A DNA stretch of 64,000 nt from Eggerthellaceae bacterium (GTDB taxonomy: Bacteria; Actinomycetota; Coriobacteriia; Coriobacteriales; Eggerthellaceae), in NCBI GenBank assembly GCA_030524475.1, contig JAUNGO010000003.1, forward strand, positions 1 through 64,000, in the 5' to 3' direction. Both the position numbers and the translations under genes were made by a program. The notes under the pieces are model-generated. The model ran no database searches and had not been told where the DNA came from. It saw only the letters and a program-made list of their open reading frames with translations. Of this stretch, positions 1-64,000 are shown one piece after another. Within the stretch, counting starts at the first letter, position 1. Each line of letters begins with the position of its first letter.

Positions 1-1
1 G

Positions 2-916
2 TGTGCTGACGGCGGCGAGAGCTTTGCGGTGATTCGCTCGGCGGGCGACACCATTTTGTCTGCCGACGACAAGGCGGGAATCGCGGCAATCTTCGAAGGC
101 GTGCGCGCGACGCTGGAGGCGGCATCGGCGCGTCCCTCCATCACCGTCGTGCTCACCACTTGCGAGGAACAGAGCCTGCTCGGCGCCTCGGCGCTCGACC
201 CCGCCGCGTTCGATCCAGCGATGTTTAACCCCCCCACTACACCCACTGCGGAGCCCGCGCCTGAGGCGGTCCCGTGCTTCGTGCTCGACGCCGACGGGCG
301 CCCAGGGTCGATCGTCGTTGGTGCGCCGTTTCACTACACGATGCGCGCGACGTTCGCGGGTCGGGCGGCCCATGCGGGCGTTGAGCCCGAGGCGGGAGCA
401 AGCGCCGTTCAGATGGCGGCGCACGCGATAGGGAACATGCCGCTTGGGCGCATCGACGAGCGCACGACGGCCAATGTCGGTGTGATCGCGGGCGGCGCGG
501 CGGTCAACGTCGTGCCCGGCGAATGCCGCATCGAGGGGGAGTGCCGCTCGCTTTACGAGGACCGCGTGAACGCGCAACGCGACGCCATGACGGCCGCGTG
601 CGAGGCGGCGGCCGCGCGTTTCAGCGGCACGGTGGACGTTGCGTGGACGGTGGACTACCCGGGCATCCTCCACGAGCCCGACGCGCCCGTTGTGCAACGA
701 CTCGCGCGCGCGGCCGAGGCAGCGGGCCTCGCTTCTCGGCTCACGGTTTCGGGCGGCGGGGCCGACGCCAACGTTTTGGGCACGAAAGGCGCCTGCGCCG
801 TCACGCTCGGCATCGGCATGACGAACTTCCATTCCGTCGACGAATACATCGCGGTGCGCGACTTGGAGGGCGCGGCGCGCTACGTCGAGGCCATCATCGC
901 CGAATACGCCCGCTGA
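2..916 (+). CDS. M20 family metallopeptidase, PepT-like (5' truncated)
   Basis: The reading frame is open from the window edge, so the true start lies upstream; the internal GTG at 29 is not convincing as a start. The visible C-terminal 304 residues carry M20 landmarks: ADDKAG near the start (bridging Asp), the TCEE pair (catalytic and metal-binding Glu), a dimerisation-domain stretch beginning GAPFHYTMRATFAGRAAHAG, and a C-terminal NFHSVDEYI histidine. These fit the peptidase T (tripeptide aminopeptidase) branch, a cytoplasmic zinc-dependent enzyme releasing N-terminal residues from small peptides. Other M20 amidohydrolases cannot be excluded without the N-terminus. It is separated from the ribosomal operon by about 480 bases. 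Confidence 0.8.
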   Translation, partial: CADGGESFAVIRSAGDTILSADDKAGIAAIFEGVRATLEAASARPSITVVLTTCEEQSLLGASALDPAAFDPAMFNPPTTPTAEPAPEAVPCFVLDADGRPGSIVVGAPFHYTMRATFAGRAAHAGVEPEAGASAVQMAAHAIGNMPLGRIDERTTANVGVIAGGAAVNVVPGECRIEGECRSLYEDRVNAQRDAMTAACEAAAARFSGTVDVAWTVDYPGILHEPDAPVVQRLARAAEAAGLASRLTVSGGGADANVLGTKGACAVTLGIGMTNFHSVDEYIAVRDLEGAARYVEAIIAEYAR

Positions 917-1143
917 CGCGTGAAATTCCCCGCTGAAAAGATTTCGGCGCAAAAGACCCTTCGCGCAAACAAACCCCTCGGCAATAAAGGCTTTCGACGC
1001 AAGAAACCTTTCAACGCGCAAAAATCCTTCGCCACAAAATTCTCACACGGAGTGTGGCTCTTTCCTTCCGCGCTCGACCGATACCGCCTTCCACCTGCGG
1101 AAATCCGTTCGCCGCTTTATGGATACGCCCGGACGCGTGGCGT

Positions 1144-1172
1144 TTGACAAGCTGGAAAAAGGTCACTAATAT
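1144..1172 (+). promoter_or_regulatory. Strong sigma-70-type promoter of the str operon
   Basis: TTGACA at 1144-1149 and TAATAT at 1167-1172 with exactly 17 bases between them. It points at rpsL, whose start is about 220 bases downstream, implying a long untranslated leader. The preceding stretch (917-1143) is relatively A-rich and shows no convincing gene. Confidence 0.8.
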
Positions 1173-1250
1173 ACCGCCTTGCGTCTCTTCGAGGCGTATG
1201 TTTTCGTGCGCTTACCCAAGCTGTTTTGTGAGGCGGCAAGGGTAACAACA

Positions 1251-1369
1251 GGCGGGTTTAGGCGAGTCGCATAGCCGTGAAGCGCCGCCGCTGCCGAAGC
1301 GCGCAGCCTCCGCGCTGTAAGCGAGCGCAGCTGCGGCGCTGAGCGGCTAGGCGGCCGCATAAACCCGCC
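1251..1369 (+). promoter_or_regulatory. Structured 5' leader of the ribosomal operon
   Basis: Between promoter and rpsL the RNA can fold into nested helices. An outer helix pairs GGCGGGTTTA (1251-1260) with TAAACCCGCC (1360-1369). A middle helix pairs 1281-1293 with 1328-1340 (core AGCGCCGC/GCGGCGCT, one mismatch). An inner helix pairs AGCGCG (1298-1303) with CGCGCT (1311-1316). There is no U-run, so it is not a simple terminator. Position suggests autogenous control or a transcript-stabilising leader; that role is inference. Confidence 0.55.
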
Positions 1370-1394
1370 GTCAGGATGAAGAAAGGAATGAGTC

Positions 1395-1766
1395 TTGCCT
1401 ACTATTAACCAGCTGGTCCGCAAGGGCCGCAAGAAGGCGGTTGACAAGTCCAAGACGCCGGCCCTGCAGGGCAACCCGCAAAAGCGCGGTGTGTGCACGC
1501 GTGTGTTCACCACCACGCCGAAGAAGCCGAACTCGGCTCTTCGCAAGGTGTGCCGTGTGCGCCTCGTCAACGGCATGGAAGTCACCGCCTACATCCCCGG
1601 CGAGGGACACAACCTCCAGGAGCACTCGATGGTGCTCATCCGCGGCGGTCGTGTGAAGGACCTCCCCGGCGTGCGCTACAAGGTCATCCGCGCCGCGCTC
1701 GACTGCGCGTCGGTCGACAAGCGTCGCCAGGCCCGCAGCCGCTACGGCGCCAAGCGCCCCAAATAA
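1395..1766 (+). CDS. rpsL: 30S ribosomal protein S12
   Basis: 123 residues, the usual length. The protein starts [12 protein letters not shown] and contains the conserved [15 protein letters not shown] stretch that forms the decoding-centre loop. The lysine position associated with streptomycin resistance appears wild type (TPKKPNS). The start is TTG at 1395, since the ATG at 1388 is out of frame; AAAGGA lies just upstream. First gene of the str operon, directly followed by rpsG. S12 sits at the A-site interface of the small subunit. Confidence 0.98.
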
Positions 1767-1899
1767 GTAATCGCTAAGTCGCGCGGGCTGGTAAACGGGC
1801 CGCTTCGGCGCAAGGAGCCGCAAGTGGTGCAGCCTAATGGGACACGCCGCCAAAGGAGGGCGGCGCCCGGAAGCGCGCAGAACAAGAAGGAGTTAGTAC

Positions 1900-2370
1900 A
1901 TGCCGCGTCGTGCAGCAGCTGTCCGTCGTGAAACCCAACCGGACGCAAAGTACAACAACCGCCTCGTCACGCAGCTGATCAACAAGGTCCTGCTTGACGG
2001 CAAGAAGTCCCTCGCCGAGGGCATCGTCTACGGTGCGTTCGACATCGTGGAGGAGAAGACCGGCGAAGACGCCCTGTCCGTTTTCAAGAAGGCGATGGAC
2101 AACGTGCGCCCCACCCTTGAGTGCAAGCCCAAGCGCGTGGGCGGCGCCACCTACCAGGTGCCGATGGAGGTCAACTCCCGTCGCGCCACCACGCTCGCCA
2201 TCCGCTGGATCGTCGACTTCTCTCGCAAGCGCAAGGAGCACACCATGAAGGAGCGCCTCGCCAACGAGATCATCGACGCCTCCAACAACACCGGCGCCTC
2301 CATCAAGAAGCGCGAGGATATGTATAAGATGGCCGAGGCCAACCGTGCGTTCTCGCACTACCGTTTCTAG
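1900..2370 (+). CDS. rpsG: 30S ribosomal protein S7
   Basis: 156 residues, the bacterial norm. It opens [20 protein letters not shown] and keeps the conserved [21 protein letters not shown] region and the C-terminal NRAFSHYRF. It nucleates assembly of the 30S head and contacts the E-site tRNA. AGAAGGAG precedes the ATG. The 130-base gap after rpsL is longer than other spacings in the operon and could hold an S7 regulatory site, but I see no decisive structure. Confidence 0.98.
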
Positions 2371-2388
2371 GGTCCGGTGAGAGAGCAC

Positions 2389-4506
2389 ATGGCAAAGATT
2401 GATCTGAGGGATACGCGCAACATCGGCATCATGGCCCACATCGACGCGGGCAAGACGACGACGACCGAGCGCATCCTTTACTACACAGGCAAGACTCACA
2501 AAATCGGTGAGGTTCACGACGGCGCCGCCACCATGGACTGGATGGTCCAGGAGCAGGAGCGCGGCGTGACCATCACCGCGGCGGCCACCACCTGCTTCTG
2601 GAAGTACCCCGGCGGTGCTGAAGGCGGCAAGGAGTACCGCTTCCAAATCATCGACACCCCCGGCCACGTGGACTTCACGGCCGAGGTGGAGCGCTCCCTG
2701 CGCGTGCTCGACGGCACCGTCGCCGTGTTCGACGCGGTTGCCGGCGTGCAGCCGCAGTCCGAGACCGTGTGGCGCCAGGCCGAGCGCTACGGCGTGCCCC
2801 GCATCGCGTTCATCAACAAGTACGACCGCGTGGGCGCCGACTTCTTCCACGCCATCCAGACCATGCGCGACCGCCTCGACGCGAACGCGGTTGCCGCGCA
2901 GATCCCGATGGGCGCCGAGGACAACTTCTGGGGCGTCATCGACCTGGTGACCATGACCGCGTGGGACTTCAAGGCCGACGACAAGGGCATGACCTACCCC
3001 GAGCCGATGGACGCCATCCCGGACGAGTTTGCCGAGGACGCCGAGCTGTACCGCCAGGAGCTTCTCGAGGCTGCCGCCGACTGCGACGACGACCTCATGG
3101 AGAAGGTCCTCATGGAGGAAGAGGTCTCGGTCGAGGAGCTCAAGGCCGCGCTGCGCAAGGGCGTCATCGCGTGCAAGATCAACCCCGTGTTCGTGGGCTC
3201 GGCCTACAAGAACAAGGGCGTGCAGGAACTGCTCGACGCGGTGGTCGACTACATGCCGTCCCCGGTCGACATCCCGGCTATCAAGGGCACCAACCCCGAC
3301 ACCGACGAGGAGGAGGAGCGCCCGGCCGACCCGAAGGCGCCGTTCGCCGCGTTGGCGTTTAAGATCATGACCGACCCGTACGTGGGCAAGCTCACCTACC
3401 TGCGCGTTTACTCCGGCAAGCTCGACTCCGGCAGCTACGTGCTCAACGCCGTGAAGGGCAAGAAGGAGCGCATCGGCCGCTTGCTGCAGATGCACTCCAA
3501 CCAGCGCGTCGACATCGACTCGTGCATGGCGGGCGACATCGTGGCCGTCGTGGGACTCAAGGACACCTCCACCGGCGACACGCTGTGCGCCGAGGAAGCG
3601 CCCATCATCCTGGAGTCCATGGAGTTCGCCGACCCGGTTATCGACATCGCGGTTGAGCCGAAGACGAAGGCCGAGCAGGACAAGATGTCCATCGCGCTTC
3701 AGAAGCTCGCCGAGGAGGACCCGACGTTCCGCGTGTCCACCAATCACGAGACCGGCCAGACCATCATCGCCGGCATGGGCGAGCTGCACTTGGAGATCAT
3801 CGTCGACCGCCTGCTGCGCGAGTTCAAGGTCGAGGCGAACGTGGGCAAGCCGCAGGTTGCTTACCGTGAGCGTCCGGGCCACGAGGTGATGAGCGCCGAG
3901 GGCAAGTTCGTGCGCCAGTCCGGCGGCCGCGGCCAGTACGGCCACGCGGTCATCAATATGTATCCGCAGGAGGCCGGAGCGGGCTACGAGTTCGAGAACA
4001 AGATCGTGGGCGGCGTGGTTCCCAAGGAGTACATCCCGTCCATCGACAAGGGCATCCAGGAGGCGCTGAACTCCGGCGTTCTGGCTGGCTACCCGGTCGA
4101 GGACGTGCGCGTCGAGCTCATCGACGGCAGCTACCACGAAGTCGACTCTTCCGAGGCCGCCTTCAAGGTGGCGGGCTCCATGGCCATCAAGGACGCGCTG
4201 AAGAAGTCCAACCCGGTCATCCTGGAGCCGGTCATGGCCGTCGAGGTCGAGACCCCCGAGGAGTACACGGGCTTCGTCATGGGCGACATCCCCAGCCGCC
4301 GCGGCATGATCCAGGGCCAGGAGAAGCGCGGCAACGCCACGGTGATCAGCGCGAAGGTTCCGCTGGGCAATATGTTCGGCTATGCAACCGACCTGCGTTC
4401 CGGCACCCAGGGCCGCGCGGTGTACACCATGCAGTTCGACTCGTACGAGCCGGTGCCCAAGAGCGTTCAGGAAGAAATCATCAGCAAGGCTGGCGGGAAC
4501 GCGTAA
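2389..4506 (+). CDS. fusA: Elongation factor G
   Basis: 705 residues from the ATG at 2389, which gives the canonical [20 protein letters not shown]; a GTG at 2377 would only add MREH. GTPase motifs are in order: [13 protein letters not shown] (G1), DTPGHVDFT (G3), NKYDR (G4). Domains II to V follow, including the domain IV stretch [14 protein letters not shown]. Catalyses GTP-dependent translocation of tRNA and mRNA on the ribosome. It sits 18 bases after rpsG in the standard str operon order. EF-Tu is not next to it; rpsJ follows instead. Confidence 0.98.
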
Positions 4507-4541
4507 GCGCCGCGACAAGGCTATCTTTGGAGGTAAGGTAA

Positions 4542-4850
4542 GTGGCTAATCAAAAGATTCGCATCCGACTCAAGGGATACGATCATGAGATCGTGGATCA
4601 GTCCACGAAACTCATTGTCGACACCGCCCAAAAGACGGGTGCCAAGGTTTCCGGTCCTATTCCGCTGCCGACGGAGCGCAATATGTACTGCGTCATCCGC
4701 TCGCCGCACGTCAACAAGGACTCTCGTGAGCAGTTCGAGATGCGCACGCACAAGCGCCTGATCGACATCCTCGAGCCGACCCCGAACACGGTTGACTCGC
4801 TGATGCGTCTCGACCTCCCCGCGGGCGTCGACATCGAGATTAAGCTGTAA
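4542..4850 (+). CDS. rpsJ: 30S ribosomal protein S10 (NusE)
   Basis: 102 residues starting at GTG 4542 behind GGAGGTAAGG. The sequence [20 protein letters not shown] and the closing [14 protein letters not shown] are typical. Part of the 30S head and of NusB-dependent antitermination complexes. It opens the S10 part of the cluster, fused in this window directly to the str genes with no visible terminator after fusA. Confidence 0.98.
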
Positions 4851-4865
4851 GGGGAGTTGCTAAAC

Positions 4866-5486
4866 ATGATTAACGCTATCTTTGGTAAGAAGATCGGCAT
4901 GACCCAGGTGTGGGCCGAGGACGACACCGTCGTTCCCGTGACGGTCATCCAGGCCGAGCCCAACGTGGTGTGCCAGGTCAAAACCACCGAAACCGACGGC
5001 TACGAGGCAGTGCAGCTGGCGTTCGGAGAGATCAAGGCGAAGAAAGTGAACCGCCCGATGGCCGGTCACTACAACAAGTACGGTGTCGAGCCGAAGCGCA
5101 AGCTGCGTGAGGTTCGCGTGGAGAACGCTTCCGAGTACAAGCCCGGCGACCTGCAGACGGTGGCGGCGTTCGCCGACGTCAAGAAGGTCGACGTGCAGGG
5201 CACGTCCAAGGGCAAGGGCTTTGCCGGCGTCATGAAGCGCTACGGCTTCGCGGGCGGCCCGGGCGGCCACGGCGCGCACTTCCATCGCGCTCCGGGCTCC
5301 ATCGGCCAGTGCGCCACGCCGTCTCGCGTGTTCAAGGGCGTGCGCCTTCCGGGTCACATGGGCTGCGACACCGTGACGGTTCGCAACCTTGAGGTTGTCC
5401 GCATCGACGAAGAGCAGAACCTGATTCTGGTCAAGGGCGCGGTTCCGGGCGGCAAGAACGGCATCGTGCGCGTTCGCATGGCTTAG
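4866..5486 (+). CDS. rplC: 50S ribosomal protein L3
   Basis: 206 residues from ATG 4866 ([16 protein letters not shown]). An in-frame TTG at 4857 overlaps the GGGGAG ribosome site, so the ATG is preferred. The family signature is visible as [20 protein letters not shown] followed by [20 protein letters not shown]3 binds 23S rRNA near the peptidyl-transferase centre. Spacing to rpsJ and rplD is short, so they are surely co-transcribed. Confidence 0.97.
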
Positions 5487-5519
5487 TTCTCGACAACGTA
5501 TTAAGGAGCTGCAAATACT

Positions 5520-6146
5520 ATGGCAACTATTGATATCAAGGACGTGAAGGGGGAGGTCGTCGGCACCGCCGAGCTGGCCGAGTCCGTGTACGGCATCGAG
5601 CCGAACATCCACGTCATGCACCATGTCGTCACGGCGCAGCGCGCCTCGTGGCGTCAGGGCACCTCGAACACCCGCACCCGCGGCCAGGTTCGCGGCGGCG
5701 GCCGCAAGCCGTGGCGTCAGAAGGGCACCGGCCGTGCTCGTCAGGGCACCATCCGCGCGCCCCACTGGGTCGGCGGCGGCGTTGTGTTCGGCCCGCACCC
5801 CCGTTCCTACGACAAGAAGGTCAACCGCAAGGAAGTCAAGCTGGCCATGCGCTCGGCCCTGTCCGCCAAGCTGGCCGACAACGAGCTTGTGGTCATGAAG
5901 GACTTCGGCTTCGAGAAGCCCCGCACGAAAGACGCCGTGGCCGCGCTCAAGGCGCTTGGTCTCGAGGGCAAGCGCATCACGCTGGTCATCGGCAACGAGG
6001 ATGTGGAGACGTTCCTGTCGTTCCGCAACATCCCCGAGGTTGACATCGTTCCCGTGGGTGACATCAACACCTATGAGCTCATTGACAACAAGGCGCTCGT
6101 GATTGTTGACACCTGCCTGGCTCGCATCGAGGAGGTGCTTGCATAA
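5520..6146 (+). CDS. rplD: 50S ribosomal protein L4
   Basis: 208 residues. The N-terminal part holds the long loop (GTSNTRTRGQVRGGGRKPW, then RQKGTGRARQGTIRAPHW) that reaches into the peptide exit tunnel, and the rest is the globular domain. AAGGAG precedes ATG 5520. In enterobacteria L4 represses its own operon; whether that holds here cannot be seen. The stop codon overlaps the rplW start by one base (TAATG). Confidence 0.97.
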   Translation: MATIDIKDVKGEVVGTAELAESVYGIEPNIHVMHHVVTAQRASWRQGTSNTRTRGQVRGGGRKPWRQKGTGRARQGTIRAPHWVGGGVVFGPHPRSYDKKVNRKEVKLAMRSALSAKLADNELVVMKDFGFEKPRTKDAVAALKALGLEGKRITLVIGNEDVETFLSFRNIPEVDIVPVGDINTYELIDNKALVIVDTCLARIEEVLA

Positions 6147-6433
6147 TGAACAAGGATCCCCGCGAGGTTATCATCCGCCCCATCATCACGGAGCACAGCT
6201 ACGACATGATGGAGAAGAACACCTACACGTTCGAGGTGGCGAAGAACTCGAACAAGATCGAGATCCGTCAGGCCGTTGAGGCTATCTTCGACGTGAAGGT
6301 GACGAAGGTGAACACCCTGAACGTGAAGCCGAAGCCGAAGCGCGTGCGCGGCCCGATTGGCAAAACCCGCACCTGGAAGAAGGCCATGGTCACGCTCAAA
6401 GAGGGCGACACCATCGAGATCTTCAGCGCGTAG
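6146..6433 (+). CDS. rplW: 50S ribosomal protein L23
   Basis: 95 residues. It shows the expected IIRPIITEHSYDMMEKNTYTF start, the NKIEIRQAVEAIFDVKVTKVNTLN core, and a basic loop KPKPKRVRGPIGKTRTWKKA. L23 lies at the tunnel exit, where trigger factor and SRP dock. It is translationally coupled to rplD. Normally rplB follows immediately; here a terminator follows about 35 bases after the stop codon and the next gene is on the opposite strand. Confidence 0.97.
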   Translation: MNKDPREVIIRPIITEHSYDMMEKNTYTFEVAKNSNKIEIRQAVEAIFDVKVTKVNTLNVKPKPKRVRGPIGKTRTWKKAMVTLKEGDTIEIFSA

Positions 6434-6465
6434 CGCTCATAGCAAGTAACCGAACCGTTGCTTGA

Positions 6466-6502
6466 CCAAAAGCCCCGAGGCGTTCGCTTCGGGGCTTTTT
6501 TG
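6466..6502 (+). terminator. Intrinsic terminator after rplW
   Basis: AGCCCCGA at 6471-6478 pairs with TCGGGGCT at 6488-6496, followed by a run of six T; AAAA precedes the stem, so it could also act on the convergent minus-strand gene. It cleanly ends the ribosomal operon after L23. Confidence 0.9.
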
Positions 6503-6509
6503 TGCGGCT

Positions 6510-7853
6510 CTATTCCCGTATCTCGAATTCTTCCCCGACAACCTCGTGCGTGATGTCGCGCAGCTGGCCAATCGGGTCGTCGAGCTCGCCTAGGAGCGTA
6601 TGGCGGGCGGCCAATTCCTCGCTGTAGTCGCGCAAGGCGTACACGCCGAAGCTGCCGTCGGCGTCGGCATGGTTCACCAACGGCGTCCATGCCGCGTTCT
6701 CGACGCTCACGCCGCCGTCTTCGTTGCCCACGAAGTCGCAGGTCAGCATTCCTTCGAGCTCATTGGAGATTGCGGGCGAGTTGTGGTTTGAGAGGAAGTT
6801 TCCCAGCGAGTAGGCCACGAGCGTGCGGTGCCCCGTGGCGCCTTCGACCCACGCAAGCGGGCCGATGACGTGCGGGTGCGACCCTATTACCATGTCGACC
6901 TCAAGGTCGGCGAGGAGCTGGGCCCATCGCAGCTGGTCCTCGTCGGCCTCCATGAGGTTCTCGGTTCCCCAATGCATGGCGACGAGCACGACGTCGGCGG
7001 CCTCCTTCGCCTGCGCCACGTCGGCGCGTATGCGATCCTCGTCGATGAGGTTCACGGTGTAGGCGGGCAGATCGGCTTGCGAGAAGCCGTTCACGCCGTA
7101 GGTGTAGTTCAGCAGGGCGAACGTGATGCCGTTTCGTTCAACGAGGGCGAGCTCGGCGGCTTGCTCGGCGCTTGTGGCCGTCCCGGTGAACGCGACGGGT
7201 TGGGCGTCCCAGATCGAGCGCGAGTGCTCGATGGCCCCGAACGTTCCCCAGTCGTAGGCGTGGTTGGACGCCGACGCCACCAAGTCGAAGCCCGTCGAGA
7301 CGATGGCGTCGGCCATTGAGTCGGTGGTGTTGAACGAGGGCCACCCTCTCGGCCCGATGTCCTCTCCGCCTAAGTGAACTTCTTGGCTGACGTAGGCGAG
7401 GTCGGCGCCTTCGATGTAGGACTTGACGGGCGCGTAGGCGGGCGCGTAGTCGTAGGTGCCGTCTCCCGCCTCTCCCGCAAGCGAGTCGGCCCAGTTGGCG
7501 ATGGAGATCTCGGGCAGGTTGTCGCCGACGGCGACGAAGGAGACGCGGCGGTTTGCGGCGGCGTCTGCGACGGGCTCTGCGTCGGGGCTTTGCCTGTTGA
7601 GCGTGCATTGAGTAAAGACTACGACGAGGATAACCGTAACCGCGACCACGGCGAGGGCGAGAATCGCGACGCGCGGGACGGCAGTGCGCGCCGTGCGCGT
7701 TGCGTGTGGGGCGACGGCATACGGCGTGCGTGCGGCGCGCGGTGCAGCGACGTGCGCCGAGCGTGTGGTGCGCGGGGCACGCCGCGGCGTCGGTTTCCGT
7801 GCGGAGGCCGCGCTTTTGCGTTTCGCTGTGTCTGGCTTTCGCGTATGAACCAT
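6510..7853 (-). CDS. CapA/PgsA-family membrane-anchored protein
   Basis: 447 residues. A long, very basic Arg/Ala/Pro-rich cytoplasmic tail (about residues 1-62) precedes one membrane segment (about 63-85, VAILALAVVAVTVILVVVF). An extracytoplasmic CapA-type metallophosphatase-like domain follows, with VAVGDNLPE, SASNHAYDWG, MHWGTENL and VIGSHPHVIG. The family includes poly-gamma-glutamate synthesis proteins, but no capB/capC-like partner is nearby, so the polymer or substrate is unknown. It is convergent with rplW and its coding end touches the shared terminator. Confidence 0.8.
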   Translation of the reverse strand: MVHTRKPDTAKRKSAASARKPTPRRAPRTTRSAHVAAPRAARTPYAVAPHATRTARTAVPRVAILALAVVAVTVILVVVFTQCTLNRQSPDAEPVADAAANRRVSFVAVGDNLPEISIANWADSLAGEAGDGTYDYAPAYAPVKSYIEGADLAYVSQEVHLGGEDIGPRGWPSFNTTDSMADAIVSTGFDLVASASNHAYDWGTFGAIEHSRSIWDAQPVAFTGTATSAEQAAELALVERNGITFALLNYTYGVNGFSQADLPAYTVNLIDEDRIRADVAQAKEAADVVLVAMHWGTENLMEADEDQLRWAQLLADLEVDMVIGSHPHVIGPLAWVEGATGHRTLVAYSLGNFLSNHNSPAISNELEGMLTCDFVGNEDGGVSVENAAWTPLVNHADADGSFGVYALRDYSEELAARHTLLGELDDPIGQLRDITHEVVGEEFEIRE

Positions 7854-8128
7854 GCGATCCTCCTCGTCAGGGGGCGTTGGAAACCATTGTAGGCGAAGAT
7901 GTCTTTCTTGCGCTGCGGGATGGGCTCGTTTTGGTGTCTTGCGTTTCCCTGCGCTTCTCGTGAATCGCGAGTCATTAAGCTCGATTGTAGGCTAGGATAT
8001 CCCATGATAAACACGAGTTATGACTTACGAAAAGGCGCGAGAGCGTATGAGCCAAGCAGACCCTTCCGCAAATCCGCAGCTTCGGCGCGGCTTATTCCCG
8101 TGTTTTCGCTCAAAGGCGGGTGACAGGC

Positions 8129-9481
8129 ATGGCCGTTGATATGTCGAGGCACTTCACGGCGCGCCAACTTGTCAAATACGCCTTGCCGTCTATCGTCATG
8201 ACCATCTTCGCGTCGACGTACAGCATCGTCGACGGGCTTTTCGTGTCCAACTTCGCCGGCAAGACGGCTTTAGCGGCGGTGAACTGGGCTTTCCCCGTTT
8301 TGATGATTTTGAGCTCGGTGGGGTTCATGATTGGCACGGGCGGCAGCGCCATCGTGTCGAAAACGCGCGGTGAGGGCGACGAGGCGCGCGCTAACCGCTA
8401 CTTCTCGCTGATGGTGTATGCCGCGCTCGCTATCGGCGTCGTGTTCGCCTTGGCGGGCGTAGGGCTTTTGCGCCCGTTGTACGCGCTCATGGGAGCGCAG
8501 GGCGAGATGCTCGACCTTGCCACCGTGTATGGACTGATCGCGCTCGTGTCGCTGCCGTTTTTCATGCTGCAGTACGTGTTCCAAAGCTTTTTCGTGGTAG
8601 CGGGCAAGCCCCAGCTGGGCTTTTTCGTGGTCGTGGCAGCGGGTGTCACGAACATGGTGCTCGACGCGCTGTTCGTCGGCATGTTCCAATGGGGCGTCGT
8701 GGGCGCCTCGATCGCCACCTCGGCAAGCGAGTTTGTGGGCGGCGGCGTTCCGCTCATATACTTCGCGCGCAAAAACTCGAGTTTTCTGAAGTTGGGGCGC
8801 ACGCGCGTAGAGTGGCGCGTGCTCGGTCGCGCATGCGTGAACGGCTCGTCCGAGATGGTGAGCAACATCGCGTTTTCGCTGGTGGGCATGTTGTACAACT
8901 ACCAGCTGCTGCGCTACCTCGGCGAGGACGGCGTGGCGGCGTACAGCGTGATCATGTACGTTGCCATGGTGTTCGGCGCGGTGTTCATGGGCTACACCGT
9001 GGGCACTTCGCCCCTCATGAGCTTTCAATACGGCGCGCAAAACCGAACGGAGATGCGCAGCCTATACCGCAAGAGCATGCTGTTCGTGGGCGCGTCCGGC
9101 GTGTGCATGTTTATTTTGGCGCAGACGTGCGCGCATGCGGCGGCGCTTGTGTTTGTGGGCTACGACGCCGAGCTGTGCGCCATGACCGAGCGCGCTTTTC
9201 GCATATACGCGCTCATATATCTCGTCATGGGCTTCTGTGTGTATGCGTCTTCTCTGTTCACGGCGCTGAACAACGGCTTGGTGTCGGCGGTCATCTCGTT
9301 TCTGCGCACGCTCGTGTTCGAGGTGGTGGCCGTGTTGGCGCTGCCTGTGCTTGTGGGCGCGCAAGGCATTTGGTTCGCCGCCCCCGCCGCCGAGTGCGTG
9401 GCGCTTGTCGTGTCGGCGGTGTTTATCGCGGTGCTCGGCCCGCGCTACGGCTTCATCGGGAAGGCGAAGGCGGGTAGCTAG
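8129..9481 (+). CDS. MATE-family multidrug/sodium antiporter
   Basis: 450 residues from ATG 8129 (GGCGGG eight bases upstream); a GTG at 8120 would sit too close to the ribosome site. The protein is almost wholly hydrophobic with about 12 predicted membrane segments in two pseudo-repeats. It contains the N-terminal PSIVMTIFASTYSIVDGLFV and GTGGSAIVSKTRGEGDEARAN regions typical of MATE/NorM-like exporters. It likely exports cationic compounds using Na+ or H+. No regulator adjoins it; substrate not predictable. Confidence 0.85.
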   Translation: MAVDMSRHFTARQLVKYALPSIVMTIFASTYSIVDGLFVSNFAGKTALAAVNWAFPVLMILSSVGFMIGTGGSAIVSKTRGEGDEARANRYFSLMVYAALAIGVVFALAGVGLLRPLYALMGAQGEMLDLATVYGLIALVSLPFFMLQYVFQSFFVVAGKPQLGFFVVVAAGVTNMVLDALFVGMFQWGVVGASIATSASEFVGGGVPLIYFARKNSSFLKLGRTRVEWRVLGRACVNGSSEMVSNIAFSLVGMLYNYQLLRYLGEDGVAAYSVIMYVAMVFGAVFMGYTVGTSPLMSFQYGAQNRTEMRSLYRKSMLFVGASGVCMFILAQTCAHAAALVFVGYDAELCAMTERAFRIYALIYLVMGFCVYASSLFTALNNGLVSAVISFLRTLVFEVVAVLALPVLVGAQGIWFAAPAAECVALVVSAVFIAVLGPRYGFIGKAKAGS

Positions 9482-10767
9482 CCTAGCACGCGTCTCAGGA
9501 CTTCGATACGCGGCCTTGAATTCTCGAGTACCCTGTCGATCATGGGCAAGGCTTCGCTTGGCACCTCTTGCATCCGCGGCGCTTCCATCCCGCGGACTAC
9601 TTCACGGACGGCGGCATCGAAGCTGTCGAGGCTGATGTCGAGATCAAGCGCAATGCTCAAGATGTCCTTCTCGTCGATGTCCGCCAATTCGCGGTGTTCT
9701 CCAATGTCGAAGGGCATTTTCGTCGAGTAGCCGCTCAGGGGGATGCACGTCACGTCGTACAGGGGGGCTAGGCGCCGCGCCGTCCACGCGGGATTGTAAA
9801 GCAGTGAGCTGTTCTTGAAATGCGCGTCCGAGTTGCCGACGGCGAAGTTGAACGCGAGCCGCTTGGCGAACTCGACGCGGTCTGCGGCGGGGTTGACGCA
9901 TGTATCTTGAATGAGGTTGGCGGCGAAAATGGGGTAGCTCGCCTCAACGCCCTCGGGTTGATACTTGTAGTGGGGGTAAAGGCCAAGCGCTTGGCAGAAA
10001 TCCTCTTGGTGAAGTCGCGCTACCTGACGCTTTCCGTTGCGGTTGATCCAAACGCGGTCGTATCTTTTGACGGCGATGGCGCCGTCGATGGCGGGCGCAA
10101 GCGAGACTTCCGCCGTCTCGATGCCGCACGATGCTGCCAGGACGGAGCAAGCGAGTTCATTAGCGGCAAGGTCCTCCTCGCCTTTGTGGGATATTTTGAC
10201 GATGTGGGTCGATGGCGCGGTGCCGTACGGCACGAGCCAGTCGGAGACGTCGGAATTGGCGGCCTTGCGGCCCTCGGACAGCGTCCAAGCAACCTTCGAT
10301 TGCGCGCCTGCGAGCGACAAGCGTGTTGACCGGGCGATTTCTGTTGCCGCGCGAACGGGATGCTCTTTCAGGGCCGAAACGGTTTTTGCGACGAGCGGCT
10401 CGTAGCGGGGGGTGAACTCGCGTTCGTCGGCGTCTTCCGCCGCGAACGTGAGCGCCCCGATGCTCTCGCAGCCAAGCCGCTCGATGAGCGCGAGGTAGTC
10501 GTTGCGGGGGATTTGATACGATTGCGCAAGAGCCCCGCGCACCTCGCCTTCGGGAAGGAGTCCTTGAAAGAACGGGCCGAAGTCCTGCTCGGGGTAAGGC
10601 TTTGCGTCGAGGGGAAGGCGATTCGACAGGCCGAGCTCTTGCGCGGCTCGCGCGCGGTGCACGTAGTCGCTTTCGTAGGCGAAGCTGGCTACTTTTCCGC
10701 GGTCATGCTCGATTCTCCCCAGAAGGAGTTTTTCGCCGCCGCGGTCGCAATAGACGAGAATGCCCAT
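9478..10767 (-). CDS. hipA: HipA-like serine/threonine kinase toxin
   Basis: 429 residues with the HipA N-terminal subdomain (GLLPEGEVR, GCESIGALTF) and kinase core. Motifs seen: SLAGAQSKVAW and THIVKI (ATP-binding region), AVKRYDR, HQEDFCQALG, and NSDAHFKNSSLLY, which supplies the catalytic Asp/Asn. Homologues phosphorylate glutamyl-tRNA synthetase and induce dormancy. One base separates it from the upstream hipB gene, so the two form a toxin-antitoxin operon. The 3' end overlaps the convergent MATE gene by four bases. Confidence 0.88.
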   Translation of the reverse strand: MGILVYCDRGGEKLLLGRIEHDRGKVASFAYESDYVHRARAAQELGLSNRLPLDAKPYPEQDFGPFFQGLLPEGEVRGALAQSYQIPRNDYLALIERLGCESIGALTFAAEDADEREFTPRYEPLVAKTVSALKEHPVRAATEIARSTRLSLAGAQSKVAWTLSEGRKAANSDVSDWLVPYGTAPSTHIVKISHKGEEDLAANELACSVLAASCGIETAEVSLAPAIDGAIAVKRYDRVWINRNGKRQVARLHQEDFCQALGLYPHYKYQPEGVEASYPIFAANLIQDTCVNPAADRVEFAKRLAFNFAVGNSDAHFKNSSLLYNPAWTARRLAPLYDVTCIPLSGYSTKMPFDIGEHRELADIDEKDILSIALDLDISLDSFDAAVREVVRGMEAPRMQEVPSEALPMIDRVLENSRPRIEVLRRVLG

Positions 10768-10768
10768 G

Positions 10769-11023
10769 CTAGCACCCCCTTGTTTTCGCGTAGAGATCGA
10801 TGCCTATGTCGGCGCATACGCGGATGACCTGCTTGATGTTGCCGCCGGCGACGCCGCGCTCCAGCTCGCCTATGAAACGCGGCGAACACCCGCACGACTT
10901 GGCAAGCTGGACTTGCGTGAGGCCGAGCTCGCGTCGCCGGGCACGGACAAGCTGACCGAGGTCACTTGCGTCTCTGAGTCTGCCATCGGTGTTGCGCGGC
11001 TTTGGCGGAAGAAAGGAATCCAT
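10769..11023 (-). CDS. hipB: HipB-like antitoxin, XRE helix-turn-helix
   Basis: 84 residues from ATG 11023, preceded by GGGAG; a longer in-frame start at 11110 would place the coding region over the operator. The HTH is LGLTQVQLAKSCGCSPRFIGELERG, the classical XRE fold, followed by a short C-terminal helix. It should neutralise HipA and repress its own promoter through the palindromes upstream (11071-11160). The order antitoxin-then-toxin is standard. Confidence 0.88.
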   Translation of the reverse strand: MDSFLPPKPRNTDGRLRDASDLGQLVRARRRELGLTQVQLAKSCGCSPRFIGELERGVAGGNIKQVIRVCADIGIDLYAKTRGC

Positions 11024-11060
11024 GTGCGGCTCCCAGTTACGGTTAGCTTGCTGTTTATGG

Positions 11061-11160
11061 TGGGATATCTTCCCAAACGGGATTATATCAGGGGAATAAA
11101 GGGAAATCATACCGTTTGGGAAGATTTGCTTGTAGGAGCATAAAAAGATCCCGAATGGGA
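11061..11160 (-). promoter_or_regulatory. hipBA promoter with three evenly spaced operators
   Basis: Three palindromes of the form TCCC-N4-GGGA lie at 11071-11082 (TCCCAAACGGGA), 11110-11121 (TACCGTTTGGGA, one base off) and 11149-11160 (TCCCGAATGGGA). Each starts exactly 39 bases after the last. On the minus strand an extended -10 (TGATATAAT, hexamer at 11087-11082) abuts the first operator. A further TGGGA-N5-TCCCA lies at 11061-11075. The arrangement fits cooperative autorepression by HipB dimers. Confidence 0.75.
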
Positions 11161-11188
11161 AGATTTGATTGATATTGGCGCGTACTTT

Positions 11189-11215
11189 GTGGCAAATGGC
11201 CCGTCCCCTTGTCAG
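11189..11215. repeat. REP-like palindrome, copy 1 (degenerate)
   Basis: Aligns over 27 bases with 18396-18422 with about six differences; the core reads GCCCGTCCCCTTGTCAG. It lies between the hipBA operators and the TetR gene at 11304. Confidence 0.5.
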
Positions 11216-11303
11216 CTACGCGCGTCTTGCGTATTTGCCGTGCAGCTTGCTATAATGAACAGCGTGTTGATTTTTGTGCGAGCTGTCGAAAAGAGGTCGT
11301 GAC

Positions 11304-11969
11304 GTGGCGAATGTCGAGACGCGAGCGGATGCGTCGTTGCCGACGGGCGCAGGCGTTTCGCAGACGTCGGCGCCGACCGACCGGCGGATTGCGCGCACGC
11401 GGCGCGCGCTGCGCCGGGCTCTCATCGAGCTGACCGAGGAGCGCGGGCTCGACGGCTTCACCGTCAACGACCTGTGCGCTCGCGCCGATCTCAACCGCGG
11501 CACCTTCTACAACCACTTCCGCGACAAAGACGACCTGCTCGTTACGCTCGAGGACGAGGTGATGGAGGGGCTGTTCCGCTTCCGCGGGGAAATCAACAAG
11601 ATCACGCTGGTCGACTTGGCGAAGCTCAAGGTGTCGAAGGAGCCGCTCCCGCTTTTGGTCGAGCTGTTCGACTACCTGGGCGAGCAAGCCGACTTTTTGC
11701 ATGCGATGCTGGGGCCTGGCGGCGACGTGAAGTTCGCGCCCCGCCTGCGCGACAGCATCTGCTCCGATCTCATTTTAGGCCTGCTCCACGAGCGTTACCG
11801 CAGCGACCCGACGCCGTTTGTGCAGTATTACGTGGCGTTTTACGCGTCGGCGTACGTGGGCGTGATCACGCGGTGGCTGGAAGGCGGCATGCAGGAAAGC
11901 TCCGAGGACATGGCGCGCATCGCCATGCGCCTTTTGTTTATCAAGCCGGGAGAATCGATCAAACTCTAA
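11304..11969 (+). CDS. TetR/AcrR-family transcriptional regulator
   Basis: 221 residues from GTG 11304, six bases after AGAGG. The DNA-binding domain spans about residues 30-80: ARTRRALRRALIELTEERG, then FTVNDLCARADLNRGTFYNHF and RDKDDLL. The C-terminal ligand domain is of the TetR_C_7 type (FLHAMLGPGGD, FVQYYVAFYASAYVGVITRWL). It ends 12 bases before the giant activase gene, so it probably regulates that gene or is co-transcribed with it. Ligand unknown. Confidence 0.85.
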   Translation: MANVETRADASLPTGAGVSQTSAPTDRRIARTRRALRRALIELTEERGLDGFTVNDLCARADLNRGTFYNHFRDKDDLLVTLEDEVMEGLFRFRGEINKITLVDLAKLKVSKEPLPLLVELFDYLGEQADFLHAMLGPGGDVKFAPRLRDSICSDLILGLLHERYRSDPTPFVQYYVAFYASAYVGVITRWLEGGMQESSEDMARIAMRLLFIKPGESIKL

Positions 11970-11981
11970 GAGGTGGTTGAC

Positions 11982-14900
11982 GTGGCAAGTGTGTTCGACA
12001 AGAAGTTCGCGAAGGGCGCTGCGGCTGCAAAGGACGCGGCGGCCGAGGGCAGGCGCGCGCAACGCAAGGACGCGCAGGGGCGCAAGGCGTCGCGCGGGCA
12101 GCGCGAGGCGAAGAAGTACGTCCAGATCAAGACCGACGCCGACGTGGATCCCTGCCAGATGCGCGTGACGCGCGTGGAGGAGGCCAAGGCCGCCGCCGAC
12201 GAGATAGCGCGGCGCGACGCGGTACTCGCGGAGGCGGACGGGCTTTTGCGCCTCGGCATCGACGTGGGCTCGACCACGGTGAAAATCGCCGTGCTCGACG
12301 CGCTTGGGCAGGTGAAGTGGGCGGTGTACCGGCGCCACCACGCCGACGTGCGCGCCACCATCATCGAGGTGCTGCGCGAGGCGGCCGCGGCGTACCCCAC
12401 CGAGCGCATGACCATCGCCATCACCGGATCGGGCGGGCTTTTGCTGTCCCAGTGGCTCGGCATCACGTTCGTGCAGGAGGTCATCGCGTCGAAAACGGCC
12501 GTGGAAACCTTCATTCCGCGCACCGACGTGGCGATCGAGCTGGGCGGCGAGGACGCAAAGATCATCTACTTCGACAACGGCATCGAGCAGCGCATGAACG
12601 GCACCTGCGCCGGCGGCACGGGCGCGTTCATCGACCAGATGGCCGCGCTTTTGAACACCGACGCGGGCGGACTCAACGAGCTGGCGAAAAGCCACACGAC
12701 CATCTATCCCATTGCCAGCCGCTGCGGCGTGTTCGCGAAAACCGACGTGCAGCCGCTTTTAAACGAGGGCGCGAAGAAGGAGGACATCGCGGCCTCCATC
12801 TTTCAGTCGGTGGTCACGCAGACCATCTCCGGCTTGGCATGCGGCCGCCCCATCCGCGGCAACGTGGCGTTTTTGGGCGGTCCTTTGCAATATCTGCCCG
12901 AGCTGCGCAATCGCTTCTACGAGACGCTGGGCCTTGAGGGCGACGCCATCATCGTGCCTGAAAACGCCCACCTGTTCGTGGCAAGCGGCTGCGCGCTGGC
13001 CGGCGCCTCCGAGGGCGCTGTCCCCGAGACGCTGGCCGACGTGCTCGCGCGCTTGGAGAATCTGGGCGACATGCAGGGCTCGGAGGTGGTGCGCCTGGCG
13101 CCGCTTTTCGCCGACGAGGCGGCCTATGAAGAGTTCAAGCTGCGCCACGATCGCGAGCGCGTGCGCCGCGCCTCGCTGGATGACTACCGCGGCGTGGCGT
13201 ATTTGGGCATCGACGCGGGCTCGACCACGTTCAAGGCAGCGCTCATCGGCGAGGACGGTGCGCTTCTGTGGTCGACCTACGCCTCGAACAAGGGCGACGT
13301 GCTGGGCTGCGCGAAAGCGGCCATCGCGGAGCTGTACCGCGTGCTGCCGCGCGACGCGGAAACGGGCGAGCCGCTCGTGCGCATCGGCCACTCCACGGTG
13401 ACGGGCTACGGCGAGGGGCTGCTGCTCGAGGCGCTGCGTGTCGACTCCGGCGAGATCGAGACGGTGGCGCATTTGCGCGGAGCGCAGGAGATGCTGCCGG
13501 GCGTGGAGTTCATCCTCGACATCGGCGGACAGGACATGAAATGTTTGCGCGTGAAGGACGGCGTGATCGACCACATCATGCTGAACGAGGCGTGCTCGTC
13601 GGGCTGCGGCAGCTTCATCGAGAGCTTCGCCACGGGTCTGAACTTGGACGTGGCTGAGTTCGCGCGCACCGCCATCAAGGCAGAAAACCCCGTTGACCTG
13701 GGCAGCCGCTGCACCGTGTTCATGAACAGCCGCGTGAAGCAGGCGCAGAAGGAAGGCGCCACGGTGGGTGACATCGCGGCGGGGCTCGCCATCTCGGTCA
13801 TCAAGAACGCGCTGTTCAAGGTCATCAAGATTCGCGACCCGCACGACGTGGGCACGAAGGTGATCGTGCAGGGCGGTACCTTCTTGAACGACGCCGTGCT
13901 GCGCGCGTTCGAGCAGCTCTCCGAAGTGAACGCCGTGCGTCCCGACATCGCCGGTAACATGGGGGCGTTCGGCGCGGCGCTTCTGGCGCGCGACCGGTAT
14001 CGCCATGCGCGCGGAATCGGGGGAAGCTCCATTCGGAAGCTTCGCAGCCCTCATTCCGCTTCCCCCGATTCCGCAGGGAGCGATGATGCGGTCGGAAGCG
14101 CCGGAAGCGCACACCTCACTGAGAGGGAGGGGGAAGCTGCGGCCGAAACGGCTTCGCTGCCGACTTCGACCCTTTTGTCCCTGGAAGCTATCGAGGCGCT
14201 GGCGCCGACGCATCGCACGGTTCGGTGCAAGGGGTGCTCGAACTCGTGTCTGCTCACCGTCAACGACTTCGGGGTCGACGAGGCCACGGGCAAGCATCGC
14301 CGCTTCATCACGGGCAACCGCTGCGAGAAGGGCGAAAGCCTGGGTACGGGCGCGGCGAAAACCGACGTGCCCAACCTCTTCGAGTACAAAAGCAAGCGCT
14401 TGTTCGACCACTACACGCCGCTTGAGCCCGATCAGGCGTCCCGCGGCACAGTGGGCATCCCGCGCGCGCTTAATATGTACGAGAACTACCCGTTCTGGTT
14501 CACCTTCTTCACGAATCTTGGCTACCGCGTGATGCTGTCCGACCCGTCCACGAAGAAAACCTACGAGGCGGGCATCGAGTCCATGCCGTCGGAAAGCGTG
14601 TGCTACCCGGCGAAGCTTTCCCACGGCCACATCATGAACCTTCTGGCCAAGCACCCCGACTTCGTCTGGATGCCGTGCAGCAAGTGGGAGCGCCAGGAGG
14701 ACGACACGGCGGGCAACCACTTCAACTGCCCCATCGTGGCGAGCTATCCCGAGGCGCTGCGCCTGAACATCGACGAGCTGCGCGACAGCGACGTGGCGTT
14801 CGTGAGCCCGTGGCTGCCCTACGACAACAAGGAGCACCTGAAGCGCCGCCTGTTCGTGGAGCTGTCGGAGAACTTCGCCGCCGAGGTGGGCGTGGATGCC

Positions 14901-16961
14901 TCGCCGCTTACCCAAGCCGAGGTCGACGCCGCCGTCGACGCGGCGTGGGCCGAGGACGAGGCGTTCAAGCGCGACATGCGGCGCGCCGGCACTGAGACGC
15001 TCGCGTGGATGGAGAAAACGGGCACGCACGGCATTGTGCTGGCGGGGCGCCCCTATCACCAGGACCCCGAGATCAACCACGCCATCCCCGAGCTTTTGAC
15101 CAGCTTCGGGCTGGCGGTGCTCACCGAGGACTCGATTGCTCACCTGGGGCAGCTTGAGCGCCCGATTCGCGTGGTCGACCAGTGGATGTACCACACGCGT
15201 CTGTACGCGGCGGCGAAGGTGGCCACTCAAAGGCGCGACCTCGACCTCATCCAGCTGAACTCGTTCGGCTGCGGCTTGGACGCGCTCACGACCGACCAGG
15301 TGCAGGAAGTGCTCGAGGCGGCGGGCAAGGTGTACACCGTGCTCAAGATCGACGAGGTGTCCAACCTCGGCGCCGCGCGCATCCGCGTGCGCAGCCTGCT
15401 GGCGGCGCTGAAAGACCAGGCCGACCGCGAGGCGGAGGCCGACGCCGAGGCCGCGGCGGCGGGACGTGCGTGCCCGGCGGCGTCCATCAACCTGGACGAC
15501 ATCGACAAGCTGGTGCCGGAAAGCTTTACCGAGAAGGCCGACGGCGTGGTGCGCGACGCCGAGGTGATTCAGCGCGAGGGCGAGTCCACCGAGTTCGCGC
15601 GCCCGCAGTTCACCGAGGAGATGAAGCAGGCGGGCTACACCATCTTGGCTCCGCAGATGGCGCCGTACCACTTCGAGCTTCTGGTGCCCATCTTCAAGCG
15701 CTTCGGCTACAACGTGGAGCTTCTGCCGAGCGTGGACCACGGCGCGGTGGACGCGGGCCTGAAATACGTGAACAACGATATTTGCTACCCGTCTATCCTG
15801 GTCACGGGGCAAATCATGGAAGCGGTTATGTCGGGCAAGTACGACACCGATAAGCTGGCCGTGCTCATCACGCAAACGGGCGGCGGGTGCCGCGCCACCA
15901 ACTACATCGCGCTCATCCGCAAGGCGCTGAAGTCGGTGGGGTTGGCGCACATCCCGGTGATAGCGCTTTCGTTCAAGGACTTGGGCGAGGTGAACCCCGG
16001 CTTCAACATCACGCCGAAGATGCTGCTGCAGGCGGTGTACGCCCTGTGCTACGGCGACCTGCTGATGCAGTGCCTCTATCGCACGCGGCCCTACGAGGTA
16101 GAGCCGGGCAGCGCCACGCGCCTGTTCGACCACTGGATGGCCACATGCAAAACGCAGCTTGAGGGCGGCGTGTCGCGCGGCGTGTTCAAGCGCACCGTGA
16201 ACGATATCGTGGACGACTTCGACACGCTGCCGCTTGCGGGCGAGGGCACGAAGCCCTGCGTGGGCGTGGTCGGCGAGATCCTGGTGAAGTTCCATCCCAC
16301 GGCGAACAACCAGATCGTGGACGTCATCGAGCGCGAGGGCTGCGAGGCGCGCGTGCCGGGGCTCATCGAGTTCTTCCTGTTCGGCATCGCCGGCGCCATC
16401 TTCCAGAAAGACCCGCTCGGACGCTCGTCGAAGGGGGCGGTGGGCTCGCGCATCGCGCTTGAGGCCATCGCGAAGTTCCGCAAGCCCGTGACCGACGCGC
16501 TTGCGCGCTCGCAGCGTTTCGAGCCGCCGGCGAACATCTACGAGTTGGCCGAGTATGCAAGCCAGATTTTGAGCCTGTGCAACTCGATGGGCGAGGGGTG
16601 GCTGCTCACGGCCGAGATGGTGGAGCTGGTGCGCACGGGTTGCCCGAACGTGGTGTGTACGCAGCCGTTCGCGTGCCTGCCGAACCACGTGGTGGGCAAG
16701 GCGGTCATCAAGGAGCTGCGCCGCCAGTACCCGATCAGCAACATCGTGGCCGTGGACTACGATCCCGGCGCCTCCGAGGTGAACCAGCTCAACCGCATCA
16801 AGCTGATGATCGCGGTGGCGAAGGCGAACCTGGTGGAGAAGGAGCGTGAGGCGCGCGGCGCGCGCGACGCCGTGCGCGACGCGGCGGCGCCGAAGCCCGT
16901 GAGCGAGCGCGAGGCGCGCGAGAGCAGCCACGTGGAGTACGTGGAGATCAAGGCGGAGTAG
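11982..16961 (+). CDS. Giant fused acyl-CoA dehydratase activase / dehydratase-like protein
   Basis: 1,659 residues from GTG 11982 behind AAGAGGTGG. Order: basic N-terminal segment (1-85); first BcrAD/HgdC ATPase domain (about 88-350; [15 protein letters not shown], cluster cysteines in NGTCAGGTG and SRCGVF); second ATPase domain (about 408-670; [30 protein letters not shown]); a variable linker (about 675-728); a Cys-rich DUF2229-type region ([22 protein letters not shown]); and a C-terminal 2-hydroxyacyl-CoA-dehydratase-like part from about 1200. The small activases hydrolyse ATP to inject one low-potential electron into a dehydratase-type Fe-S protein. Here both sides share one chain, so it is likely self-contained, substrate unknown. 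A palindrome sits in the linker. Confidence 0.85.
14011..14074. repeat. Palindrome inside the giant activase gene
   Basis: Perfect 17-base arms, GCGGAATCGGGGGAAGC at 14011-14027 and its reverse complement at 14058-14074, enclose a 30-base loop containing a smaller GAAGCTTC palindrome. It encodes part of the Ser/Gly/Ala-rich linker between the second ATPase domain and the DUF2229-type region, looking like an inserted REP/MITE-like unit kept in frame. Confidence 0.7.
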
Positions 16962-16968
16962 ATTCGCC

Positions 16969-17826
16969 ATGACGGGAAAACTTGTTGTTGTGCCGACGCC
17001 GATCGGCAATTTGGGGGACATGACCGCCCGCGCGCTCGACGCATTGCGCGCGGCCGACGTGGTGTGCGCGGAGGACACGCGCGTGACGGGGAAGCTGCTG
17101 GCGGCGTTCGGCATCTCAAAGCGGCTGGAGCGGCTGGACGAGGCGCTCATCGGTGCGCGGGCGGGCGGCGTGGTTGAGCGCGTGCTGGCGGGCGAGGTGA
17201 TCGCCTACTGCTCGGACGCGGGTATGCCGGGCGTGTCCGACCCGGGGCTGCGCCTGGTGGCGGCGGCGCGTGCGGCGGGGGCGCCCGTCGAGGTGCTGCC
17301 GGGACCTGTGGCGGCCGCCACGGCGTACGTGGCCAGCGGGTGTGCGTCGGCGAGCTTCTTCTTCGGCGGGTTTTTCCCGCGCAAGGCGGCCGAGCAGCGC
17401 GCGCGCCTGGAGAGCCTGCGCGCGCTCGACGCGGCGCTCATCTTCTACGAGAGCCCGAACCGCGTGGCGGCGGCCTTGGGAGCGATTGCCGAGGTGTTTC
17501 CGCTGCGCCAGGTGACGGTGTGCCGGGAGCTCACGAAGCTGCATGAGGAAGTGGTGCGCGGCGCGGCGGGCGAGGTGCGCGACGCGTTCGCCGCGCGGGC
17601 CGAGGAGCCGGGCGGCGTGCGCGGCGAGATTGTGCTGGTGATCGACGGGCCGAGCGAGGCGGAGGAGGCTGTTGCAGCCGCCGACGCGCTTACCGCCGCG
17701 CACGGACGCGCGGTCGAGTTGGCGGCTCAGGGTCTGCGCACGAAGGAGATCGCCAAGCGCGTGGCGGCCGAGTTCGGCTTGGCTCGCAACGACGCCTACG
17801 AGCTTGCGATGGAGGCGGGGAGGTAG
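16969..17826 (+). CDS. rsmI: 16S rRNA (cytidine1402-2'-O)-methyltransferase RsmI
   Basis: 285 residues. The family signature is at the N-terminus (VPTPIGNLGDMTARALDALR, CAEDTRVT) with the SAM-pocket segments YCSDAGMPGVSDPGLRLV and EVLPGPVAAATAY, and ESPNRVAAAL further on. It methylates the ribose of C1402 in the ribosomal P site together with RsmH. It lies seven bases after the giant activase and its stop overlaps the next start by one base, so it appears to be part of the same transcript. Confidence 0.93.
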   Translation: MTGKLVVVPTPIGNLGDMTARALDALRAADVVCAEDTRVTGKLLAAFGISKRLERLDEALIGARAGGVVERVLAGEVIAYCSDAGMPGVSDPGLRLVAAARAAGAPVEVLPGPVAAATAYVASGCASASFFFGGFFPRKAAEQRARLESLRALDAALIFYESPNRVAAALGAIAEVFPLRQVTVCRELTKLHEEVVRGAAGEVRDAFAARAEEPGGVRGEIVLVIDGPSEAEEAVAAADALTAAHGRAVELAAQGLRTKEIAKRVAAEFGLARNDAYELAMEAGR

Positions 17827-18392
17827 TGGCGAAGACATCCGCGCCTTCCGCAGCTCTTTTGTTCGTCGACGACCTTGAGGTATGGGTCACGCGCAAGCGC
17901 GTCAAGAACGTGAACCTGCGCGTGAAGCCGCCGCATGGGCGCGTGGAGGTGTCGGCGCCCATGCGCACGACCGACGCGTTCATCAGCGCGTTCGTGCGCG
18001 AGAAGCGCGCATGGATCGACGCGCGCGTGCACGAGATCGAGCGCTCGCCCCGCGCCCGCGCCGCCGAGGCGAGCGCACAGGAAGTCGCCGAGTGGAAAGC
18101 CGTGGTGTCGGCGTGCGTGCCGCCACTCATCGAGGCGTGGGAGCCCATCATGGGCGTGCGCGCGGGACGCGTGGTCTACCGCAACATGACGAGCCGCTGG
18201 GGCAGCTGCCAGCCGGCCACGGGGCGCATCTGCATTAACGTGCGGCTGGCGCTCTATCCGCCCGAGTGCCTGGAGTACGTGGTGGTGCACGAGCTGTGCC
18301 ACCTACTTGAACGCGGCCACGGCCCCAAGTTCCACGCGCTCATGGACGCCTTCATGCCCGATTGGCGCGCCCGCCGCGCCAAGCTGCGGTGA
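17826..18392 (+). CDS. YgjP/SprT-like zinc metallopeptidase (DUF45)
   Basis: 188 residues; GTG start overlapping the rsmI stop (TAGTG). The C-terminal half contains RNMTSRWGSCQPATGRICIN, then VVVHELCHLLERGHGPKFHALM, where HELCH gives the two zinc-binding histidines and the catalytic Glu, with a third His downstream. This is the YgjP/DUF45 arrangement; the cellular substrate of these proteins is not established. Translational coupling to rsmI suggests a housekeeping role. Confidence 0.85.
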   Translation: MAKTSAPSAALLFVDDLEVWVTRKRVKNVNLRVKPPHGRVEVSAPMRTTDAFISAFVREKRAWIDARVHEIERSPRARAAEASAQEVAEWKAVVSACVPPLIEAWEPIMGVRAGRVVYRNMTSRWGSCQPATGRICINVRLALYPPECLEYVVVHELCHLLERGHGPKFHALMDAFMPDWRARRAKLR

Positions 18393-18395
18393 AGC

Positions 18396-18422
18396 GTGAC
18401 AAACGACCTGTCCCCTTGTCAC
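18396..18422. repeat. REP-like palindrome, copy 2 (27 bases)
   Basis: Begins GTGACA, ends TTGTCAC, with the core GACCTGTCCCCTTGTCAC. The ends are inverted repeats. The identical 27 bases occur at 37724-37750 and diverged forms elsewhere. It starts four bases after the metallopeptidase stop. Confidence 0.75.
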
Positions 18423-18483
18423 CCAACAACTAATCCGCCGCTTTTCGTCGCATGGTTTTTCGCGCGGTTCCCTTCGCAATGCT

Positions 18484-18551
18484 TTGCGTTTATACCCATA
18501 TCGTAGTATAAATGGGGAATATGCTACGAAACTACAGCCACCTAAGTGGCT
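18484..18551 (+). promoter_or_regulatory. Candidate degV promoter and leader palindrome
   Basis: TTGCGT (18484-18489) and TATAAA (18507-18512) are 17 bases apart. Downstream, before the start codon, is a perfect 16-base palindrome AGCCACCTAAGTGGCT (18536-18551). The latter could be an operator or an RNA hairpin; which one is not visible from sequence. Confidence 0.5.
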
Positions 18552-18574
18552 GTTTGAGCGCGAGGGGGCCGAAC

Positions 18575-19438
18575 ATGAGCGAGTACGTTATCGTCACGGA
18601 AACGGGCGGTGACATTCCGGCGGATTTTGTGAAGCGTTACGGCATCGAGCTGGTGCCCATGCACGTGACGTTCGGCGAGCGCAGCCTCGACGACGGCACC
18701 TTCCCCGTAAGCGACATCGTTGCCCACTACGAGGCCACCGGCGAGCTGCCGCGCACGAGCGGGTGCACGCCACAGGACTTCACGCGCGTGTTCGACCGCG
18801 TCCATGCGGAAAAGCCGCAGGCGCATATCCTGTACCTGGCGTACTCGGCGGTAACCACGTGCTCGTTCGAGTCGGCGCGCATTGCTGCCGAGGGGCGCGG
18901 CTACGTGACCGCCATCGACACGAAAAGCGTGACGGCGGGGCAGTTTTTGGTGGTCACGAACACGGCGCGCTTTGTGGGGGCGAACCCCAGTGCCACAATC
19001 GACGAGGTGCGAGCGTTCGTGGAAGACCAGGTGGCGCGCGTGCGCATGGCGTTCATTCCCGGCGGACTGGAGTTTCTGCGCGCGGGCGGGCGTCTGAGCA
19101 ACGCGGCGTATCTGGGTGCGCAGCTTTTGCGCATCAAGCCGCAGATTGAGATCCTCGACGGCAAGTTGGTGGCCACGCGCAAGCTGCGCGGGTCTTATCG
19201 GCGCGCGGTCATGACGCAGGTGCGCGACTTTACGGGCGGCGAGCAGCAACCCGAGCTCGACCGCGAGCGCATTGCGCTCATCACGAGCGAAGGCCTCGAC
19301 GAGGGTATCATGCGGGAAGCGGAGGAATACGTGCGTGCGGCGGGCTTCCGCGAAATCACGTGGATTCCCACCGGCTGCGTCATCTTCTCGCACTCGGGCC
19401 CGGGCTCGTTTGGCATAGCCGCCCTTGCGGCGAAGTAA
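18575..19438 (+). CDS. DegV-family fatty-acid-binding protein
   Basis: 287 residues from ATG 18575 with GAGGGGG upstream; an in-frame ATG at 18512 would run across the leader palindrome. DegV features: VTETGGDIPADFVKRYGIELVPMHV at the start, the phase LPRTSGCTPQDF around the bound lipid, and FSHSGPGSFG near the C-terminus. In Firmicutes such proteins (FakB) present fatty acids to the kinase FakA; no FakA homologue adjoins it here. Confidence 0.88.
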   Translation: MSEYVIVTETGGDIPADFVKRYGIELVPMHVTFGERSLDDGTFPVSDIVAHYEATGELPRTSGCTPQDFTRVFDRVHAEKPQAHILYLAYSAVTTCSFESARIAAEGRGYVTAIDTKSVTAGQFLVVTNTARFVGANPSATIDEVRAFVEDQVARVRMAFIPGGLEFLRAGGRLSNAAYLGAQLLRIKPQIEILDGKLVATRKLRGSYRRAVMTQVRDFTGGEQQPELDRERIALITSEGLDEGIMREAEEYVRAAGFREITWIPTGCVIFSHSGPGSFGIAALAAK

Positions 19439-19468
19439 CGCTTGCGGTTCGCTTGTTGCCGACGTGGC

Positions 19469-20458
19469 CTACTTCTCCTCCTGCACGAAGCCCTCGACAT
19501 AGGAGCTGGGCACCACAACCGAGCCTTGCGAGTCTTTCAGTGAGCCGCTCACCAGGTGCATCTGGCGCAGCTTGAAGGCGATCTCGTCTTCGCGGTAGAC
19601 CTCGGTGGCGTCGTGGAGCATCTCGGCCACGTCGCGCTCCACCTCGGCCAGCACGATGCGCGCGTCGCGCTCGCGCTCGGCCTTCGCCGAGGCTGCCATA
19701 TCGGCCTGCAGCTCCTTGGGGATCACGATGTCACGGATCTCAACCGATATGATCGACACGCCCCAGGCGTTCGTCTTCTCCTCGATCTTGTCGCGTAGCT
19801 CCTGGTCGAGTTTGTCGCGGTGTACGGTCACATCGGCGATGCTCTTGCGCCCGATGGCGTCGCGCAGCGCGGTTTGGGCGGCCATCGACACCGCATCGTA
19901 GTAGTTCTCTACCTCCATGCACGCCTTTTCGGCGTCCCAAATCATCCAAAACACGGCGGCGTCCACGTTCACGGGCACGAGGTCGCTCGTCAGCGTCTCC
20001 TCGGCGGAGAAGCCGGTGAGCATGGTGCGCAGGTCGGCGCGTAGGGCCACGTGCTCGATGAAGGGGATGGTGAAGAAAAGGCCCGGGCCCGCCATGCGGC
20101 TGTACGCGCCCAGGCGCAAGACGACGTTGCGCTCCCACTGCGGCGCGATGCGCACGGTGAACACGGCGAGCACCGCCACGGCGAACGCCGCACACACCAC
20201 CCAGATGTTCACCTCACCCGCGACGAGCGCGCCCACGCCCAGCACCGCGGCGAACGCCACCGCGAACACGAACGCCGAGAACACGCTCGCGGCGTTGTCG
20301 CTCACGCGGCGCGTGCGCGGCGAGTTGATGGCCTCGATCTCGGACGAGCGCCCCACGTTGTAGCCGTCGCAGCCCGCGCCGCTGCGATTGCTCGCCCCCG
20401 CGTTGTGTCCGTACGCGTCGCCTGCCGTGCCTCTGCGGCCGTTACTCCTGAGTCCCAT
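19469..20458 (-). CDS. SPFH/slipin-type membrane protein
   Basis: 329 residues. A Gly/Arg-rich N-terminus (1-50) is followed by two adjacent membrane segments (about 58-100). The stomatin/prohibitin (SPFH) domain follows (RIAPQWERNVVLRLG, GPGLFFTIPFIEHV, TSDLVPVNVDAAVFW), ending with an Ala/Glu/Arg-rich helix (AERERDARIVLAEVERDVAEM). Slipins form membrane microdomain scaffolds. It overlaps the upstream GntR gene by 17 bases, so it is translated from the same message. No NfeD partner is adjacent. Confidence 0.85.
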   Translation of the reverse strand: MGLRSNGRRGTAGDAYGHNAGASNRSGAGCDGYNVGRSSEIEAINSPRTRRVSDNAASVFSAFVFAVAFAAVLGVGALVAGEVNIWVVCAAFAVAVLAVFTVRIAPQWERNVVLRLGAYSRMAGPGLFFTIPFIEHVALRADLRTMLTGFSAEETLTSDLVPVNVDAAVFWMIWDAEKACMEVENYYDAVSMAAQTALRDAIGRKSIADVTVHRDKLDQELRDKIEEKTNAWGVSIISVEIRDIVIPKELQADMAASAKAERERDARIVLAEVERDVAEMLHDATEVYREDEIAFKLRQMHLVSGSLKDSQGSVVVPSSYVEGFVQEEK

Positions 20459-20888
20459 AGCTTTGCCTTTCCTCCTCGGCCTCGCGCACGCGGCGCTCCA
20501 GCTCGCCGATGATCTCGTTGGCGCGCTCGCGTATCTCGCGATACGTCATCCCTTGCGCCTTGTATTGTCTGATACAGCTTTCGAGCAGCGCGTCGGCGGC
20601 CTCCACCTCGGCGTTCTCGTTGGCGGCGCCCTTCTGCACGAACATGCCGCGCCCGCGCACCGACACGATGAGCCCCGAAAGCTCCAGGTCACGGTAGGCT
20701 TTCGTCACGGTGTTGTAGTTGATCTTCGCGTCGGCGGCCAGGCTGCGCACGCTCGGCAGCTGCTCGCCCGCTGCGAAGAACCCCGTGCGGATGAGGTACG
20801 CGATGCGATTGCGCAGCTGCGCCCAAATGGGCAGGTCGGACGTCTCGTCAACCTTGAAGATGATGTCGTCGGAGTTTCTCAATATCAT
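20442..20888 (-). CDS. GntR-family regulator (YtrA-like, short)
   Basis: 148 residues from ATG 20888. The winged-helix domain (PIWAQLRNRIAYLIRTG, EQLPSVRSLAADAKINYNTV, YRDLELSGLIVSVRGRGMFV) occupies about residues 18-85. A short helical tail with no ligand domain follows, typical of YtrA-type regulators that control membrane transport or stress genes. It lies between the nrfD-like gene (12 bases upstream) and the slipin gene, which it overlaps, and probably controls this small operon. Confidence 0.85.
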   Translation of the reverse strand: MILRNSDDIIFKVDETSDLPIWAQLRNRIAYLIRTGFFAAGEQLPSVRSLAADAKINYNTVTKAYRDLELSGLIVSVRGRGMFVQKGAANENAEVEAADALLESCIRQYKAQGMTYREIRERANEIIGELERRVREAEEERQSYGTQE

Positions 20889-20899
20889 TCGCTTTCTTC

Positions 20900-21853
20900 T
20901 TAGTGAACCCCGCATGCTATCACGCAAAACCGCAGGATGAGCCCGCCGGTAAGGCAGAGGGCGTCGGCCACGGGGATGGCGCGGCAGTCGAGGCGGGCGA
21001 GCGAGTAGGCTTCCAGCGTAGCGGGCGCAACGATGCCGAAGCCGAGCACGCCGACGGCGGCGGTGGCCAGCATGTCGGGCGCGGTGAGCAGGGCAAGCGC
21101 CCCGTGCGCGGCGGGGTTGGCGGCGGTTTGCGCGAGGAAAAGCGCGATGGAGGCGGTCTCGGCGGCAAGGCAGGCGAGGTGCGTCTTCTGCAGCGGGCGC
21201 GTCGCGCGCAACAACAGAGTTTGGCCTTGGGTGAACCAATCGACGAGCAGCGTCAGCGAAAGCCCGCACGACAGCGATGAGAACGTGAACACCGCGACGA
21301 TCCACCAACTGCTCCAAAACGGCACGCCGCTGCTGCCGGCGAGGAACACGCCCGTGTACGTCATGACGCATACCGCGCCGACGCAGCAGATGGCTTCGGT
21401 AACGGTGCGCATGCGGAAGCTCAAGGCGGGGCGACCGAACGTGTGCGCGGCGGCGAGCAGCGCGGCTATGAGCGTTTCCGCGGCCAGCGTGTAGGCGCCG
21501 AACGTGAGCACGGTCGCGTGCGGGCGCGTGAACACGAGCAGCGCGCGCTCGGGCGCGCCGAGGTCCCACAGCAAGCAGACCATCGCCAGCACGAGCAGCG
21601 CGAACCCGACGACGTACACGCGCTTCGAGAGCGCTTCGAGGGCGAATACGAGCCGCTCGGCGTGTGCGGCGGGGGCGGGAGCGCAGGTGCGGTTCGCCCG
21701 CAGGCGCCCGGCATGCGCGGCGTGTCTGCGACGAAACCACAGATTCCAAGCCGACACAACCAGCAAGGCGCCCGCCGAGGCGCCTCCTAAGAACAAGTAG
21801 GCTATGACCAAAAACCCGTACAAGCTGCTCCTAAAACGTTTCCAAAAGCGCAA
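20900..21853 (-). CDS. NrfD/PsrC-like membrane subunit (orphan)
   Basis: 317 residues, eight or nine predicted membrane helices, opening YGFLVIAYLFLGGASAGALLV, a phrase typical of NrfD/PsrC subunits that carry quinol-linked electrons for Mo or cytochrome oxidoreductases. No Fe-S or catalytic subunit accompanies it; the gene is followed by the GntR and slipin genes. It could serve a catalytic partner encoded elsewhere or act as a non-redox membrane protein. High GC, like its surroundings. Confidence 0.7.
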   Translation of the reverse strand: MRFWKRFRSSLYGFLVIAYLFLGGASAGALLVVSAWNLWFRRRHAAHAGRLRANRTCAPAPAAHAERLVFALEALSKRVYVVGFALLVLAMVCLLWDLGAPERALLVFTRPHATVLTFGAYTLAAETLIAALLAAAHTFGRPALSFRMRTVTEAICCVGAVCVMTYTGVFLAGSSGVPFWSSWWIVAVFTFSSLSCGLSLTLLVDWFTQGQTLLLRATRPLQKTHLACLAAETASIALFLAQTAANPAAHGALALLTAPDMLATAAVGVLGFGIVAPATLEAYSLARLDCRAIPVADALCLTGGLILRFCVIACGVH

Positions 21854-22201
21854 GGCGGCTGCTCCCGTTCGCGCGAGGCGCGGGCAGGCTCAGCTTCCCG
21901 AACGCAACAATCCCATTATGGCACGTTTCTGACGCACGCATCACTGAAACGCTGAACCATATCGCCATGATAGTTAGCAAAACGAGGAAACAGCGAACCT
22001 GCGTCCGCCTCGCAAAAACCTGCGGCAACCCAACCACTTTGTTCAGAAAATTTGACTCAACTTTTCTGAGCAAAAACAGCCATCTTTTGATGTCTAAGAG
22101 CGTCGATACCCTCTTACTCTGCGTCTCATTGATTTTTTCTGCCATATACGGCAAAAAAAATCAATGAGATATACTATCGCACAACTGAGAAAGGGGCCTA
22201 C
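21854..22201. other. Divergent intergenic region with a long palindrome
   Basis: About 350 bases between the minus-strand nrfD-like gene and the plus-strand AAA gene. It turns abruptly AT-richer from about 21,950 on. The clear structure is a palindrome at 22124-22169: TCTCATTGATTTTTT pairs with AAAAAATCAATGAGA, and inside it GCC (22141-22143) pairs with GGC (22150-22152). TATACT follows at 22170-22175 and AAAGGGG precedes the AAA start. It may be an operator or a terminator. No gene is evident in the rest. Confidence 0.55.
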
Positions 22202-23491
22202 ATGGAAGTGCAGCGCGATAGATATCTGACGAGTCTCATTGACCGTAAAAACAATGGGATGATTAAGGTTGTAACCGGAGTTCGCCGCTGCGGGAAAACT
22301 TACCTCTTGTTCAATCTCTTTGCTCGACATCTTCGAGAGCTGGGGATAGATGAGGCTCATATTGTCAAGCTTGCGCTCGACGAGCGGAAAAATGCGCGTT
22401 ATCGCAACCCCGACGAGCTCTACCGCTACCTTGAGGACAAGATTGGTGCTGATGAGAACACATATTATGTGTTGCTTGACGAAATTCAGTATGCCATTAG
22501 CTCGGAGGAGCTCAAGAACAGGGATGCGCCGCCGGCGCTTTATGAAGTGCTTAACGGGTTGCTGCGAAAACGCAACGTCGATGTTTATGTGACGGGCAGC
22601 AATTCAAAGCTTCTTTCTCATGACGTCATGACGCAGTTTCGAGGCAGGGGAGACGTCGTGCACGTAATGCCGCTGTCCTTTGCGGAATTTATGCAGGCTT
22701 ATTCCGGGGATCGCTATGAGGGTTGGGCCGAATATATCACCTACGGCGGCATGCCCCTTCTTCTCTCCAAAGAAACGGACGACCAAAAAGCCCGCTACCT
22801 CCAGGATCTTTTTAGCGAAGTGTACATTGTCGATCTTGTCGAGCGCCACGGCATCGAGAAGCTTCAAGAATTCGATAGCTTGATTGACGTTTTGGCTTCC
22901 GCAGTGGGCTCTCTTACCAATCCGTCAAAGATAGAGGCTACCTTCAAAAGCGTCATTCAATCAAAGGTGGAAGCGAGCACCATTAGGAGATGGATAGGTT
23001 GCCTCGAGGAGGCTTATCTGGTTTCGGAGGCGAGTCGATACGACGTCAAGGGGCGCAAGTATATTGGAACTCCCAAGAAATACTATTTTGAGGACATAGG
23101 ACTGAGGAACGCGCGACTCGGTTTTCGCCAGATTGAAGAAACTCATCTTATGGAAAACGTTGTGTACAACGAATTGCGTATGCGAGGCTATTCCGTCGAT
23201 GTCGGTGTGGTTGAATCGAGACCGCAGGTTGAGGGCAAAAGCGTGCGTGTGCAGCATGAGGTGGATTTTGTTGCCAATCTGGGCAACAAGCGTTACTACC
23301 TCCAGTCGGCTTTTCGTATGGACAACCCTGAAAAGGCAAAGCAGGAAAAGGCTTCACTTTTGCGCATAGGCGACAACTTTAAAAAGATTATTGTGGTGAA
23401 AGACGTCGTTAAGCCCCATATGGACGAAAACGGGATACTCATCATGGACATCTTTGACTTTCTCATGAACCCCCACAGTTTGGATATGTAA
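22202..23491 (+). CDS. AAA ATPase with DUF4143 domain
   Basis: 429 residues. Walker A is GVRRCGKTYLL (about residue 27), Walker B is YYVLLDEIQYA (about 93), and ARRGD-like sensor/arginine positions follow in QFRGRGDVVHV. The C-terminal half, ending with a PD-(D/E)XK-like segment (VQHEVDFVANLGNKRYYLQ), is DUF4143. These proteins are common in anaerobes, often as lone accessory genes; function is not established. Base composition is visibly more AT-rich than flanking genes, suggesting acquisition by transfer. Confidence 0.8.
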   Translation: MEVQRDRYLTSLIDRKNNGMIKVVTGVRRCGKTYLLFNLFARHLRELGIDEAHIVKLALDERKNARYRNPDELYRYLEDKIGADENTYYVLLDEIQYAISSEELKNRDAPPALYEVLNGLLRKRNVDVYVTGSNSKLLSHDVMTQFRGRGDVVHVMPLSFAEFMQAYSGDRYEGWAEYITYGGMPLLLSKETDDQKARYLQDLFSEVYIVDLVERHGIEKLQEFDSLIDVLASAVGSLTNPSKIEATFKSVIQSKVEASTIRRWIGCLEEAYLVSEASRYDVKGRKYIGTPKKYYFEDIGLRNARLGFRQIEETHLMENVVYNELRMRGYSVDVGVVESRPQVEGKSVRVQHEVDFVANLGNKRYYLQSAFRMDNPEKAKQEKASLLRIGDNFKKIIVVKDVVKPHMDENGILIMDIFDFLMNPHSLDM

Positions 23492-23528
23492 GCGACCTCA
23501 AGGCTTTCTGCTTCGAGCGGCGGCTCTA

Positions 23529-23554
23529 CTTCCGAAGTCTTCGGAAGCTTTTCC
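23529..23554 (+). terminator. Likely terminator after the AAA gene
   Basis: CTTCCGAA (23529-23536) and TTCGGAAG (23540-23547) form an 8-bp stem with a 3-base loop followed by CTTTTCC. The T-run is short, so efficiency is uncertain. It separates the AAA gene from the reductase operon promoter. Confidence 0.55.
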
Positions 23555-23587
23555 TTGACTGTCATAGTGAATCGCTGTACTATGACA
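23555..23587 (+). promoter_or_regulatory. Reductase operon promoter with overlapping operator palindrome
   Basis: TTGACT (23555-23560), 17 bases, then TACTAT (23578-23583). An inverted repeat, TGTCATAGT (23560-23568) and ACTATGACA (23579-23587) with a 10-base centre, covers the spacer and the -10. A repressor or activator dimer bound there would directly control the operon. Confidence 0.7.
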
Positions 23588-23709
23588 CTAACGAATGAGG
23601 GGGAGTGCCACGCGGCCGCGGTTTTTGGCATCTTGCTTCGTTCGCAAAGCGCGCTTTCCAGTAAAGCAAATGTTTTTGCAAGGGGAGAATTGAAGGCGAG
23701 GTGCTTTTC

Positions 23710-24516
23710 ATGATTTCTGAGTTTCCGTTGTTCGTGTTTACGACGTTGGCCGGCCTGGCGGCGGGCGCGTACGCCGTGAGCGCCGTGTTCCCGGTGCAGG
23801 GAGGCGCGGCTGGCGAAGGCGGCGGCGCTGCGGGTGCGTCCGGCGAAGGCGCGCGCAAGCGCGCGTGGCTGTTCCCGCTGGTGTGCCTGGTGCTGCTGGG
23901 GTTGGGTCTGATCGGGTGCTTGTTCCATCTGGCGCGCCCGGCGATGTTTTTGAACGCGCTGGCGAACCCGACGGCGGGCATCGCCCAGGAGGCGTACCTG
24001 TCGATCGTATTTGGCGTGCTGCTGGTGGCCGACCTCATTGTTGCGTGGCGCAAGGGCGCTGTGCTGCGGCCCTTGCGCATCGTGGGCGCGGTTGCGGCCG
24101 TGGCGTTGGTTCTGGTCATGGGCAACGCGTACCTGGCGTCGGCCGGCGTTCCCGCGTGGACTTCGTGGCAGACTATCCTGCTGTACCTGTTCGGCGACCT
24201 CGCGATGGGCGCGGCGCTGCTGGCTGCGTTCGACAACGCGCTGCTCGGCCGCAGCGGCTACGCGGTTGCGTCGGCGGTGCTGAGCGTGCTCGCGGCGCTG
24301 TCCTGTGCGCTTGAGGCGGCGCACTTCGCCGGCGTGGGCGCCGACATGGTGCTGCTTGCGGCGGGCGCGGTTATCGTGGCCGTGGGCGCTGCGTTGCAAT
24401 TCGTGGCGAAGTCGGGCAAGATGCCCGCAAAAACCGCCGCATGGGCGGCGTTCGCCTGCGTATTCATCGGCGTAGCCATCGCACGCTACGGCTTCTACGC
24501 CGCCTGCATGCTGTAA
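23710..24516 (+). CDS. DmsC-like membrane anchor subunit
   Basis: 268 residues from ATG 23710 (an in-frame GTG at 23701 is possible). About eight membrane helices. The start SEFPLFVFTTLAGLAAGAYAV and the CLFHLARPAMFLNALAN region match DMSO-reductase anchor (DmsC) proteins, which anchor the catalytic dimer and oxidise menaquinol. First gene of the operon, 17 bases before the catalytic gene. Its GC content is very high, unlike the next gene. Confidence 0.82.
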   Translation: MISEFPLFVFTTLAGLAAGAYAVSAVFPVQGGAAGEGGGAAGASGEGARKRAWLFPLVCLVLLGLGLIGCLFHLARPAMFLNALANPTAGIAQEAYLSIVFGVLLVADLIVAWRKGAVLRPLRIVGAVAAVALVLVMGNAYLASAGVPAWTSWQTILLYLFGDLAMGAALLAAFDNALLGRSGYAVASAVLSVLAALSCALEAAHFAGVGADMVLLAAGAVIVAVGAALQFVAKSGKMPAKTAAWAAFACVFIGVAIARYGFYAACML

Positions 24517-24533
24517 GAGGAGAGGAGAGAATC

Positions 24534-27305
24534 ATGGCTCTGCTTGATAAAACGATCGAACGGCGCGACTTTCTCAAGGGAAGCGCTGCGGTGGCGGCAA
24601 CTGTCGCAGCAACAGGTCTAGCTGGCTGTGCGTCGAGCGACACAAGCCCTGCAAGCGGTGAGGGCGCAGGCGGACGTGCTCACGAGGTCGCCTCGGACAC
24701 CGCCATTATCAACGGCGAAGGCGAATGGGTGACGGTCGATTGTTGGGGCAACTGTGGTGGCCGATGCGTTAATCGCGTGTTTGTGAAGGACGGCGTGGTT
24801 CTGCGTCAAAAGACTGATGATATGAAAGATGATAGCGAGGAGCATCCCCAGCAGCGCTCTTGTCCTCGCGGTCATTCCATGCGCCAGCATGTTCTCAATG
24901 CGAATCGCGTGAAATATCCCATGAAACGAAAAAGTTGGCAGCCTGGTGGTGGGGCGAATTCTCATGGAGAGTTGCGTGGCGAAGAGAGCTGGGTTCGTAT
25001 AACGTGGGACGAGGCCCTCGACTATGTTGCTCAGGAATTGCGGCGCGTCTACGACGACTACGGTCCTCGCTCGGTGGTATGCATGGGCACTGATTGGCCC
25101 GTTCTTAACCTCCTAGGAGGTCGTTTGCAATGGAACTCTACAGAATCATATGGCAATTGGTATAACTCGCCTGTTCGTATGGGCACGAGTTTGGGTGGTG
25201 GTTTTCCGGACGCTCTTCTGGGGAACGATCGTCTTGATCTGAAAAATGCAGACACAATTGTACTCTATGGCGTCAATCCTTTGTGGCATACTTCGGGCAA
25301 TCCTATGCATTATTATCAGATGGCAAGAGAAGCGGGCACTGAGTTTATTTTTGTCGGGCCTGAGTACAATGTTTCAGCCAACGCCGTCGATGCCCGTTGG
25401 ATTCGTGTGCGACCTGGCACTGATACGGCTTTTCTGATGGCGGTTGCCTATGAAATGATTCGTCTTGATAATAATGGTGGCGATGTCATCGATTGGGATT
25501 TTCTCCATGCTTATACGGTGGGCTTCGATGGTGAATCGCTGCCTGCCGATGCTACGGTTCAAGAGAACTTTCAGAGTTATGTTCTCGGTGAGTACGATGG
25601 CATTCCCAAAACCCCAGAGTGGGCTGCTGAAATTTGCGGTACACCAACTGAGGACATTACATGGTATGCGTCGGAGATGACCAAGCATAAAAACGTTATG
25701 CTCTTGCATAGCTACGCCCCTTCACGCACTAGAGGCAGCATCGATTTGCCGCAATTGTTTTTGACGGTTGCATGCATGGGCGGCCATTTAGGCAAACCGG
25801 GCAACTCGGCGAATTCTATTTTCTCTTGCGATTCCGCCAACGCAGGTACCCGTCTTGTGAAGCCTGGTAGTCCTACGTCTGGTGGCGTAACGATTGGTGC
25901 TGGTGTGACGAGCGTCATCATCCCGAAAAACACTCTTGAGTATTTCCAAATGCCGAAACCGACAATTTGGAAGGATTTGGATGAGGGACACTATACATGC
26001 TATGGCGACTATCGTAACGGACCGCTCGACAACGGCTGGGTGCTGAAAGATGGTATGCTTCCCCAGGCTGAATTCGATATCGATCCCAAGATTATCGTCA
26101 ACGACTACCATAACCCTCTTCAGGCTACTGAAGATATCAATCGTGGTATCAAGGTGTTTAAAAAGATGGATATGGTGGTAAATATTGATTACCGCTTTAC
26201 GTTAACGAGTCAGTATGCCGATATCCTTTTGCCGTGTTTTACGGCATGGGAGGGAAATCTCGACCCTCTGGTAGGCGAGCTTGATGTTTCGGCAAATGGA
26301 ATTATGCGTCTATCTCGCGCCATGTGCAATCGTGATCTCGCTCTCTTCCCACGTCCAGCGATTCAGCCGATGTTTGACACGAAGAACGAGGATTGGATCT
26401 ATGGCGAAATTGCCAAGCGCTTGGGTTTTGAATACTCTGATATATACAGCATGACGCCCCTGCAAGCTTATTTCAATATGTGGGCGGGTGCTGAGGTGAC
26501 GAGCGAGGATGGTAAGACCACGCGTCCCCTCATCACGTTTACCCAAGATGATTTTGATCGTTTTGGAGTTCAGGGGACGCCGCAAGAAGGCCTCGTCGAT
26601 TTCCGAGAAATATGGGACAAAGGGCATTATCAAGTACCGCGGCGCGAAGACGACAACCTAGGGTTTATTGGCTACTCCGACTTTATCGCTGATCCTGAAG
26701 CCAATCCACGAAAAAGCGCAAGTGGTAAACTGGAGATCTATTGCCAGAGCAAGGCCGATGCGATCAATTGGCTTAAATTTGGCCCCGACGAGCTAAAGCC
26801 GTATCCTACGTTCCACACGACTACATACGAGCAAAGTTTTGAAGACTGGGAGACAAAGAAGGCCGGGCAGTATCCGTTCATCATGTTCCAGCCGCATTAT
26901 TTGCGTCGTGCGCATACTAATTTTGACGAAAACGTTTGGACACGCGAAGCTCTTCAAAACCCCTTTGTTATCAGTGCGCAGGACGCACAGAAAAAGGGCG
27001 TCAAAACTGGAGATACGGTGCTGGTGTTCAACGATGCGGGCAAGATGCTGCGTATTGCCCAAGTGTCGCAATCGATTATGCCCGGCGTGGTGGCGGCTCC
27101 CCATGGAGCGAGAACCTATCTTGATCTTGAGACGGGGATTGATCACGGGGGCAATGAGAATATGCTGGTTGATCATAAGACCCAAGACGACTATTTACCG
27201 TTGACGGATTCGTACAACAGCTGCCTCGTCGACTTTGAGAAGTACGATGGCGAGCCTTTGCAACCTGACTGCTTGTTCGAGCCTGCTCTTTGGACGGAGG
27301 AATAA
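24534..27305 (+). CDS. DMSO-reductase-family molybdopterin oxidoreductase, Tat-exported
   Basis: 923 residues from ATG 24534 behind GAGGAGAGGAG. The Tat signal has RRDFLKG and a hydrophobic stretch ending in a possible lipobox (LAGC). The [4Fe-4S] site is CWGNCGGRC with the fourth Cys in RSCPRG. The bis-MGD domains include WVRITWDEALDYVA, YRFTLTSQYADILLP and the C-terminal PHYLRRAHTNFDENVW, closest in flavour to DmsA. Substrate unknown; Eggerthellaceae have many paralogues acting on DMSO, catechols and other acceptors. Codon use is clearly more AT-rich than in the anchor gene, suggesting recent acquisition or replacement. Confidence 0.82.
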   Translation: MALLDKTIERRDFLKGSAAVAATVAATGLAGCASSDTSPASGEGAGGRAHEVASDTAIINGEGEWVTVDCWGNCGGRCVNRVFVKDGVVLRQKTDDMKDDSEEHPQQRSCPRGHSMRQHVLNANRVKYPMKRKSWQPGGGANSHGELRGEESWVRITWDEALDYVAQELRRVYDDYGPRSVVCMGTDWPVLNLLGGRLQWNSTESYGNWYNSPVRMGTSLGGGFPDALLGNDRLDLKNADTIVLYGVNPLWHTSGNPMHYYQMAREAGTEFIFVGPEYNVSANAVDARWIRVRPGTDTAFLMAVAYEMIRLDNNGGDVIDWDFLHAYTVGFDGESLPADATVQENFQSYVLGEYDGIPKTPEWAAEICGTPTEDITWYASEMTKHKNVMLLHSYAPSRTRGSIDLPQLFLTVACMGGHLGKPGNSANSIFSCDSANAGTRLVKPGSPTSGGVTIGAGVTSVIIPKNTLEYFQMPKPTIWKDLDEGHYTCYGDYRNGPLDNGWVLKDGMLPQAEFDIDPKIIVNDYHNPLQATEDINRGIKVFKKMDMVVNIDYRFTLTSQYADILLPCFTAWEGNLDPLVGELDVSANGIMRLSRAMCNRDLALFPRPAIQPMFDTKNEDWIYGEIAKRLGFEYSDIYSMTPLQAYFNMWAGAEVTSEDGKTTRPLITFTQDDFDRFGVQGTPQEGLVDFREIWDKGHYQVPRREDDNLGFIGYSDFIADPEANPRKSASGKLEIYCQSKADAINWLKFGPDELKPYPTFHTTTYEQSFEDWETKKAGQYPFIMFQPHYLRRAHTNFDENVWTREALQNPFVISAQDAQKKGVKTGDTVLVFNDAGKMLRIAQVSQSIMPGVVAAPHGARTYLDLETGIDHGGNENMLVDHKTQDDYLPLTDSYNSCLVDFEKYDGEPLQPDCLFEPALWTEE

Positions 27306-27308
27306 ACG

Positions 27309-27890
27309 ATGGCGCTAGGATTTTATTTTGACCAGACGCGCTGCGCGGGTTGTCGCGTGTGCCAGATCGCGTGCAAAGATCGTATGGACCTGCAAAACGC
27401 CGGCCCTATTCCGCGTCGGGTGGCGTCGTACGAGGTGGGCACGTATCCCGAGGTGTCGCTGCACCATACCTCCGTCGGCTGCAACCATTGTGACAACCCG
27501 TCGTGCGTGCGAGGCTGCCCGACGGGCGCCATGTACAAGGACGAGGCAACGGGGATTGTGCTGCATGACGATTCGTTGTGCATCGGGTGTCGCTCATGTA
27601 TGATGGCGTGCCCCTATGGCGCGCCGCAATTTGACGACGAGACGGCGCAAATCGTGAAATGCGACAGCTGCAAGGCGTTGCGCGAGGCGGGTATGAATCC
27701 CGTATGCGTAGATGCGTGCATGATGCGGGCGCTTGACTTCGGCGAGATCGACGAGTTGCGCTCGAAGTATGGCAGCGATTTGGTGAGCGAGATTCCCGCT
27801 GTCGGGGATGCGTCGATTACGTCGCCCAATCTTTTGATCAAGGCATCGCGTGCGGCTTCAAGCGATGCGTTTGTCGAGATTGTCTTGTAA
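27309..27890 (+). CDS. DmsB-like iron-sulfur subunit with four [4Fe-4S] motifs
   Basis: 193 residues. Cysteine groups appear in order as CAGCRVCQIAC, CNHCDNPSCVRGC, CIGCRSCMMAC and CDSCKALREAG...C..C, each fitting a ferredoxin-type [4Fe-4S] site. It moves electrons from the membrane anchor to the molybdenum subunit. Three bases separate it from the catalytic gene. It has no signal peptide, as usual for a subunit co-exported with a Tat partner. Confidence 0.9.
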   Translation: MALGFYFDQTRCAGCRVCQIACKDRMDLQNAGPIPRRVASYEVGTYPEVSLHHTSVGCNHCDNPSCVRGCPTGAMYKDEATGIVLHDDSLCIGCRSCMMACPYGAPQFDDETAQIVKCDSCKALREAGMNPVCVDACMMRALDFGEIDELRSKYGSDLVSEIPAVGDASITSPNLLIKASRAASSDAFVEIVL

Positions 27891-27920
27891 CTTCAGAGTG
27901 GATCGCTGCGGGAGGGATTG

Positions 27921-28814
27921 ATGATGGAATCTTGTCGAACAGCTGTCGAGGCAAAATCTGCGCTGGCTTCCCGCAGCGATTTTTTGTCGCTCGAAGCATT
28001 GCTGGTAAGTCGCGCATATCTATACGAACTCTTTCATAAAGTGTTTGGCGGCGAGCCGAGCGAGCGGCTCTTAGAGTTGATAGGCTCGCAGACGACGATC
28101 GATGTGCTTGACGAGTATGCCAACGAGAGCGGCACAATGGCGAATCTGCGTGATTTTGCGGTTCGTGTAGGCTCAAAGCGCGATAACGCGGCCTTCATTG
28201 GGGAAGTGTCTGACGAGTTCGCTCGTTTTTTCGAAGGTCCAGCTGATCCGCCGGCTTATCCTTGGGAATCGACCTACGTAGGCGACGGCTCGATGGTTTT
28301 TCAGCCGAGTACGTTGGTCGTTCGCGAGGCGTACAAGGTTCAAGGACTGCAGGTGAGCCGCTTGTATCATGTGCCCGACGACCATGTGTCTGTCATGTGC
28401 GCGTTCATGGCAGAATTGTCACGCCGGGCCTTAAAGGCGTTTCGCGGGCGTGAGACAGCGAGCTTGCGCGAGCTTCTTGCTGCGCAGCGTTCGTTTGCCG
28501 GTTCGCATATGGTTAATTGGCTTCCTCGATACGCAGAGGGCTCATTGCGGGTGAGCAGAGCTCACCTATATCCGCATATGGCGCAAGGCGTGTCGGCCTT
28601 TGTGGCGCTCGACGCTGTGTTCTGCGAGCACGTGCTTGCGTGGACGGATGGTGCGTTGGCGGATGACGGGTCATGGAGTTGCGTGGATTACGATTCCTCT
28701 GAATACTTTGGAAAGGTCGAGACGATCATGCACGAATTGAGTGAGCTTCGCCTTCGTGGCATTGAGGATAACGAATTGAAGCTTATTGAGCCTGATGGGG
28801 TGCGCGGGGCATAG
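27921..28814 (+). CDS. TorD/DmsD-like chaperone
   Basis: 297 residues from ATG 27921 (GGGAGGG upstream). An all-helical TorD-type protein: RAYLYELFHKVFGGEPSERLLELI, then the family's characteristic YPWESTYVGDGSMVFQPST region. TorD proteins bind the Tat signal of a specific Mo enzyme and hold it until cofactor insertion. As the last operon gene it presumably serves the enzyme at 24534. About 80 residues longer than typical TorD, with extra sequence at both ends. Confidence 0.8.
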   Translation: MMESCRTAVEAKSALASRSDFLSLEALLVSRAYLYELFHKVFGGEPSERLLELIGSQTTIDVLDEYANESGTMANLRDFAVRVGSKRDNAAFIGEVSDEFARFFEGPADPPAYPWESTYVGDGSMVFQPSTLVVREAYKVQGLQVSRLYHVPDDHVSVMCAFMAELSRRALKAFRGRETASLRELLAAQRSFAGSHMVNWLPRYAEGSLRVSRAHLYPHMAQGVSAFVALDAVFCEHVLAWTDGALADDGSWSCVDYDSSEYFGKVETIMHELSELRLRGIEDNELKLIEPDGVRGA

Positions 28815-28858
28815 CGGTCAGGCGCGATACAGAGCTTACTTGCGTTCCTTTCCCTTAA

Positions 28859-28893
28859 GCCAGCAAGGCATTTCCCTTCACTGCCTTGCTGGC
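28859..28893 (+). terminator. Hairpin terminator of the reductase operon
   Basis: GCCAGCAAGGCA (28859-28870) and TGCCTTGCTGGC (28882-28893) form a perfect 12-bp stem with an 11-base loop. The following CGCTTGTTCTC is only modestly T-rich, so termination efficiency is uncertain. Confidence 0.6.
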
Positions 28894-28913
28894 CGCTTGT
28901 TCTCGCACTCTTT

Positions 28914-28971
28914 AATCCCCTATTGAATAATTTTATTCAGTATGTTGAACAAATTTATTCAATAGGGGATT
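28914..28971. repeat. 17-bp perfect inverted repeat, AT-rich
   Basis: AATCCCCTATTGAATAA (28914-28930) and TTATTCAATAGGGGATT (28955-28971) enclose 24 bases that themselves contain TTCA-N5-TTGAA. It is followed by GCTTTTTGC. Lying between convergent transcripts (TorD gene and rrf2), it may be a bidirectional terminator or the remains of a small mobile element. Confidence 0.65.
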
Positions 28972-29056
28972 GCTTTTTGCGTGGAAGGTCGTCTCGTAAG
29001 AGCCCTCGCCGACTCCGCCGAACCTGTGTCCTGCGCCGTCTTCGCCGTAGCGGTTC

Positions 29057-29458
29057 CTATCCCGCCACCACGTCGGCGAGGGTTTGGCCTTCCAGGTAGT
29101 CGTGCATGGCGTTTTGCAGACCGCCCCAGATGCGCTGACTGAGACATCCCTCTTGCCGCTCGCACGCGAACAGGCCGCTCATGCAGTCGAGCAGCTCCAG
29201 ACCGTCCTCCGAGGCGCTCACCACGTCGGCGAGCGTGATGTCCTGCGGCGCGCGCGCCAGCTCGTAGCCGCCGGCGTACCCGCGCGTCACGCGCAGAAGC
29301 CCCGCCGCCGTCAACGGCGCCACCACCTGCTCCAGGTACTTCTTCGAGATGCCCTGCCGCTCGGCCACGTCCTTGAGCGCCACGCACCCCTCGCCCCAAT
29401 GCTGTGCCAGGTCGATCATGAAACGCATTCCGTAGCGGGTTTTCGTCGAGATTTTCAT
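29057..29458 (-). CDS. Rrf2/IscR-type regulator
   Basis: 133 residues from ATG 29458, which gives the canonical MKISTKTRYGMRFMIDLA start; a longer frame upstream lacks similarity. The winged helix includes VALKDVAERQGISKKYLEQVV and RGYAGGYELAR. Three cysteines in LLDCMSGLFACERQEGCLSQ (spacing 6 and 5) sit where IscR and relatives bind a [2Fe-2S] cluster. It is divergent from the cysteine desulfurase/scaffold genes and most likely senses Fe-S status and controls them. Confidence 0.85.
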   Translation of the reverse strand: MKISTKTRYGMRFMIDLAQHWGEGCVALKDVAERQGISKKYLEQVVAPLTAAGLLRVTRGYAGGYELARAPQDITLADVVSASEDGLELLDCMSGLFACERQEGCLSQRIWGGLQNAMHDYLEGQTLADVVAG

Positions 29459-29607
29459 ATGCGTTCCTTTCATGCTGCGGCTGATGTATGGTGGAAGGGC
29501 GGCTCTTCGTCCTTCCGCCCACGTGCTTGTTGCCATAAAGCATAGCAGAAAGCTGGGCGTTGTGGGCAGCGGGCGGCAAGCGTCCAGCAACTCCTCGGCA
29601 ACAAAAT

Positions 29608-29659
29608 CTAGCAATCTGCTTGACATTGGTTCGCGAATCAGTATATTAATGCCTAGCAA
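29608..29659 (+). promoter_or_regulatory. Cysteine desulfurase promoter flanked by CTAGCAA repeats
   Basis: TTGACA (29620-29625) and TATATT (29642-29647) are 16 bases apart. The direct repeat CTAGCAA occurs on both sides (29608-29614 and 29653-29659), the downstream copy followed by TAGCTAG. These are plausible Rrf2-protein contact sites; direct evidence is lacking. Confidence 0.6.
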
Positions 29660-29692
29660 ATAGCTAGACTATCGAGAAAGACGAGAAACGCC

Positions 29693-30913
29693 ATGTCAAC
29701 CACGAAACAGATCTACCTGGACAACGCCTCCACCACGGCGGTGCGCCCCGAGGTGCTCGACGCCATGCTGCCGTACTTCACGCAAGAGTTCGGCAACCCC
29801 TCGTCGATCTATCCTCTGGGGCAGCGCGCCTCCGACGCGGTGGCGGCAGCGCGCGCGACCATCGCCGAGCTCATCGGCGCCAAGCCGCGCGAGGTTTATT
29901 TCACGAGCGGCGGCTCGGAGGCCGACAACTGGGCCATCAAGGGGTTCGCGCGCGCGAACGCCGCGAAGGGGCGCCACCTCATCACGAGCGCGGTCGAGCA
30001 CCACGCCGTGCTGCACACCTGCGAGGCGCTCGAGCGCGAGGGCTTCGAGGTCACCTACCTGCCCGTCGACGCGGGCGGGCGCGTGAGCCCGGCCGACTTC
30101 GAGGCGGCCATCCGCCCCGACACCACGCTCGCGTCGGTCATGTTCGCCAACAACGAGATCGGCACGCTGCAACCCATCGCCGAGCTGGCGAAAATCGCGC
30201 ACGAGCACGGCGTTGCCTTCCACACCGACGCGGTGCAGGCGTTCGGGCACGAGCCCATCGACGTGGACGCGCTGGGCATCGACATGATGAGCGCCAGCGC
30301 GCACAAGCTCTACGGCCCCAAGGGCGTGGGGCTTTTGTACGTGCGGCGCGGCGTGAAGCTGGACAACCTCATCGACGGCGGCCAGCAGGAGCGTGGGCAT
30401 CGCGCCACCACCGAGAACGTGCCGGGCATCGTGGGGTTTGCGAAGGCGGCCGAGCTGGCGTTTGCCGAGCGCGAGGCCGAGCACGCGCGGCAAGAGAGCA
30501 TCCGCGACCACGCCATCGAGCGCATCTCCGCCGAGATTCCGCATGCGCGCCTAAACGGCTCGCATGAGCACCGGTTGGCGAACAACGTGAACTTCTCGTT
30601 CGAGTTCATCGAGGGGGAGGGGATGCTCTTGCAGCTGGCGGCGCGCGGCATTTGCGTGTCGAGCGGCAGCGCCTGCACCTCGGGCTCGCTCGACCCGAGC
30701 CACGTGCTGCTCGCCATCGGACTGCCGCACGAGATCGCGCACGGAAGCCTGCGCATGACGCTCGGCCGCGACACCACGCTCGAGGACGTGGACTTCGCCA
30801 TTGACTCGCTGAAAACCACGCTCGCGAACTTGCGCGCCATGAGCCCTTTGTACGAGGACTACAAGCAAGGGCGCGTGGAATCGATTATCGACAACGAAAA
30901 GAAGCAGAAATAG
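29693..30913 (+). CDS. iscS: Cysteine desulfurase (NifS/IscS type)
   Basis: 406 residues, class V aminotransferase fold. It begins IYLDNASTTAVRPEVLDAM. The PLP lysine is in SASAHKLYGPKGVG and the catalytic cysteine in CVSSGSACTSGSLDPSHVL, on the long loop typical of IscS/NifS rather than SufS. It provides persulfide sulfur to the scaffold encoded 15 bases downstream. A second, different desulfurase is encoded in the selenium cluster (54384), so this copy probably serves Fe-S assembly. Confidence 0.93.
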   Translation: MSTTKQIYLDNASTTAVRPEVLDAMLPYFTQEFGNPSSIYPLGQRASDAVAAARATIAELIGAKPREVYFTSGGSEADNWAIKGFARANAAKGRHLITSAVEHHAVLHTCEALEREGFEVTYLPVDAGGRVSPADFEAAIRPDTTLASVMFANNEIGTLQPIAELAKIAHEHGVAFHTDAVQAFGHEPIDVDALGIDMMSASAHKLYGPKGVGLLYVRRGVKLDNLIDGGQQERGHRATTENVPGIVGFAKAAELAFAEREAEHARQESIRDHAIERISAEIPHARLNGSHEHRLANNVNFSFEFIEGEGMLLQLAARGICVSSGSACTSGSLDPSHVLLAIGLPHEIAHGSLRMTLGRDTTLEDVDFAIDSLKTTLANLRAMSPLYEDYKQGRVESIIDNEKKQK

Positions 30914-30928
30914 AGGAAGGCACCAACT

Positions 30929-31396
30929 ATGGCTATGAACTACTCCGACAAGGTGATGGACCACTTCACCAACCCGCGTAACGTGGGTGAGATCGAAAAC
31001 CCCAGCGGCTGCGGTACGGTGGGCAACGCGGTGTGCGGCGACATCATGCGCATCTATTTGGACATCGACGACAACAACATCATCCGCGACGCGAAGTTCA
31101 AGACGTTCGGTTGCGGCGCGGCCATCGCCACCAGCTCCATGGCGACCGAGCTCGTGCGCGGCAAGAACATCCAAGAGGCGCTCGAGGTCACGAACAAGGC
31201 GGTCATGGAGGCGCTCGACGGCCTGCCGCCCGTGAAGGTGCATTGCTCGCTTCTGGCCGAGGAGGCCATTCACGCGGCGCTGTGGGACTACGCCGAGAAG
31301 CACAACATCACGATCGAGGGCCTGGAGCGCCCCGTGAACGACATCAGCGAGCGCGAGCACCACGCCGAGCTGGTGGACAGCGCCGAGGATCTGTAG
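30929..31396 (+). CDS. iscU: IscU/NifU-like Fe-S scaffold
   Basis: 155 residues. The three cluster cysteines are in GTVGNAVCGDIMRI (preceded by SGCG), KTFGCGAAIATSS and VKVHCSLLAEEAIHAAL, the IscU/NifU-N pattern. Fe-S clusters are built on it using sulfur from the desulfurase immediately upstream. The operon is a minimal two-gene ISC/NIF-type system with a divergent Rrf2 regulator; no chaperones (HscAB) accompany it. Confidence 0.93.
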   Translation: MAMNYSDKVMDHFTNPRNVGEIENPSGCGTVGNAVCGDIMRIYLDIDDNNIIRDAKFKTFGCGAAIATSSMATELVRGKNIQEALEVTNKAVMEALDGLPPVKVHCSLLAEEAIHAALWDYAEKHNITIEGLERPVNDISEREHHAELVDSAEDL

Positions 31397-31401
31397 GACA
31401 A

Positions 31402-31436
31402 AACCTGACAGGGGGAACCTGTCCCCTTGTCAGGTT
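31402..31436. repeat. REP-like palindrome, copy 3 (diverged)
   Basis: AACCTGACA (31402-31410) and TGTCAGGTT (31428-31436) form the arms; the interior contains CCTGTCCCCTTGTCAG. It lies between the scaffold gene and the next gene and belongs to the same dispersed family as 18396 and 37724. Confidence 0.65.
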
Positions 31437-31512
31437 CCTCGTCTTCCCTTTGCTATTCTTCAAGTTGCGTATAATAGCGTGAAGCAACTAAAAGACGGGA
31501 AGGGAGACGCGC

Positions 31513-32217
31513 GTGGCTGCTGGATTGGCGATTTGCTTGGTGTGCGGGGAGCCGCTCGACTATTTCGAGGAGGCGCAGGAGGTCACCTGCCACATTTGTG
31601 GGAAGAAGGAGACGGGGCACTCCATCTGCACGGCGGGGCACTACGTGTGCGACGCATGCCACCGCGCGGGCGGCGTGGACTGGGTGATGGACTATTGCGC
31701 CCGCACCACGTCGAAAAACCCCATCGAGATCGCGCAGGCGATGATGGCTGACAAGTCGATTTTCCCGAACGGTCCTGAGCACCACACGCTGGTGGGCGCG
31801 GCGCTCATGGTGGCGTACGCCAATGCGGGCGGGGAGGTTGACTTGGAGAAAGCCCTGGCCGAGCTTAAGAAGCGCTCGCTGCAGGTGCCGGGCGGCACGT
31901 GCGGCTTTTGGGGCACGTGCGGCGCGGCGACGAGCGCTGGGCAGTTCTACTCCATCATCTCGGGCTCGACGCCCATGACGCGCACGCCTTGGGCGGAAAC
32001 GCAGCGTTTGACCTCGCGCATCTTGGGGCGCTTGGCTGACCTTGGCGGCCCGCGCTGCTGCAAGCGCACGGGATTCACCGCCATCCAGGAGACGGCGACC
32101 TACGTGGAGGAGATACGCGGCGTGCATATGGAGATGCCCGAGCGCATCGTGTGCACGCATTCCGCGCGCAACAAGGAATGTCTGCGCGGGAATTGCCCGT
32201 TCTATCCTGGCGAATAA
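31513..32217 (+). CDS. Cysteine-rich DUF5714-like protein
   Basis: 234 residues from GTG 31513 with GGGAG upstream. An N-terminal zinc-ribbon-like part has paired cysteines (CLVCG, CHICG, CTAGHYVCDACH). The rest is a conserved helical region with GTCGFWGTCGAATSAGQFYS, GGPRCCKRTG and a C-terminal CLRGNCPFYPG. It resembles proteins annotated DUF5714, whose function is unknown. Location after the Fe-S assembly genes and the many cysteines would fit metal or cluster binding; that is inference. Confidence 0.6.
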   Translation: MAAGLAICLVCGEPLDYFEEAQEVTCHICGKKETGHSICTAGHYVCDACHRAGGVDWVMDYCARTTSKNPIEIAQAMMADKSIFPNGPEHHTLVGAALMVAYANAGGEVDLEKALAELKKRSLQVPGGTCGFWGTCGAATSAGQFYSIISGSTPMTRTPWAETQRLTSRILGRLADLGGPRCCKRTGFTAIQETATYVEEIRGVHMEMPERIVCTHSARNKECLRGNCPFYPGE

Positions 32218-32226
32218 GAGTTTCCT

Positions 32227-32832
32227 GTGTCCTTCAACCTTACGCTGAATAGCTACGACGGTCGCGACGCGGCGCGCGTCGTCGTGCCGATCGGCGTGCG
32301 CGACATTGCGGCGGGGGCGTTCGCCAAGCACGCCGAGATCGAGTCGATTGAGCTGCCTGAAGGGCTGGAAGCCATCGGCGACGAGGCGTTTCGCGGTTGT
32401 CTGGGCTTGCACGAGGTGATGCTGCCCTCCACGCTGCGCTCGCTTGGTCGACGTGCGTTCCGCAACTGCGCGGCGCTTGAGCGCGTGGTTGTTCCTGCGG
32501 GTTTGGAGGTCGTGCCCGAAGGCGCGTTCAGCCAGTGCGCGCGCCTGCGCGAGGTTGTGGGCGGCGCGGGGCTCTACGGCATCGGCGAGGAGGCGTTCGC
32601 TGGTTGCAAGGCGCTTGCCGTGTGCGAGCCGCTTGAACACGCGCTCGACATAGGCGACCGCGCGTTCAGCTGGTGCGTGAGCTTGCCCGCCCTCGACTTC
32701 CCGCGTGAGATGGTCTACATCGGGCACGCCGCGTTTCGCCACTGCACCGCGCTTTCCGCCCTCAGCCTCCCCGAGAAGATAACCTACCTCGCCGACGACG
32801 CCTTCCTCGGCTGCGCGGGGTTGGAGGGGTAA
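32227..32832 (+). CDS. BspA-type leucine-rich repeat protein
   Basis: 201 residues from GTG 32227, ten bases after the previous gene. Six or so LRR_5 repeats of about 23 residues, with the pattern IGDEAFRGC..L..V.LP..L. No signal peptide or anchor is visible, so it is probably cytoplasmic, unlike most BspA-like surface proteins. LRR_5 proteins mediate binding; the partner is unknown. The 234-base gap downstream shows nothing clear. Confidence 0.75.
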   Translation: MSFNLTLNSYDGRDAARVVVPIGVRDIAAGAFAKHAEIESIELPEGLEAIGDEAFRGCLGLHEVMLPSTLRSLGRRAFRNCAALERVVVPAGLEVVPEGAFSQCARLREVVGGAGLYGIGEEAFAGCKALAVCEPLEHALDIGDRAFSWCVSLPALDFPREMVYIGHAAFRHCTALSALSLPEKITYLADDAFLGCAGLEG

Positions 32833-33066
32833 CGTGCTTGGCGGCTAGGTTTTCCAGTATCGTATGCACAGGCTGCCCGTCTTGCGCATCTTGTGCGTCT
32901 TGCGTCCTGCTCGGCGCGCATCGAGCCCCTTCGACGGTCTAATCAGTGCTAAACTATCACAGCTTATGCATTGAATCGTTTTTGGCTTGCGCGGCGTCAT
33001 TGGCCGCGTGGCCGCGTGGGGCAGTCGGTGTCATCGGCCGCGCCGCCCCGGAAGGAGCAAAACAGC

Positions 33067-34656
33067 ATGTCGAAGGGCACCTACTCATTCACCACCCCCA
33101 TCTACTACGTGAACGCCGCGCCGCATTTGGGCACGGCCTACACCACCGTCGCCGCCGACACCGTGGCGCGCTACCAGCGCATGAACGGCTACGACGTGGC
33201 GTTCGTTACCGGCATGGACGAGCACGGGCAGAAGGTGGCCGACACCGCCGCCGGCAAGGGCATGACGCCCCAGGCATGGTGCGACTCGATGGAGCCCGCC
33301 TTCCGCGAAACGTGGGACCTGCTTAACATCACCTACACCGACTTCGTGCGCACCACAGAACCCCGCCACGCGCGCTCCGTGCAGAAGTTCTGGTGCGACC
33401 TGTACGACAAGGGCTACCTGTACAAGGGCTCGTACGAGGGCTGGTACTGCGTGCACGAGGAGACCTACTACGCGGAAAGCGACCTGGAGAAAAACGAGGA
33501 AGGCCAGTTCGTGTGCCCCGACTGCAAGCGCCCTGTGCAGCTGATGGCGTCGGGCGAGGAAAACTGGTTCTTCAAGCTGAGCGAGTTCCAGCAGCCGCTG
33601 CTCGACTTCTACGCCGCCAACCCCGACTTCATCCGTCCCGAGACGCGCAAAAACGAGATCGTGTCGTTCGTGGAAAGCGGCCTGAAGGATCTTTCCATCT
33701 CGCGCTCGACGTTCGACTGGGGCGTGCCGCTGCCGTTTGACGAGGGTCATGTGGCGTACGTGTGGGCCGACGCGTTGATCGCGTACCTCACGGGCATCGG
33801 GTACGCCGACGAGGGCGAGCGCGCCGGCGAGTTCGACCGTCGCTGGCCCATGCAGTACCACTTCGTGGGCAAGGACATCACGCGTTTCCACTGCGTCATT
33901 TGGCCGGCCATGCTGATGGCGGCGGGGCTGCCCGTCACGCACACGGTGTTCGGCCACGGCTTTTTGCTCACCAAGGGCGAGAAGATGTCGAAGAGCAAGG
34001 GCAACGGGCTTCGTCCCGCCGACCTGGTGAAGATCTTCGGCGTGGACGCCTACCGCTACTACTTCATGAGCGACGTGCAGTTCGGCCACGACGGCAACAT
34101 CTCGATGGAGCGCATGGTGCAGGTGTACAACGCCGATCTGGCGAACACGTGGGGCAACCTGGTGAGCCGCGTGACGAACATGACGAAGAAGTACTTCGGC
34201 GCCGCGGTGCCCGAGGTGCCCTCAAGCATGGCGGGCGCGGAAAACCCGCTTGAGCAGGCTGCGGCGGGGCTGTACGCGGAATACGATGCGGCCATGGGCG
34301 CGGTCGACTTCACGGGCGCGGCGGCGGCGGTGCAAAGGCTCGCCGAGCGCGCGAACCGCTACATCGAGGAAACCGAGCCGTTTCGCCTGGCGAAAGACCC
34401 CGAGCGCGCCGATGAGCTGGCGTTCGTGATGTACAACCTGCTTGAGACCATCCGCATTGTCGCGCTGTACATGGCGCCGTTCGCGCCGAACACCTCGGCC
34501 GAGGTGTTCCGTCGCCTGTCGCTGGGCGAGGTCACTGATGTGGTGGACATCGAGGGCGCGACTGCGTGGGGCCAGCTGCCCGCCGGCAACGCCGTGGCGG
34601 TGGGCGACCCGCTGTTCCCGCGTTTGGATGTTGACTCCATCGATCTCGAGGCGTAG
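33067..34656 (+). CDS. metG: Methionyl-tRNA synthetase
   Basis: 529 residues from ATG 33067 with GGAAGGAG upstream. The class I signatures are PHLGTAYTT (HIGH-like) and KMSKSKGNG (KMSKS). The connecting domain has the cysteine set FVCPDCKRP. The anticodon-binding helical domain follows, with no C-terminal tRNA-binding (OB) extension. It charges tRNA-Met. It heads a metG-tatD-(flavodoxin)-rsmA group resembling the metS-yabD-ksgA neighbourhood of Firmicutes. Confidence 0.96.
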   Translation: MSKGTYSFTTPIYYVNAAPHLGTAYTTVAADTVARYQRMNGYDVAFVTGMDEHGQKVADTAAGKGMTPQAWCDSMEPAFRETWDLLNITYTDFVRTTEPRHARSVQKFWCDLYDKGYLYKGSYEGWYCVHEETYYAESDLEKNEEGQFVCPDCKRPVQLMASGEENWFFKLSEFQQPLLDFYAANPDFIRPETRKNEIVSFVESGLKDLSISRSTFDWGVPLPFDEGHVAYVWADALIAYLTGIGYADEGERAGEFDRRWPMQYHFVGKDITRFHCVIWPAMLMAAGLPVTHTVFGHGFLLTKGEKMSKSKGNGLRPADLVKIFGVDAYRYYFMSDVQFGHDGNISMERMVQVYNADLANTWGNLVSRVTNMTKKYFGAAVPEVPSSMAGAENPLEQAAAGLYAEYDAAMGAVDFTGAAAAVQRLAERANRYIEETEPFRLAKDPERADELAFVMYNLLETIRIVALYMAPFAPNTSAEVFRRLSLGEVTDVVDIEGATAWGQLPAGNAVAVGDPLFPRLDVDSIDLEA

Positions 34657-34657
34657 T

Positions 34658-34742
34658 GGGTTCCGCTTGCCCTGACGGGACAATCGGAACCCGCCGACGC
34701 TGCGAGGCGTTGAGGCACCCGGCCTGTCCTCTTGTTACATAA
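34658..34742. repeat. Covarying palindromic element, truncated copy D
   Basis: Starts two bases after the metG stop. GGGTTCCG (34658-34665) pairs with CGGAACCC (34685-34692) around TTGCCC-TGAC-GGGACAA, keeping the TGAC loop found in the other copies. Then GACGCTGCGAGG appears, but the long inner hairpin is missing and the sequence runs into a degenerate REP core (CCTGTCCTCTTGTTAC). Confidence 0.6.
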
Positions 34743-34752
34743 GTGAGGAAAC

Positions 34753-35787
34753 GTGGACATGGAAGAAGAACCGCAGTTCAAGGATGACCTTTTTCGCGTT
34801 AAGAAGAAAAACGGCGAGTGGAAGGTGGTCGATGCGCCCGACTTCGGGCACATCGCGTTGGCGGACGCGCACACGCACCTGCAGTACGCGACCGACCCGG
34901 TGATGACGCTGGCGCGCGCGGGCCTGCACGGCGTGAGTTATATGTGCACAGTGCTCGACGTGTTCGACGGCGACGAAGAGGTGTTCGAGCGCATCAAGCC
35001 GTGGAGCCATCAGGCTGCGGTGAACATGCAGCTGATGATAGGCCGCTGTTGAGGATCGCCCCGCCCGCGCGTGCCGCGGGTCGACGTGGCGTGCGGCTGC
35101 CATCCGCACAACGCCAAGCACTACGACGCTGCGCTTGAGGCGAAGCTGCGCACGTGGCTGGCGAAGCCCGGCGTAGTGGCGCTCGGTGAGATCGGGTTGG
35201 ACTACCATTACGACTTCTCGCCGGTTGAGGACCAAAAGCGCGCCTTCCGCGCGCAGCTGCGCTTGGCGCGCGAGCTGGGATTGCCCGTGGTGCTTCATGT
35301 GCGCGAAGCGTACGACGACGCGTGGGAGATCATGCGGGAGGAGTGGTTCGACGCGGCGGCGCCGGGCGTCGATGCCGCGGCGACGGTCGCAGGCGACGAG
35401 GCGCAAATCGCCGCCGGCGAAGCAGCCGCCCGCGCCCAGGAGCCGCGCGTGCTCCTGCACTGCTTCACGGCCGATTGGGAAACGCTCGAGCCGTGGATTA
35501 AGGCGGGGTGCTACGTGTCGTTCGGCGGGGCGCTCACGTTCGGCAACGCCGACGCCATTCGCGACGCCGCCGCGCGCGTGCCGCTTGATCAGCTGTTGCT
35601 GGAAACCGACGCGCCCTACATGACGCCGAAGCCCCTGCGCGGGCAGAAGTGCGAGCCGGCGCAGATCGTGTTCACGGCGCAGCGCCTGCTGGAAGTGCGC
35701 GGCATTACCGACTTGCTGGAGCGCTTCAACGTGCTGCACGCCACGTACCAAAACGCCTTGGAGCTGTTTCACCCGTCGAAGGCGTAG
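34753..35787 (+). CDS. tatD: TatD-family hydrolase with in-frame UGA (candidate selenoprotein)
   Basis: One continuous frame of 345 codons interrupted only by TGA at 35050-35052 (codon 100). The N-terminal part has the metal-binding ADAHTHLQ, and the part after the TGA has CGCHPHNAKHY, ALGEIGLDYHYDFS, VVLHVREAYDDAW, LLHCFTADW and LLETDAPYMTPK, a complete TatD metal site split only by the stop. The context is RC-U-GSPRP. A hairpin (35063-35081; stem CCCGCG/CGCGGG, loop CGTGC) begins at a distance expected of a bacterial SECIS. selA, selB and selD are in this window. A nonsense mutation remains possible. Start GTG 34753 or ATG 34759. TatD proteins are metal-dependent nucleases or esterases. Confidence 0.65.
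35063..35081 (+). promoter_or_regulatory. Candidate SECIS hairpin in tatD
   Basis: Stem of CCCGCG (35064-35069) with CGCGGG (35075-35080) plus a G-U pair below it; apical loop CGTGC starting 18 bases after the UGA. The loop position and the G at its second place match the selD hairpin in this window. Confidence 0.5.
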
Positions 35788-35798
35788 AAAGGAAACCT

Positions 35799-36761
35799 AT
35801 GCACCGCGTTATCGTAGTGGGGTCGCCGCGGCCGGACGGGCGCAGCGCTCATCTGGCGGACGAGCTGTTCAACGCCTGTATCGAGGAGTGTCCCGACGAC
35901 GGGGTGTCCATCGTGTCGGTGGCGTCGATCGAGGTGGGGCCGTGCCGCGGCTGCGACGCGTGCCGCGCCGCCACCGAGGCACCCAGCGAGTTGCCCGCCG
36001 ACGACGATACCTTGGCAATCGCGGCCCAGGTGGCGCACAGCGACGCGCTTGCGCACCGCTGCGTCATTCACGACGACATGACGGAGGTGCGCAAGCACTT
36101 GGATGCGGCCGACGAGCTCATCGTGGTGTCGCCGGTGTACTTCGCGAGCGTCCCCGCCCAGTTCAAGGCACTGCTCGATCGTCTGCAGCCCTACTTCTGG
36201 TCGAACTTGCGCGAGGGCGTCAAGCGCCCCTGCGTGCTGCACGTGGTGGGCGAGGGCGGCGACCCGCACGGCTTCGAGCCGCTGGTGGGTACGGTGCGCT
36301 CGGCGCTGGCGTGCGCGGGCTTCGAGGTGGAGCTCGTGCTCGACTGGGTGGGAAAGATCACGCCCGAGGGCGAGATTACCGCCGAGGCCGAGGAATACGT
36401 GCTGGAGCTTGCCGAGGACGGCGCGCTCGAAGAGGTTGGCGAAAGCGTCGACGGCGCATCGGGCGCGCTGAACGCCGACGGCTCCGTAGGGACGGCGCTC
36501 TGTGCCGTCCGCGCAGTTGGGGGCGACGCTGCAACCGATGCCGATGCCGACGCTGATGCGCCCGAGCCCGCTTCTGCGAAAGCGAGACCGAGGCTCTCCC
36601 TTTCCGACGCCAAGCCGCAGAAGGGTGGCAAGGGCAACAAAGGCAACGGGCGCGGTGCCCAGGGCGCCGGCGGCAAGAAGCAGGGCGGCGGCTCGCGCGG
36701 CGAACAGGCGCGTGGCAACGGCAAGCCCCGCAGCGGCAAAGGCGGCAAGCGCCGTGGGTAG
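35799..36761 (+). CDS. Flavodoxin/NADPH-FMN-reductase-like protein with basic tail
   Basis: 320 residues from ATG 35799 with AAAGGAAA upstream. Residues 1-195 form an FMN-reductase-like flavodoxin fold (VIVVGSPRPDGRSAHLADEL, the CRGCDACR cysteines, SPVYFASVPAQFKALLDRLQ), as in multimeric flavodoxin/iron-sulfur flavoproteins. The last 120 residues are low complexity: acidic, then Gly/Lys/Arg-rich (KGGKGNKGNGRG), suggesting nucleic-acid or ribosome contact. A GGACGGC/GCCGTCC palindrome (36490-36510) lies in this tail. The end overlaps rsmA by eight bases. Electron partner unknown. Confidence 0.75.
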   Translation: MHRVIVVGSPRPDGRSAHLADELFNACIEECPDDGVSIVSVASIEVGPCRGCDACRAATEAPSELPADDDTLAIAAQVAHSDALAHRCVIHDDMTEVRKHLDAADELIVVSPVYFASVPAQFKALLDRLQPYFWSNLREGVKRPCVLHVVGEGGDPHGFEPLVGTVRSALACAGFEVELVLDWVGKITPEGEITAEAEEYVLELAEDGALEEVGESVDGASGALNADGSVGTALCAVRAVGGDAATDADADADAPEPASAKARPRLSLSDAKPQKGGKGNKGNGRGAQGAGGKKQGGGSRGEQARGNGKPRSGKGGKRRG

Positions 36762-37698
36762 CGCTTCCAAGCTGTCGTCGTTGGCTAGTGTTGCGGCCAC
36801 GCGCGAGGTGTTAGACCGCCACGGGCTTTCGACCAAGCACTCGCTTGGGCAAAACTTCCTGATCAACGACGATATTCTGAAGAAGATAGTCGCGCTGGCC
36901 GAGGTGGGGGAGGCCGACCGCGTCCTTGAGGTGGGGCCCGGCATCGGCACACTCACCATCGCGCTGCTCAAAAGCGCCGCGCACGTGACGTCGGTCGAGC
37001 GCGACGCCGACTTACCCGCCGTTCTCGCGGAAACGCTTGCGCCGTGGGCGGAAAAGTTCACGCTCATCAGCAAAGACGCGCTCGATTTGACGGTTGCGGA
37101 TCTTGCGGATACCCCCGCCAGCGCCTTGGTGAGCGTTTCTCCGCTGCCCAACAAGCTGGTCGCGAACTTGCCGTACGCGGTGGCGGCCACGGTGGTGTTG
37201 GGGTTTTTCGAGCGGTTCGACTTTTTGGAAAGCGCCACGGTCATGGTGCAAAAAGAGGTGGCCGACCGCATGGCGGCAACACCCGGCAACAAGAACTACG
37301 GCGCCTACACGGTGAAGCTGTCGCTGTACGCCGAGCCGGCGGGTCGCTTTTCCGTGAGCCCCGGCAACTTCTTCCCGCCGCCGCACGTGGAAAGCGTGGT
37401 GCTGCGCCTGAATCGCCGCGTGCCGCTCGACGGGGAAGGCCGTCCGCTTTCCCCTGAACTCGTGCGCGCTACTTGCGCCATGGCCGACGCCTCCTTCGCC
37501 AGTCGTCGTAAAACGCTGGCGAACTCGTGCAAGACGTACTTCTCGGGGCGGGGCGACGAGGGCAAGTCCACGGTCACGCAGCTGCCCGCAATCTTCGCCG
37601 CCGCCGGCGTCGACGCGGCGCGGCGCGGCGAAACCCTCACGCAGGCGGAGTTCATCAACCTCGGCAAGGCGTACCTGGCGGCAGTGGCGGCACGGTAG
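36754..37698 (+). CDS. rsmA: 16S rRNA dimethyladenosine transferase
   Basis: 314 residues from GTG 36754, ten bases after AAAGGCGG; a longer frame starting at 36502 is the shadow of the flavodoxin tail. Landmarks: GLSTKHSLGQNFLINDDILKKIV, VLEVGPGIGTLTIALL (SAM motif I), KLVANLPYAVAATVVLG (the NLPY catalytic motif) and MVQKEVADRMAATPGNKNYG. It dimethylates A1518/A1519 of 16S rRNA. Translational overlap with the flavodoxin-like gene confirms the operon. Confidence 0.95.
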   Translation: MGSASKLSSLASVAATREVLDRHGLSTKHSLGQNFLINDDILKKIVALAEVGEADRVLEVGPGIGTLTIALLKSAAHVTSVERDADLPAVLAETLAPWAEKFTLISKDALDLTVADLADTPASALVSVSPLPNKLVANLPYAVAATVVLGFFERFDFLESATVMVQKEVADRMAATPGNKNYGAYTVKLSLYAEPAGRFSVSPGNFFPPPHVESVVLRLNRRVPLDGEGRPLSPELVRATCAMADASFASRRKTLANSCKTYFSGRGDEGKSTVTQLPAIFAAAGVDAARRGETLTQAEFINLGKAYLAAVAAR

Positions 37699-37710
37699 GG
37701 GCGCCGCCCC

Positions 37711-37750
37711 TTGTCACTCAAATGTGACAAACGACCTGTCCCCTTGTCAC
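37711..37750. repeat. REP-like palindrome, copy 4
   Basis: 37724-37750 is identical over 27 bases to 18396-18422 (core GACCTGTCCCCTTGTCAC). A second TTGTCAC at 37711-37717 also pairs with GTGACAA at 37724-37730, giving alternative hairpins. It lies between the convergent rsmA and selB genes. Confidence 0.75.
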
Positions 37751-37786
37751 ATGCGGCAACCCGTTGACTTGGGTTTGCGCACGCTC

Positions 37787-39706
37787 CTACACCAGCACGC
37801 GTAGGTCGCCCTCGCGACGGGTGAGGCCGGTCGCGTCGAAATACTCGAGCAGCGGCATGGCGTACTTGCGCGAAAGCCCCATCGCCTCTTTGAGATCGGC
37901 GGCGGTTGCGGGACCCGCCTCGCGAATGCGCGTTGCCACGGCTTCGCGATAGCGCTCCATCACGGCAACGTCGTAGTAACGGTTCGCGTCGAGGCGCACC
38001 GCCCGCCCGTCGCGGACGAGCGTCGCTAGCGCGCGGCGAACAAGCGCCTCGTCGACGGCGAACGTCTGCGCGATGTCCGCCACCTCAAGCGGCGCGTCCT
38101 GCGCCTCGGCGAGCGCACAGGCCAGCTTCTCTGCCGTCTCCTGCTCAAGCTTGCGCGCGCCGGCGCCTGCCTTCGGGTGGCTCACCTCGCCCTCGGTGCG
38201 CGCAACAGCGCCGCGTTCTGTGGCTACGTCGAGCAGCGCGTCGAAGGTCGCGGCGTCGGCGGCGGGCAGCGCCGCTTGGCGCAGCGCCTCCTTGGACATG
38301 CCTGTGGCCTGCGGGTTCGCGGTGTGGAAGCTCAGCAGGGCGCGCTCGATCTTGGAGACAAGCTTCTGCACGAGAGCGCCGCGCGCGTAGCGCTTGCGTG
38401 CCGCGCCCAAAACCACGAGGCTCGCCTCGGCCTCCATTGTGTCGAGTGCGCGCTCCACCACGGCGTGCCCCAGCCCGCAGGCGCGCGCCACGTCGTCGAG
38501 TGTCTCGGGCAGCGACGCCAGCTCCAGGTGCGCGCCGACGGCCGCTTCCACGTTGCCCTCGTCGAGGGCGGTGAGCATCGTGCGCTCCTCGGGCTTGAGT
38601 GTGGTGCGGCGGCGCGGGGCGGGCGAGAGCACCGTGCCGCCGCCGATGACGTGCACAGGCGACCACGAGCGCACGATGAACTGGTCGCGGTAGGCAAGCG
38701 GCAGCGGCTCATCAAGCCTGACTTGGGCAAACGAATGCGCCCCCGAATCGAGTGATTCCGCGCCGTCCATGAACAGGACGCGTCCTTGAACCTCGCGCGT
38801 GCCGTGCGCCACGTGGATGCGCGCGCCGCTTTTCAGCGGGCGACCGAACGCGAAGGGGTCGAGGTAGGTGAACTCGGCGTCGAACCGGTCGGTCAGCTCG
38901 GCGGCGGCAGGCGCGCTCAAAAAGTCGCCGGGGCGCACCTCGTCGGTGGAAAGCCCCGCAAGGCTCACCGCCACGCGGTTGCCCGCCGCGGCGCGCTCGC
39001 ACGAGGCGCCGTGCATCTGCACCGATCTCACGCGCGTGCGCGCGCCCGAAGGCAGCACGACCAGCTCGTCGCCTTCCGCAAGCTGCCCGCTCCAAAGCGT
39101 TCCCGTGACCACGGTGCCGAAGCCTTTCACGGTGAACACGCGGTCGATGGGCATGCGTGCCGCGCCGTCGTCTTTGGTGCGGCTTGCGTGCGCGCAGGCC
39201 GTATCGATGGCGGCGCGCAGCTCGTCGAGTCCCTCGCCCGTGCGGCTCGACACGCCCACGATGGGCGCGCCGGCAAACGGCCCGTCCTCAAGGCGCGCGG
39301 CAACGTCGTCGGCGATGAATGCGCGCCACTCCTCGTCGACGAGGTCGATCTTCGTGAGCGCCACCACGGCCGACCTCACGCCGAGCAGCTCGAGCACCGC
39401 CATGTGCTCGACGGTTTGCGGCATGATGCCGTCGTCGGCGGCGATTACCAGAAGCGCCACGTCGACGCCGGTGGCGCCCGCCACCATGTGCCGCACGAAC
39501 TTCTCGTGCCCCGGCACGTCGACCACGCCCATCGTGCGTCCGCTCGGTAGCGTGAGCTGGGCGAACCCCAGCTCGATGGTGATGCCGCGGCGCTTTTCCT
39601 CGGCGAGGCGGTCGGGGTCGGTGCCGGTGAGCGCCCGCACGAGCGAGGACTTCCCGTGATCGATGTGCCCGGCCGTGCCCAGGATGAGGTTGGCTTGCTC
39701 GCTCAT
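37787..39706 (-). CDS. selB: Selenocysteine-specific elongation factor SelB
   Basis: 639 residues. GTPase motifs at the start: [48 protein letters not shown]. Two EF-Tu-like beta-barrel domains follow ([20 protein letters not shown]). The C-terminal third is a run of winged helices ending [20 protein letters not shown], the SECIS-binding arm that distinguishes SelB from EF-Tu. It delivers Sec-tRNA to UGA codons bearing a SECIS. Three bases after selA, same operon. Confidence 0.96.
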
Positions 39707-39709
39707 GCT

Positions 39710-41185
39710 CTACGCCTCCAGCTGCTCGAAATACGCCGCGCACGCCCGCGCGATCTCGTCGATCTCGTCGTCGTTTAGTATCGTGCGCGCGTCGAACAGC
39801 AGCGCCTCTTGGTGGATGCGCGCGATGATGGGCACGTCGTTTTTCCTGATCAAGTACTCTTCGCAGTCCTGCGCGCCGCCTCGCTTAAACTCAAGCTGCA
39901 CGGCGAAGGTATCGATGTCGCGCATGGGAAGCGCACCGCCCCCCGCGCGGCTGATCTCGGGCACCGCCTCGACGGCGCCGCATTCCGCGGGTACGGCGTC
40001 GGCAATGCGCGCGGCCAGCGCCTCGGCGCGCTCGCGCACGGCGGCGGCTGGCGCGTTCAGCATGCGCAGCGTGGGCACGTGCTCGCGGGCAACTTCGGGG
40101 TTGAGGTAGAGTCTCAGCGTTGCCTCCAGCGCGGCGAGCGTCATCTTGTCGAGGCGCAGCGCGCGGGCGAGCGGGTTTTTCTTCAAGCGCCCGATGAGCT
40201 CCGCCGACCCGATGACGATGCCCGCCTGAGGCCCGCCGAGCAGCTTGTCGCCCGAAAACGACACGAGGTCGCAGCCGGCGGCCAGCGCCTCGCCGGCGGT
40301 CGGCTCGTTCATGGAGCCCAGGTTGTCAAGCGCCAGCAGCGCGCCCGACCCCAAGTCCTCGTACACTAAAATTCTCGGCGCGTCCACGCCGCGCGCGCGT
40401 CGGTCGGCCTCGGCCGCGTCGGCGATGCGGCGCATCTCGCGCGCCGACACGCTTTCGGTGAACCCGATCAGGCGGTAGTTCGACGTGTGTACCTTCAGCA
40501 GCATGGCGGTGTCGTCGGTGACGGCACGCTCGTAGTCGAAGTCGTGCGTTTTGTTGGTGGTGCCCACCTCGATCATGCGCGCGTTCGAGAGTTCCATAAT
40601 GTCGGGGATGCGGAACGACCCGCCGATCTCCACCAGCTCGCCGCGCGACACCACGGCCTCGTGCCCGCAGGCGAACTCGGAGAGCACCATCATCACGGCG
40701 GCGGCGTTGTTGTTCACGGCGATGGCCGCCTCGGCGCCCGTGAGTTCGCAGATGAGCCGCTCGCAGTGGGCGTGGCGGCTGCCGCGGCACATACCCTGCA
40801 CGTCGTATTCGAGCGTGGAGTAGCCGCGTGCCACGTCGAGCACGGCGGCGACGGCCTCGTCGGCCAGCACGCTGCGGCCGAGGTTGGTGTGTACGATCAC
40901 GCCGCTCGCGTTGACGACGCGCCGCAGCGAGGGGGCGAAAAACGCCCGCGCGATTGCGCACGCATGCGTGGCAACCGCGTCGAGCGACGCGGCCTCGGCG
41001 GCGTCGTCGTCGGTAAGGCTGCTGGAAAGGATATGCTCGCGTGCGCGGCTGACGGCCTCGCGCGCGGCGTCGACCACCACGCTGCGGGGCAGCTCGGCGG
41101 CCAACGCGGCCGCGGCGGGCGTGTTCAGCACTTCCTCGACGGAGGGCAGCGAGCGCAAAATCGAGTTCAGGTTCTTCTTGGTCAC
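39710..41185 (-). CDS. selA: L-seryl-tRNA(Sec) selenium transferase
   Basis: 491 residues from GTG 41185 with AAAGG ten bases upstream; longer upstream frames are spurious. It starts KKNLNSILRSLPSVEEVLN, contains NASGVIVHTNLGRSVL, GRAEAAIAVNNNAAAV-like residues (GAEAAIAVNNNAAAVMM) and the PLP lysine in LVSFSGDKLLGGPQAG. It converts Ser-tRNA(Sec) to Sec-tRNA(Sec) using selenophosphate. It is transcribed divergently from the glycosyltransferase; a TATAAT lies upstream on its strand (41275-41270). The tRNA(Sec) gene is not seen nearby. Confidence 0.96.
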   Translation of the reverse strand: MTKKNLNSILRSLPSVEEVLNTPAAAALAAELPRSVVVDAAREAVSRAREHILSSSLTDDDAAEAASLDAVATHACAIARAFFAPSLRRVVNASGVIVHTNLGRSVLADEAVAAVLDVARGYSTLEYDVQGMCRGSRHAHCERLICELTGAEAAIAVNNNAAAVMMVLSEFACGHEAVVSRGELVEIGGSFRIPDIMELSNARMIEVGTTNKTHDFDYERAVTDDTAMLLKVHTSNYRLIGFTESVSAREMRRIADAAEADRRARGVDAPRILVYEDLGSGALLALDNLGSMNEPTAGEALAAGCDLVSFSGDKLLGGPQAGIVIGSAELIGRLKKNPLARALRLDKMTLAALEATLRLYLNPEVAREHVPTLRMLNAPAAAVRERAEALAARIADAVPAECGAVEAVPEISRAGGGALPMRDIDTFAVQLEFKRGGAQDCEEYLIRKNDVPIIARIHQEALLFDARTILNDDEIDEIARACAAYFEQLEA

Positions 41186-41425
41186 GAGCGTGTGCCTTTC
41201 GTGCGCGAAAGCGGAATGACGCGCAAGCGTGCGTTGCCTTCGCGCGGTCGTTGCCTTTAAGCTGCGGTCATTATAGACCAGCTGCGTGGAGACGCGGAAA
41301 CCAACGTGTAGAATGCGAAGGGTGTTTTTTGGCGAGCGAAATCGACGGACGGAAACCGGCGTCGGCGGGGCGGTGCCGACGGACGAGAGTCGACGTCGGC
41401 GACATCGACGGTTAGGAGTGCGGTC

Positions 41426-42646
41426 GTGAGGATCTTGAACATCAGCGCGCAGAAGCCCGACAGCACGGGAAGCGGCGTGTTTCTGGCGCAGATGGTGCGT
41501 TGCCAGGTTGAGGCGGGGCATAAGGCGGCGGTGGTGTGCGGTGTCGACGCGGCCGACGCGCCCGATGAGTCGCTTGTGCCCGAGGCTGCGGTGTACCCCG
41601 TGCGCTTCAACACCGCCGAGCTGCCGTTTGACGTGTGCGGCATGTCGGACGTGATGCCGTACGCCGCCACGCGCTACCGTGACCTCACGCCTACCATGCT
41701 CGCGCAGTTCAAGGCGGCGTTCACGCGCGTGATTTCCGAGGCCGACGCGGCATTTCGGCCCGACGTGGTGATCTGTCACCACCTCTACCTCGTCACGGCG
41801 GTGGCGCGCGAGGCGTTGCCGCACCGCCCGCTGGCGGGCATCAGCCACTCGACCGACCTGCGTCAGATGGCGCAGCACGACCTCGACCGCGCGTTCATCC
41901 TGCGCGGCGTGCGCGCGCTTGACGCGGCGCTCGCGCTGCACGAGGAGCAGGCGGCCCAAATCGAGCGCACATACGGCGTGCCGCGCGAACGTATCCACGT
42001 GATCGGCACGGGCTACGACGCGCGCACCTTCAACCTCGGGGAGGCGGGGAAGGGAAAGCCTAACGCAGGTGTTCCGCGCGTGCTCTACGTGGGCAAGATC
42101 GGCGAGAAGAAAGGCGTGCTCTCGCTGCTTGAAGCCTACGACGAGCTTGCGCGGCGCGGCGTGGCGTGCGGGCTCGATTTGGTGGGCGGCCACAGCGACG
42201 AGGCCGAGTACGCGCGCATCCGCGAGCGCGCCGCCGCGTGCACGCATGCACCGACGTTTTGGGGCAAGGTGCCGCCCGAAGGCGCCGCCGAGCGCTACCG
42301 CGCCTCCGACGTGTTCGTGCTGCCGTCGTTTTTCGAGGGGTTGCCGCTGGTGGTGGTCGAGGCGCTTGCCTGCGGCTGCAAGGTGGTGGTAACCGACCTT
42401 CCTGGGCTGCGCCCGTGGCTTTCCGCGTTTGTGCCCGACGCGCCGGTAACCTACGTTAAGCTGCCGCGCTTGCGAAACGTCGACACGCCCGTGGATGAGG
42501 ATCTCCCCGCGTTCGAGCAGCGCTTGGCCGACGCCGTCGAGTGCGCGCTGGCCCAGCCTGCGCGCCCCTGCGACACGTCGAGCCTCACCTGGGAGCGTCT
42601 GACCGAGCGCGCTTTGGCGGTACTTGGGCTGCCGGGCGAATGTTAG
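41426..42646 (+). CDS. Glycosyltransferase family 4 protein
   Basis: 406 residues from GTG 41426 with AGGAG upstream. Two Rossmann-like halves: N-terminal MRILNISAQKPDSTGSGVFLAQMV, and C-terminal VLYVGKIGEKKGVLSLLEAY then VFVLPSFFEGLPLVVVEALACGCKVV, where the EGLPLVVVEA segment is the GT4 nucleotide-sugar motif. It probably adds a sugar to a cell-surface glycan or glycolipid, but no glycan genes adjoin it. Divergent from selA; the 240-base gap between holds no other gene. Confidence 0.85.
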   Translation: MRILNISAQKPDSTGSGVFLAQMVRCQVEAGHKAAVVCGVDAADAPDESLVPEAAVYPVRFNTAELPFDVCGMSDVMPYAATRYRDLTPTMLAQFKAAFTRVISEADAAFRPDVVICHHLYLVTAVAREALPHRPLAGISHSTDLRQMAQHDLDRAFILRGVRALDAALALHEEQAAQIERTYGVPRERIHVIGTGYDARTFNLGEAGKGKPNAGVPRVLYVGKIGEKKGVLSLLEAYDELARRGVACGLDLVGGHSDEAEYARIRERAAACTHAPTFWGKVPPEGAAERYRASDVFVLPSFFEGLPLVVVEALACGCKVVVTDLPGLRPWLSAFVPDAPVTYVKLPRLRNVDTPVDEDLPAFEQRLADAVECALAQPARPCDTSSLTWERLTERALAVLGLPGEC

Positions 42647-42706
42647 CCTCCTAATGGACGGATTGCTGGTATTCTGGTTCGTATCGAAAGAGAAAGGATG
42701 GTCGGC

Positions 42707-44284
42707 ATGCCCATTCAATCCGAGCAGCAGCGTAGCGAGTTGCATAAAACAATCTGGTCTATCGCGGACGACCTGCGTGGCAGCGTGGATGGCTGGGATT
42801 TCAAGCAGTATATTCTGGGAACACTCTTTTATCGATTCATCAGTGAGAACTTGTGTGCTTATCTCGCCGAGCAGGAAGGCGACCCGTCATTTGACTACGG
42901 CAAGCTGCCTGACGAACAAGCTGAGTACGGCCGTGAGGAAACGGTTAAGGAAAAAGGTTTTTTCATATTGCCGAGCGAGCTTTTTTCTCGCGTGTTGGAA
43001 ACCGTTGATAAGAATGGCATGGCTCTTGCCGAGAACGGCGACGATCTCAACGAAATCTTGGTGCGGGTGTTCGCCAACATCGAGGGCAGTGCTGTGGGCA
43101 CCGAGTCCGAGGACGACGTGAGGGGGCTTTTTGCCGATTTCGACCCCAACAGCCCCAAACTCGGCAACTCCGTTATCGAGCGGAACAAGAAGCTGGTCAC
43201 GCTTATCACCAAAATCGGAGCTCTTGATTTTGGCGGCACGTTCCAGGAAAACGGCATTGACGCCTTTGGCGACGCCTATGAGTTCCTCATGACCATGTAC
43301 GCCTCTGGTACTGGCAAAAGTGGAGGCGAGTTTTTCACCCCGCAGGAGGTGGGCGAGCTTTTGGCTCGCATCGTCATCGGTCATCGCACGAGCGTGAACA
43401 AGGTGTATGACCCTTGCTGCGGATCGGGTGGCCTGTTGCTTAAGTTCGCCAAGATTTTGGGAGCGTCCAACGTGCGCAGCGGTTTCTTCGGCCAAGAAAT
43501 TAACCTTACCACGTATAACCTCGCGCGCATCAATATGTTTCTGCACGACATCAACTTCGACAAGTTCAGCATTGTGTGCGAAGACACGTTGAAAGCCCCT
43601 GCCCATTGGGACGACGAGCCGTTCGACGCTATCGTGTCTAATCCGCCCTATTCAATTAAGTGGGAGGGTAAGAGCAACCCGCTCAACATCAACGACCCGC
43701 GCTTTTCTCCTGCGGGTGTGCTTGCGCCGCCCAGTAGGGCCGACCTCGCCTTTACCATGCACATGCTATCGTGGCTGTCCACCGAGGGTACGGCGGCCAT
43801 CGTCGAGTTTCCGGGTGTGCTTTATCGGGGTGGTGCCGAGGGAAAGATTCGCGACTACCTGGTGCGCAACAACTTCGTCGATGTGGTTATCCAGCTGCCG
43901 CCCGACCTGTTCTTTAACACCAATATCGCCACCTGTGTGCTGGTGCTCAAGCGGTCGAAATCAACGAGCGACATCCTGTTTGTGGACGCTAGTGGCGAAT
44001 TTGTGCGTGCCGACGCGAAGAACAAGCTCTCTCAGGAAAACATTGACCGCATTGTTGGAACCGTGGTGGAGCGTACCGAGGAGAAAAACTTCTCAAGGTT
44101 GGTCTCAAACGACGACGTGCTGACGAATGACGTCAATCTTTCTGTGAGCAGTTACGTCGAGAAGCCCGACGAGCGCGAGGAGGTCGACATCAAGGCCCTG
44201 AATGTGGAGATCGAGCGCATTGTGGCGCGCGAGCAGGAGCTGCGCGAGCGAATCGACGCCATTGTGGCGGATTTGGAGGGGTAG
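42707..44284 (+). CDS. hsdM: Type I restriction-modification DNA methyltransferase subunit
   Basis: 525 residues; ATG 42707 sits eight bases after AAAGGA, better than the ATG at 42698. N-terminal HsdM helical domain (LHKTIWSIADDLRGSVDGWDF), then SAM motif region (YDPCCGSGGLLLKFAK) and the N6-adenine catalytic motif in AIVSNPPYSIKW (NPPY). It methylates adenine in the target set by HsdS. First gene of a five-gene locus running to 50417, with lower GC than the surrounding genome. Confidence 0.95.
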   Translation: MPIQSEQQRSELHKTIWSIADDLRGSVDGWDFKQYILGTLFYRFISENLCAYLAEQEGDPSFDYGKLPDEQAEYGREETVKEKGFFILPSELFSRVLETVDKNGMALAENGDDLNEILVRVFANIEGSAVGTESEDDVRGLFADFDPNSPKLGNSVIERNKKLVTLITKIGALDFGGTFQENGIDAFGDAYEFLMTMYASGTGKSGGEFFTPQEVGELLARIVIGHRTSVNKVYDPCCGSGGLLLKFAKILGASNVRSGFFGQEINLTTYNLARINMFLHDINFDKFSIVCEDTLKAPAHWDDEPFDAIVSNPPYSIKWEGKSNPLNINDPRFSPAGVLAPPSRADLAFTMHMLSWLSTEGTAAIVEFPGVLYRGGAEGKIRDYLVRNNFVDVVIQLPPDLFFNTNIATCVLVLKRSKSTSDILFVDASGEFVRADAKNKLSQENIDRIVGTVVERTEEKNFSRLVSNDDVLTNDVNLSVSSYVEKPDEREEVDIKALNVEIERIVAREQELRERIDAIVADLEG

Positions 44285-44286
44285 AT

Positions 44287-45423
44287 ATGTCGAAGGATAT
44301 TGCTAAGAAGTCTGCTACGGGAATCGAAGATGCGCAGCTCAATCGACTGTGTGAAGACGCCTTTTCTATTATCGAAGCTGGGCGCAAGAATGCGTATCGA
44401 GCTGTTAACGTCGCAATGGTTTATAGCTATTTTGAGTTGGGACGTCGTATTGTCGAGGAAGAGCAGAACGGGTCTTCTCGGGCGGGATACGGCGCAAAGC
44501 TTCTGACGCGCCTTGCTGCCGCGCTTACCGAGCGATATGGTCGTGGCTTTTCTGACACCAACCTCAGACAGATGCGCAATTTCTACCTGGTTTACTCGGA
44601 GGACGAGATTCAGCAGACGCTATCTGCTGAATTCGCGGGGCTTCCCAAAACCCAAGAAGGGCGCGTTTTCCCGCTCTCGTGGTCGCACTATCTCAAGCTC
44701 ATGCGCATCAAGGACATTGATGAGCGCCATTTCTACGAAGCAGAGACGGCTAAGAACAACTGGAGCCTCGCGGAGCTCAATCGGCAATTCGACAGTGCCC
44801 TTTACGAGCGGTTAACGCTGAGTCGCGACAAAGACGAAGTTAAGAAGCTTGCGGAGAAGGGGCAGATAGTTGAAAAGCCGTCCGATTTAGTGAAAGACCC
44901 GTATGTTCTCGAATTCGTGGGGCTTGAGGAGAAGCCGTCGTATTCGGAGAGCGACCTTGAGGGTGCCATCATCGACAATTTGGAGAAGTTCTTGCTGGAG
45001 ATGGGACGCGGGTTCACGTTCGTGGGCAGGCAGGTTCGATTCACGTTCGACGAGGAGCATTACTTCGTGGACCTAGTCCTGTTCAACCGTCTGCTCAGTT
45101 GCTTTGTACTGGTGGATTTGAAGATTGGAAAACTGCGGCACCAAGACCTCGGCCAGATGCAGATGTACGTGAACTACTTCGACCGATACGAGCGCCTCGA
45201 GAGCGAGAACCCCACCATAGGCATCGTGCTTTGCAAGGATAAAAACGATTCTATGGTGGAGCTTACGCTGCCTAAAGACAACGAGCGGATTTTTGCCAGC
45301 AGATACCAAACGGTGCTTCCGAGTAAAGACGAGCTTCGGCAACTTATGGACGAAAGCGCAGAGCGTTTCGAGGCGACTAAGCTCTCTGGTGATGTTGCAA
45401 CGGCTATGGAGGGTAGTCAGTAA
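44287..45423 (+). CDS. YhcG-type PD-(D/E)XK nuclease (DUF1016)
   Basis: 378 residues, two bases after hsdM. The N-terminal helical DUF1016-N part (AYRAVNVAMVYSYFELGRRIVEEEQNG, RYGRGFSDTNLRQMRNFY) is followed by the nuclease part: FLLEMGRGFTFVGRQVRF, then FVDLVLFNRLLSCFVLVDLK (the D...DLK catalytic pattern). Such proteins are often embedded in type I RM loci; they are predicted DNA nucleases, possibly Holliday-junction-like. Position suggests an accessory defence nuclease. Confidence 0.82.
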   Translation: MSKDIAKKSATGIEDAQLNRLCEDAFSIIEAGRKNAYRAVNVAMVYSYFELGRRIVEEEQNGSSRAGYGAKLLTRLAAALTERYGRGFSDTNLRQMRNFYLVYSEDEIQQTLSAEFAGLPKTQEGRVFPLSWSHYLKLMRIKDIDERHFYEAETAKNNWSLAELNRQFDSALYERLTLSRDKDEVKKLAEKGQIVEKPSDLVKDPYVLEFVGLEEKPSYSESDLEGAIIDNLEKFLLEMGRGFTFVGRQVRFTFDEEHYFVDLVLFNRLLSCFVLVDLKIGKLRHQDLGQMQMYVNYFDRYERLESENPTIGIVLCKDKNDSMVELTLPKDNERIFASRYQTVLPSKDELRQLMDESAERFEATKLSGDVATAMEGSQ

Positions 45424-46268
45424 TGGCGCGCGGAGACAGAGAGCTGCACTGCTTAGAGCGAATTATTGATGACGTTTTTCCTGATGGCAGAGATTTCGGC
45501 GCTGGAGTAGTTAATACGTCTTTGCTTCATTCGTCGGTTTATGGATTTGCGCAGGATGATTGGGATACGCTTTGCGAGGACCTTGCATCCGCTAAGCCCA
45601 ATGCCGATCCAAGCAGCTTTCCTGACTTCATAAGCGGCGATACTGTCCTTGAACATTTCGAGATAACCGCAACCATCGAAGGTCGTAAGGGGTCGCAGTT
45701 TAAGCGCAAGCACGAACCCTTTATGGGATCAATGCGGAAAGGATTAGGAAACCTTTCTGTTGAGGACAATCCTCGAGCGATTAGTCGCGCTTTTCCATAC
45801 CCAAACCAACAGCACGTGTCGTTGCTCGACTCTCTTGAGCGCAATCTCTCTAAGCATGCCGAGTCTTTGCGTGCGTTCAGAGTCAAACATGCGATCAGCA
45901 AAGCTATCTTCGTCATTGAACATCGGGAATATGGTCTAGCAATGATAGAAGATGTTTTTGGAGAAATTGGCTCGGGTCGGATCTTTGGGGATATGCGCGA
46001 GCAACAGAAGTTCAGCAGCTACAGAATGAGCAGGGATGCGGACGCTCTCTCAATCTTGGCTGACTACGCTGCCGAGATCGACGTGGTGGTATTTGTTGGC
46101 GTTGAGAACATCGAGTTTATTAAGGTCGCTGAGATTCCTGATATGTTGAAACTCATGCCGTGGCCATTCGTGATAGCTGCTGGCCCGACGGTCGAACTGC
46201 ATACATTTTTGCCAGTTACGAGAGTATGTGCACCTGAAAAGGAAGGGGTCGATTATGAGCAAAGTTAA
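45423..46268 (+). CDS. Unknown protein embedded in the type I RM locus
   Basis: 281 residues; ATG overlapping the previous stop by one base (TAATG). I recognise no family. Visible features: LEHFEITATIEGRKGSQFKRKHEP, a stretch of acidic and basic residues that could belong to a nuclease fold; a middle segment with AISKAIFVIEHREYGLAMIEDV; and VVVFVGVENIEFIKVAEIPDML at the C-terminus. No membrane segment or signal. Its end overlaps hsdS by 14 bases, so it is translationally coupled on both sides and is probably a dedicated part of this defence system. Confidence 0.6.
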   Translation: MARGDRELHCLERIIDDVFPDGRDFGAGVVNTSLLHSSVYGFAQDDWDTLCEDLASAKPNADPSSFPDFISGDTVLEHFEITATIEGRKGSQFKRKHEPFMGSMRKGLGNLSVEDNPRAISRAFPYPNQQHVSLLDSLERNLSKHAESLRAFRVKHAISKAIFVIEHREYGLAMIEDVFGEIGSGRIFGDMREQQKFSSYRMSRDADALSILADYAAEIDVVVFVGVENIEFIKVAEIPDMLKLMPWPFVIAAGPTVELHTFLPVTRVCAPEKEGVDYEQS

Positions 46269-47331
46269 TGACATGGTTAAATGCTTATGCCCCGATGGCG
46301 TAGAATATCGTGACCTGCATGAAATTGCTATCATCAGAGCTGGCAGAGATTATAAGCATTTAGGCAAAGGAACCATTCCCGTTTATGGCAGCGGTGGTGT
46401 GATGACGTATGTGGACAATTTCACATATGATAAACCAACCGTACTACTTCCACGCAAGGGCTCTATTGGCAATGTGTTTTATGTCGATGAACCTTTTTGG
46501 AACGTGGACACGATTTTTTATACAGAGATCAATGAAAGTATCGTTATGCCGAGATTTTTCTACCACGTCATGCTCTCTCGGCACATAGAACGATTGAGCA
46601 CTTCGAACGCCGCGCGACCGGCATTGACAAAGAAAGTACTCGATAAGGTGCGTGTTCCTGTGCCGCCTATGGAGATTCAGCAAGAGATTGTATGCGTACT
46701 AGACTCCTTCGCGGAGCTTGAGGCGGAGCTTGAGGCGCGACGGGCTCAGTATGCCCACTACCGGAACGCCCTGATTGACGGAATTGCTTCCGAAAGCATG
46801 CCCTTGTCTAAACTGGCGCAAATTGGAACTGGCAGCCGCGATACAAAAGATGCAGTTTCCGACGGTGAGTTTGTTTTTTATGCTCGTGGCGTCGATTCCC
46901 TTCGACTAGATGAATATGATTTCGACGAGACCGCAGTCATCACGGCGGGTGACGGTGCGGGTGTTGGAAGGGTGTTTCATTTTGTAGAAGGAAAGTATGC
47001 ACTTCATCAGCGGGCATACAGGATGGCTCCCGATGAGGAAAAGCTCTATTCCAGGTTCTTCTACCATGTGTTAAATGCTCGATTCTATGATTACATAATG
47101 GCGAATTGCGTATCTAGTTCGGTTTCCTCGATTCGCAGAAAAATGCTCGACAACTTTCCAGTGCCTATTCCTTCCCTTGAAGAACAGCACCGCATTGCTG
47201 GTATTCTCGACAAGTTCGATGCTTTGGTTAACGACATCTCTCAAGGTTTGCCTGCCGAAATTGAAGCTCGTCGCAAGCAGTATGCTTATTACCGCGACAA
47301 GTTGCTTTCGTTTAAGGAGAAGGTTGCATGA
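46255..47331 (+). CDS. hsdS: Type I restriction-modification specificity subunit
   Basis: 358 residues from ATG 46255 with AAGGAAGGGG upstream. Two target-recognition domains, each followed by the conserved helical spacer: LDSFAELEAELEARRAQYAHYRNALI (about residue 165) and LDKFDALVNDISQGLPAEIEARRKQYAYYRDKLL (about 325). The repeated helix sets the gap between the two half-sites of the bipartite DNA target. The target itself cannot be read from the sequence. Overlaps hsdR by four bases. Confidence 0.93.
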   Translation: MSKVNDMVKCLCPDGVEYRDLHEIAIIRAGRDYKHLGKGTIPVYGSGGVMTYVDNFTYDKPTVLLPRKGSIGNVFYVDEPFWNVDTIFYTEINESIVMPRFFYHVMLSRHIERLSTSNAARPALTKKVLDKVRVPVPPMEIQQEIVCVLDSFAELEAELEARRAQYAHYRNALIDGIASESMPLSKLAQIGTGSRDTKDAVSDGEFVFYARGVDSLRLDEYDFDETAVITAGDGAGVGRVFHFVEGKYALHQRAYRMAPDEEKLYSRFFYHVLNARFYDYIMANCVSSSVSSIRRKMLDNFPVPIPSLEEQHRIAGILDKFDALVNDISQGLPAEIEARRKQYAYYRDKLLSFKEKVA

Positions 47332-50300
47332 GCGAACATGGTAGGCGCGTCGAGTACGGCGTTGTAGGCATTCCCGAGGAAATGTTGGATGAGTCGCTGG
47401 TAGATGATTTGCCTGCATCGGTCGACTTCGAGGTCATGGCGTTCGGTGGTCAGGCCACCGTATGCGCTGCCGCTCCCAAGCAGGGCAAACGCTCGACGGC
47501 TTACCAAAGCGAGGCCGAGTTGGAAGCGGCCTTCATTGCGCAGCTTCAGCGCCAGGCGTACGAATATGTTGTGTTTTCCTCCGAAGGGGAACTTGCTGCC
47601 AACCTGCGCCGACAGCTCGAAGCGCTGAACGGCCTCACGTTCACCGACAAGGAGTGGGAACGCTTCTTTAAGGGCTGCATAACGTCCGAAAACGAGGGCA
47701 TTGCGGAAAAGACGCGCCGCATCCAGCGCGACCACGTGCAGGTGCTCCATCGCGATGACGGCTCCGTGAAGAACGTGCAGCTTATCGACAAGCGCAACGT
47801 GCATAACAATCGTTTGCAGGTGATGAACCAATATGCGCAAAGCGGCACCTACGACAATCGCTACGACGTCACCATCCTGGTGAACGGCCTGCCGCTGGTG
47901 CACGTGGAGCTTAAACGCCGAGGCGTGGCGATAAAAGAGGCGTTCAACCAGATAGAGCGCTACCAGCGTGACAGTTTTTGGAGCAGCTGCGGTCTGTACG
48001 AGTACGTGCAAATCTTCGTGATCTCCAACGGCACGCACACGAAATACTACTCCAACACCACGCGCTGGAGCCACATTGAGGAGTCGAAGGGCAGGCGACG
48101 CAGCGGGAAAAAGACTTCCAACAGCTTCGAGTTCACCAGCTGGTGGGCAGACGCCGATAACGTTCCCATCATGGATTTGGTGCCGTTCACGTCATCGTTT
48201 TTCGCCAAGCACGCCATTTTGAACATTCTTACACGTTATTGCGTCTTTGACGTGGATGACCATCTGCTGGTTATGCGCCCGTATCAAATTGTGGCGACCG
48301 AGCGCATCCTGAACCGCATTCTTGTGTCCGAGAACGACAAACGCATGCTGGGCACGCTGAGGGCGGGCGGCTACATATGGCACACCACGGGCAGCGGCAA
48401 GACGCTCACGAGCTTCAAGACGGCCCAGCTGGCAAGTGGCATGGCGGGCGTTGACAAGGTTATGTTCGTCGTGGATCGCAAAGACCTCGACTACCAGACC
48501 ATGCGCGAATACGACCGCTTCGAGAAGGGCGCGGTGGACGGAAGCGAGTCGACGGCGGTGTTGGCGAGGCAGCTGGCCGATCCCGACTGCCGTATTCTTG
48601 TGACCACTATCCAAAAGCTCTCCGTGTTCATCAAGAAGAACAAGAAGCATGATGTTTACTCGAGCCACGTGGTTGTCATCTTTGACGAATGCCACCGCAG
48701 TCAGTTCGGCGAGATGCACGCGGCCATCATCAAGCATTTCAAGGCGTATCACCTGTTCGGCTTTACGGGTACGCCCATTTTCGCGGACAACGCCAGTGCC
48801 TCGGGCAATCCCAAGTTGCGCACCACGGAGCAGGCGTTCGGGGAAAAGCTGCACACCTATACCATCGTCGATGCCATCCGCGACGGCAACGTGCTGCCCT
48901 TCCGCATCGACTACATCCAAACCATCAAGGCGCGCGAAGACTTCCCTGACCAAAAGGTCTACGACATCTATCGCGAGGGCGCGTACAAGGCGCAGGAACG
49001 TGTGGAATCAATCGTGAGCTATGTGCTCGACCACTATGCGCAGAAAACCAAGCGCAGCTCCAACTACCTGCTGAAAGACCAGCGTGTAATGGGCTTCAAC
49101 TCCATCTTCTGCTGTGCGTCCATCGATATGGCAAAGGTTTATTACTCGGCGTTTAGACGTATGCAGGCAGAGCGTGGCGGTGAGCAGCTTAAAGTGGCGC
49201 TTATCTACAGCTTCGGCGTGAACGAAAGCGACGACGGCTGCGGTCTTCCCGACGAAAGCTTCGACGTGGAAAGCTTGGATACGCCCGACCGCGATTTCCT
49301 GCAGGCCGCCATCGACGACTACAATGCAATGTTCTCCACGAGTTTCGATACGAGCTCGGATGGCTTTCAGAACTACTACAAGGACTTGTCCGACCGCATG
49401 AAGAACCGTCAGCTGGATATGGTCGTCGTGGTCAATATGTTCCTTACCGGCTTCGACGCCACCACGCTTAACACGCTTTGGGTTGACAAGGACCTCAAGG
49501 ACCACGGCCTCATCCAGGCGTTTTCCCGCACGAATCGCATTCTGAACTCCGTGAAGACCTACGGCAACATCGTGTGCTTTCGCAATTTGGAGGATCGGGT
49601 CAACCATGCCATCAGCCTTTTTGGGGATAAGGACGCTGGCGGCATCGTGCTGCTTAAGCCTTATGCCGAATACTTGGGGGAATACCGGGAGCGCTTGGCG
49701 CAGCTGTACGATCGTTTCCCGCTTGGACAGGTTATATTGGGGGAGGAGACCGAAAAGGCGTTTATTCGCCTGTTCGGCACGATACTCAGGTTGCGTAACG
49801 TGTTGTCGGCTTTTGACGACTTCGAGGGGGACGATCCGCTGTCGCCGCGCGACGAACAAGATTATCGCAGCGTGTATACCGATCTCTACCAAAAATGGCG
49901 TAAGGACAAAGAAGAAGCTGCCATCATCAACGACGACCTTGTTTTCGAGGTTGAGCTATTGAAGCAGGTTGATGTAAACATCGATTACATCCTTATGTTA
50001 GTGCAGAAATACCATGACACCAACTGTGCCGACAAGCTTATTATCGCCGACGTTGAGCGCGCTATCGGCGCCAGCTATGAGTTGCGCAATAAGCGAGACC
50101 TCATCGAGCGGTTCATCGACGGACTTAACGCGAGCGAGGACGTTGTCGCTGACTGGAGGAAATACATCGAGGAGCAACGCGAGAAGGAGTTGTCTGCCAT
50201 CATCGCTGATGAATCGTTGGATGACGTCGCTACGCGCGAGTTTGTGGCGCGTTCGTTTGTCGAGGGGGAAGTGACAGAAAACGGCACCGAGATTACGTTG

Positions 50301-50417
50301 CTTATGACCAAGAAACCGAGCCGTTTCGCCCCAGAGGGCGCCTATGCGGAGATGAAGGCACGTATCGTCGAAAAGCTGAAAGCGTTTTTCAGCAGGTTCA
50401 ACGGGTTGGGCAGATAG
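47328..50417 (+). CDS. hsdR: Type I restriction endonuclease/translocase subunit
   Basis: 1,029 residues. N-terminal nuclease region (VTILVNGLPLVHVELKRRG, the D/E-X-K pattern). SF2 helicase motor with Walker A in IWHTTGSGKTLTSFKTA, DECH box in VVIFDECHRSQFGEMH, motif III FGFTGTPIF, and motif VI in QAFSRTNRILNS. A C-terminal helical HsdM-binding region follows. It translocates DNA and cuts at a distance from unmethylated sites. Overlap ATGA with hsdS. Confidence 0.95.
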   Translation: MSEHGRRVEYGVVGIPEEMLDESLVDDLPASVDFEVMAFGGQATVCAAAPKQGKRSTAYQSEAELEAAFIAQLQRQAYEYVVFSSEGELAANLRRQLEALNGLTFTDKEWERFFKGCITSENEGIAEKTRRIQRDHVQVLHRDDGSVKNVQLIDKRNVHNNRLQVMNQYAQSGTYDNRYDVTILVNGLPLVHVELKRRGVAIKEAFNQIERYQRDSFWSSCGLYEYVQIFVISNGTHTKYYSNTTRWSHIEESKGRRRSGKKTSNSFEFTSWWADADNVPIMDLVPFTSSFFAKHAILNILTRYCVFDVDDHLLVMRPYQIVATERILNRILVSENDKRMLGTLRAGGYIWHTTGSGKTLTSFKTAQLASGMAGVDKVMFVVDRKDLDYQTMREYDRFEKGAVDGSESTAVLARQLADPDCRILVTTIQKLSVFIKKNKKHDVYSSHVVVIFDECHRSQFGEMHAAIIKHFKAYHLFGFTGTPIFADNASASGNPKLRTTEQAFGEKLHTYTIVDAIRDGNVLPFRIDYIQTIKAREDFPDQKVYDIYREGAYKAQERVESIVSYVLDHYAQKTKRSSNYLLKDQRVMGFNSIFCCASIDMAKVYYSAFRRMQAERGGEQLKVALIYSFGVNESDDGCGLPDESFDVESLDTPDRDFLQAAIDDYNAMFSTSFDTSSDGFQNYYKDLSDRMKNRQLDMVVVVNMFLTGFDATTLNTLWVDKDLKDHGLIQAFSRTNRILNSVKTYGNIVCFRNLEDRVNHAISLFGDKDAGGIVLLKPYAEYLGEYRERLAQLYDRFPLGQVILGEETEKAFIRLFGTILRLRNVLSAFDDFEGDDPLSPRDEQDYRSVYTDLYQKWRKDKEEAAIINDDLVFEVELLKQVDVNIDYILMLVQKYHDTNCADKLIIADVERAIGASYELRNKRDLIERFIDGLNASEDVVADWRKYIEEQREKELSAIIADESLDDVATREFVARSFVEGEVTENGTEITLLMTKKPSRFAPEGAYAEMKARIVEKLKAFFSRFNGLGR

Positions 50418-50740
50418 TGCAAGAGCCATCGGCAAAAACACGTCCAAATTACCCCCTTCCCATTCCCGCTGCGCGTTCTATAATGAACCCGTTGCGTCGT
50501 GGGCGCGCGGATTTCTGCCCCGCATGCCTCTTTCTGCAAACAACGACGCGGCGGCAACCTCATAACGCCTGGTGAAGGCATCTGGCTTCGCGATTCTGCT
50601 GCGGGCCAATTTTCTGCATACATAGTAAGAACTTACGCGACGTGCATCGCGGATCGCTCCCGGAACAGGGGACGTAGCCCCGTTTGTGGGCCGACGAGCG
50701 TCCGACGTGCGGTGTCGCCCTTGTGCGAAAGAAGGAATCG
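50418..50740 (+). other. Gap before the selenium cluster
   Basis: About 320 bases. A TATAAT lies at 50479-50484 but without a good -35 at the proper distance. No tRNA-like fold, including none with the long variable arm of tRNA(Sec), and no gene is apparent. GAAGGAA just upstream of 50741 is the yedE ribosome site. Composition rises back to the host GC after the RM locus. Confidence 0.4.
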
Positions 50741-51892
50741 GTGGAACTGTTCACTCAGAAGAAGGGGTTGCTGCTCGCGGGTCTCATCGCCGGCTGCGGC
50801 TTGGCGATCCTCGCGTTTTTCGGCAATCCCCAGAACATGGCGATGTGCGCGGCGTGCTTCATCCGCGACATGGCAGGCTCGCTCAAGCTGCACACCACGG
50901 CGACGGTGCAGTATTTCCGCCCCGAGATCGTGGGTTTGGTCGTGGGGTCGTTCTTGATCGCGGTGGCAACGCGCGAGTACCGCTCGACGGCGGGCTCGTC
51001 GCCCATGACGCGCTTCGTGCTGGGCTTCATCATGATGCTCGGCGCGCTGGTGTTTTTGGGATGCCCGCTGCGCATGGTCATTCGCATGTCGGCGGGCGAC
51101 CTCAACGCGTGGGTGGGCCTCATCGGCTTTGTCCTGGGCGTGGGCACGGGCGCGCTGTTCTTGAAGCGCGGCTTCTCGCTCGGGCGTGAGTACGACACGA
51201 ACAAGGTGGCGGGCGCGGTGCTGCCGGTGCTGCTCATCATCGGCCTGGTGATCAGCATTGCCACGGCGGCGTTCGCCGTAAGCGAAAGCGGCCCGGGCTC
51301 CAAGCACGCCCCGTGGCTGATCGCGCTCGTGGTGGCGCTCATCGTGGGCGCGCTGGCGCAGAAGGCGCGCATCTGCTTCGCGAGCGGTCTGCGCAACGCC
51401 TTCCTCGTGCGCGACTTCGAGATGCTTCTGCCCATCGCGGGCATGTTCGTCGTCATGCTGGTGTTCAACCTGGCGACGGGCAACTTCAAGCTCTCCTTCG
51501 ACGGCCAGCCCATCGCGCATTCGCAGCATCTGTGGAACATTCTCGGCCTGTATGCCGTGGGCTTCGGCGCGGTGCTCGCCGGCGGCTGCCCGCTGCGCCA
51601 GATGATCCTGGCCGGCCAGGGCTCCTGCGACGGCGCGGTCACCTTCCTCGGTATGCTCGTGGGCGCGGCGTTCGCGCACAACTTCGGCCTGGCGGGCGCG
51701 GCGGCTGCGGCGGCCACGGACACGACGGCGGCCGTTGCGGGCGGCCCGGCGTTCGCGGGCCAGGTGGTGCTCGTGTGCGGCATCGTGGTGCTGTTCATCA
51801 TCGGCGCGGCGAACATCCGCAAGCAGAAGGCGGCGGCGAAAACCGCGGCTACGGCGGCAACCGACGCGGACGCGACGGCCGCTCAGGCGTAG
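50741..51892 (+). CDS. yedE: YedE/YeeE-family putative selenium (or sulfur-compound) transporter
   Basis: 383 residues from GTG 50741. About ten membrane helices in two repeats. Conserved cysteine motifs sit in helices: CAACFIRD, FLGCPLRM, KARICFASG and AGGCPLRQM, the last two typical of YeeE/YedE channels that relay thiosulfate-like anions past membrane cysteines. The selenium version is recognised by neighbourhood (TusA, YedF, SelD). It heads an operon-like run of ten genes to 58826. It likely imports a reduced selenium or sulfur species; the exact solute is unknown. Confidence 0.85.
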   Translation: MELFTQKKGLLLAGLIAGCGLAILAFFGNPQNMAMCAACFIRDMAGSLKLHTTATVQYFRPEIVGLVVGSFLIAVATREYRSTAGSSPMTRFVLGFIMMLGALVFLGCPLRMVIRMSAGDLNAWVGLIGFVLGVGTGALFLKRGFSLGREYDTNKVAGAVLPVLLIIGLVISIATAAFAVSESGPGSKHAPWLIALVVALIVGALAQKARICFASGLRNAFLVRDFEMLLPIAGMFVVMLVFNLATGNFKLSFDGQPIAHSQHLWNILGLYAVGFGAVLAGGCPLRQMILAGQGSCDGAVTFLGMLVGAAFAHNFGLAGAAAAAATDTTAAVAGGPAFAGQVVLVCGIVVLFIIGAANIRKQKAAAKTAATAATDADATAAQA

Positions 51893-51974
51893 AATTTAGT
51901 GAAAAGTTGCGGCGGCGGTTGCGGTCGGCATTGACGGCAGCCCGACGCCGCGCAACAGCGAAGGGAGCAAACTC

Positions 51975-52181
51975 ATGATCGAGGTAGACGCAAGGGGACT
52001 TTCCTGCCCCGAGCCCATGCTCATGGCCACCGAGGCCGTGAAGGGGTCCGCCGGCGAGGCGGTGCGCGTGCTGGTGAGCTCGGCCACCGCGCGCGACAAC
52101 GTGAAGGGCGTGGCGAAGAAGGCCAAGCGTCAAGCGCGCGTCGAGGAGTCGGGCGCCGACTTCATCGTCACCATCGAGTAG
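51975..52181 (+). CDS. TusA/SirA-like sulfur (selenium) carrier
   Basis: 68 residues behind AAGGGAG. The CPEP motif in ARGLSCPEPMLMATEAV carries the cysteine that accepts persulfide or perselenide. The small alpha/beta fold continues to FIVTIE. Directly after yedE, as in many YedE-TusA pairs, so it likely receives the imported chalcogen. Confidence 0.92.
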   Translation: MIEVDARGLSCPEPMLMATEAVKGSAGEAVRVLVSSATARDNVKGVAKKAKRQARVEESGADFIVTIE

Positions 52182-52203
52182 GCGCAAAAGGGGAGGGGAA
52201 GCG

Positions 52204-52443
52204 ATGGCGCGCAACGCGAAACCGCACGTGGTGGCAACGTTTCACACCACCACGGCGGCGCTTGCCATGCAGGACGCGGGCAAGCGCGCGGGGCTGCGCG
52301 GCCGCCTCGCTCCCATCCCGCGGCAGCTTTCGGCGGGCTGCGGCTTCGCATGGCGCGAACCCGCCGACAACGAGGCGGCCCTGCGCGCGGCAATCGAGCA
52401 CGCGGGCATCGAGGTGGAGGCGCTCGTCGCGCTGGACTTGTGA
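52204..52443 (+). CDS. DUF3343 Se/S-carrier-like protein, copy 1
   Basis: 79 residues. The family core is VATFHTTTAALAMQDAGKRAGL, then APIPRQLSAGCGFAWRE with a conserved Cys in SAGCG. Pfam describes the family as putative Se/S carriers. Basic N-terminus. Lies between tusA and the first dehydratase paralogue; three copies of the family are interleaved with the dehydratase/activase genes in this cluster, an unusual density. Confidence 0.85.
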   Translation: MARNAKPHVVATFHTTTAALAMQDAGKRAGLRGRLAPIPRQLSAGCGFAWREPADNEAALRAAIEHAGIEVEALVALDL

Positions 52444-52449
52444 GCGCAA

Positions 52450-52499
52450 GGGCGCTCCCGCCCTGGTGTTCACCCAGGGGCGGGAGCGCCCCCGTGTTC
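52450..52499. repeat. Intercistronic hairpin followed by CCCGTGTTCATCTT
   Basis: GGCGCTCCCGCCC (52451-52463) pairs with GGGCGGGAGCGCC (52478-52490), extended inside by TGG/CCA. The trailing CCCGTGTTCATCTT recurs after the hairpin at 62370. Probably an RNA stability or processing element, or a REP relative. Confidence 0.65.
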
Positions 52500-52550
52500 A
52501 TCTTCGCCACCGCCCGTTCGCCTCGAACAAACAAAGAGAGAGGAAGCATC

Positions 52551-53825
52551 ATGACCGATCGACACGAGATGTGGGCCAGCTTGGGGATGGACCTCGAGAC
52601 GCACGACCAGCTGTGCGCGGTTTTGCCCACGGCGTTCGGCGACATATACCTGTCGCAGGAAAACCGCCCCGAGAACATGGCGTTCTACGACTTCGTGGTG
52701 TCCGACATCCACGGCATTCGCCCCGCCGAGCTCATCGAGCTGCAAAAGGCCGGCGGCAAGGTGTTCGGCACGTTCTGCGTGTTCGTGCCCGACGAGATCG
52801 TGGTGGCGTGCGGCGGCGCGGTGACGGGCCTGTGCGGCGGCAGCCAATTTTGGGTGCCCGAGGGCGAAAAGGTGCTGCCGAGCGGTATGTGCCCGCTGAT
52901 CAAGGCGTCGCTGGGCGCGCATTTCGGCAAGACGTGCCCGTACTTCAGCGTGGCCGACGTGTACGTGGGCGAAACCACGTGCGACGGCAAGAAGAAGGCC
53001 TACGAAATCCTCGGCGCCGACAAGCAAACCTATGTGATGGACATGCCGCAGATGAAGCGCCCGCAGGACGTGGAGAAGTGGACGGGCGAGATCGCCGCGT
53101 TCGCCGCCGAGGTGGAGCGCATCACGGGCCGCGAGCTCACGGCGGAGGCGCTCGGCGACGCCATCAAGCTCATCAACAGCAAGCGTCGCGCGCTCGCGCG
53201 CGTCTACGAGGCGCGCAAGGCCACGAACTGCATTCCCATCAGCGGCAAGGACGCCCTGCTCATGACTCAGATCGCGTTTTTCGACGACCCGGCCCGCTGC
53301 GCCGAGATGGCCAACAAGCTGGCCGACGAGCTTGAGCAGCGTGTCGCCGACGGCGTGAGCGTGTTCCCGGCGGGCACGAAGCGCATCCTGCTCACGGGCA
53401 CGCCGCTCGCCATCCCGAACTGGAAGCTGCACCACATCATCGAGACGAGCGGCGCCGCCGTGGTGTGCGAGGAAATGTGCACCGGCACGCGCTACTTCGA
53501 AAACGAGGTGGACGAGGGCGCGACTACGCTCGAGGGCCAGTTCGCCGCGTTGTCCGAGCGCTACATGAAGAACAACTGCGCGTGCTTCACGCCGAACCCC
53601 GGCCGCATCGACGACATCGTGCGCTTGGCGAAGGAATACCAGGTGGACGGCGTGATCGACGCGAACTTGAAGTTCTGCACGCTCTACGACGTGGAAAAGT
53701 CGAGCGTGGCCGAGGCGCTTGAGGCGCAAGGCATCCCGGTGCTGGGCCTTGAGACGGACTACACCGACAACGACGCCGGTCAGCTGCGCACCCGCATCCA
53801 GGCGTTCGTGGAGATGCTTGGGTAA
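52551..53825 (+). CDS. Double-cubane-cluster-type 2-hydroxyacyl-CoA dehydratase paralogue 1
   Basis: 424 residues from ATG 52551. It has the HgdB/HgdC-partner fold with cysteines placed as in the single-chain double-cubane cluster proteins: CGGAVTGLCGG, SGMCPLIKASLG, KTCPYFSVADVYVGETTCDGKKKA, CEEMCTGTRYFE and NNCACFTPN. Such proteins receive electrons from an ATP-dependent activase and reduce small molecules in vitro; physiological substrate unknown. In this cluster it sits between two Se/S-carrier genes, hinting at a role in chalcogen chemistry. Confidence 0.82.
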   Translation: MTDRHEMWASLGMDLETHDQLCAVLPTAFGDIYLSQENRPENMAFYDFVVSDIHGIRPAELIELQKAGGKVFGTFCVFVPDEIVVACGGAVTGLCGGSQFWVPEGEKVLPSGMCPLIKASLGAHFGKTCPYFSVADVYVGETTCDGKKKAYEILGADKQTYVMDMPQMKRPQDVEKWTGEIAAFAAEVERITGRELTAEALGDAIKLINSKRRALARVYEARKATNCIPISGKDALLMTQIAFFDDPARCAEMANKLADELEQRVADGVSVFPAGTKRILLTGTPLAIPNWKLHHIIETSGAAVVCEEMCTGTRYFENEVDEGATTLEGQFAALSERYMKNNCACFTPNPGRIDDIVRLAKEYQVDGVIDANLKFCTLYDVEKSSVAEALEAQGIPVLGLETDYTDNDAGQLRTRIQAFVEMLG

Positions 53826-53835
53826 GTTTAATTAC

Positions 53836-53970
53836 GCTTGCCCTGACGGGGCAAGCGGGATGCTCGACGCTGCGGCTTCCTAGCCCCTTACGCAGGGCTC
53901 GGCGCGTACCGAAGTACGCTTGGCCCTGCGGCGGGGCTATCTCGGGCACCGCAAGAAGCCTCGCTGACGC
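53836..53970. repeat. Covarying palindromic element, copy A
   Basis: Starts just after the dehydratase stop. Hairpin 1: GCTTGCCC/GGGCAAGC (53836-53843/53849-53856) with a TGAC loop. Then GACGCTGCG, an outer helix GGCTTC/GAAGCC (53874-53879/53955-53960), TAGCCCC/GGGGCTA (53881-53887/53933-53939), CGCAGGGC/GCCCTGCG (53891-53898/53923-53930), and a tip GCGTAC-CGAA-GTACGC (53904-53919). Ends with TCGCTGACG. See copies B, C and D. Confidence 0.75.
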
Positions 53971-54018
53971 CATGAGCATAATGTGACGTTTTAATGGGTG
54001 GTAAAGTGGGTGCACTTT

Positions 54019-54282
54019 GTGTCGGACACGGTGTTCTACATATTGGTGAACAGCTCGACCGAGGGCATGGCGCTGTACACGCGCTTGCGCGAGGCGGCAT
54101 GCCGCGTGCGCGTGGCGCCCGCCCCGCGCGGCGAGCAGGCGTGCTGCGGTATGTCCATCTTGGTGGCGCCCGGCGATATGCCGGCGGTGCGCGCGGCGCT
54201 TGCCGCCGATCGGTCGCTGATATACGATCGCATCGTGGAGCTACCCAACACCATCAACCCGCACAGGGACAAGTATTGCTGA
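54019..54282 (+). CDS. DUF3343 Se/S-carrier-like protein, copy 2
   Basis: 87 residues from GTG 54019, chosen because it aligns VFYILVNSSTEGMALYTRL with the starts of the other two copies; starts at 53998 or 54010 are possible. The cysteine region is APRGEQACCGMSILV, with two adjacent Cys where the others have one. It ends HRDKYC. It precedes the cysteine desulfurase gene, a pairing seen for Se/S carriers. Divergent from the other copies in sequence, so possibly a distinct specificity. Confidence 0.8.
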   Translation: MSDTVFYILVNSSTEGMALYTRLREAACRVRVAPAPRGEQACCGMSILVAPGDMPAVRAALAADRSLIYDRIVELPNTINPHRDKYC

Positions 54283-54298
54283 GGGGTGCGTAAAACGG

Positions 54299-54330
54299 GG
54301 GTGAACACGGGACCGTAGCCCTGTTCACCC
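54299..54330. repeat. Intercistronic hairpin before the desulfurase gene
   Basis: GGGTGAACA (54299-54307) pairs with TGTTCACCC (54322-54330), continued inside by CGGG/CCC. It shares GTGAACAC/GTTCAC words with the hairpins at 52450 and 62370. Confidence 0.6.
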
Positions 54331-54383
54331 ACCGCCCGCGTTTACCCGCGCCCCAGTATTTTGCAAGCAGAAAGCGATTGCCC

Positions 54384-55535
54384 ATGATCTATCTCGACAA
54401 CGCCGCCACCACCATGACGAAGCCGCCCGAGGTGGCGCGCGCGATAACCGAGGCGCTCGGCAGCTTCGGCGGCGTGGGGCGTGGCGTGCACCCGGCCTCC
54501 ATCCAGGCGGGGCTTGCCGTGTACGAGGCGCGCGCCGCCGTGTCGCAGCTGTTCGACGCGCCGGGGCCCGAGCGCGTGTCGTTCGCCCTGAACGCCACGA
54601 TGGCGCTCAACATCGCGATCGCCGGGCTTTTGCCCGACGGCGGCAAGGCGGTCACCACCGCTGCGTCGCATAACTCGGTGCTGCGACCGCTCTATGCGGC
54701 GCGCGACGCGCGGGACTGCGCGGTCGAGGTGGTGCCGATCGACGATCGCGGCGCGCTCGACTACGACGCGTTCGCGCGCGCGTGCGAGGGGGCGGCGCTT
54801 GTGGCCGTCACGCACGCGTCCAACCTCACGGGCGACGTGTACGACGCGGCGCGCATGGCGGACGCAGCGCACGCGGCGGGCGCGCTTGTGGTGCTCGACG
54901 CGGCGCAGACGGCGGGCGCCGTGCCCGTCGACATGGGGGCGCTCGGTGTCGACGTCGTGTGCTTCACCGGGCACAAAAGCCTGCTCGGCCCGCAGGGCAC
55001 GGGCGGCTTGTGCGTGGCGGCGGGCGTCGACGTGCCGCCGCTGCTCGAGGGCGGCTCGGGCACGCACAGCTTCGACGAGCGGCACCCGCGCTTCATGCCC
55101 GAATCTCTTGAGGCGGGCACGGTGAACGCGCACGGGCTGGCGGGGCTGGCGGCGGGCGTTGCGTATCTGCAGCAGCGCGGCGTGGCGGACGTGGCGACGC
55201 ACGAGGCGCAGCTGGTCGTGCGCTTTGTGGACGGCCTGCACGCCGTTAAGGGCGTGCGCGTGCTCGGCGGCGGGTCGGACGCGGGGCGCTGCGGCATCGT
55301 GGCGCTCAACGTGGCTGACGCCGACTCGGCGGGCGTGGCCGACCGTTTGGCGTCGGAATGGGACATTTGCACGCGGGCGGGCGCCCACTGCGCGCCGCTC
55401 ATGCACCGCGCGCTCGGCACCGAGCGGCAAGGCGCGGTGCGCGTAAGCTTTGGGCCCTTCAGCACGGAAGGCGAGGTAGACGCGTGCTTAGAGGCGTTGG
55501 AGGTGATCGCGCATGACGTATCGTGTGGGCGTTGA
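54384..55535 (+). CDS. Cysteine desulfurase/selenocysteine-lyase-like protein
   Basis: 383 residues from ATG 54384 (a TTG at 54378 is possible). Class V PLP fold with IYLDNAATTMTKPPEVARAI, the PLP lysine in DVVCFTGHKSLLGPQGTGGL, and an active-site cysteine in RAGAHCAPLMHRALG. The length and the short Cys loop place it in the am_tr_V (EF2568-like) group that often travels with selenium genes, distinct from the iscS copy at 29693. It may release sulfur or selenium for the neighbouring carriers. It overlaps the activase gene by 23 bases. Confidence 0.88.
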   Translation: MIYLDNAATTMTKPPEVARAITEALGSFGGVGRGVHPASIQAGLAVYEARAAVSQLFDAPGPERVSFALNATMALNIAIAGLLPDGGKAVTTAASHNSVLRPLYAARDARDCAVEVVPIDDRGALDYDAFARACEGAALVAVTHASNLTGDVYDAARMADAAHAAGALVVLDAAQTAGAVPVDMGALGVDVVCFTGHKSLLGPQGTGGLCVAAGVDVPPLLEGGSGTHSFDERHPRFMPESLEAGTVNAHGLAGLAAGVAYLQQRGVADVATHEAQLVVRFVDGLHAVKGVRVLGGGSDAGRCGIVALNVADADSAGVADRLASEWDICTRAGAHCAPLMHRALGTERQGAVRVSFGPFSTEGEVDACLEALEVIAHDVSCGR

Positions 55536-56316
55536 CATCGGTTCGACGGCGGCGAAGGCGGCGGTGCTCGACGGCGACGCGGTGGCGTTCACGCTATGCG
55601 AGCCGACGGGCTACAGCGGCGTGGAGGCGGCCGGGCGCATCGAGGCTGCCCTTGAGGCGGCGGGTTTCCCTTTGAGCGCGTGCCGCGTGGTGGCGACGGG
55701 CTACGGGCGCGTGTCGGTGCCCTACGCGGAAAAAACGGTCACCGAGATCACCTGTCACGGGCGCGGGGCGGCCCACCTGTTTGGCGGAAGCGGCGTGGTG
55801 GTCGACATCGGCGGGCAGGACACGAAGGCCATCGTGCTCGAGGGTGGGCGCGTGGCGAAGTTCAACATGAACGACAAGTGCTCGGCGGGCACGGGGAAAT
55901 TCTTGGAGATCATGGCCAACCGCATGGGCGTGACGTTGTCTGAGCTTGAGCGGCTGGCGCGCGACGGGAATCCGACGCAAATCTCGTCGATGTGCACGGT
56001 GTTCGCGGAAAGCGAGGTGATATCGCTCGTCGGCGCCGGCACGCCGCGCGAGGACATCGCGTGGGGCGTGATCGAGTCGGTGGCGGCGAAGGTGCGCCCG
56101 CTTGTGCCGCAGGTTCAAGGCGCGCGCTATTTCCTCACCGGCGGCCTGTGCGAGTGCGGCTACTTGGTGGAGCGTTTGGGCGCGGCGCTCGGCGCGCCCG
56201 TGGAAACGTGCCCGCAGGCGCGCTTTGCGGGAGCTATTGGGGCGGCGCTTTCTGTTCCGACCGTTGCTGACGCAACGATCGGACGTGCCGACGCTGCGGT
56301 TCCGACATGCACCTGA
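55513..56316 (+). CDS. ATP-dependent acyl-CoA dehydratase activase (HgdC/BcrAD family)
   Basis: 267 residues. ASKHA ATPase motifs GVDIGSTAAKAAVLD and VVVDIGGQDTKAIVL; the two cysteines that hold the bridging [4Fe-4S] cluster of the dimer are in NDKCSAGTGKFLEIMA and SSMCTVFAESEVIS. It couples ATP hydrolysis to electron transfer into a double-cubane partner, presumably one or both neighbours (52551, 56553). The last 20 or so codons lie inside repeat copy B, so the C-terminal tail (from about VADATIGRADAAV) appears repeat-derived. Confidence 0.88.
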   Translation: MTYRVGVDIGSTAAKAAVLDGDAVAFTLCEPTGYSGVEAAGRIEAALEAAGFPLSACRVVATGYGRVSVPYAEKTVTEITCHGRGAAHLFGGSGVVVDIGGQDTKAIVLEGGRVAKFNMNDKCSAGTGKFLEIMANRMGVTLSELERLARDGNPTQISSMCTVFAESEVISLVGAGTPREDIAWGVIESVAAKVRPLVPQVQGARYFLTGGLCECGYLVERLGAALGAPVETCPQARFAGAIGAALSVPTVADATIGRADAAVPTCT

Positions 56317-56408
56317 TCTAGCCCCTTGTTTGACCCTCGGCGCGGCCCGAAGGCCGCTTGGGGTCAAGGCGGGGCTATATCAGGCACCTGTCGAAACCTC
56401 GCTGACGT
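56256..56408. repeat. Covarying palindromic element, copy B (overlaps activase 3' end)
   Basis: Hairpin 1: TCCGA-C-CGTTGC with GCAACG-A-TCGGA around a TGAC loop (56256-56283), inside the coding region. Then GACGCTGCG, an outer helix GGTT-CGAC/GTCG-AACC (56298-56306/56390-56398), CCTGAT/ATCAGG, TAGCCCC/GGGGCTA (56319-56325/56371-56377), TTGACCC/GGGTCAA (56330-56336/56361-56367) and a tip GCGGCC-CGAA-GGCCGC (56342-56357). Ends CTCGCTGAC. Confidence 0.75.
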
Positions 56409-56439
56409 TACGAACGACCTGTGAGGTGCAATTGGTGGA

Positions 56440-56508
56440 GGTGCAATTGGGACGTTCCAAATTGCATGTCGATCGCAAATGTGCCGTTTGGAACGTCCCG
56501 ATTGCACC
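56440..56508. repeat. Second palindrome type: 22-bp hairpin upstream of dehydratase 2
   Basis: The arm at 56440-56461 (starting GGTGCAATTGGGACGTTCC) pairs over 22 bases with 56487-56508, with a single U-G wobble. The loop is 25 bases. A direct repeat GAGGTGCAATTGG precedes it. The fold lies in the leader of the next gene and resembles a REP-type unit different from the GACCTGTCCCC family. Confidence 0.7.
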
Positions 56509-56552
56509 GATTGCAGATTAAGAGAAGCGGCTCGTAGAGGAGGAATGGGTTT

Positions 56553-57707
56553 ATGGCAACGCGAGATTTACCGGCGATTTTCGAGGAGTTCGACGAGGCG
56601 CGGCGCGCGGGGTTCGTCAAGGTGATGAACTTCAAGGAGTCGGGCGGGCGCCTGGTGGGTTATTTGTGCAGCTACACGCCGATCGAGGTGATCGAGGCGG
56701 CGGGCGCGTCGGGCGTGGCGCTGTGCGGCATGAGCAACGAGCCGGTGGCGGAGGCGGAAACCGTGCTACCGAAAAACCTCTGCCCGCTCATCAAGAGCAC
56801 CTACGGCTTCGCGCACGCCGACAAGTGCCCCTACACGTACTTCTCCGACCTGATCGTGGGCGAGACGACCTGCGACGGCAAGAAGAAAATGTACGAGCTG
56901 CTCAACGAGATCAAAGACACCTACGTGATGCAGCTGCCGCAGGGACAGGGCCGCGCCTGGGTCGCCGAGGCGTGGCGCGAGGAGGTGCGTCTGCTCAAGG
57001 AGGAGTTCGAGCGCAGGTTCGGCGTCGAGGTGACCGACGACGATCTGCGCTGCGCCGCCCGCGCGCGCAACCGCTTCCGCCGCGCGATGGTGGAGCTTTT
57101 TGAGCTGCAGGCGAACGTGCCGCCCGCGATGAGCGGCGTCGAGATGATGACCACCGCGCTGCAAAGCACGTTCGCCTTCGACGTGAACGAAAGCATCGAG
57201 AAGGTGGAGTCGCTGCTTGAGGCGCGCCGTGCCGCCTACGAGGCGGGGGAGCGCCCCATCTCGGTCGAGGCGAAGCGCATCCTGCTCACGGGGTGCCCGT
57301 CGAGCGGCGTCATCAAGAAGGTCGGCATGTCCATCGAGCGCAACGGCGGCGTGATCGTGTGCTTGGACGACTGCTCGGGCGAGCGCACGCAGCGCATGAT
57401 GATCGACCCCGACGCCGACGACATCTTAGGCGCTATCGCCGATCGCTACCTGGGCATCCATTGCTCGGTCATGACGCCGAACGGCGGGCGCATGGAAAAC
57501 ACCGCCGCCATGTGCGAGAAGTACCATGTTGACGGTGTGGTCGACCTCACGCTCACGGCGTGCCACACCTTCGCGGTGGAATCCGAGCTCATGCGCCGCA
57601 AGATGGAGGAGATCGGCGTGCCGTACCTTCACATCGAAACCGACTACGCCCCCGGCGACCAAGGGCAAATCGACACGCGCATCGCGGCGTTCATCGAGAT
57701 GCTGTAG
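56553..57707 (+). CDS. Double-cubane-cluster-type 2-hydroxyacyl-CoA dehydratase paralogue 2
   Basis: 384 residues behind GAGGAGG. Cysteines line up with paralogue 1: ALCGMSNEP, NLCPLIKSTYGFAHADKCPY, GETTCDGKKKMYE, LTGCPSSGV, CLDDCSGERT and LTACHTFAVESEL. It is about 40 residues shorter than paralogue 1 and lacks its N-terminal segment. Expected to be reduced by the activase encoded just upstream (55513). Substrate unknown; the flanking Se/S carriers are the main clue. Confidence 0.82.
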   Translation: MATRDLPAIFEEFDEARRAGFVKVMNFKESGGRLVGYLCSYTPIEVIEAAGASGVALCGMSNEPVAEAETVLPKNLCPLIKSTYGFAHADKCPYTYFSDLIVGETTCDGKKKMYELLNEIKDTYVMQLPQGQGRAWVAEAWREEVRLLKEEFERRFGVEVTDDDLRCAARARNRFRRAMVELFELQANVPPAMSGVEMMTTALQSTFAFDVNESIEKVESLLEARRAAYEAGERPISVEAKRILLTGCPSSGVIKKVGMSIERNGGVIVCLDDCSGERTQRMMIDPDADDILGAIADRYLGIHCSVMTPNGGRMENTAAMCEKYHVDGVVDLTLTACHTFAVESELMRRKMEEIGVPYLHIETDYAPGDQGQIDTRIAAFIEML

Positions 57708-57830
57708 CTTTGCTGAGCGCTTTGCAACGAGCGAGGGCGTTGCGGTCGTCCGACGGCGCATACGGCGTTGCGTTTGGTGCTATATTGAGAGAGAACTTGA
57801 GTTTGCCCGTATGGAGAAGGGAATGGATGC

Positions 57831-58091
57831 ATGAGCACCTACGTGATCACGTTTGAGTCGACGCACGCGGCGATGGCGGCGACGAAGTCGCTGTCGTCAG
57901 GCAGCGTGGACTTCCTCACCATTCCCGTGCCGACGGCGATCAGCGCCGGCTGCGGCATCGCCGTGAAGTTCGACGCCGACGATCCCGAGCCGGTGCTCGC
58001 GCGCATCTTCGGCGCGAACCGCGCAACGGGCTTGGCCGCGCTGTACCGTCAAGTGGGCGCGAAGGAATACGAGAAGGTGCAAGCCCTGTAA
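57831..58091 (+). CDS. DUF3343 Se/S-carrier-like protein, copy 3
   Basis: 86 residues. The family core is clear: YVITFESTHAAMAATKSL, then TIPVPTAISAGCGIAVKF with the conserved Cys. It lies between dehydratase paralogue 2 and yedF. Closest in pattern to copy 1 (SAGCG). The role inferred from family and context is shuttling selenium or sulfur between cluster enzymes. Confidence 0.85.
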   Translation: MSTYVITFESTHAAMAATKSLSSGSVDFLTIPVPTAISAGCGIAVKFDADDPEPVLARIFGANRATGLAALYRQVGAKEYEKVQAL

Positions 58092-58112
58092 TCAGTACCC
58101 TGTAACCAGTAG

Positions 58113-58164
58113 GAACAACGCGGGGGCGTCGCGGGCGCGAAAGCCCGCGCAACCCCCGCCGTTC
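58113..58164. repeat. Strong intercistronic hairpin before yedF
   Basis: CGCGGGC (58130-58136) pairs with GCCCGCG (58143-58149) around GCGAAA; below it GCGGGGG pairs with CCCCCGC, and GAAC (58113-58116) with GTTC (58161-58164). Internal loops are CGT and CAA. No U-run. Confidence 0.65.
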
Positions 58165-58196
58165 AAAACGAACCGACGAAGAAAAGGAGACCAACC

Positions 58197-58826
58197 ATGA
58201 CTAAGATTCTCGACGGATTCGGCAAGCCCTGCCCGATGCCGCTGGTGATGGCGAAAAAGGAGATCGACGCGGGCTGCCACGACCTCGCGGTGCAGGTCGA
58301 CAACGAGACGGCGGTGAAAAACCTCACGCGCCTGGGGAAGAAGACGGGGCTTGCCGTGGCGTGCGACGCCATCGAGGGCGGCTGGCTCATGACGTTTTCG
58401 GAGGGCGGCGGCACGCAGGCGGCCGAGCCCGACTTGGCATCGGCACTTGCCGCGAACGCGGGCGCGGCGTGCTCGACGAGCGGCGGTTGCGGGTACGCGG
58501 TGTTCGTGGGCAAAGACCACGTGGGCGAAGGCGACGGCGAGCTGGGCCACAACCTCATGAAGATGGCGCTCTACACGCTCTCCGAAAGCGACGACGTGCC
58601 GGCAAGCCTGCTGTTCATGAACTCCGGCGTGAAGCTGGTGGCGGGCGACGAACAGCAGATCATCGACAGCGTGCACGCGCTTGAGGAAAAGGGCACCGAG
58701 GTGCTCGTGTGCGGCACGTGCCTTGACTTCTACGGCGTGAAGGACGCGCTGAAGGCCGGCGAGGTGTCCAATATGTACGACATCTTAGGACGTATGCAGG
58801 AAGCGGCGAAGGTCATCACGCTTTAA
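58197..58826 (+). CDS. yedF: Selenium metabolism protein YedF
   Basis: 209 residues behind AAAAGGAG. The N-terminal TusA-like domain (about 1-72) has ILDGFGKPCPMPLVMAKKEI with the carrier cysteine. The C-terminal domain (about 100-205) is DsrE-like with SLLFMNSGVKLV and EVLVCGTCLDFYGV. This two-domain arrangement is the YedF family that tracks with SelD-containing genomes. It closes the selenium cluster. It probably carries activated selenium towards selenophosphate synthesis; the exact step is unproven. Confidence 0.92.
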   Translation: MTKILDGFGKPCPMPLVMAKKEIDAGCHDLAVQVDNETAVKNLTRLGKKTGLAVACDAIEGGWLMTFSEGGGTQAAEPDLASALAANAGAACSTSGGCGYAVFVGKDHVGEGDGELGHNLMKMALYTLSESDDVPASLLFMNSGVKLVAGDEQQIIDSVHALEEKGTEVLVCGTCLDFYGVKDALKAGEVSNMYDILGRMQEAAKVITL

Positions 58827-58830
58827 TGGG

Positions 58831-58980
58831 TTCCGCCGTTGCTGACGCAACGGCGGAATTGTCGACGCTGCGAAGCGCCTTGGCGCCCCATCTTGCCCCT
58901 TGTTTTGGACTCGGCGCGTACCGAAGTACGCTTGGTCCAAAGGCGGGGCAATCTGGGACACCAAGGCGCTTCTCGCTGAC
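58831..58980. repeat. Covarying palindromic element, copy C
   Basis: Starts five bases after the yedF stop. Hairpin 1 is a perfect 12-bp stem TTCCGCCGTTGC/GCAACGGCGGAA (58831-58842/58847-58858) with a TGAC loop. Then GACGCTGCG, an outer helix GAAGCGCCTTGG/CCAAGGCGCTTC (58872-58883/58961-58972), CCCA/TGGG, TTGCCCC/GGGGCAA (58893-58899/58945-58951), TTTGGAC/GTCCAAA (58904-58910/58935-58941) and a tip GCGTAC-CGAA-GTACGC (58916-58931). Ends CTCGCTGAC. Confidence 0.78.
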
Positions 58981-58989
58981 TTTACGAAC

Positions 58990-59050
58990 GACCTGTCCCC
59001 TTGTCACGCTCATCACGCGCTTGTGACAAGGGGGCAGGTCATTTGTCGTA
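58990..59050. repeat. REP-like pair forming a long hairpin
   Basis: GACCTGTCCCCTTGTCAC (58990-59007) faces GTGACAAGGGGGCAGGTC (59023-59040) across a 15-base loop; flanking TACGA/TCGTA extends the symmetry. It directly abuts copy C. From here to the TetR start (59200) nothing else is clear except a TATAAT at 59160-59165 and two CACGGAAT words (59103, 59143), possible operator halves. Confidence 0.7.
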
Positions 59051-59199
59051 CGAACGTTGTGCGAGGTTTTGCGTCGCGCGCCGATGCCGCCCGGCTGCAT
59101 CTCACGGAATGGAACGGCATGGAAACAACTTTCTAAATCTACACGGAATTTCCCCACCGTATAATCGCTTTCGACGAGGAAAGGACTGGCGGGAAATCC

Positions 59200-59763
59200 G
59201 TGGGCAAATACGAGGACATGAGAAGTGCGGCGCTCGAGATCATGAGCGAGGGCGGTGCGCGGGCACTGACGCTCCCGTTGCTTTTCGAGCGCGCCCATAC
59301 GGGGGCGGGTACGTTCTACCACTATTTCAAGGATCGCGAAGACCTCATCGAGGCGGTGTTTAGGCACTGCTACGACGTGGCGGAGCGCGAATTGGCCGAA
59401 ACCGACGACCCGTCCGCTCCGACTCGCGAGCGCTTCGACGCGCTGTGCCGCCATATGTTTCACGCCTACGTGGTGTATCCCCAGGAGTTGAATTTCCTTT
59501 ACTGGTACACCTTCGGCTACGTCGAGCCCGACTCGACCCGCTGTCGCATCATCCCGTCGGTCATGCTGCTCACCGCCATTATCGACGCAGCGCAAAAAGA
59601 GGGGCTTGTGCGCACCTCGGCAGCGCCCTCGGTCATGGCGCGCGTGGTGCGGGGTATGGTGGCAAGTGTGTTTTGGGGCCACGAGCGCGCCGCTTATGTG
59701 ATGGACGAGGACGCCGCGCAGCGCTTCGCGAACAGCGCCTGGCGCGCGATAGAAGAGTTTTAA
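59200..59763 (+). CDS. TetR/AcrR-family transcriptional regulator
   Basis: 187 residues from GTG 59200. The HTH region is YEDMRSAALEIMSEGGARALTLPLL followed by GAGTFYHYFKDREDLIEAVF (residues about 4-52). The C-terminal effector domain has aromatic residues (ELNFLYWYTFGYVEP). It lies between the selenium cluster and the penicillin-binding protein gene, both on the same strand but with large gaps, so its target is unclear. Confidence 0.85.
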   Translation: MGKYEDMRSAALEIMSEGGARALTLPLLFERAHTGAGTFYHYFKDREDLIEAVFRHCYDVAERELAETDDPSAPTRERFDALCRHMFHAYVVYPQELNFLYWYTFGYVEPDSTRCRIIPSVMLLTAIIDAAQKEGLVRTSAAPSVMARVVRGMVASVFWGHERAAYVMDEDAAQRFANSAWRAIEEF

Positions 59764-59987
59764 GACGAGCTGGGGCTACGTTCCCGCGTCGAACGGCCCG
59801 TGACGCTTTGAATGCGGGAAGACGAGTGCTCTGACCTCCTCTCCCTCAACTTCTCGTTGAAATGTCAAACCGACTCCTTTTTATACCGAATTGTTAGTTT
59901 CGGTTGCTGTGCGGGTACGGCATAATAGAAAACCAGCCAAATTACATTCTTTTGAATTTCGAGTACAGCTGAGTAGAAGGGGTTCGC

Positions 59988-62351
59988 ATGGACGAGCTCA
60001 CCGAAAGTACGGGGCCCGACATGGCACCCGACGCCGCATCCGACGCAACATCGGACGCGGCGTCCGAGCACGGCAAGCATGCTCGACCCCGCCGCAAGCG
60101 TCGCAAGCTGCGCATCGTCTTTGGCGTCGTTGGCGGCTTGGCGGTTGTGTGTGCGCTTGTCGTCGGCGCCGCGGTGTTCACGTGGACGCGCGATCTTCCC
60201 GACATGCACAACCCGAGTGCCTTCAACCTTTCTCAGAAAACGAAGGTTTACGCCAACGACGGCACGACGCTTCTTGCCGAGTTTTTCCTTGAGAACCGCG
60301 AGCCGGTTGAGTACGACCAGGTGAGCACCTATGTGTTCGATGGCACGGTGGCCACCGAGGACGAGCGCTTCTACGCGCACGGCGGCGTCGACCTCATAGG
60401 CATCTCGCGCGCGCTCGTGAACAACCTTGCGGGCGGGGCCATCGAGGGCGCGTCCACCATCACGCAGCAGTTCGTACGCAACACGGTTCTTGCCGACGAG
60501 ATGAACGACATCACGATCAAGCGCAAGGTGCGCGAGGCCGTGCTTGCCATGCAGCTTGAAACCATGTACAGCAAGCAGGACATCCTGCTCATGTACGTGA
60601 ACACCATCAACTACGGCGACGGTTGCTACGGCATCGAGGCGGCTGCGCGCAACTACTTCCAAAAAAGCGCCGCCGACCTCACGCTTTCCGAGGCGGCGCT
60701 GCTTGTGGGCATTCCGCAGTCGCCCGAGTACCTCAACCCCAAGTACAACCCCGAGGCTGCCGCCGAGCGCAGAAACCTTGTGCTCGACCGCATGCTTTCG
60801 AGCGGTTACATCACGCAGGCCGAGCACGACGAGGCGGCGTCTGCGCCGCTTGAGCTCAACCCGGCCGACGAGCGCACGCACGACGGCATCCTCGACGCGC
60901 CTTATTTCGCGAGCTACGTGCGCGACTACCTTTTCGAGAACTACAGCACCGAGGAGATCCTCCACGGCGGGCTTACCGTGTACACCACGCTCGACCCCGC
61001 GCTTCAGGACTACGCCGAGGAGGCGGTGGCGCAGGAGTACGAGCGCATGGACGGCACGGGCTTTTCCGACGCGCAGCTGTCGATCACGTGCGTCGACCCG
61101 CACACGGGCTACGTGCTCGCCATGATCGGCGGGCGCGACTACCGCGCAAGCGAGTTCAACATCGCCACCAGCAGCTACGGACGGCAGGCAGGCTCGTCGT
61201 TCAAGCCGTTTACGCTGGTGGCGGCCATCGAGCAGGGCATCAACCCCAACACCACCTACATCGACTGCTCGGGCGGGTTCTCGTGGACCGACCCCACGTC
61301 GGGCGAGGCGTGGAAGGTGGAGAACTACGGCAACGCGAACTACGGCACGCGCACGATAGCCTCGGCCATCTGGGTGTCGTCGAACACGGGCTTCGCGCGG
61401 CTCGTCACGGCGGACGGAGGCGTCAACTACCAAAAGATCGGCGACGTGGCCCGACGCATGGGCATCACGAGCACGGTGGGCATAGACGACGGCCCCGCGG
61501 TCACGCTTGGGTCGGCGCAGGTGAACACGCTTGACATGGCGAGCGCCTACGGCACGTTCGCCAACCAAGGGGTGCATTGCGACCCGGTCTGCGTGACGCG
61601 CATCGAAAACGCCGTCGGCGAGGTGATCGCCGACAACACGGCAAGCAAGGGCTCGCAGGCGATCACGCCTGAGGTGGCGTACGCCGCCACGCGCGTGCTG
61701 CAGGGCGTGGTGACGCAGGGCACGGGCACGAACGCGCGGCTTGCGTCGGGGCAGGTGGCGGCGGGCAAGACGGGCACGTCGGAGGATTGGCGCGACCTGT
61801 GGTTCTGCGGTTTCACGCCCCAGCTCAGCTGCGCTGTGTGGGCGGGCTGCGACCCCGAGCGCCAAATGTACGAGGCCTCGTGGTGCACCAACGTGTGGCG
61901 CAACTTCATGACGCGCGCGCTCGAGGGCCGCGAGATCGAGGAGTTCCCGGCGGCGGCCGATCCTGAGTACAACAGCACCTTCACCGCCAAGCAAAACGCC
62001 GCGATGGAGGCAAAGCGCAAGCAGGAGGCCGAGGAGAAGAAGAAGCAGGAAGAGGAAGCGGCGAAGAAGAAGGAAGAAGAAGCCAAGAAGAAGGCCGAGG
62101 AGGAGAAGAAGAAGCAAGAGGAGGCGGCGAAGACCGAGAAGCCGAGCGGGTCGTCGAGCAGCGGCTCGACGACCTCGGGCGGCGGTTCGGGATCGGGCTC
62201 TGGTTCTGGTTCTGGGTCGGGGTCGGGATCGGGCTCTGGTATCGGCACAGGCTCAGGCGGCTCGAGCGGCACAGGCGGCACGGGCTCGGGCGGATCGGGT
62301 GGTTCGTCGAGCGCGGCTAGCACCGCCAAGACGGTCGACAAGGCCGCATAA
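59988..62351 (+). CDS. Class A penicillin-binding protein (PBP1A-like)
   Basis: 787 residues. A short cytoplasmic Lys/Arg region, then a membrane anchor (about 37-60). The GT51 glycosyltransferase domain has ATEDERFYAHGGVDLIGISRA and GASTITQQFVRNTVL. The transpeptidase domain has SSFKPFTLVAAIEQG (SxxK), SSNTGF (SxN) and KTGTSED (KTG). The tail (about 680-787) is Lys/Glu-rich, then Ser/Gly repeats (GSGSGSGSG), probably spanning the wall. It polymerises and cross-links peptidoglycan. TTGAAA (59857) and TTATAC (59881) 18 bases apart may be its promoter. Confidence 0.93.
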   Translation: MDELTESTGPDMAPDAASDATSDAASEHGKHARPRRKRRKLRIVFGVVGGLAVVCALVVGAAVFTWTRDLPDMHNPSAFNLSQKTKVYANDGTTLLAEFFLENREPVEYDQVSTYVFDGTVATEDERFYAHGGVDLIGISRALVNNLAGGAIEGASTITQQFVRNTVLADEMNDITIKRKVREAVLAMQLETMYSKQDILLMYVNTINYGDGCYGIEAAARNYFQKSAADLTLSEAALLVGIPQSPEYLNPKYNPEAAAERRNLVLDRMLSSGYITQAEHDEAASAPLELNPADERTHDGILDAPYFASYVRDYLFENYSTEEILHGGLTVYTTLDPALQDYAEEAVAQEYERMDGTGFSDAQLSITCVDPHTGYVLAMIGGRDYRASEFNIATSSYGRQAGSSFKPFTLVAAIEQGINPNTTYIDCSGGFSWTDPTSGEAWKVENYGNANYGTRTIASAIWVSSNTGFARLVTADGGVNYQKIGDVARRMGITSTVGIDDGPAVTLGSAQVNTLDMASAYGTFANQGVHCDPVCVTRIENAVGEVIADNTASKGSQAITPEVAYAATRVLQGVVTQGTGTNARLASGQVAAGKTGTSEDWRDLWFCGFTPQLSCAVWAGCDPERQMYEASWCTNVWRNFMTRALEGREIEEFPAAADPEYNSTFTAKQNAAMEAKRKQEAEEKKKQEEEAAKKKEEEAKKKAEEEKKKQEEAAKTEKPSGSSSSGSTTSGGGSGSGSGSGSGSGSGSGSGIGTGSGGSSGTGGTGSGGSGGSSSAASTAKTVDKAA

Positions 62352-62369
62352 ACGGGAGGAACGCAGGTG

Positions 62370-62410
62370 GAACACGGGAGGGCGTGAACACGCCCCGTGT
62401 TCATCTTTTC
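62370..62410 (+). terminator. Hairpin after the PBP gene (terminator-like)
   Basis: GAACACGG (62370-62377) pairs with CCGTGTTC (62395-62402), with GGCGTG/CACGCC inside; ATCTTTTCC follows. It shares CCCGTGTTCATCTT with the hairpin at 52450. It separates the convergent PBP and selD genes. Confidence 0.65.
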
Positions 62411-62427
62411 CGCTCAGCCGCCTTCTG

Positions 62428-63501
62428 TTAGCTGAACTCGATCTTGCACTCCGCGTCTTTTACGACGCGCCCGATTCTCGCGGGCGCGCGTCCCGCTTCT
62501 CGCTCGAAGGCGCGCTCGAACGTCTCGGCGCGCTCGGGCGGCACGGCCACGATCAGGCCACCCGAGGTTTGCGGGTCGCATATGACGGCCATGCGGTTGT
62601 CGAACTCCTCGTCGTCGAGCGCTCCTTGCCGCACGAAAGGCGCGGCGAAGTCCATGATCGAGAACGTGCGGTTCGGGCGGCAGTACGCGCACGAGAGGTC
62701 CCACGCGCCCGCGAACAGCGGCAACGCCTCCCAGTCGAGCACGGCGCCCACGCTGCTTGCGGCCAACATCTCGTGCAGGTGCCCCGCCAGCCCGAAGCCC
62801 GTCACGTCGGTCGCGGCGTGCACGCCCGACTCCAGCATAGCTGCGGCTCCCGCGCGGTTGAGCTCGCGCATCGATGCGACTGCCGGCGCGAATGCGTCGG
62901 CGTCAACCTCGCCGATCTTGTATGCGGCGCTCAAAAGCCCCACGCCGAGCGGCTTGGTCAAAAAAAGCACGTCGCCCGGCACGGCGCCCTCGTTGCGCAC
63001 GATGCGCTTCGGGTGCACGGTGCCCATGACGCACAGGCCGTACTTCGGCTCAGGGTCGTCCACCGAGTGTCCGCCCACAATGAGCGCGCCCGCCTCGCGC
63101 ACGGCGTCGGCCCCGCCGCGCAGCACCTCGCGCGCCACGTCGTTGCCGAGCGCGCAGTCGAGCGCCAGCACGTTTAAGGCGCACACGGGCACGGCGCCCA
63201 TCGCGAACACGTCGGACAGCGCGTTCGCCGCGGCGATGCGCCCGAAGTCGTAGGGGTCGTCCACCAGCGGCGTGAGGAAGTCGACGGTGAGCACGGCGGC
63301 CACCTCGTCGCTCATGCGCAGCACGGCGGCGTCGTCGCTCGTCTCGAAACCGAGCAGCAGGTCGTCCGCGAAGGGGGAGGCGGTGTTCGCGCCCGCAAGC
63401 ACGGGCGCCAGTATGTCGGCGAGGTCGCCCGGACCCCACTTCGCCGCTCAACCGCCCTTCGACGTCAGCTCGGTCAAGCGCACGCGCTCCTTCTCGCTCA
63501 C
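62428..63501 (-). CDS. selD: Selenophosphate synthetase, itself a selenoprotein (UGA at codon 18)
   Basis: 357 residues from GTG 63501 (AAAGGGGG upstream) reading through TGA at 63450-63448 as Sec: the local sequence TSKGG-U-AAKWGPGDLADIL matches SelD active sites, where Sec or Cys precedes a catalytic Lys. A start after the UGA would remove the catalytic residues. Downstream are DDAAVLRMSDEVAAVLTVDF, GGADAVREAGALIVGGHSVDD and DVTGFGLAGHLHEML, all standard. It makes selenophosphate from selenide and ATP. A SECIS-like hairpin follows the UGA (63439-63419). Confidence 0.95.
63419..63439 (-). promoter_or_regulatory. SECIS-like hairpin in selD
   Basis: On the minus strand GTGGGGTC pairs with GACCTCGC (including G-U pairs) around a five-base loop CGGGC that starts 17 bases after the UGA. 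This matches the distance needed for SelB-dependent recoding in bacteria. Confidence 0.65.
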
Positions 63502-63791
63502 GGCTGCGCCCCCTTTCTCGCGCTTTCCTCGCGCTCGGTTCCCCGTTTTTCGTTGCTGCGCTCAGTATAGCACCGCCGCTCACCAGCGTTTTCGGCACGC
63601 ACGCCGCGCGGGGCGTCCCATTTGCGACGCGAAGAAAACCTGAAGAAAGATTCCAGTCTGAGAGATGTTGCCAACCTGTTATGTTGCGGTTATGTGTCCG
63701 AGTTGTGGAGATGCGAAGGATTGAGTTTGTGTTTCCGCGCCTTGGGCGCGCGAGAGATCAAGCAACGAGAGATGAAAGGAGTGGGTAGCTC

Positions 63792-64000
63792 ATGCAACTG
63801 ACACGCAGAGGCTTCTTCAAGAGCGTCGGCGCCGCGTTTGCCGCCACCGCAGCCTTCGAGGTTGCCGCCGCAAGCCCCGCGCTGGCCGTTGAGACGTCCA
63901 AAGAGTGGAAGCTCGTGAACACCGAGGAGTACACGAACATCTGCTGCTACTGCGCCGGCGGCTGCGGCTCGCTGTGCTCGGTGCGTGACGGCGAGCTTGT
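63792..64000 (+). CDS. Formate dehydrogenase-like molybdopterin subunit (3' truncated)
   Basis: Only the first 69 residues are in the window, from ATG 63792 behind AAAGGAG. A Tat signal peptide (TRRGFFKSVGAAFAATAAF ... ASPALA) is followed by the N-terminal [4Fe-4S] motif CCYCAGGCGSLCSVRDGEL, the pattern of FdnG/FdhA-type exported formate dehydrogenases. These often carry Sec at the Mo ligand, which would lie beyond the window. Proximity to selD, transcribed divergently, supports a selenium-dependent enzyme. Confidence 0.75.
   Translation, partial: MQLTRRGFFKSVGAAFAATAAFEVAAASPALAVETSKEWKLVNTEEYTNICCYCAGGCGSLCSVRDGEL

Follow-up and report, generated by a model that had tools for sequence, protein, structure and literature searches.

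An in-frame UGA shared by tatD genes of Eggerthellaceae suggests a new selenoprotein family of TatD-type hydrolases

Does the UGA inside the tatD gene of an Eggerthellaceae bacterium end a truncated protein, or is it read as selenocysteine (Sec), and if so, what might Sec do in a TatD-type hydrolase? The gene lies in a stretch of 64,000 nucleotides (hereafter, the window), which belongs to contig C21 of a 2.3 Mb genome that is 85% complete. An earlier note, made from the letters of the window, had described the TatD frame as open on both sides of the TGA, with intact metal-binding motifs on both flanks. This description was borne out: the frame contains exactly one in-frame TGA, is open on either side of it, and reads in-frame over 344 codons from GTG 34753 or ATG 34759, the latter being the better fit to the GAGGAAA ribosome-binding site, to the stop TAG 35787 (Table 1). 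The TatD metal-site motif HTH precedes the UGA, and the motifs GCHPH, GEIGLD, LHVREA, LHCF and ETDAPY follow it; in the aligned orthologues, residues D36, H38, H40, H115, H117, E144, H180, H234, E282 and D284 (model-sequence numbering) are invariant. In a profile search, the read-through protein scores 198.6 bits against Pfam PF01026 (TatD_DNase, cut-off 27), while its match to NCBIfam TIGR00010, in two stretches, reaches 176.8 bits and stays below the threshold of 206. Its homology to E. coli YcfH and T. maritima TM0667 is clear. We take the product to be a metal-dependent TIM-barrel hydrolase of the TatD type, full-length and with a predicted nuclease function, and we would expect current annotation pipelines to split or truncate the UGA-containing tatD genes of Eggerthellaceae.

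Table 1. Features of the window that bear on the reading of the tatD UGA
Feature	Coordinates	Strand	Basis
metG, conserved upstream neighbour of tatD	32971..34656	+	neighbour showing tatD orthology
tatD, read through UGA, 344 codons	34753..35787	+	ORF reading, Pfam PF01026, TatD fold
Family-specific Sec loop, helix alpha-2 to strand beta-3, ~residues 95-109	35035..35079	+	AlphaFold2 model
In-frame UGA, proposed Sec codon, residue 100	35050..35052	+	UGA in same column in 27 genomes, Cys in 10
Putative SECIS hairpin, stem CCCGCG / CGCGGG, loop CGUGC 35070-35074	35064..35080	+	paired in 27/27, covariation, bSECIS rules
Flavodoxin-fold FMN-reductase-like protein, directly after tatD	35799..36761	+	context
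selB, Sec-specific elongation factor	37787..39706	-	TIGR00475, 380.8 bits
selA, Sec synthase, start approximate	39710..41190	-	TIGR00474, 536.5 bits, residues 530-999 of longer frame
selD, itself a selenoprotein gene, UGA 63448-63450, start approximate	62428..63519	-	tblastn 6e-67; TIGR00476, 354 bits, 1 TGA

The case on the nature of the UGA rests on related genomes. Namely, we searched 138 Eggerthellaceae genomes with the read-through TatD protein, and extracted and aligned 70 loci. The upstream neighbour metG is conserved, which shows these tatD genes to be orthologues; in the window itself, the placement between metG and rsmA given by the earlier note is right, except that the flavodoxin-fold gene sits between tatD and rsmA, after which come selB and selA on the minus strand. 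The UGA occurs at exactly the same tatD column in 27 species genomes from at least 12 genera, finished isolate genomes among them, and a hairpin-pattern search of named genomes identifies Gordonibacter pamelaeae, Eggerthella sinensis, Paraeggerthella hongkongensis, Ellagibacter isourolithinifaciens, Adlercreutzia faecimuris and Enteroscipio rubneri as carriers. Coding conservation extends over both flanks of the UGA across the 27 genomes, as is demanded of bacterial selenoproteins. In a tree built without the Sec loop, UGA, Cys and other forms fall into interleaved clades, with eight changes in all; in particular, the Cys form L002 is the sister of the UGA form L003, inside the window's own genus. 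Among the matches listed from 398 genomes of the class, no tatD outside Eggerthellaceae has an internal stop, and for this reason Sec-TatD would, on present evidence, be a feature of this family.

The same alignment answers the earlier proposal to look for Cys or UGA at codon 100: UGA is found in 27 orthologues and Cys at the matching motif in 10 (L002, L026, L036, L038, L042, L044, L050, L052, L055 and L064). Cys was scored in 13 rows of the column, of which L032, L037 and L069 were left out owing to their long, unrelated loops; in L036 and L038 the register of the Cys is uncertain by one residue. The exchange goes together with the Sec machinery. Namely, nine of the 10 Cys-form genomes have neither SelB over the cut-off nor tRNA-Sec (only G029 has both), and tRNA-Sec is present in all 27 UGA genomes as against 47 of the 111 others (Fisher p = 4.5e-9, a value that is optimistic owing to kinship). 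SelB exceeds the cut-off in 25 of the 27 UGA genomes, the remaining two being 82% and 56% complete. The earlier note had counted close relatives with neither Cys nor UGA as an argument against Sec. For most close relatives the outcome is favourable; among the exceptions is genus g37 (G087, G088 and G089; loci L029-L031), which has retained the Sec machinery and carries neither residue in its tatD loop. Because these relatives, Sec system and all, lack the residue altogether, Sec is dispensable in TatD rather than essential to it.

The window's genome, as the earlier note had stated, has SelA, SelB and SelD: the three genes lie in the window and tRNA-Sec lies elsewhere in the genome, so that selA, selB, selC and selD are all accounted for. 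The minus-strand frame 39710-42745 was considered as a SelD-SelA fusion and rejected, only its last part being selA and the rest being the antisense of a plus-strand frame with a glycosyltransferase-like reading; a selD candidate at 20900-21937 was likewise discarded once the gene was found at the position given in Table 1. That said, selD was not found in three UGA-tatD genomes of genus g23 (G057, G058 and G060; loci L134, L137 and L138), and this counts against the Sec reading. In all three, UGA-tatD, UGA-fdh genes and tRNA-Sec are present; what is more, selB and selA adjoin tatD in G057, and selB is also over the cut-off in G058. In genus g23, tRNA-Sec and selB directly follow tatD, in the slot that the flavoprotein gene occupies elsewhere. 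G057 has two strong tRNA-Sec genes (C1:727224-727316 and C1:1021199-1021291), as have G035, G114 and G127.

If the UGA is a Sec codon, a SECIS element should follow it. Indeed, a hairpin of 6 bp is present, with arms at 35064-35069 and 35075-35080, its stem starting 11 nt and its loop 17 nt after the UGA. The earlier note had placed a hairpin with a five-base loop 18 bases after the UGA; the hairpin is real, and it is the loop, not the stem, that begins at the 18th base. In the nearly equal selD hairpin, put at 17 bases, it is the loop that starts at the 17th base after the selD UGA. Taken alone, the window hairpin is nothing unusual in DNA this rich in GC: its energy is -12.4 kcal/mol (z = -1.38), and 22 of 200 shuffled sequences do equally well. 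The case for a SECIS element therefore rests on comparison across genomes. The 48 bases from the UGA onward align without gaps across the UGA forms, and the stem is formed in 27 of 27 UGA sequences, with 156 of 156 cells paired; when the partners are slid by 1-3 columns as a control, only 21-65% of the cells are paired. Compensatory changes from C-G to U-A occur at two of the six pairs, in 7 and 3 sequences (10 cells). In L009, L020 and L027, a change from CGC to TGC (Arg to Cys) in one arm is accompanied by a silent change from CCG to CCA in the other. P105 (CCG), V107 (GTG) and R109 (CGG) are each encoded by a single codon in all 26 genes compared, even though CGG makes up only 16% of the Arg codons in these tatD genes; the mean share of the dominant codon at other conserved degenerate tatD columns is 0.68. 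In the two Cys forms that were checked, the hairpin is either damaged (L002, one pair lost, -7.5 kcal/mol) or destroyed (L026).

With its 6 bp, its CGUGC loop, its spacing of 17 nt and its -12.4 kcal/mol, the tatD hairpin falls within all published limits for bacterial SECIS elements, namely a loop of 3-9 nt with G in the first two positions, a stem of 4-16 bp, a spacing of 16-37 nt and an MFE of at most -7.5 (PMC13188914). It also has the same build as the Eggerthellaceae hairpins of selD (loop CGGGC, 16 nt after the UGA) and fdh (loop GGUCU, 18 nt), all three in the same genomes having 5-nt loops that start 16-18 nt after the UGA. Scanning for the tatD SECIS pattern returned 6 of 396 phylum genomes, every one with UGA-tatD, and nothing in the reversed control; a scan of all species genomes added six matches in unrelated GC-rich bacteria, which we take as chance. 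At the Rfam gathering thresholds, the window had no matches. A covariance model of the tatD SECIS was tried as a general SECIS finder and dropped as too specific, since in the window it found only tatD and missed selD.

From the conserved UGA, the Sec/Cys exchange, the co-occurrence with the Sec machinery and the covarying SECIS, we infer, with near certainty, that the tatD UGA is read as Sec in the window bacterium and in many other Eggerthellaceae. SelB and Sec-tRNA(Sec) would decode codon 100 under the guidance of the hairpin CCCGCG-CGUGC-CGCGGG that starts 11 nt downstream, and in the full-length TatD thus made, Sec would sit ahead of strand beta-3, in a loop absent from many other TatDs. 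Could the UGA be anything else? One MAG, by itself, would be compatible with a sequencing error or a decaying pseudogene with a true stop, but the same column in 27 genomes, several of them finished isolates, the intact frame past the UGA and the covarying hairpin refute this by comparison and leave it a negligible chance. If UGA were a sense codon for Trp or Cys, through a suppressor tRNA or a changed code, the frame would be open just as well; yet the code is ordinary elsewhere in the window, Trp does not occur at the column, tRNA-Sec is present in every UGA genome and the SECIS is conserved, so that we regard such a reading as extremely improbable. It is also very improbable that a short N-terminal protein is followed by re-initiation at GTG 35071, yielding a TatD of 238 residues. 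A mechanical ORF does exist at 35071-35787, but its product would lack the HxH metal-site motif ahead of the UGA, a motif that all aligned orthologues share without change, and the Cys forms are one continuous protein.

A subtler alternative accepts the recoding and denies the importance of the residue. Namely, UGA and SECIS could act as a selenium switch, giving a full-length nuclease with selenium and a 99-residue fragment without it, with the Sec side chain mattering little. UGA recoding is generally incomplete (30-40% in E. coli; PMC4513850), the topology of the model would place Sec in a non-catalytic loop, and relatives do without Sec. However, it is Cys, and not any residue, that replaces Sec where the machinery is missing (nine of the 10 Cys forms), which suggests selection on side-chain chemistry, and we consider the switch improbable.

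If the UGA is indeed read as Sec, where in the protein would the residue lie? An AlphaFold2 model from a 64-sequence alignment has a mean pLDDT of 93.5, and its best structural matches are TatD structures (probability 1.00, TM-score up to 0.87 by target). In model numbering, which is protein numbering minus two, Sec falls between helix 73-93 and strand 107-113, in the loop that joins them; the far end of this strand bears HPH. The loop is missing or different in 30 of the 70 orthologues. In a TIM barrel, loops that lead from helix to strand are found on the side away from the catalytic face. In E. coli TatD, DNA and metals are bound at the top loop region (PMC4176340). For these reasons Sec probably does not belong to the nuclease centre, and its predicted place, by topology, is on the opposite face of the barrel, at a distance from the metals that counts against a redox role. 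The earlier note had seen a typical Cys-Sec redox motif in RC-U-G. A Cys (Cys99) does precede Sec, in 19 of the 27 UGA forms; conserved to only this extent, the pair is not a general feature of the family, let alone its defining motif.

As for function, mutation of tatD in E. coli lowers the resistance to hydrogen peroxide, and TatD clears damaged nucleotides (PMC4176340), so that a role for Sec that is linked to oxidants is plausible. Our confidence in any specific redox or sensor role is low. As a tentative guess, the selenol may be no residue that catalyses DNA cleavage but a reversible redox site, one that could, for example, sense or take up oxidants, so that a DNA-repair nuclease stays active or gets switched. 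A wider idea, which we consider rather unlikely, is that such a nuclease has gained a second site, a redox-active selenol on the barrel face away from the nuclease centre, through which DNA processing in gut Eggerthellaceae would be tied to the supply of selenium or to the oxidative state. The flavoprotein encoded downstream, which has a CxxCxxC stretch, is at most a speculative electron donor: its gene comes directly after tatD in most Eggerthellaceae, irrespective of what stands at the Sec column and of whether the genome is a UGA genome or not, and we have rejected it as a special partner of Sec, to which it is not tied.

How does this protein compare with known systems? With described TatD DNases (E. 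coli TatD 4p5u, YcfH 1yix, T. maritima TM0667 1j6o; PF01026) it shares the TIM-barrel fold and the metal-site motifs, and it differs from them in the extra loop before beta-3, in an insert at about residues 205-229, and in the proposed Sec, which described members lack. UshA is a metal-dependent phosphoesterase. UshA-like selenoproteins (NF041198, NF049981) are, likewise, a hydrolase family with Sec, but they have another fold, belong to another family and carry the motif CxU or CxxU. With known bacterial selenoproteins in general (FdhA, SelD and the 119 families of PMC13188914), UGA-tatD has in common the in-frame UGA and the Sec/Cys exchange, and its hairpin resembles those of the FdhA and SelD type in being short, with a 5-nt loop, G in the first two positions and 16-18 nt from UGA to loop. 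In contrast to them, the TatD Sec would be neither in a thioredoxin-like fold nor at a known catalytic centre.

The earlier note knew of no well-established Sec-containing TatD, and neither does the literature covered here. TatD is absent from the 2022 list of prokaryotic selenoproteins (PMC9312934), the 2026 list of 119 families holds no TatD or other DNase (PMC13188914), none of the NCBIfam models matching the window TatD describes a selenoprotein, and a search of open-access papers found no earlier report. With 27 UGA and 10 Cys forms, SECIS covariation and absence from published lists, the suggestion of a candidate new family gains weight: by the field's usual computational criteria, its status as a new selenoprotein family is well supported. 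If true, this would be, as far as we found, the first DNase among selenoproteins, present in the well-studied human gut genera Eggerthella and Gordonibacter, and a case of Sec taken into a loop absent from many relatives, the protein being a hydrolase and no oxidoreductase. What is more, the several natural contrasts between Sec, Cys and absence would open the old question of why Sec is retained to direct testing.

Other genes of the window's genome deserve a brief mention. Beside selD, at the end of the window, begins a formate dehydrogenase gene that has one in-frame TGA (window 63939-64000 onward, G000:C21:63939-64685), and a second one with an in-frame TGA is found at G000:C19:38183-40228. 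Near selA and selB there is a type I restriction-modification locus (42698-50417) with hsdM, a YhcG/DUF1016 nuclease-like gene, hsdS and hsdR, and two genes for double-cubane-cluster anaerobic reductases lie close together at 52350-53825 and 56553-57707.
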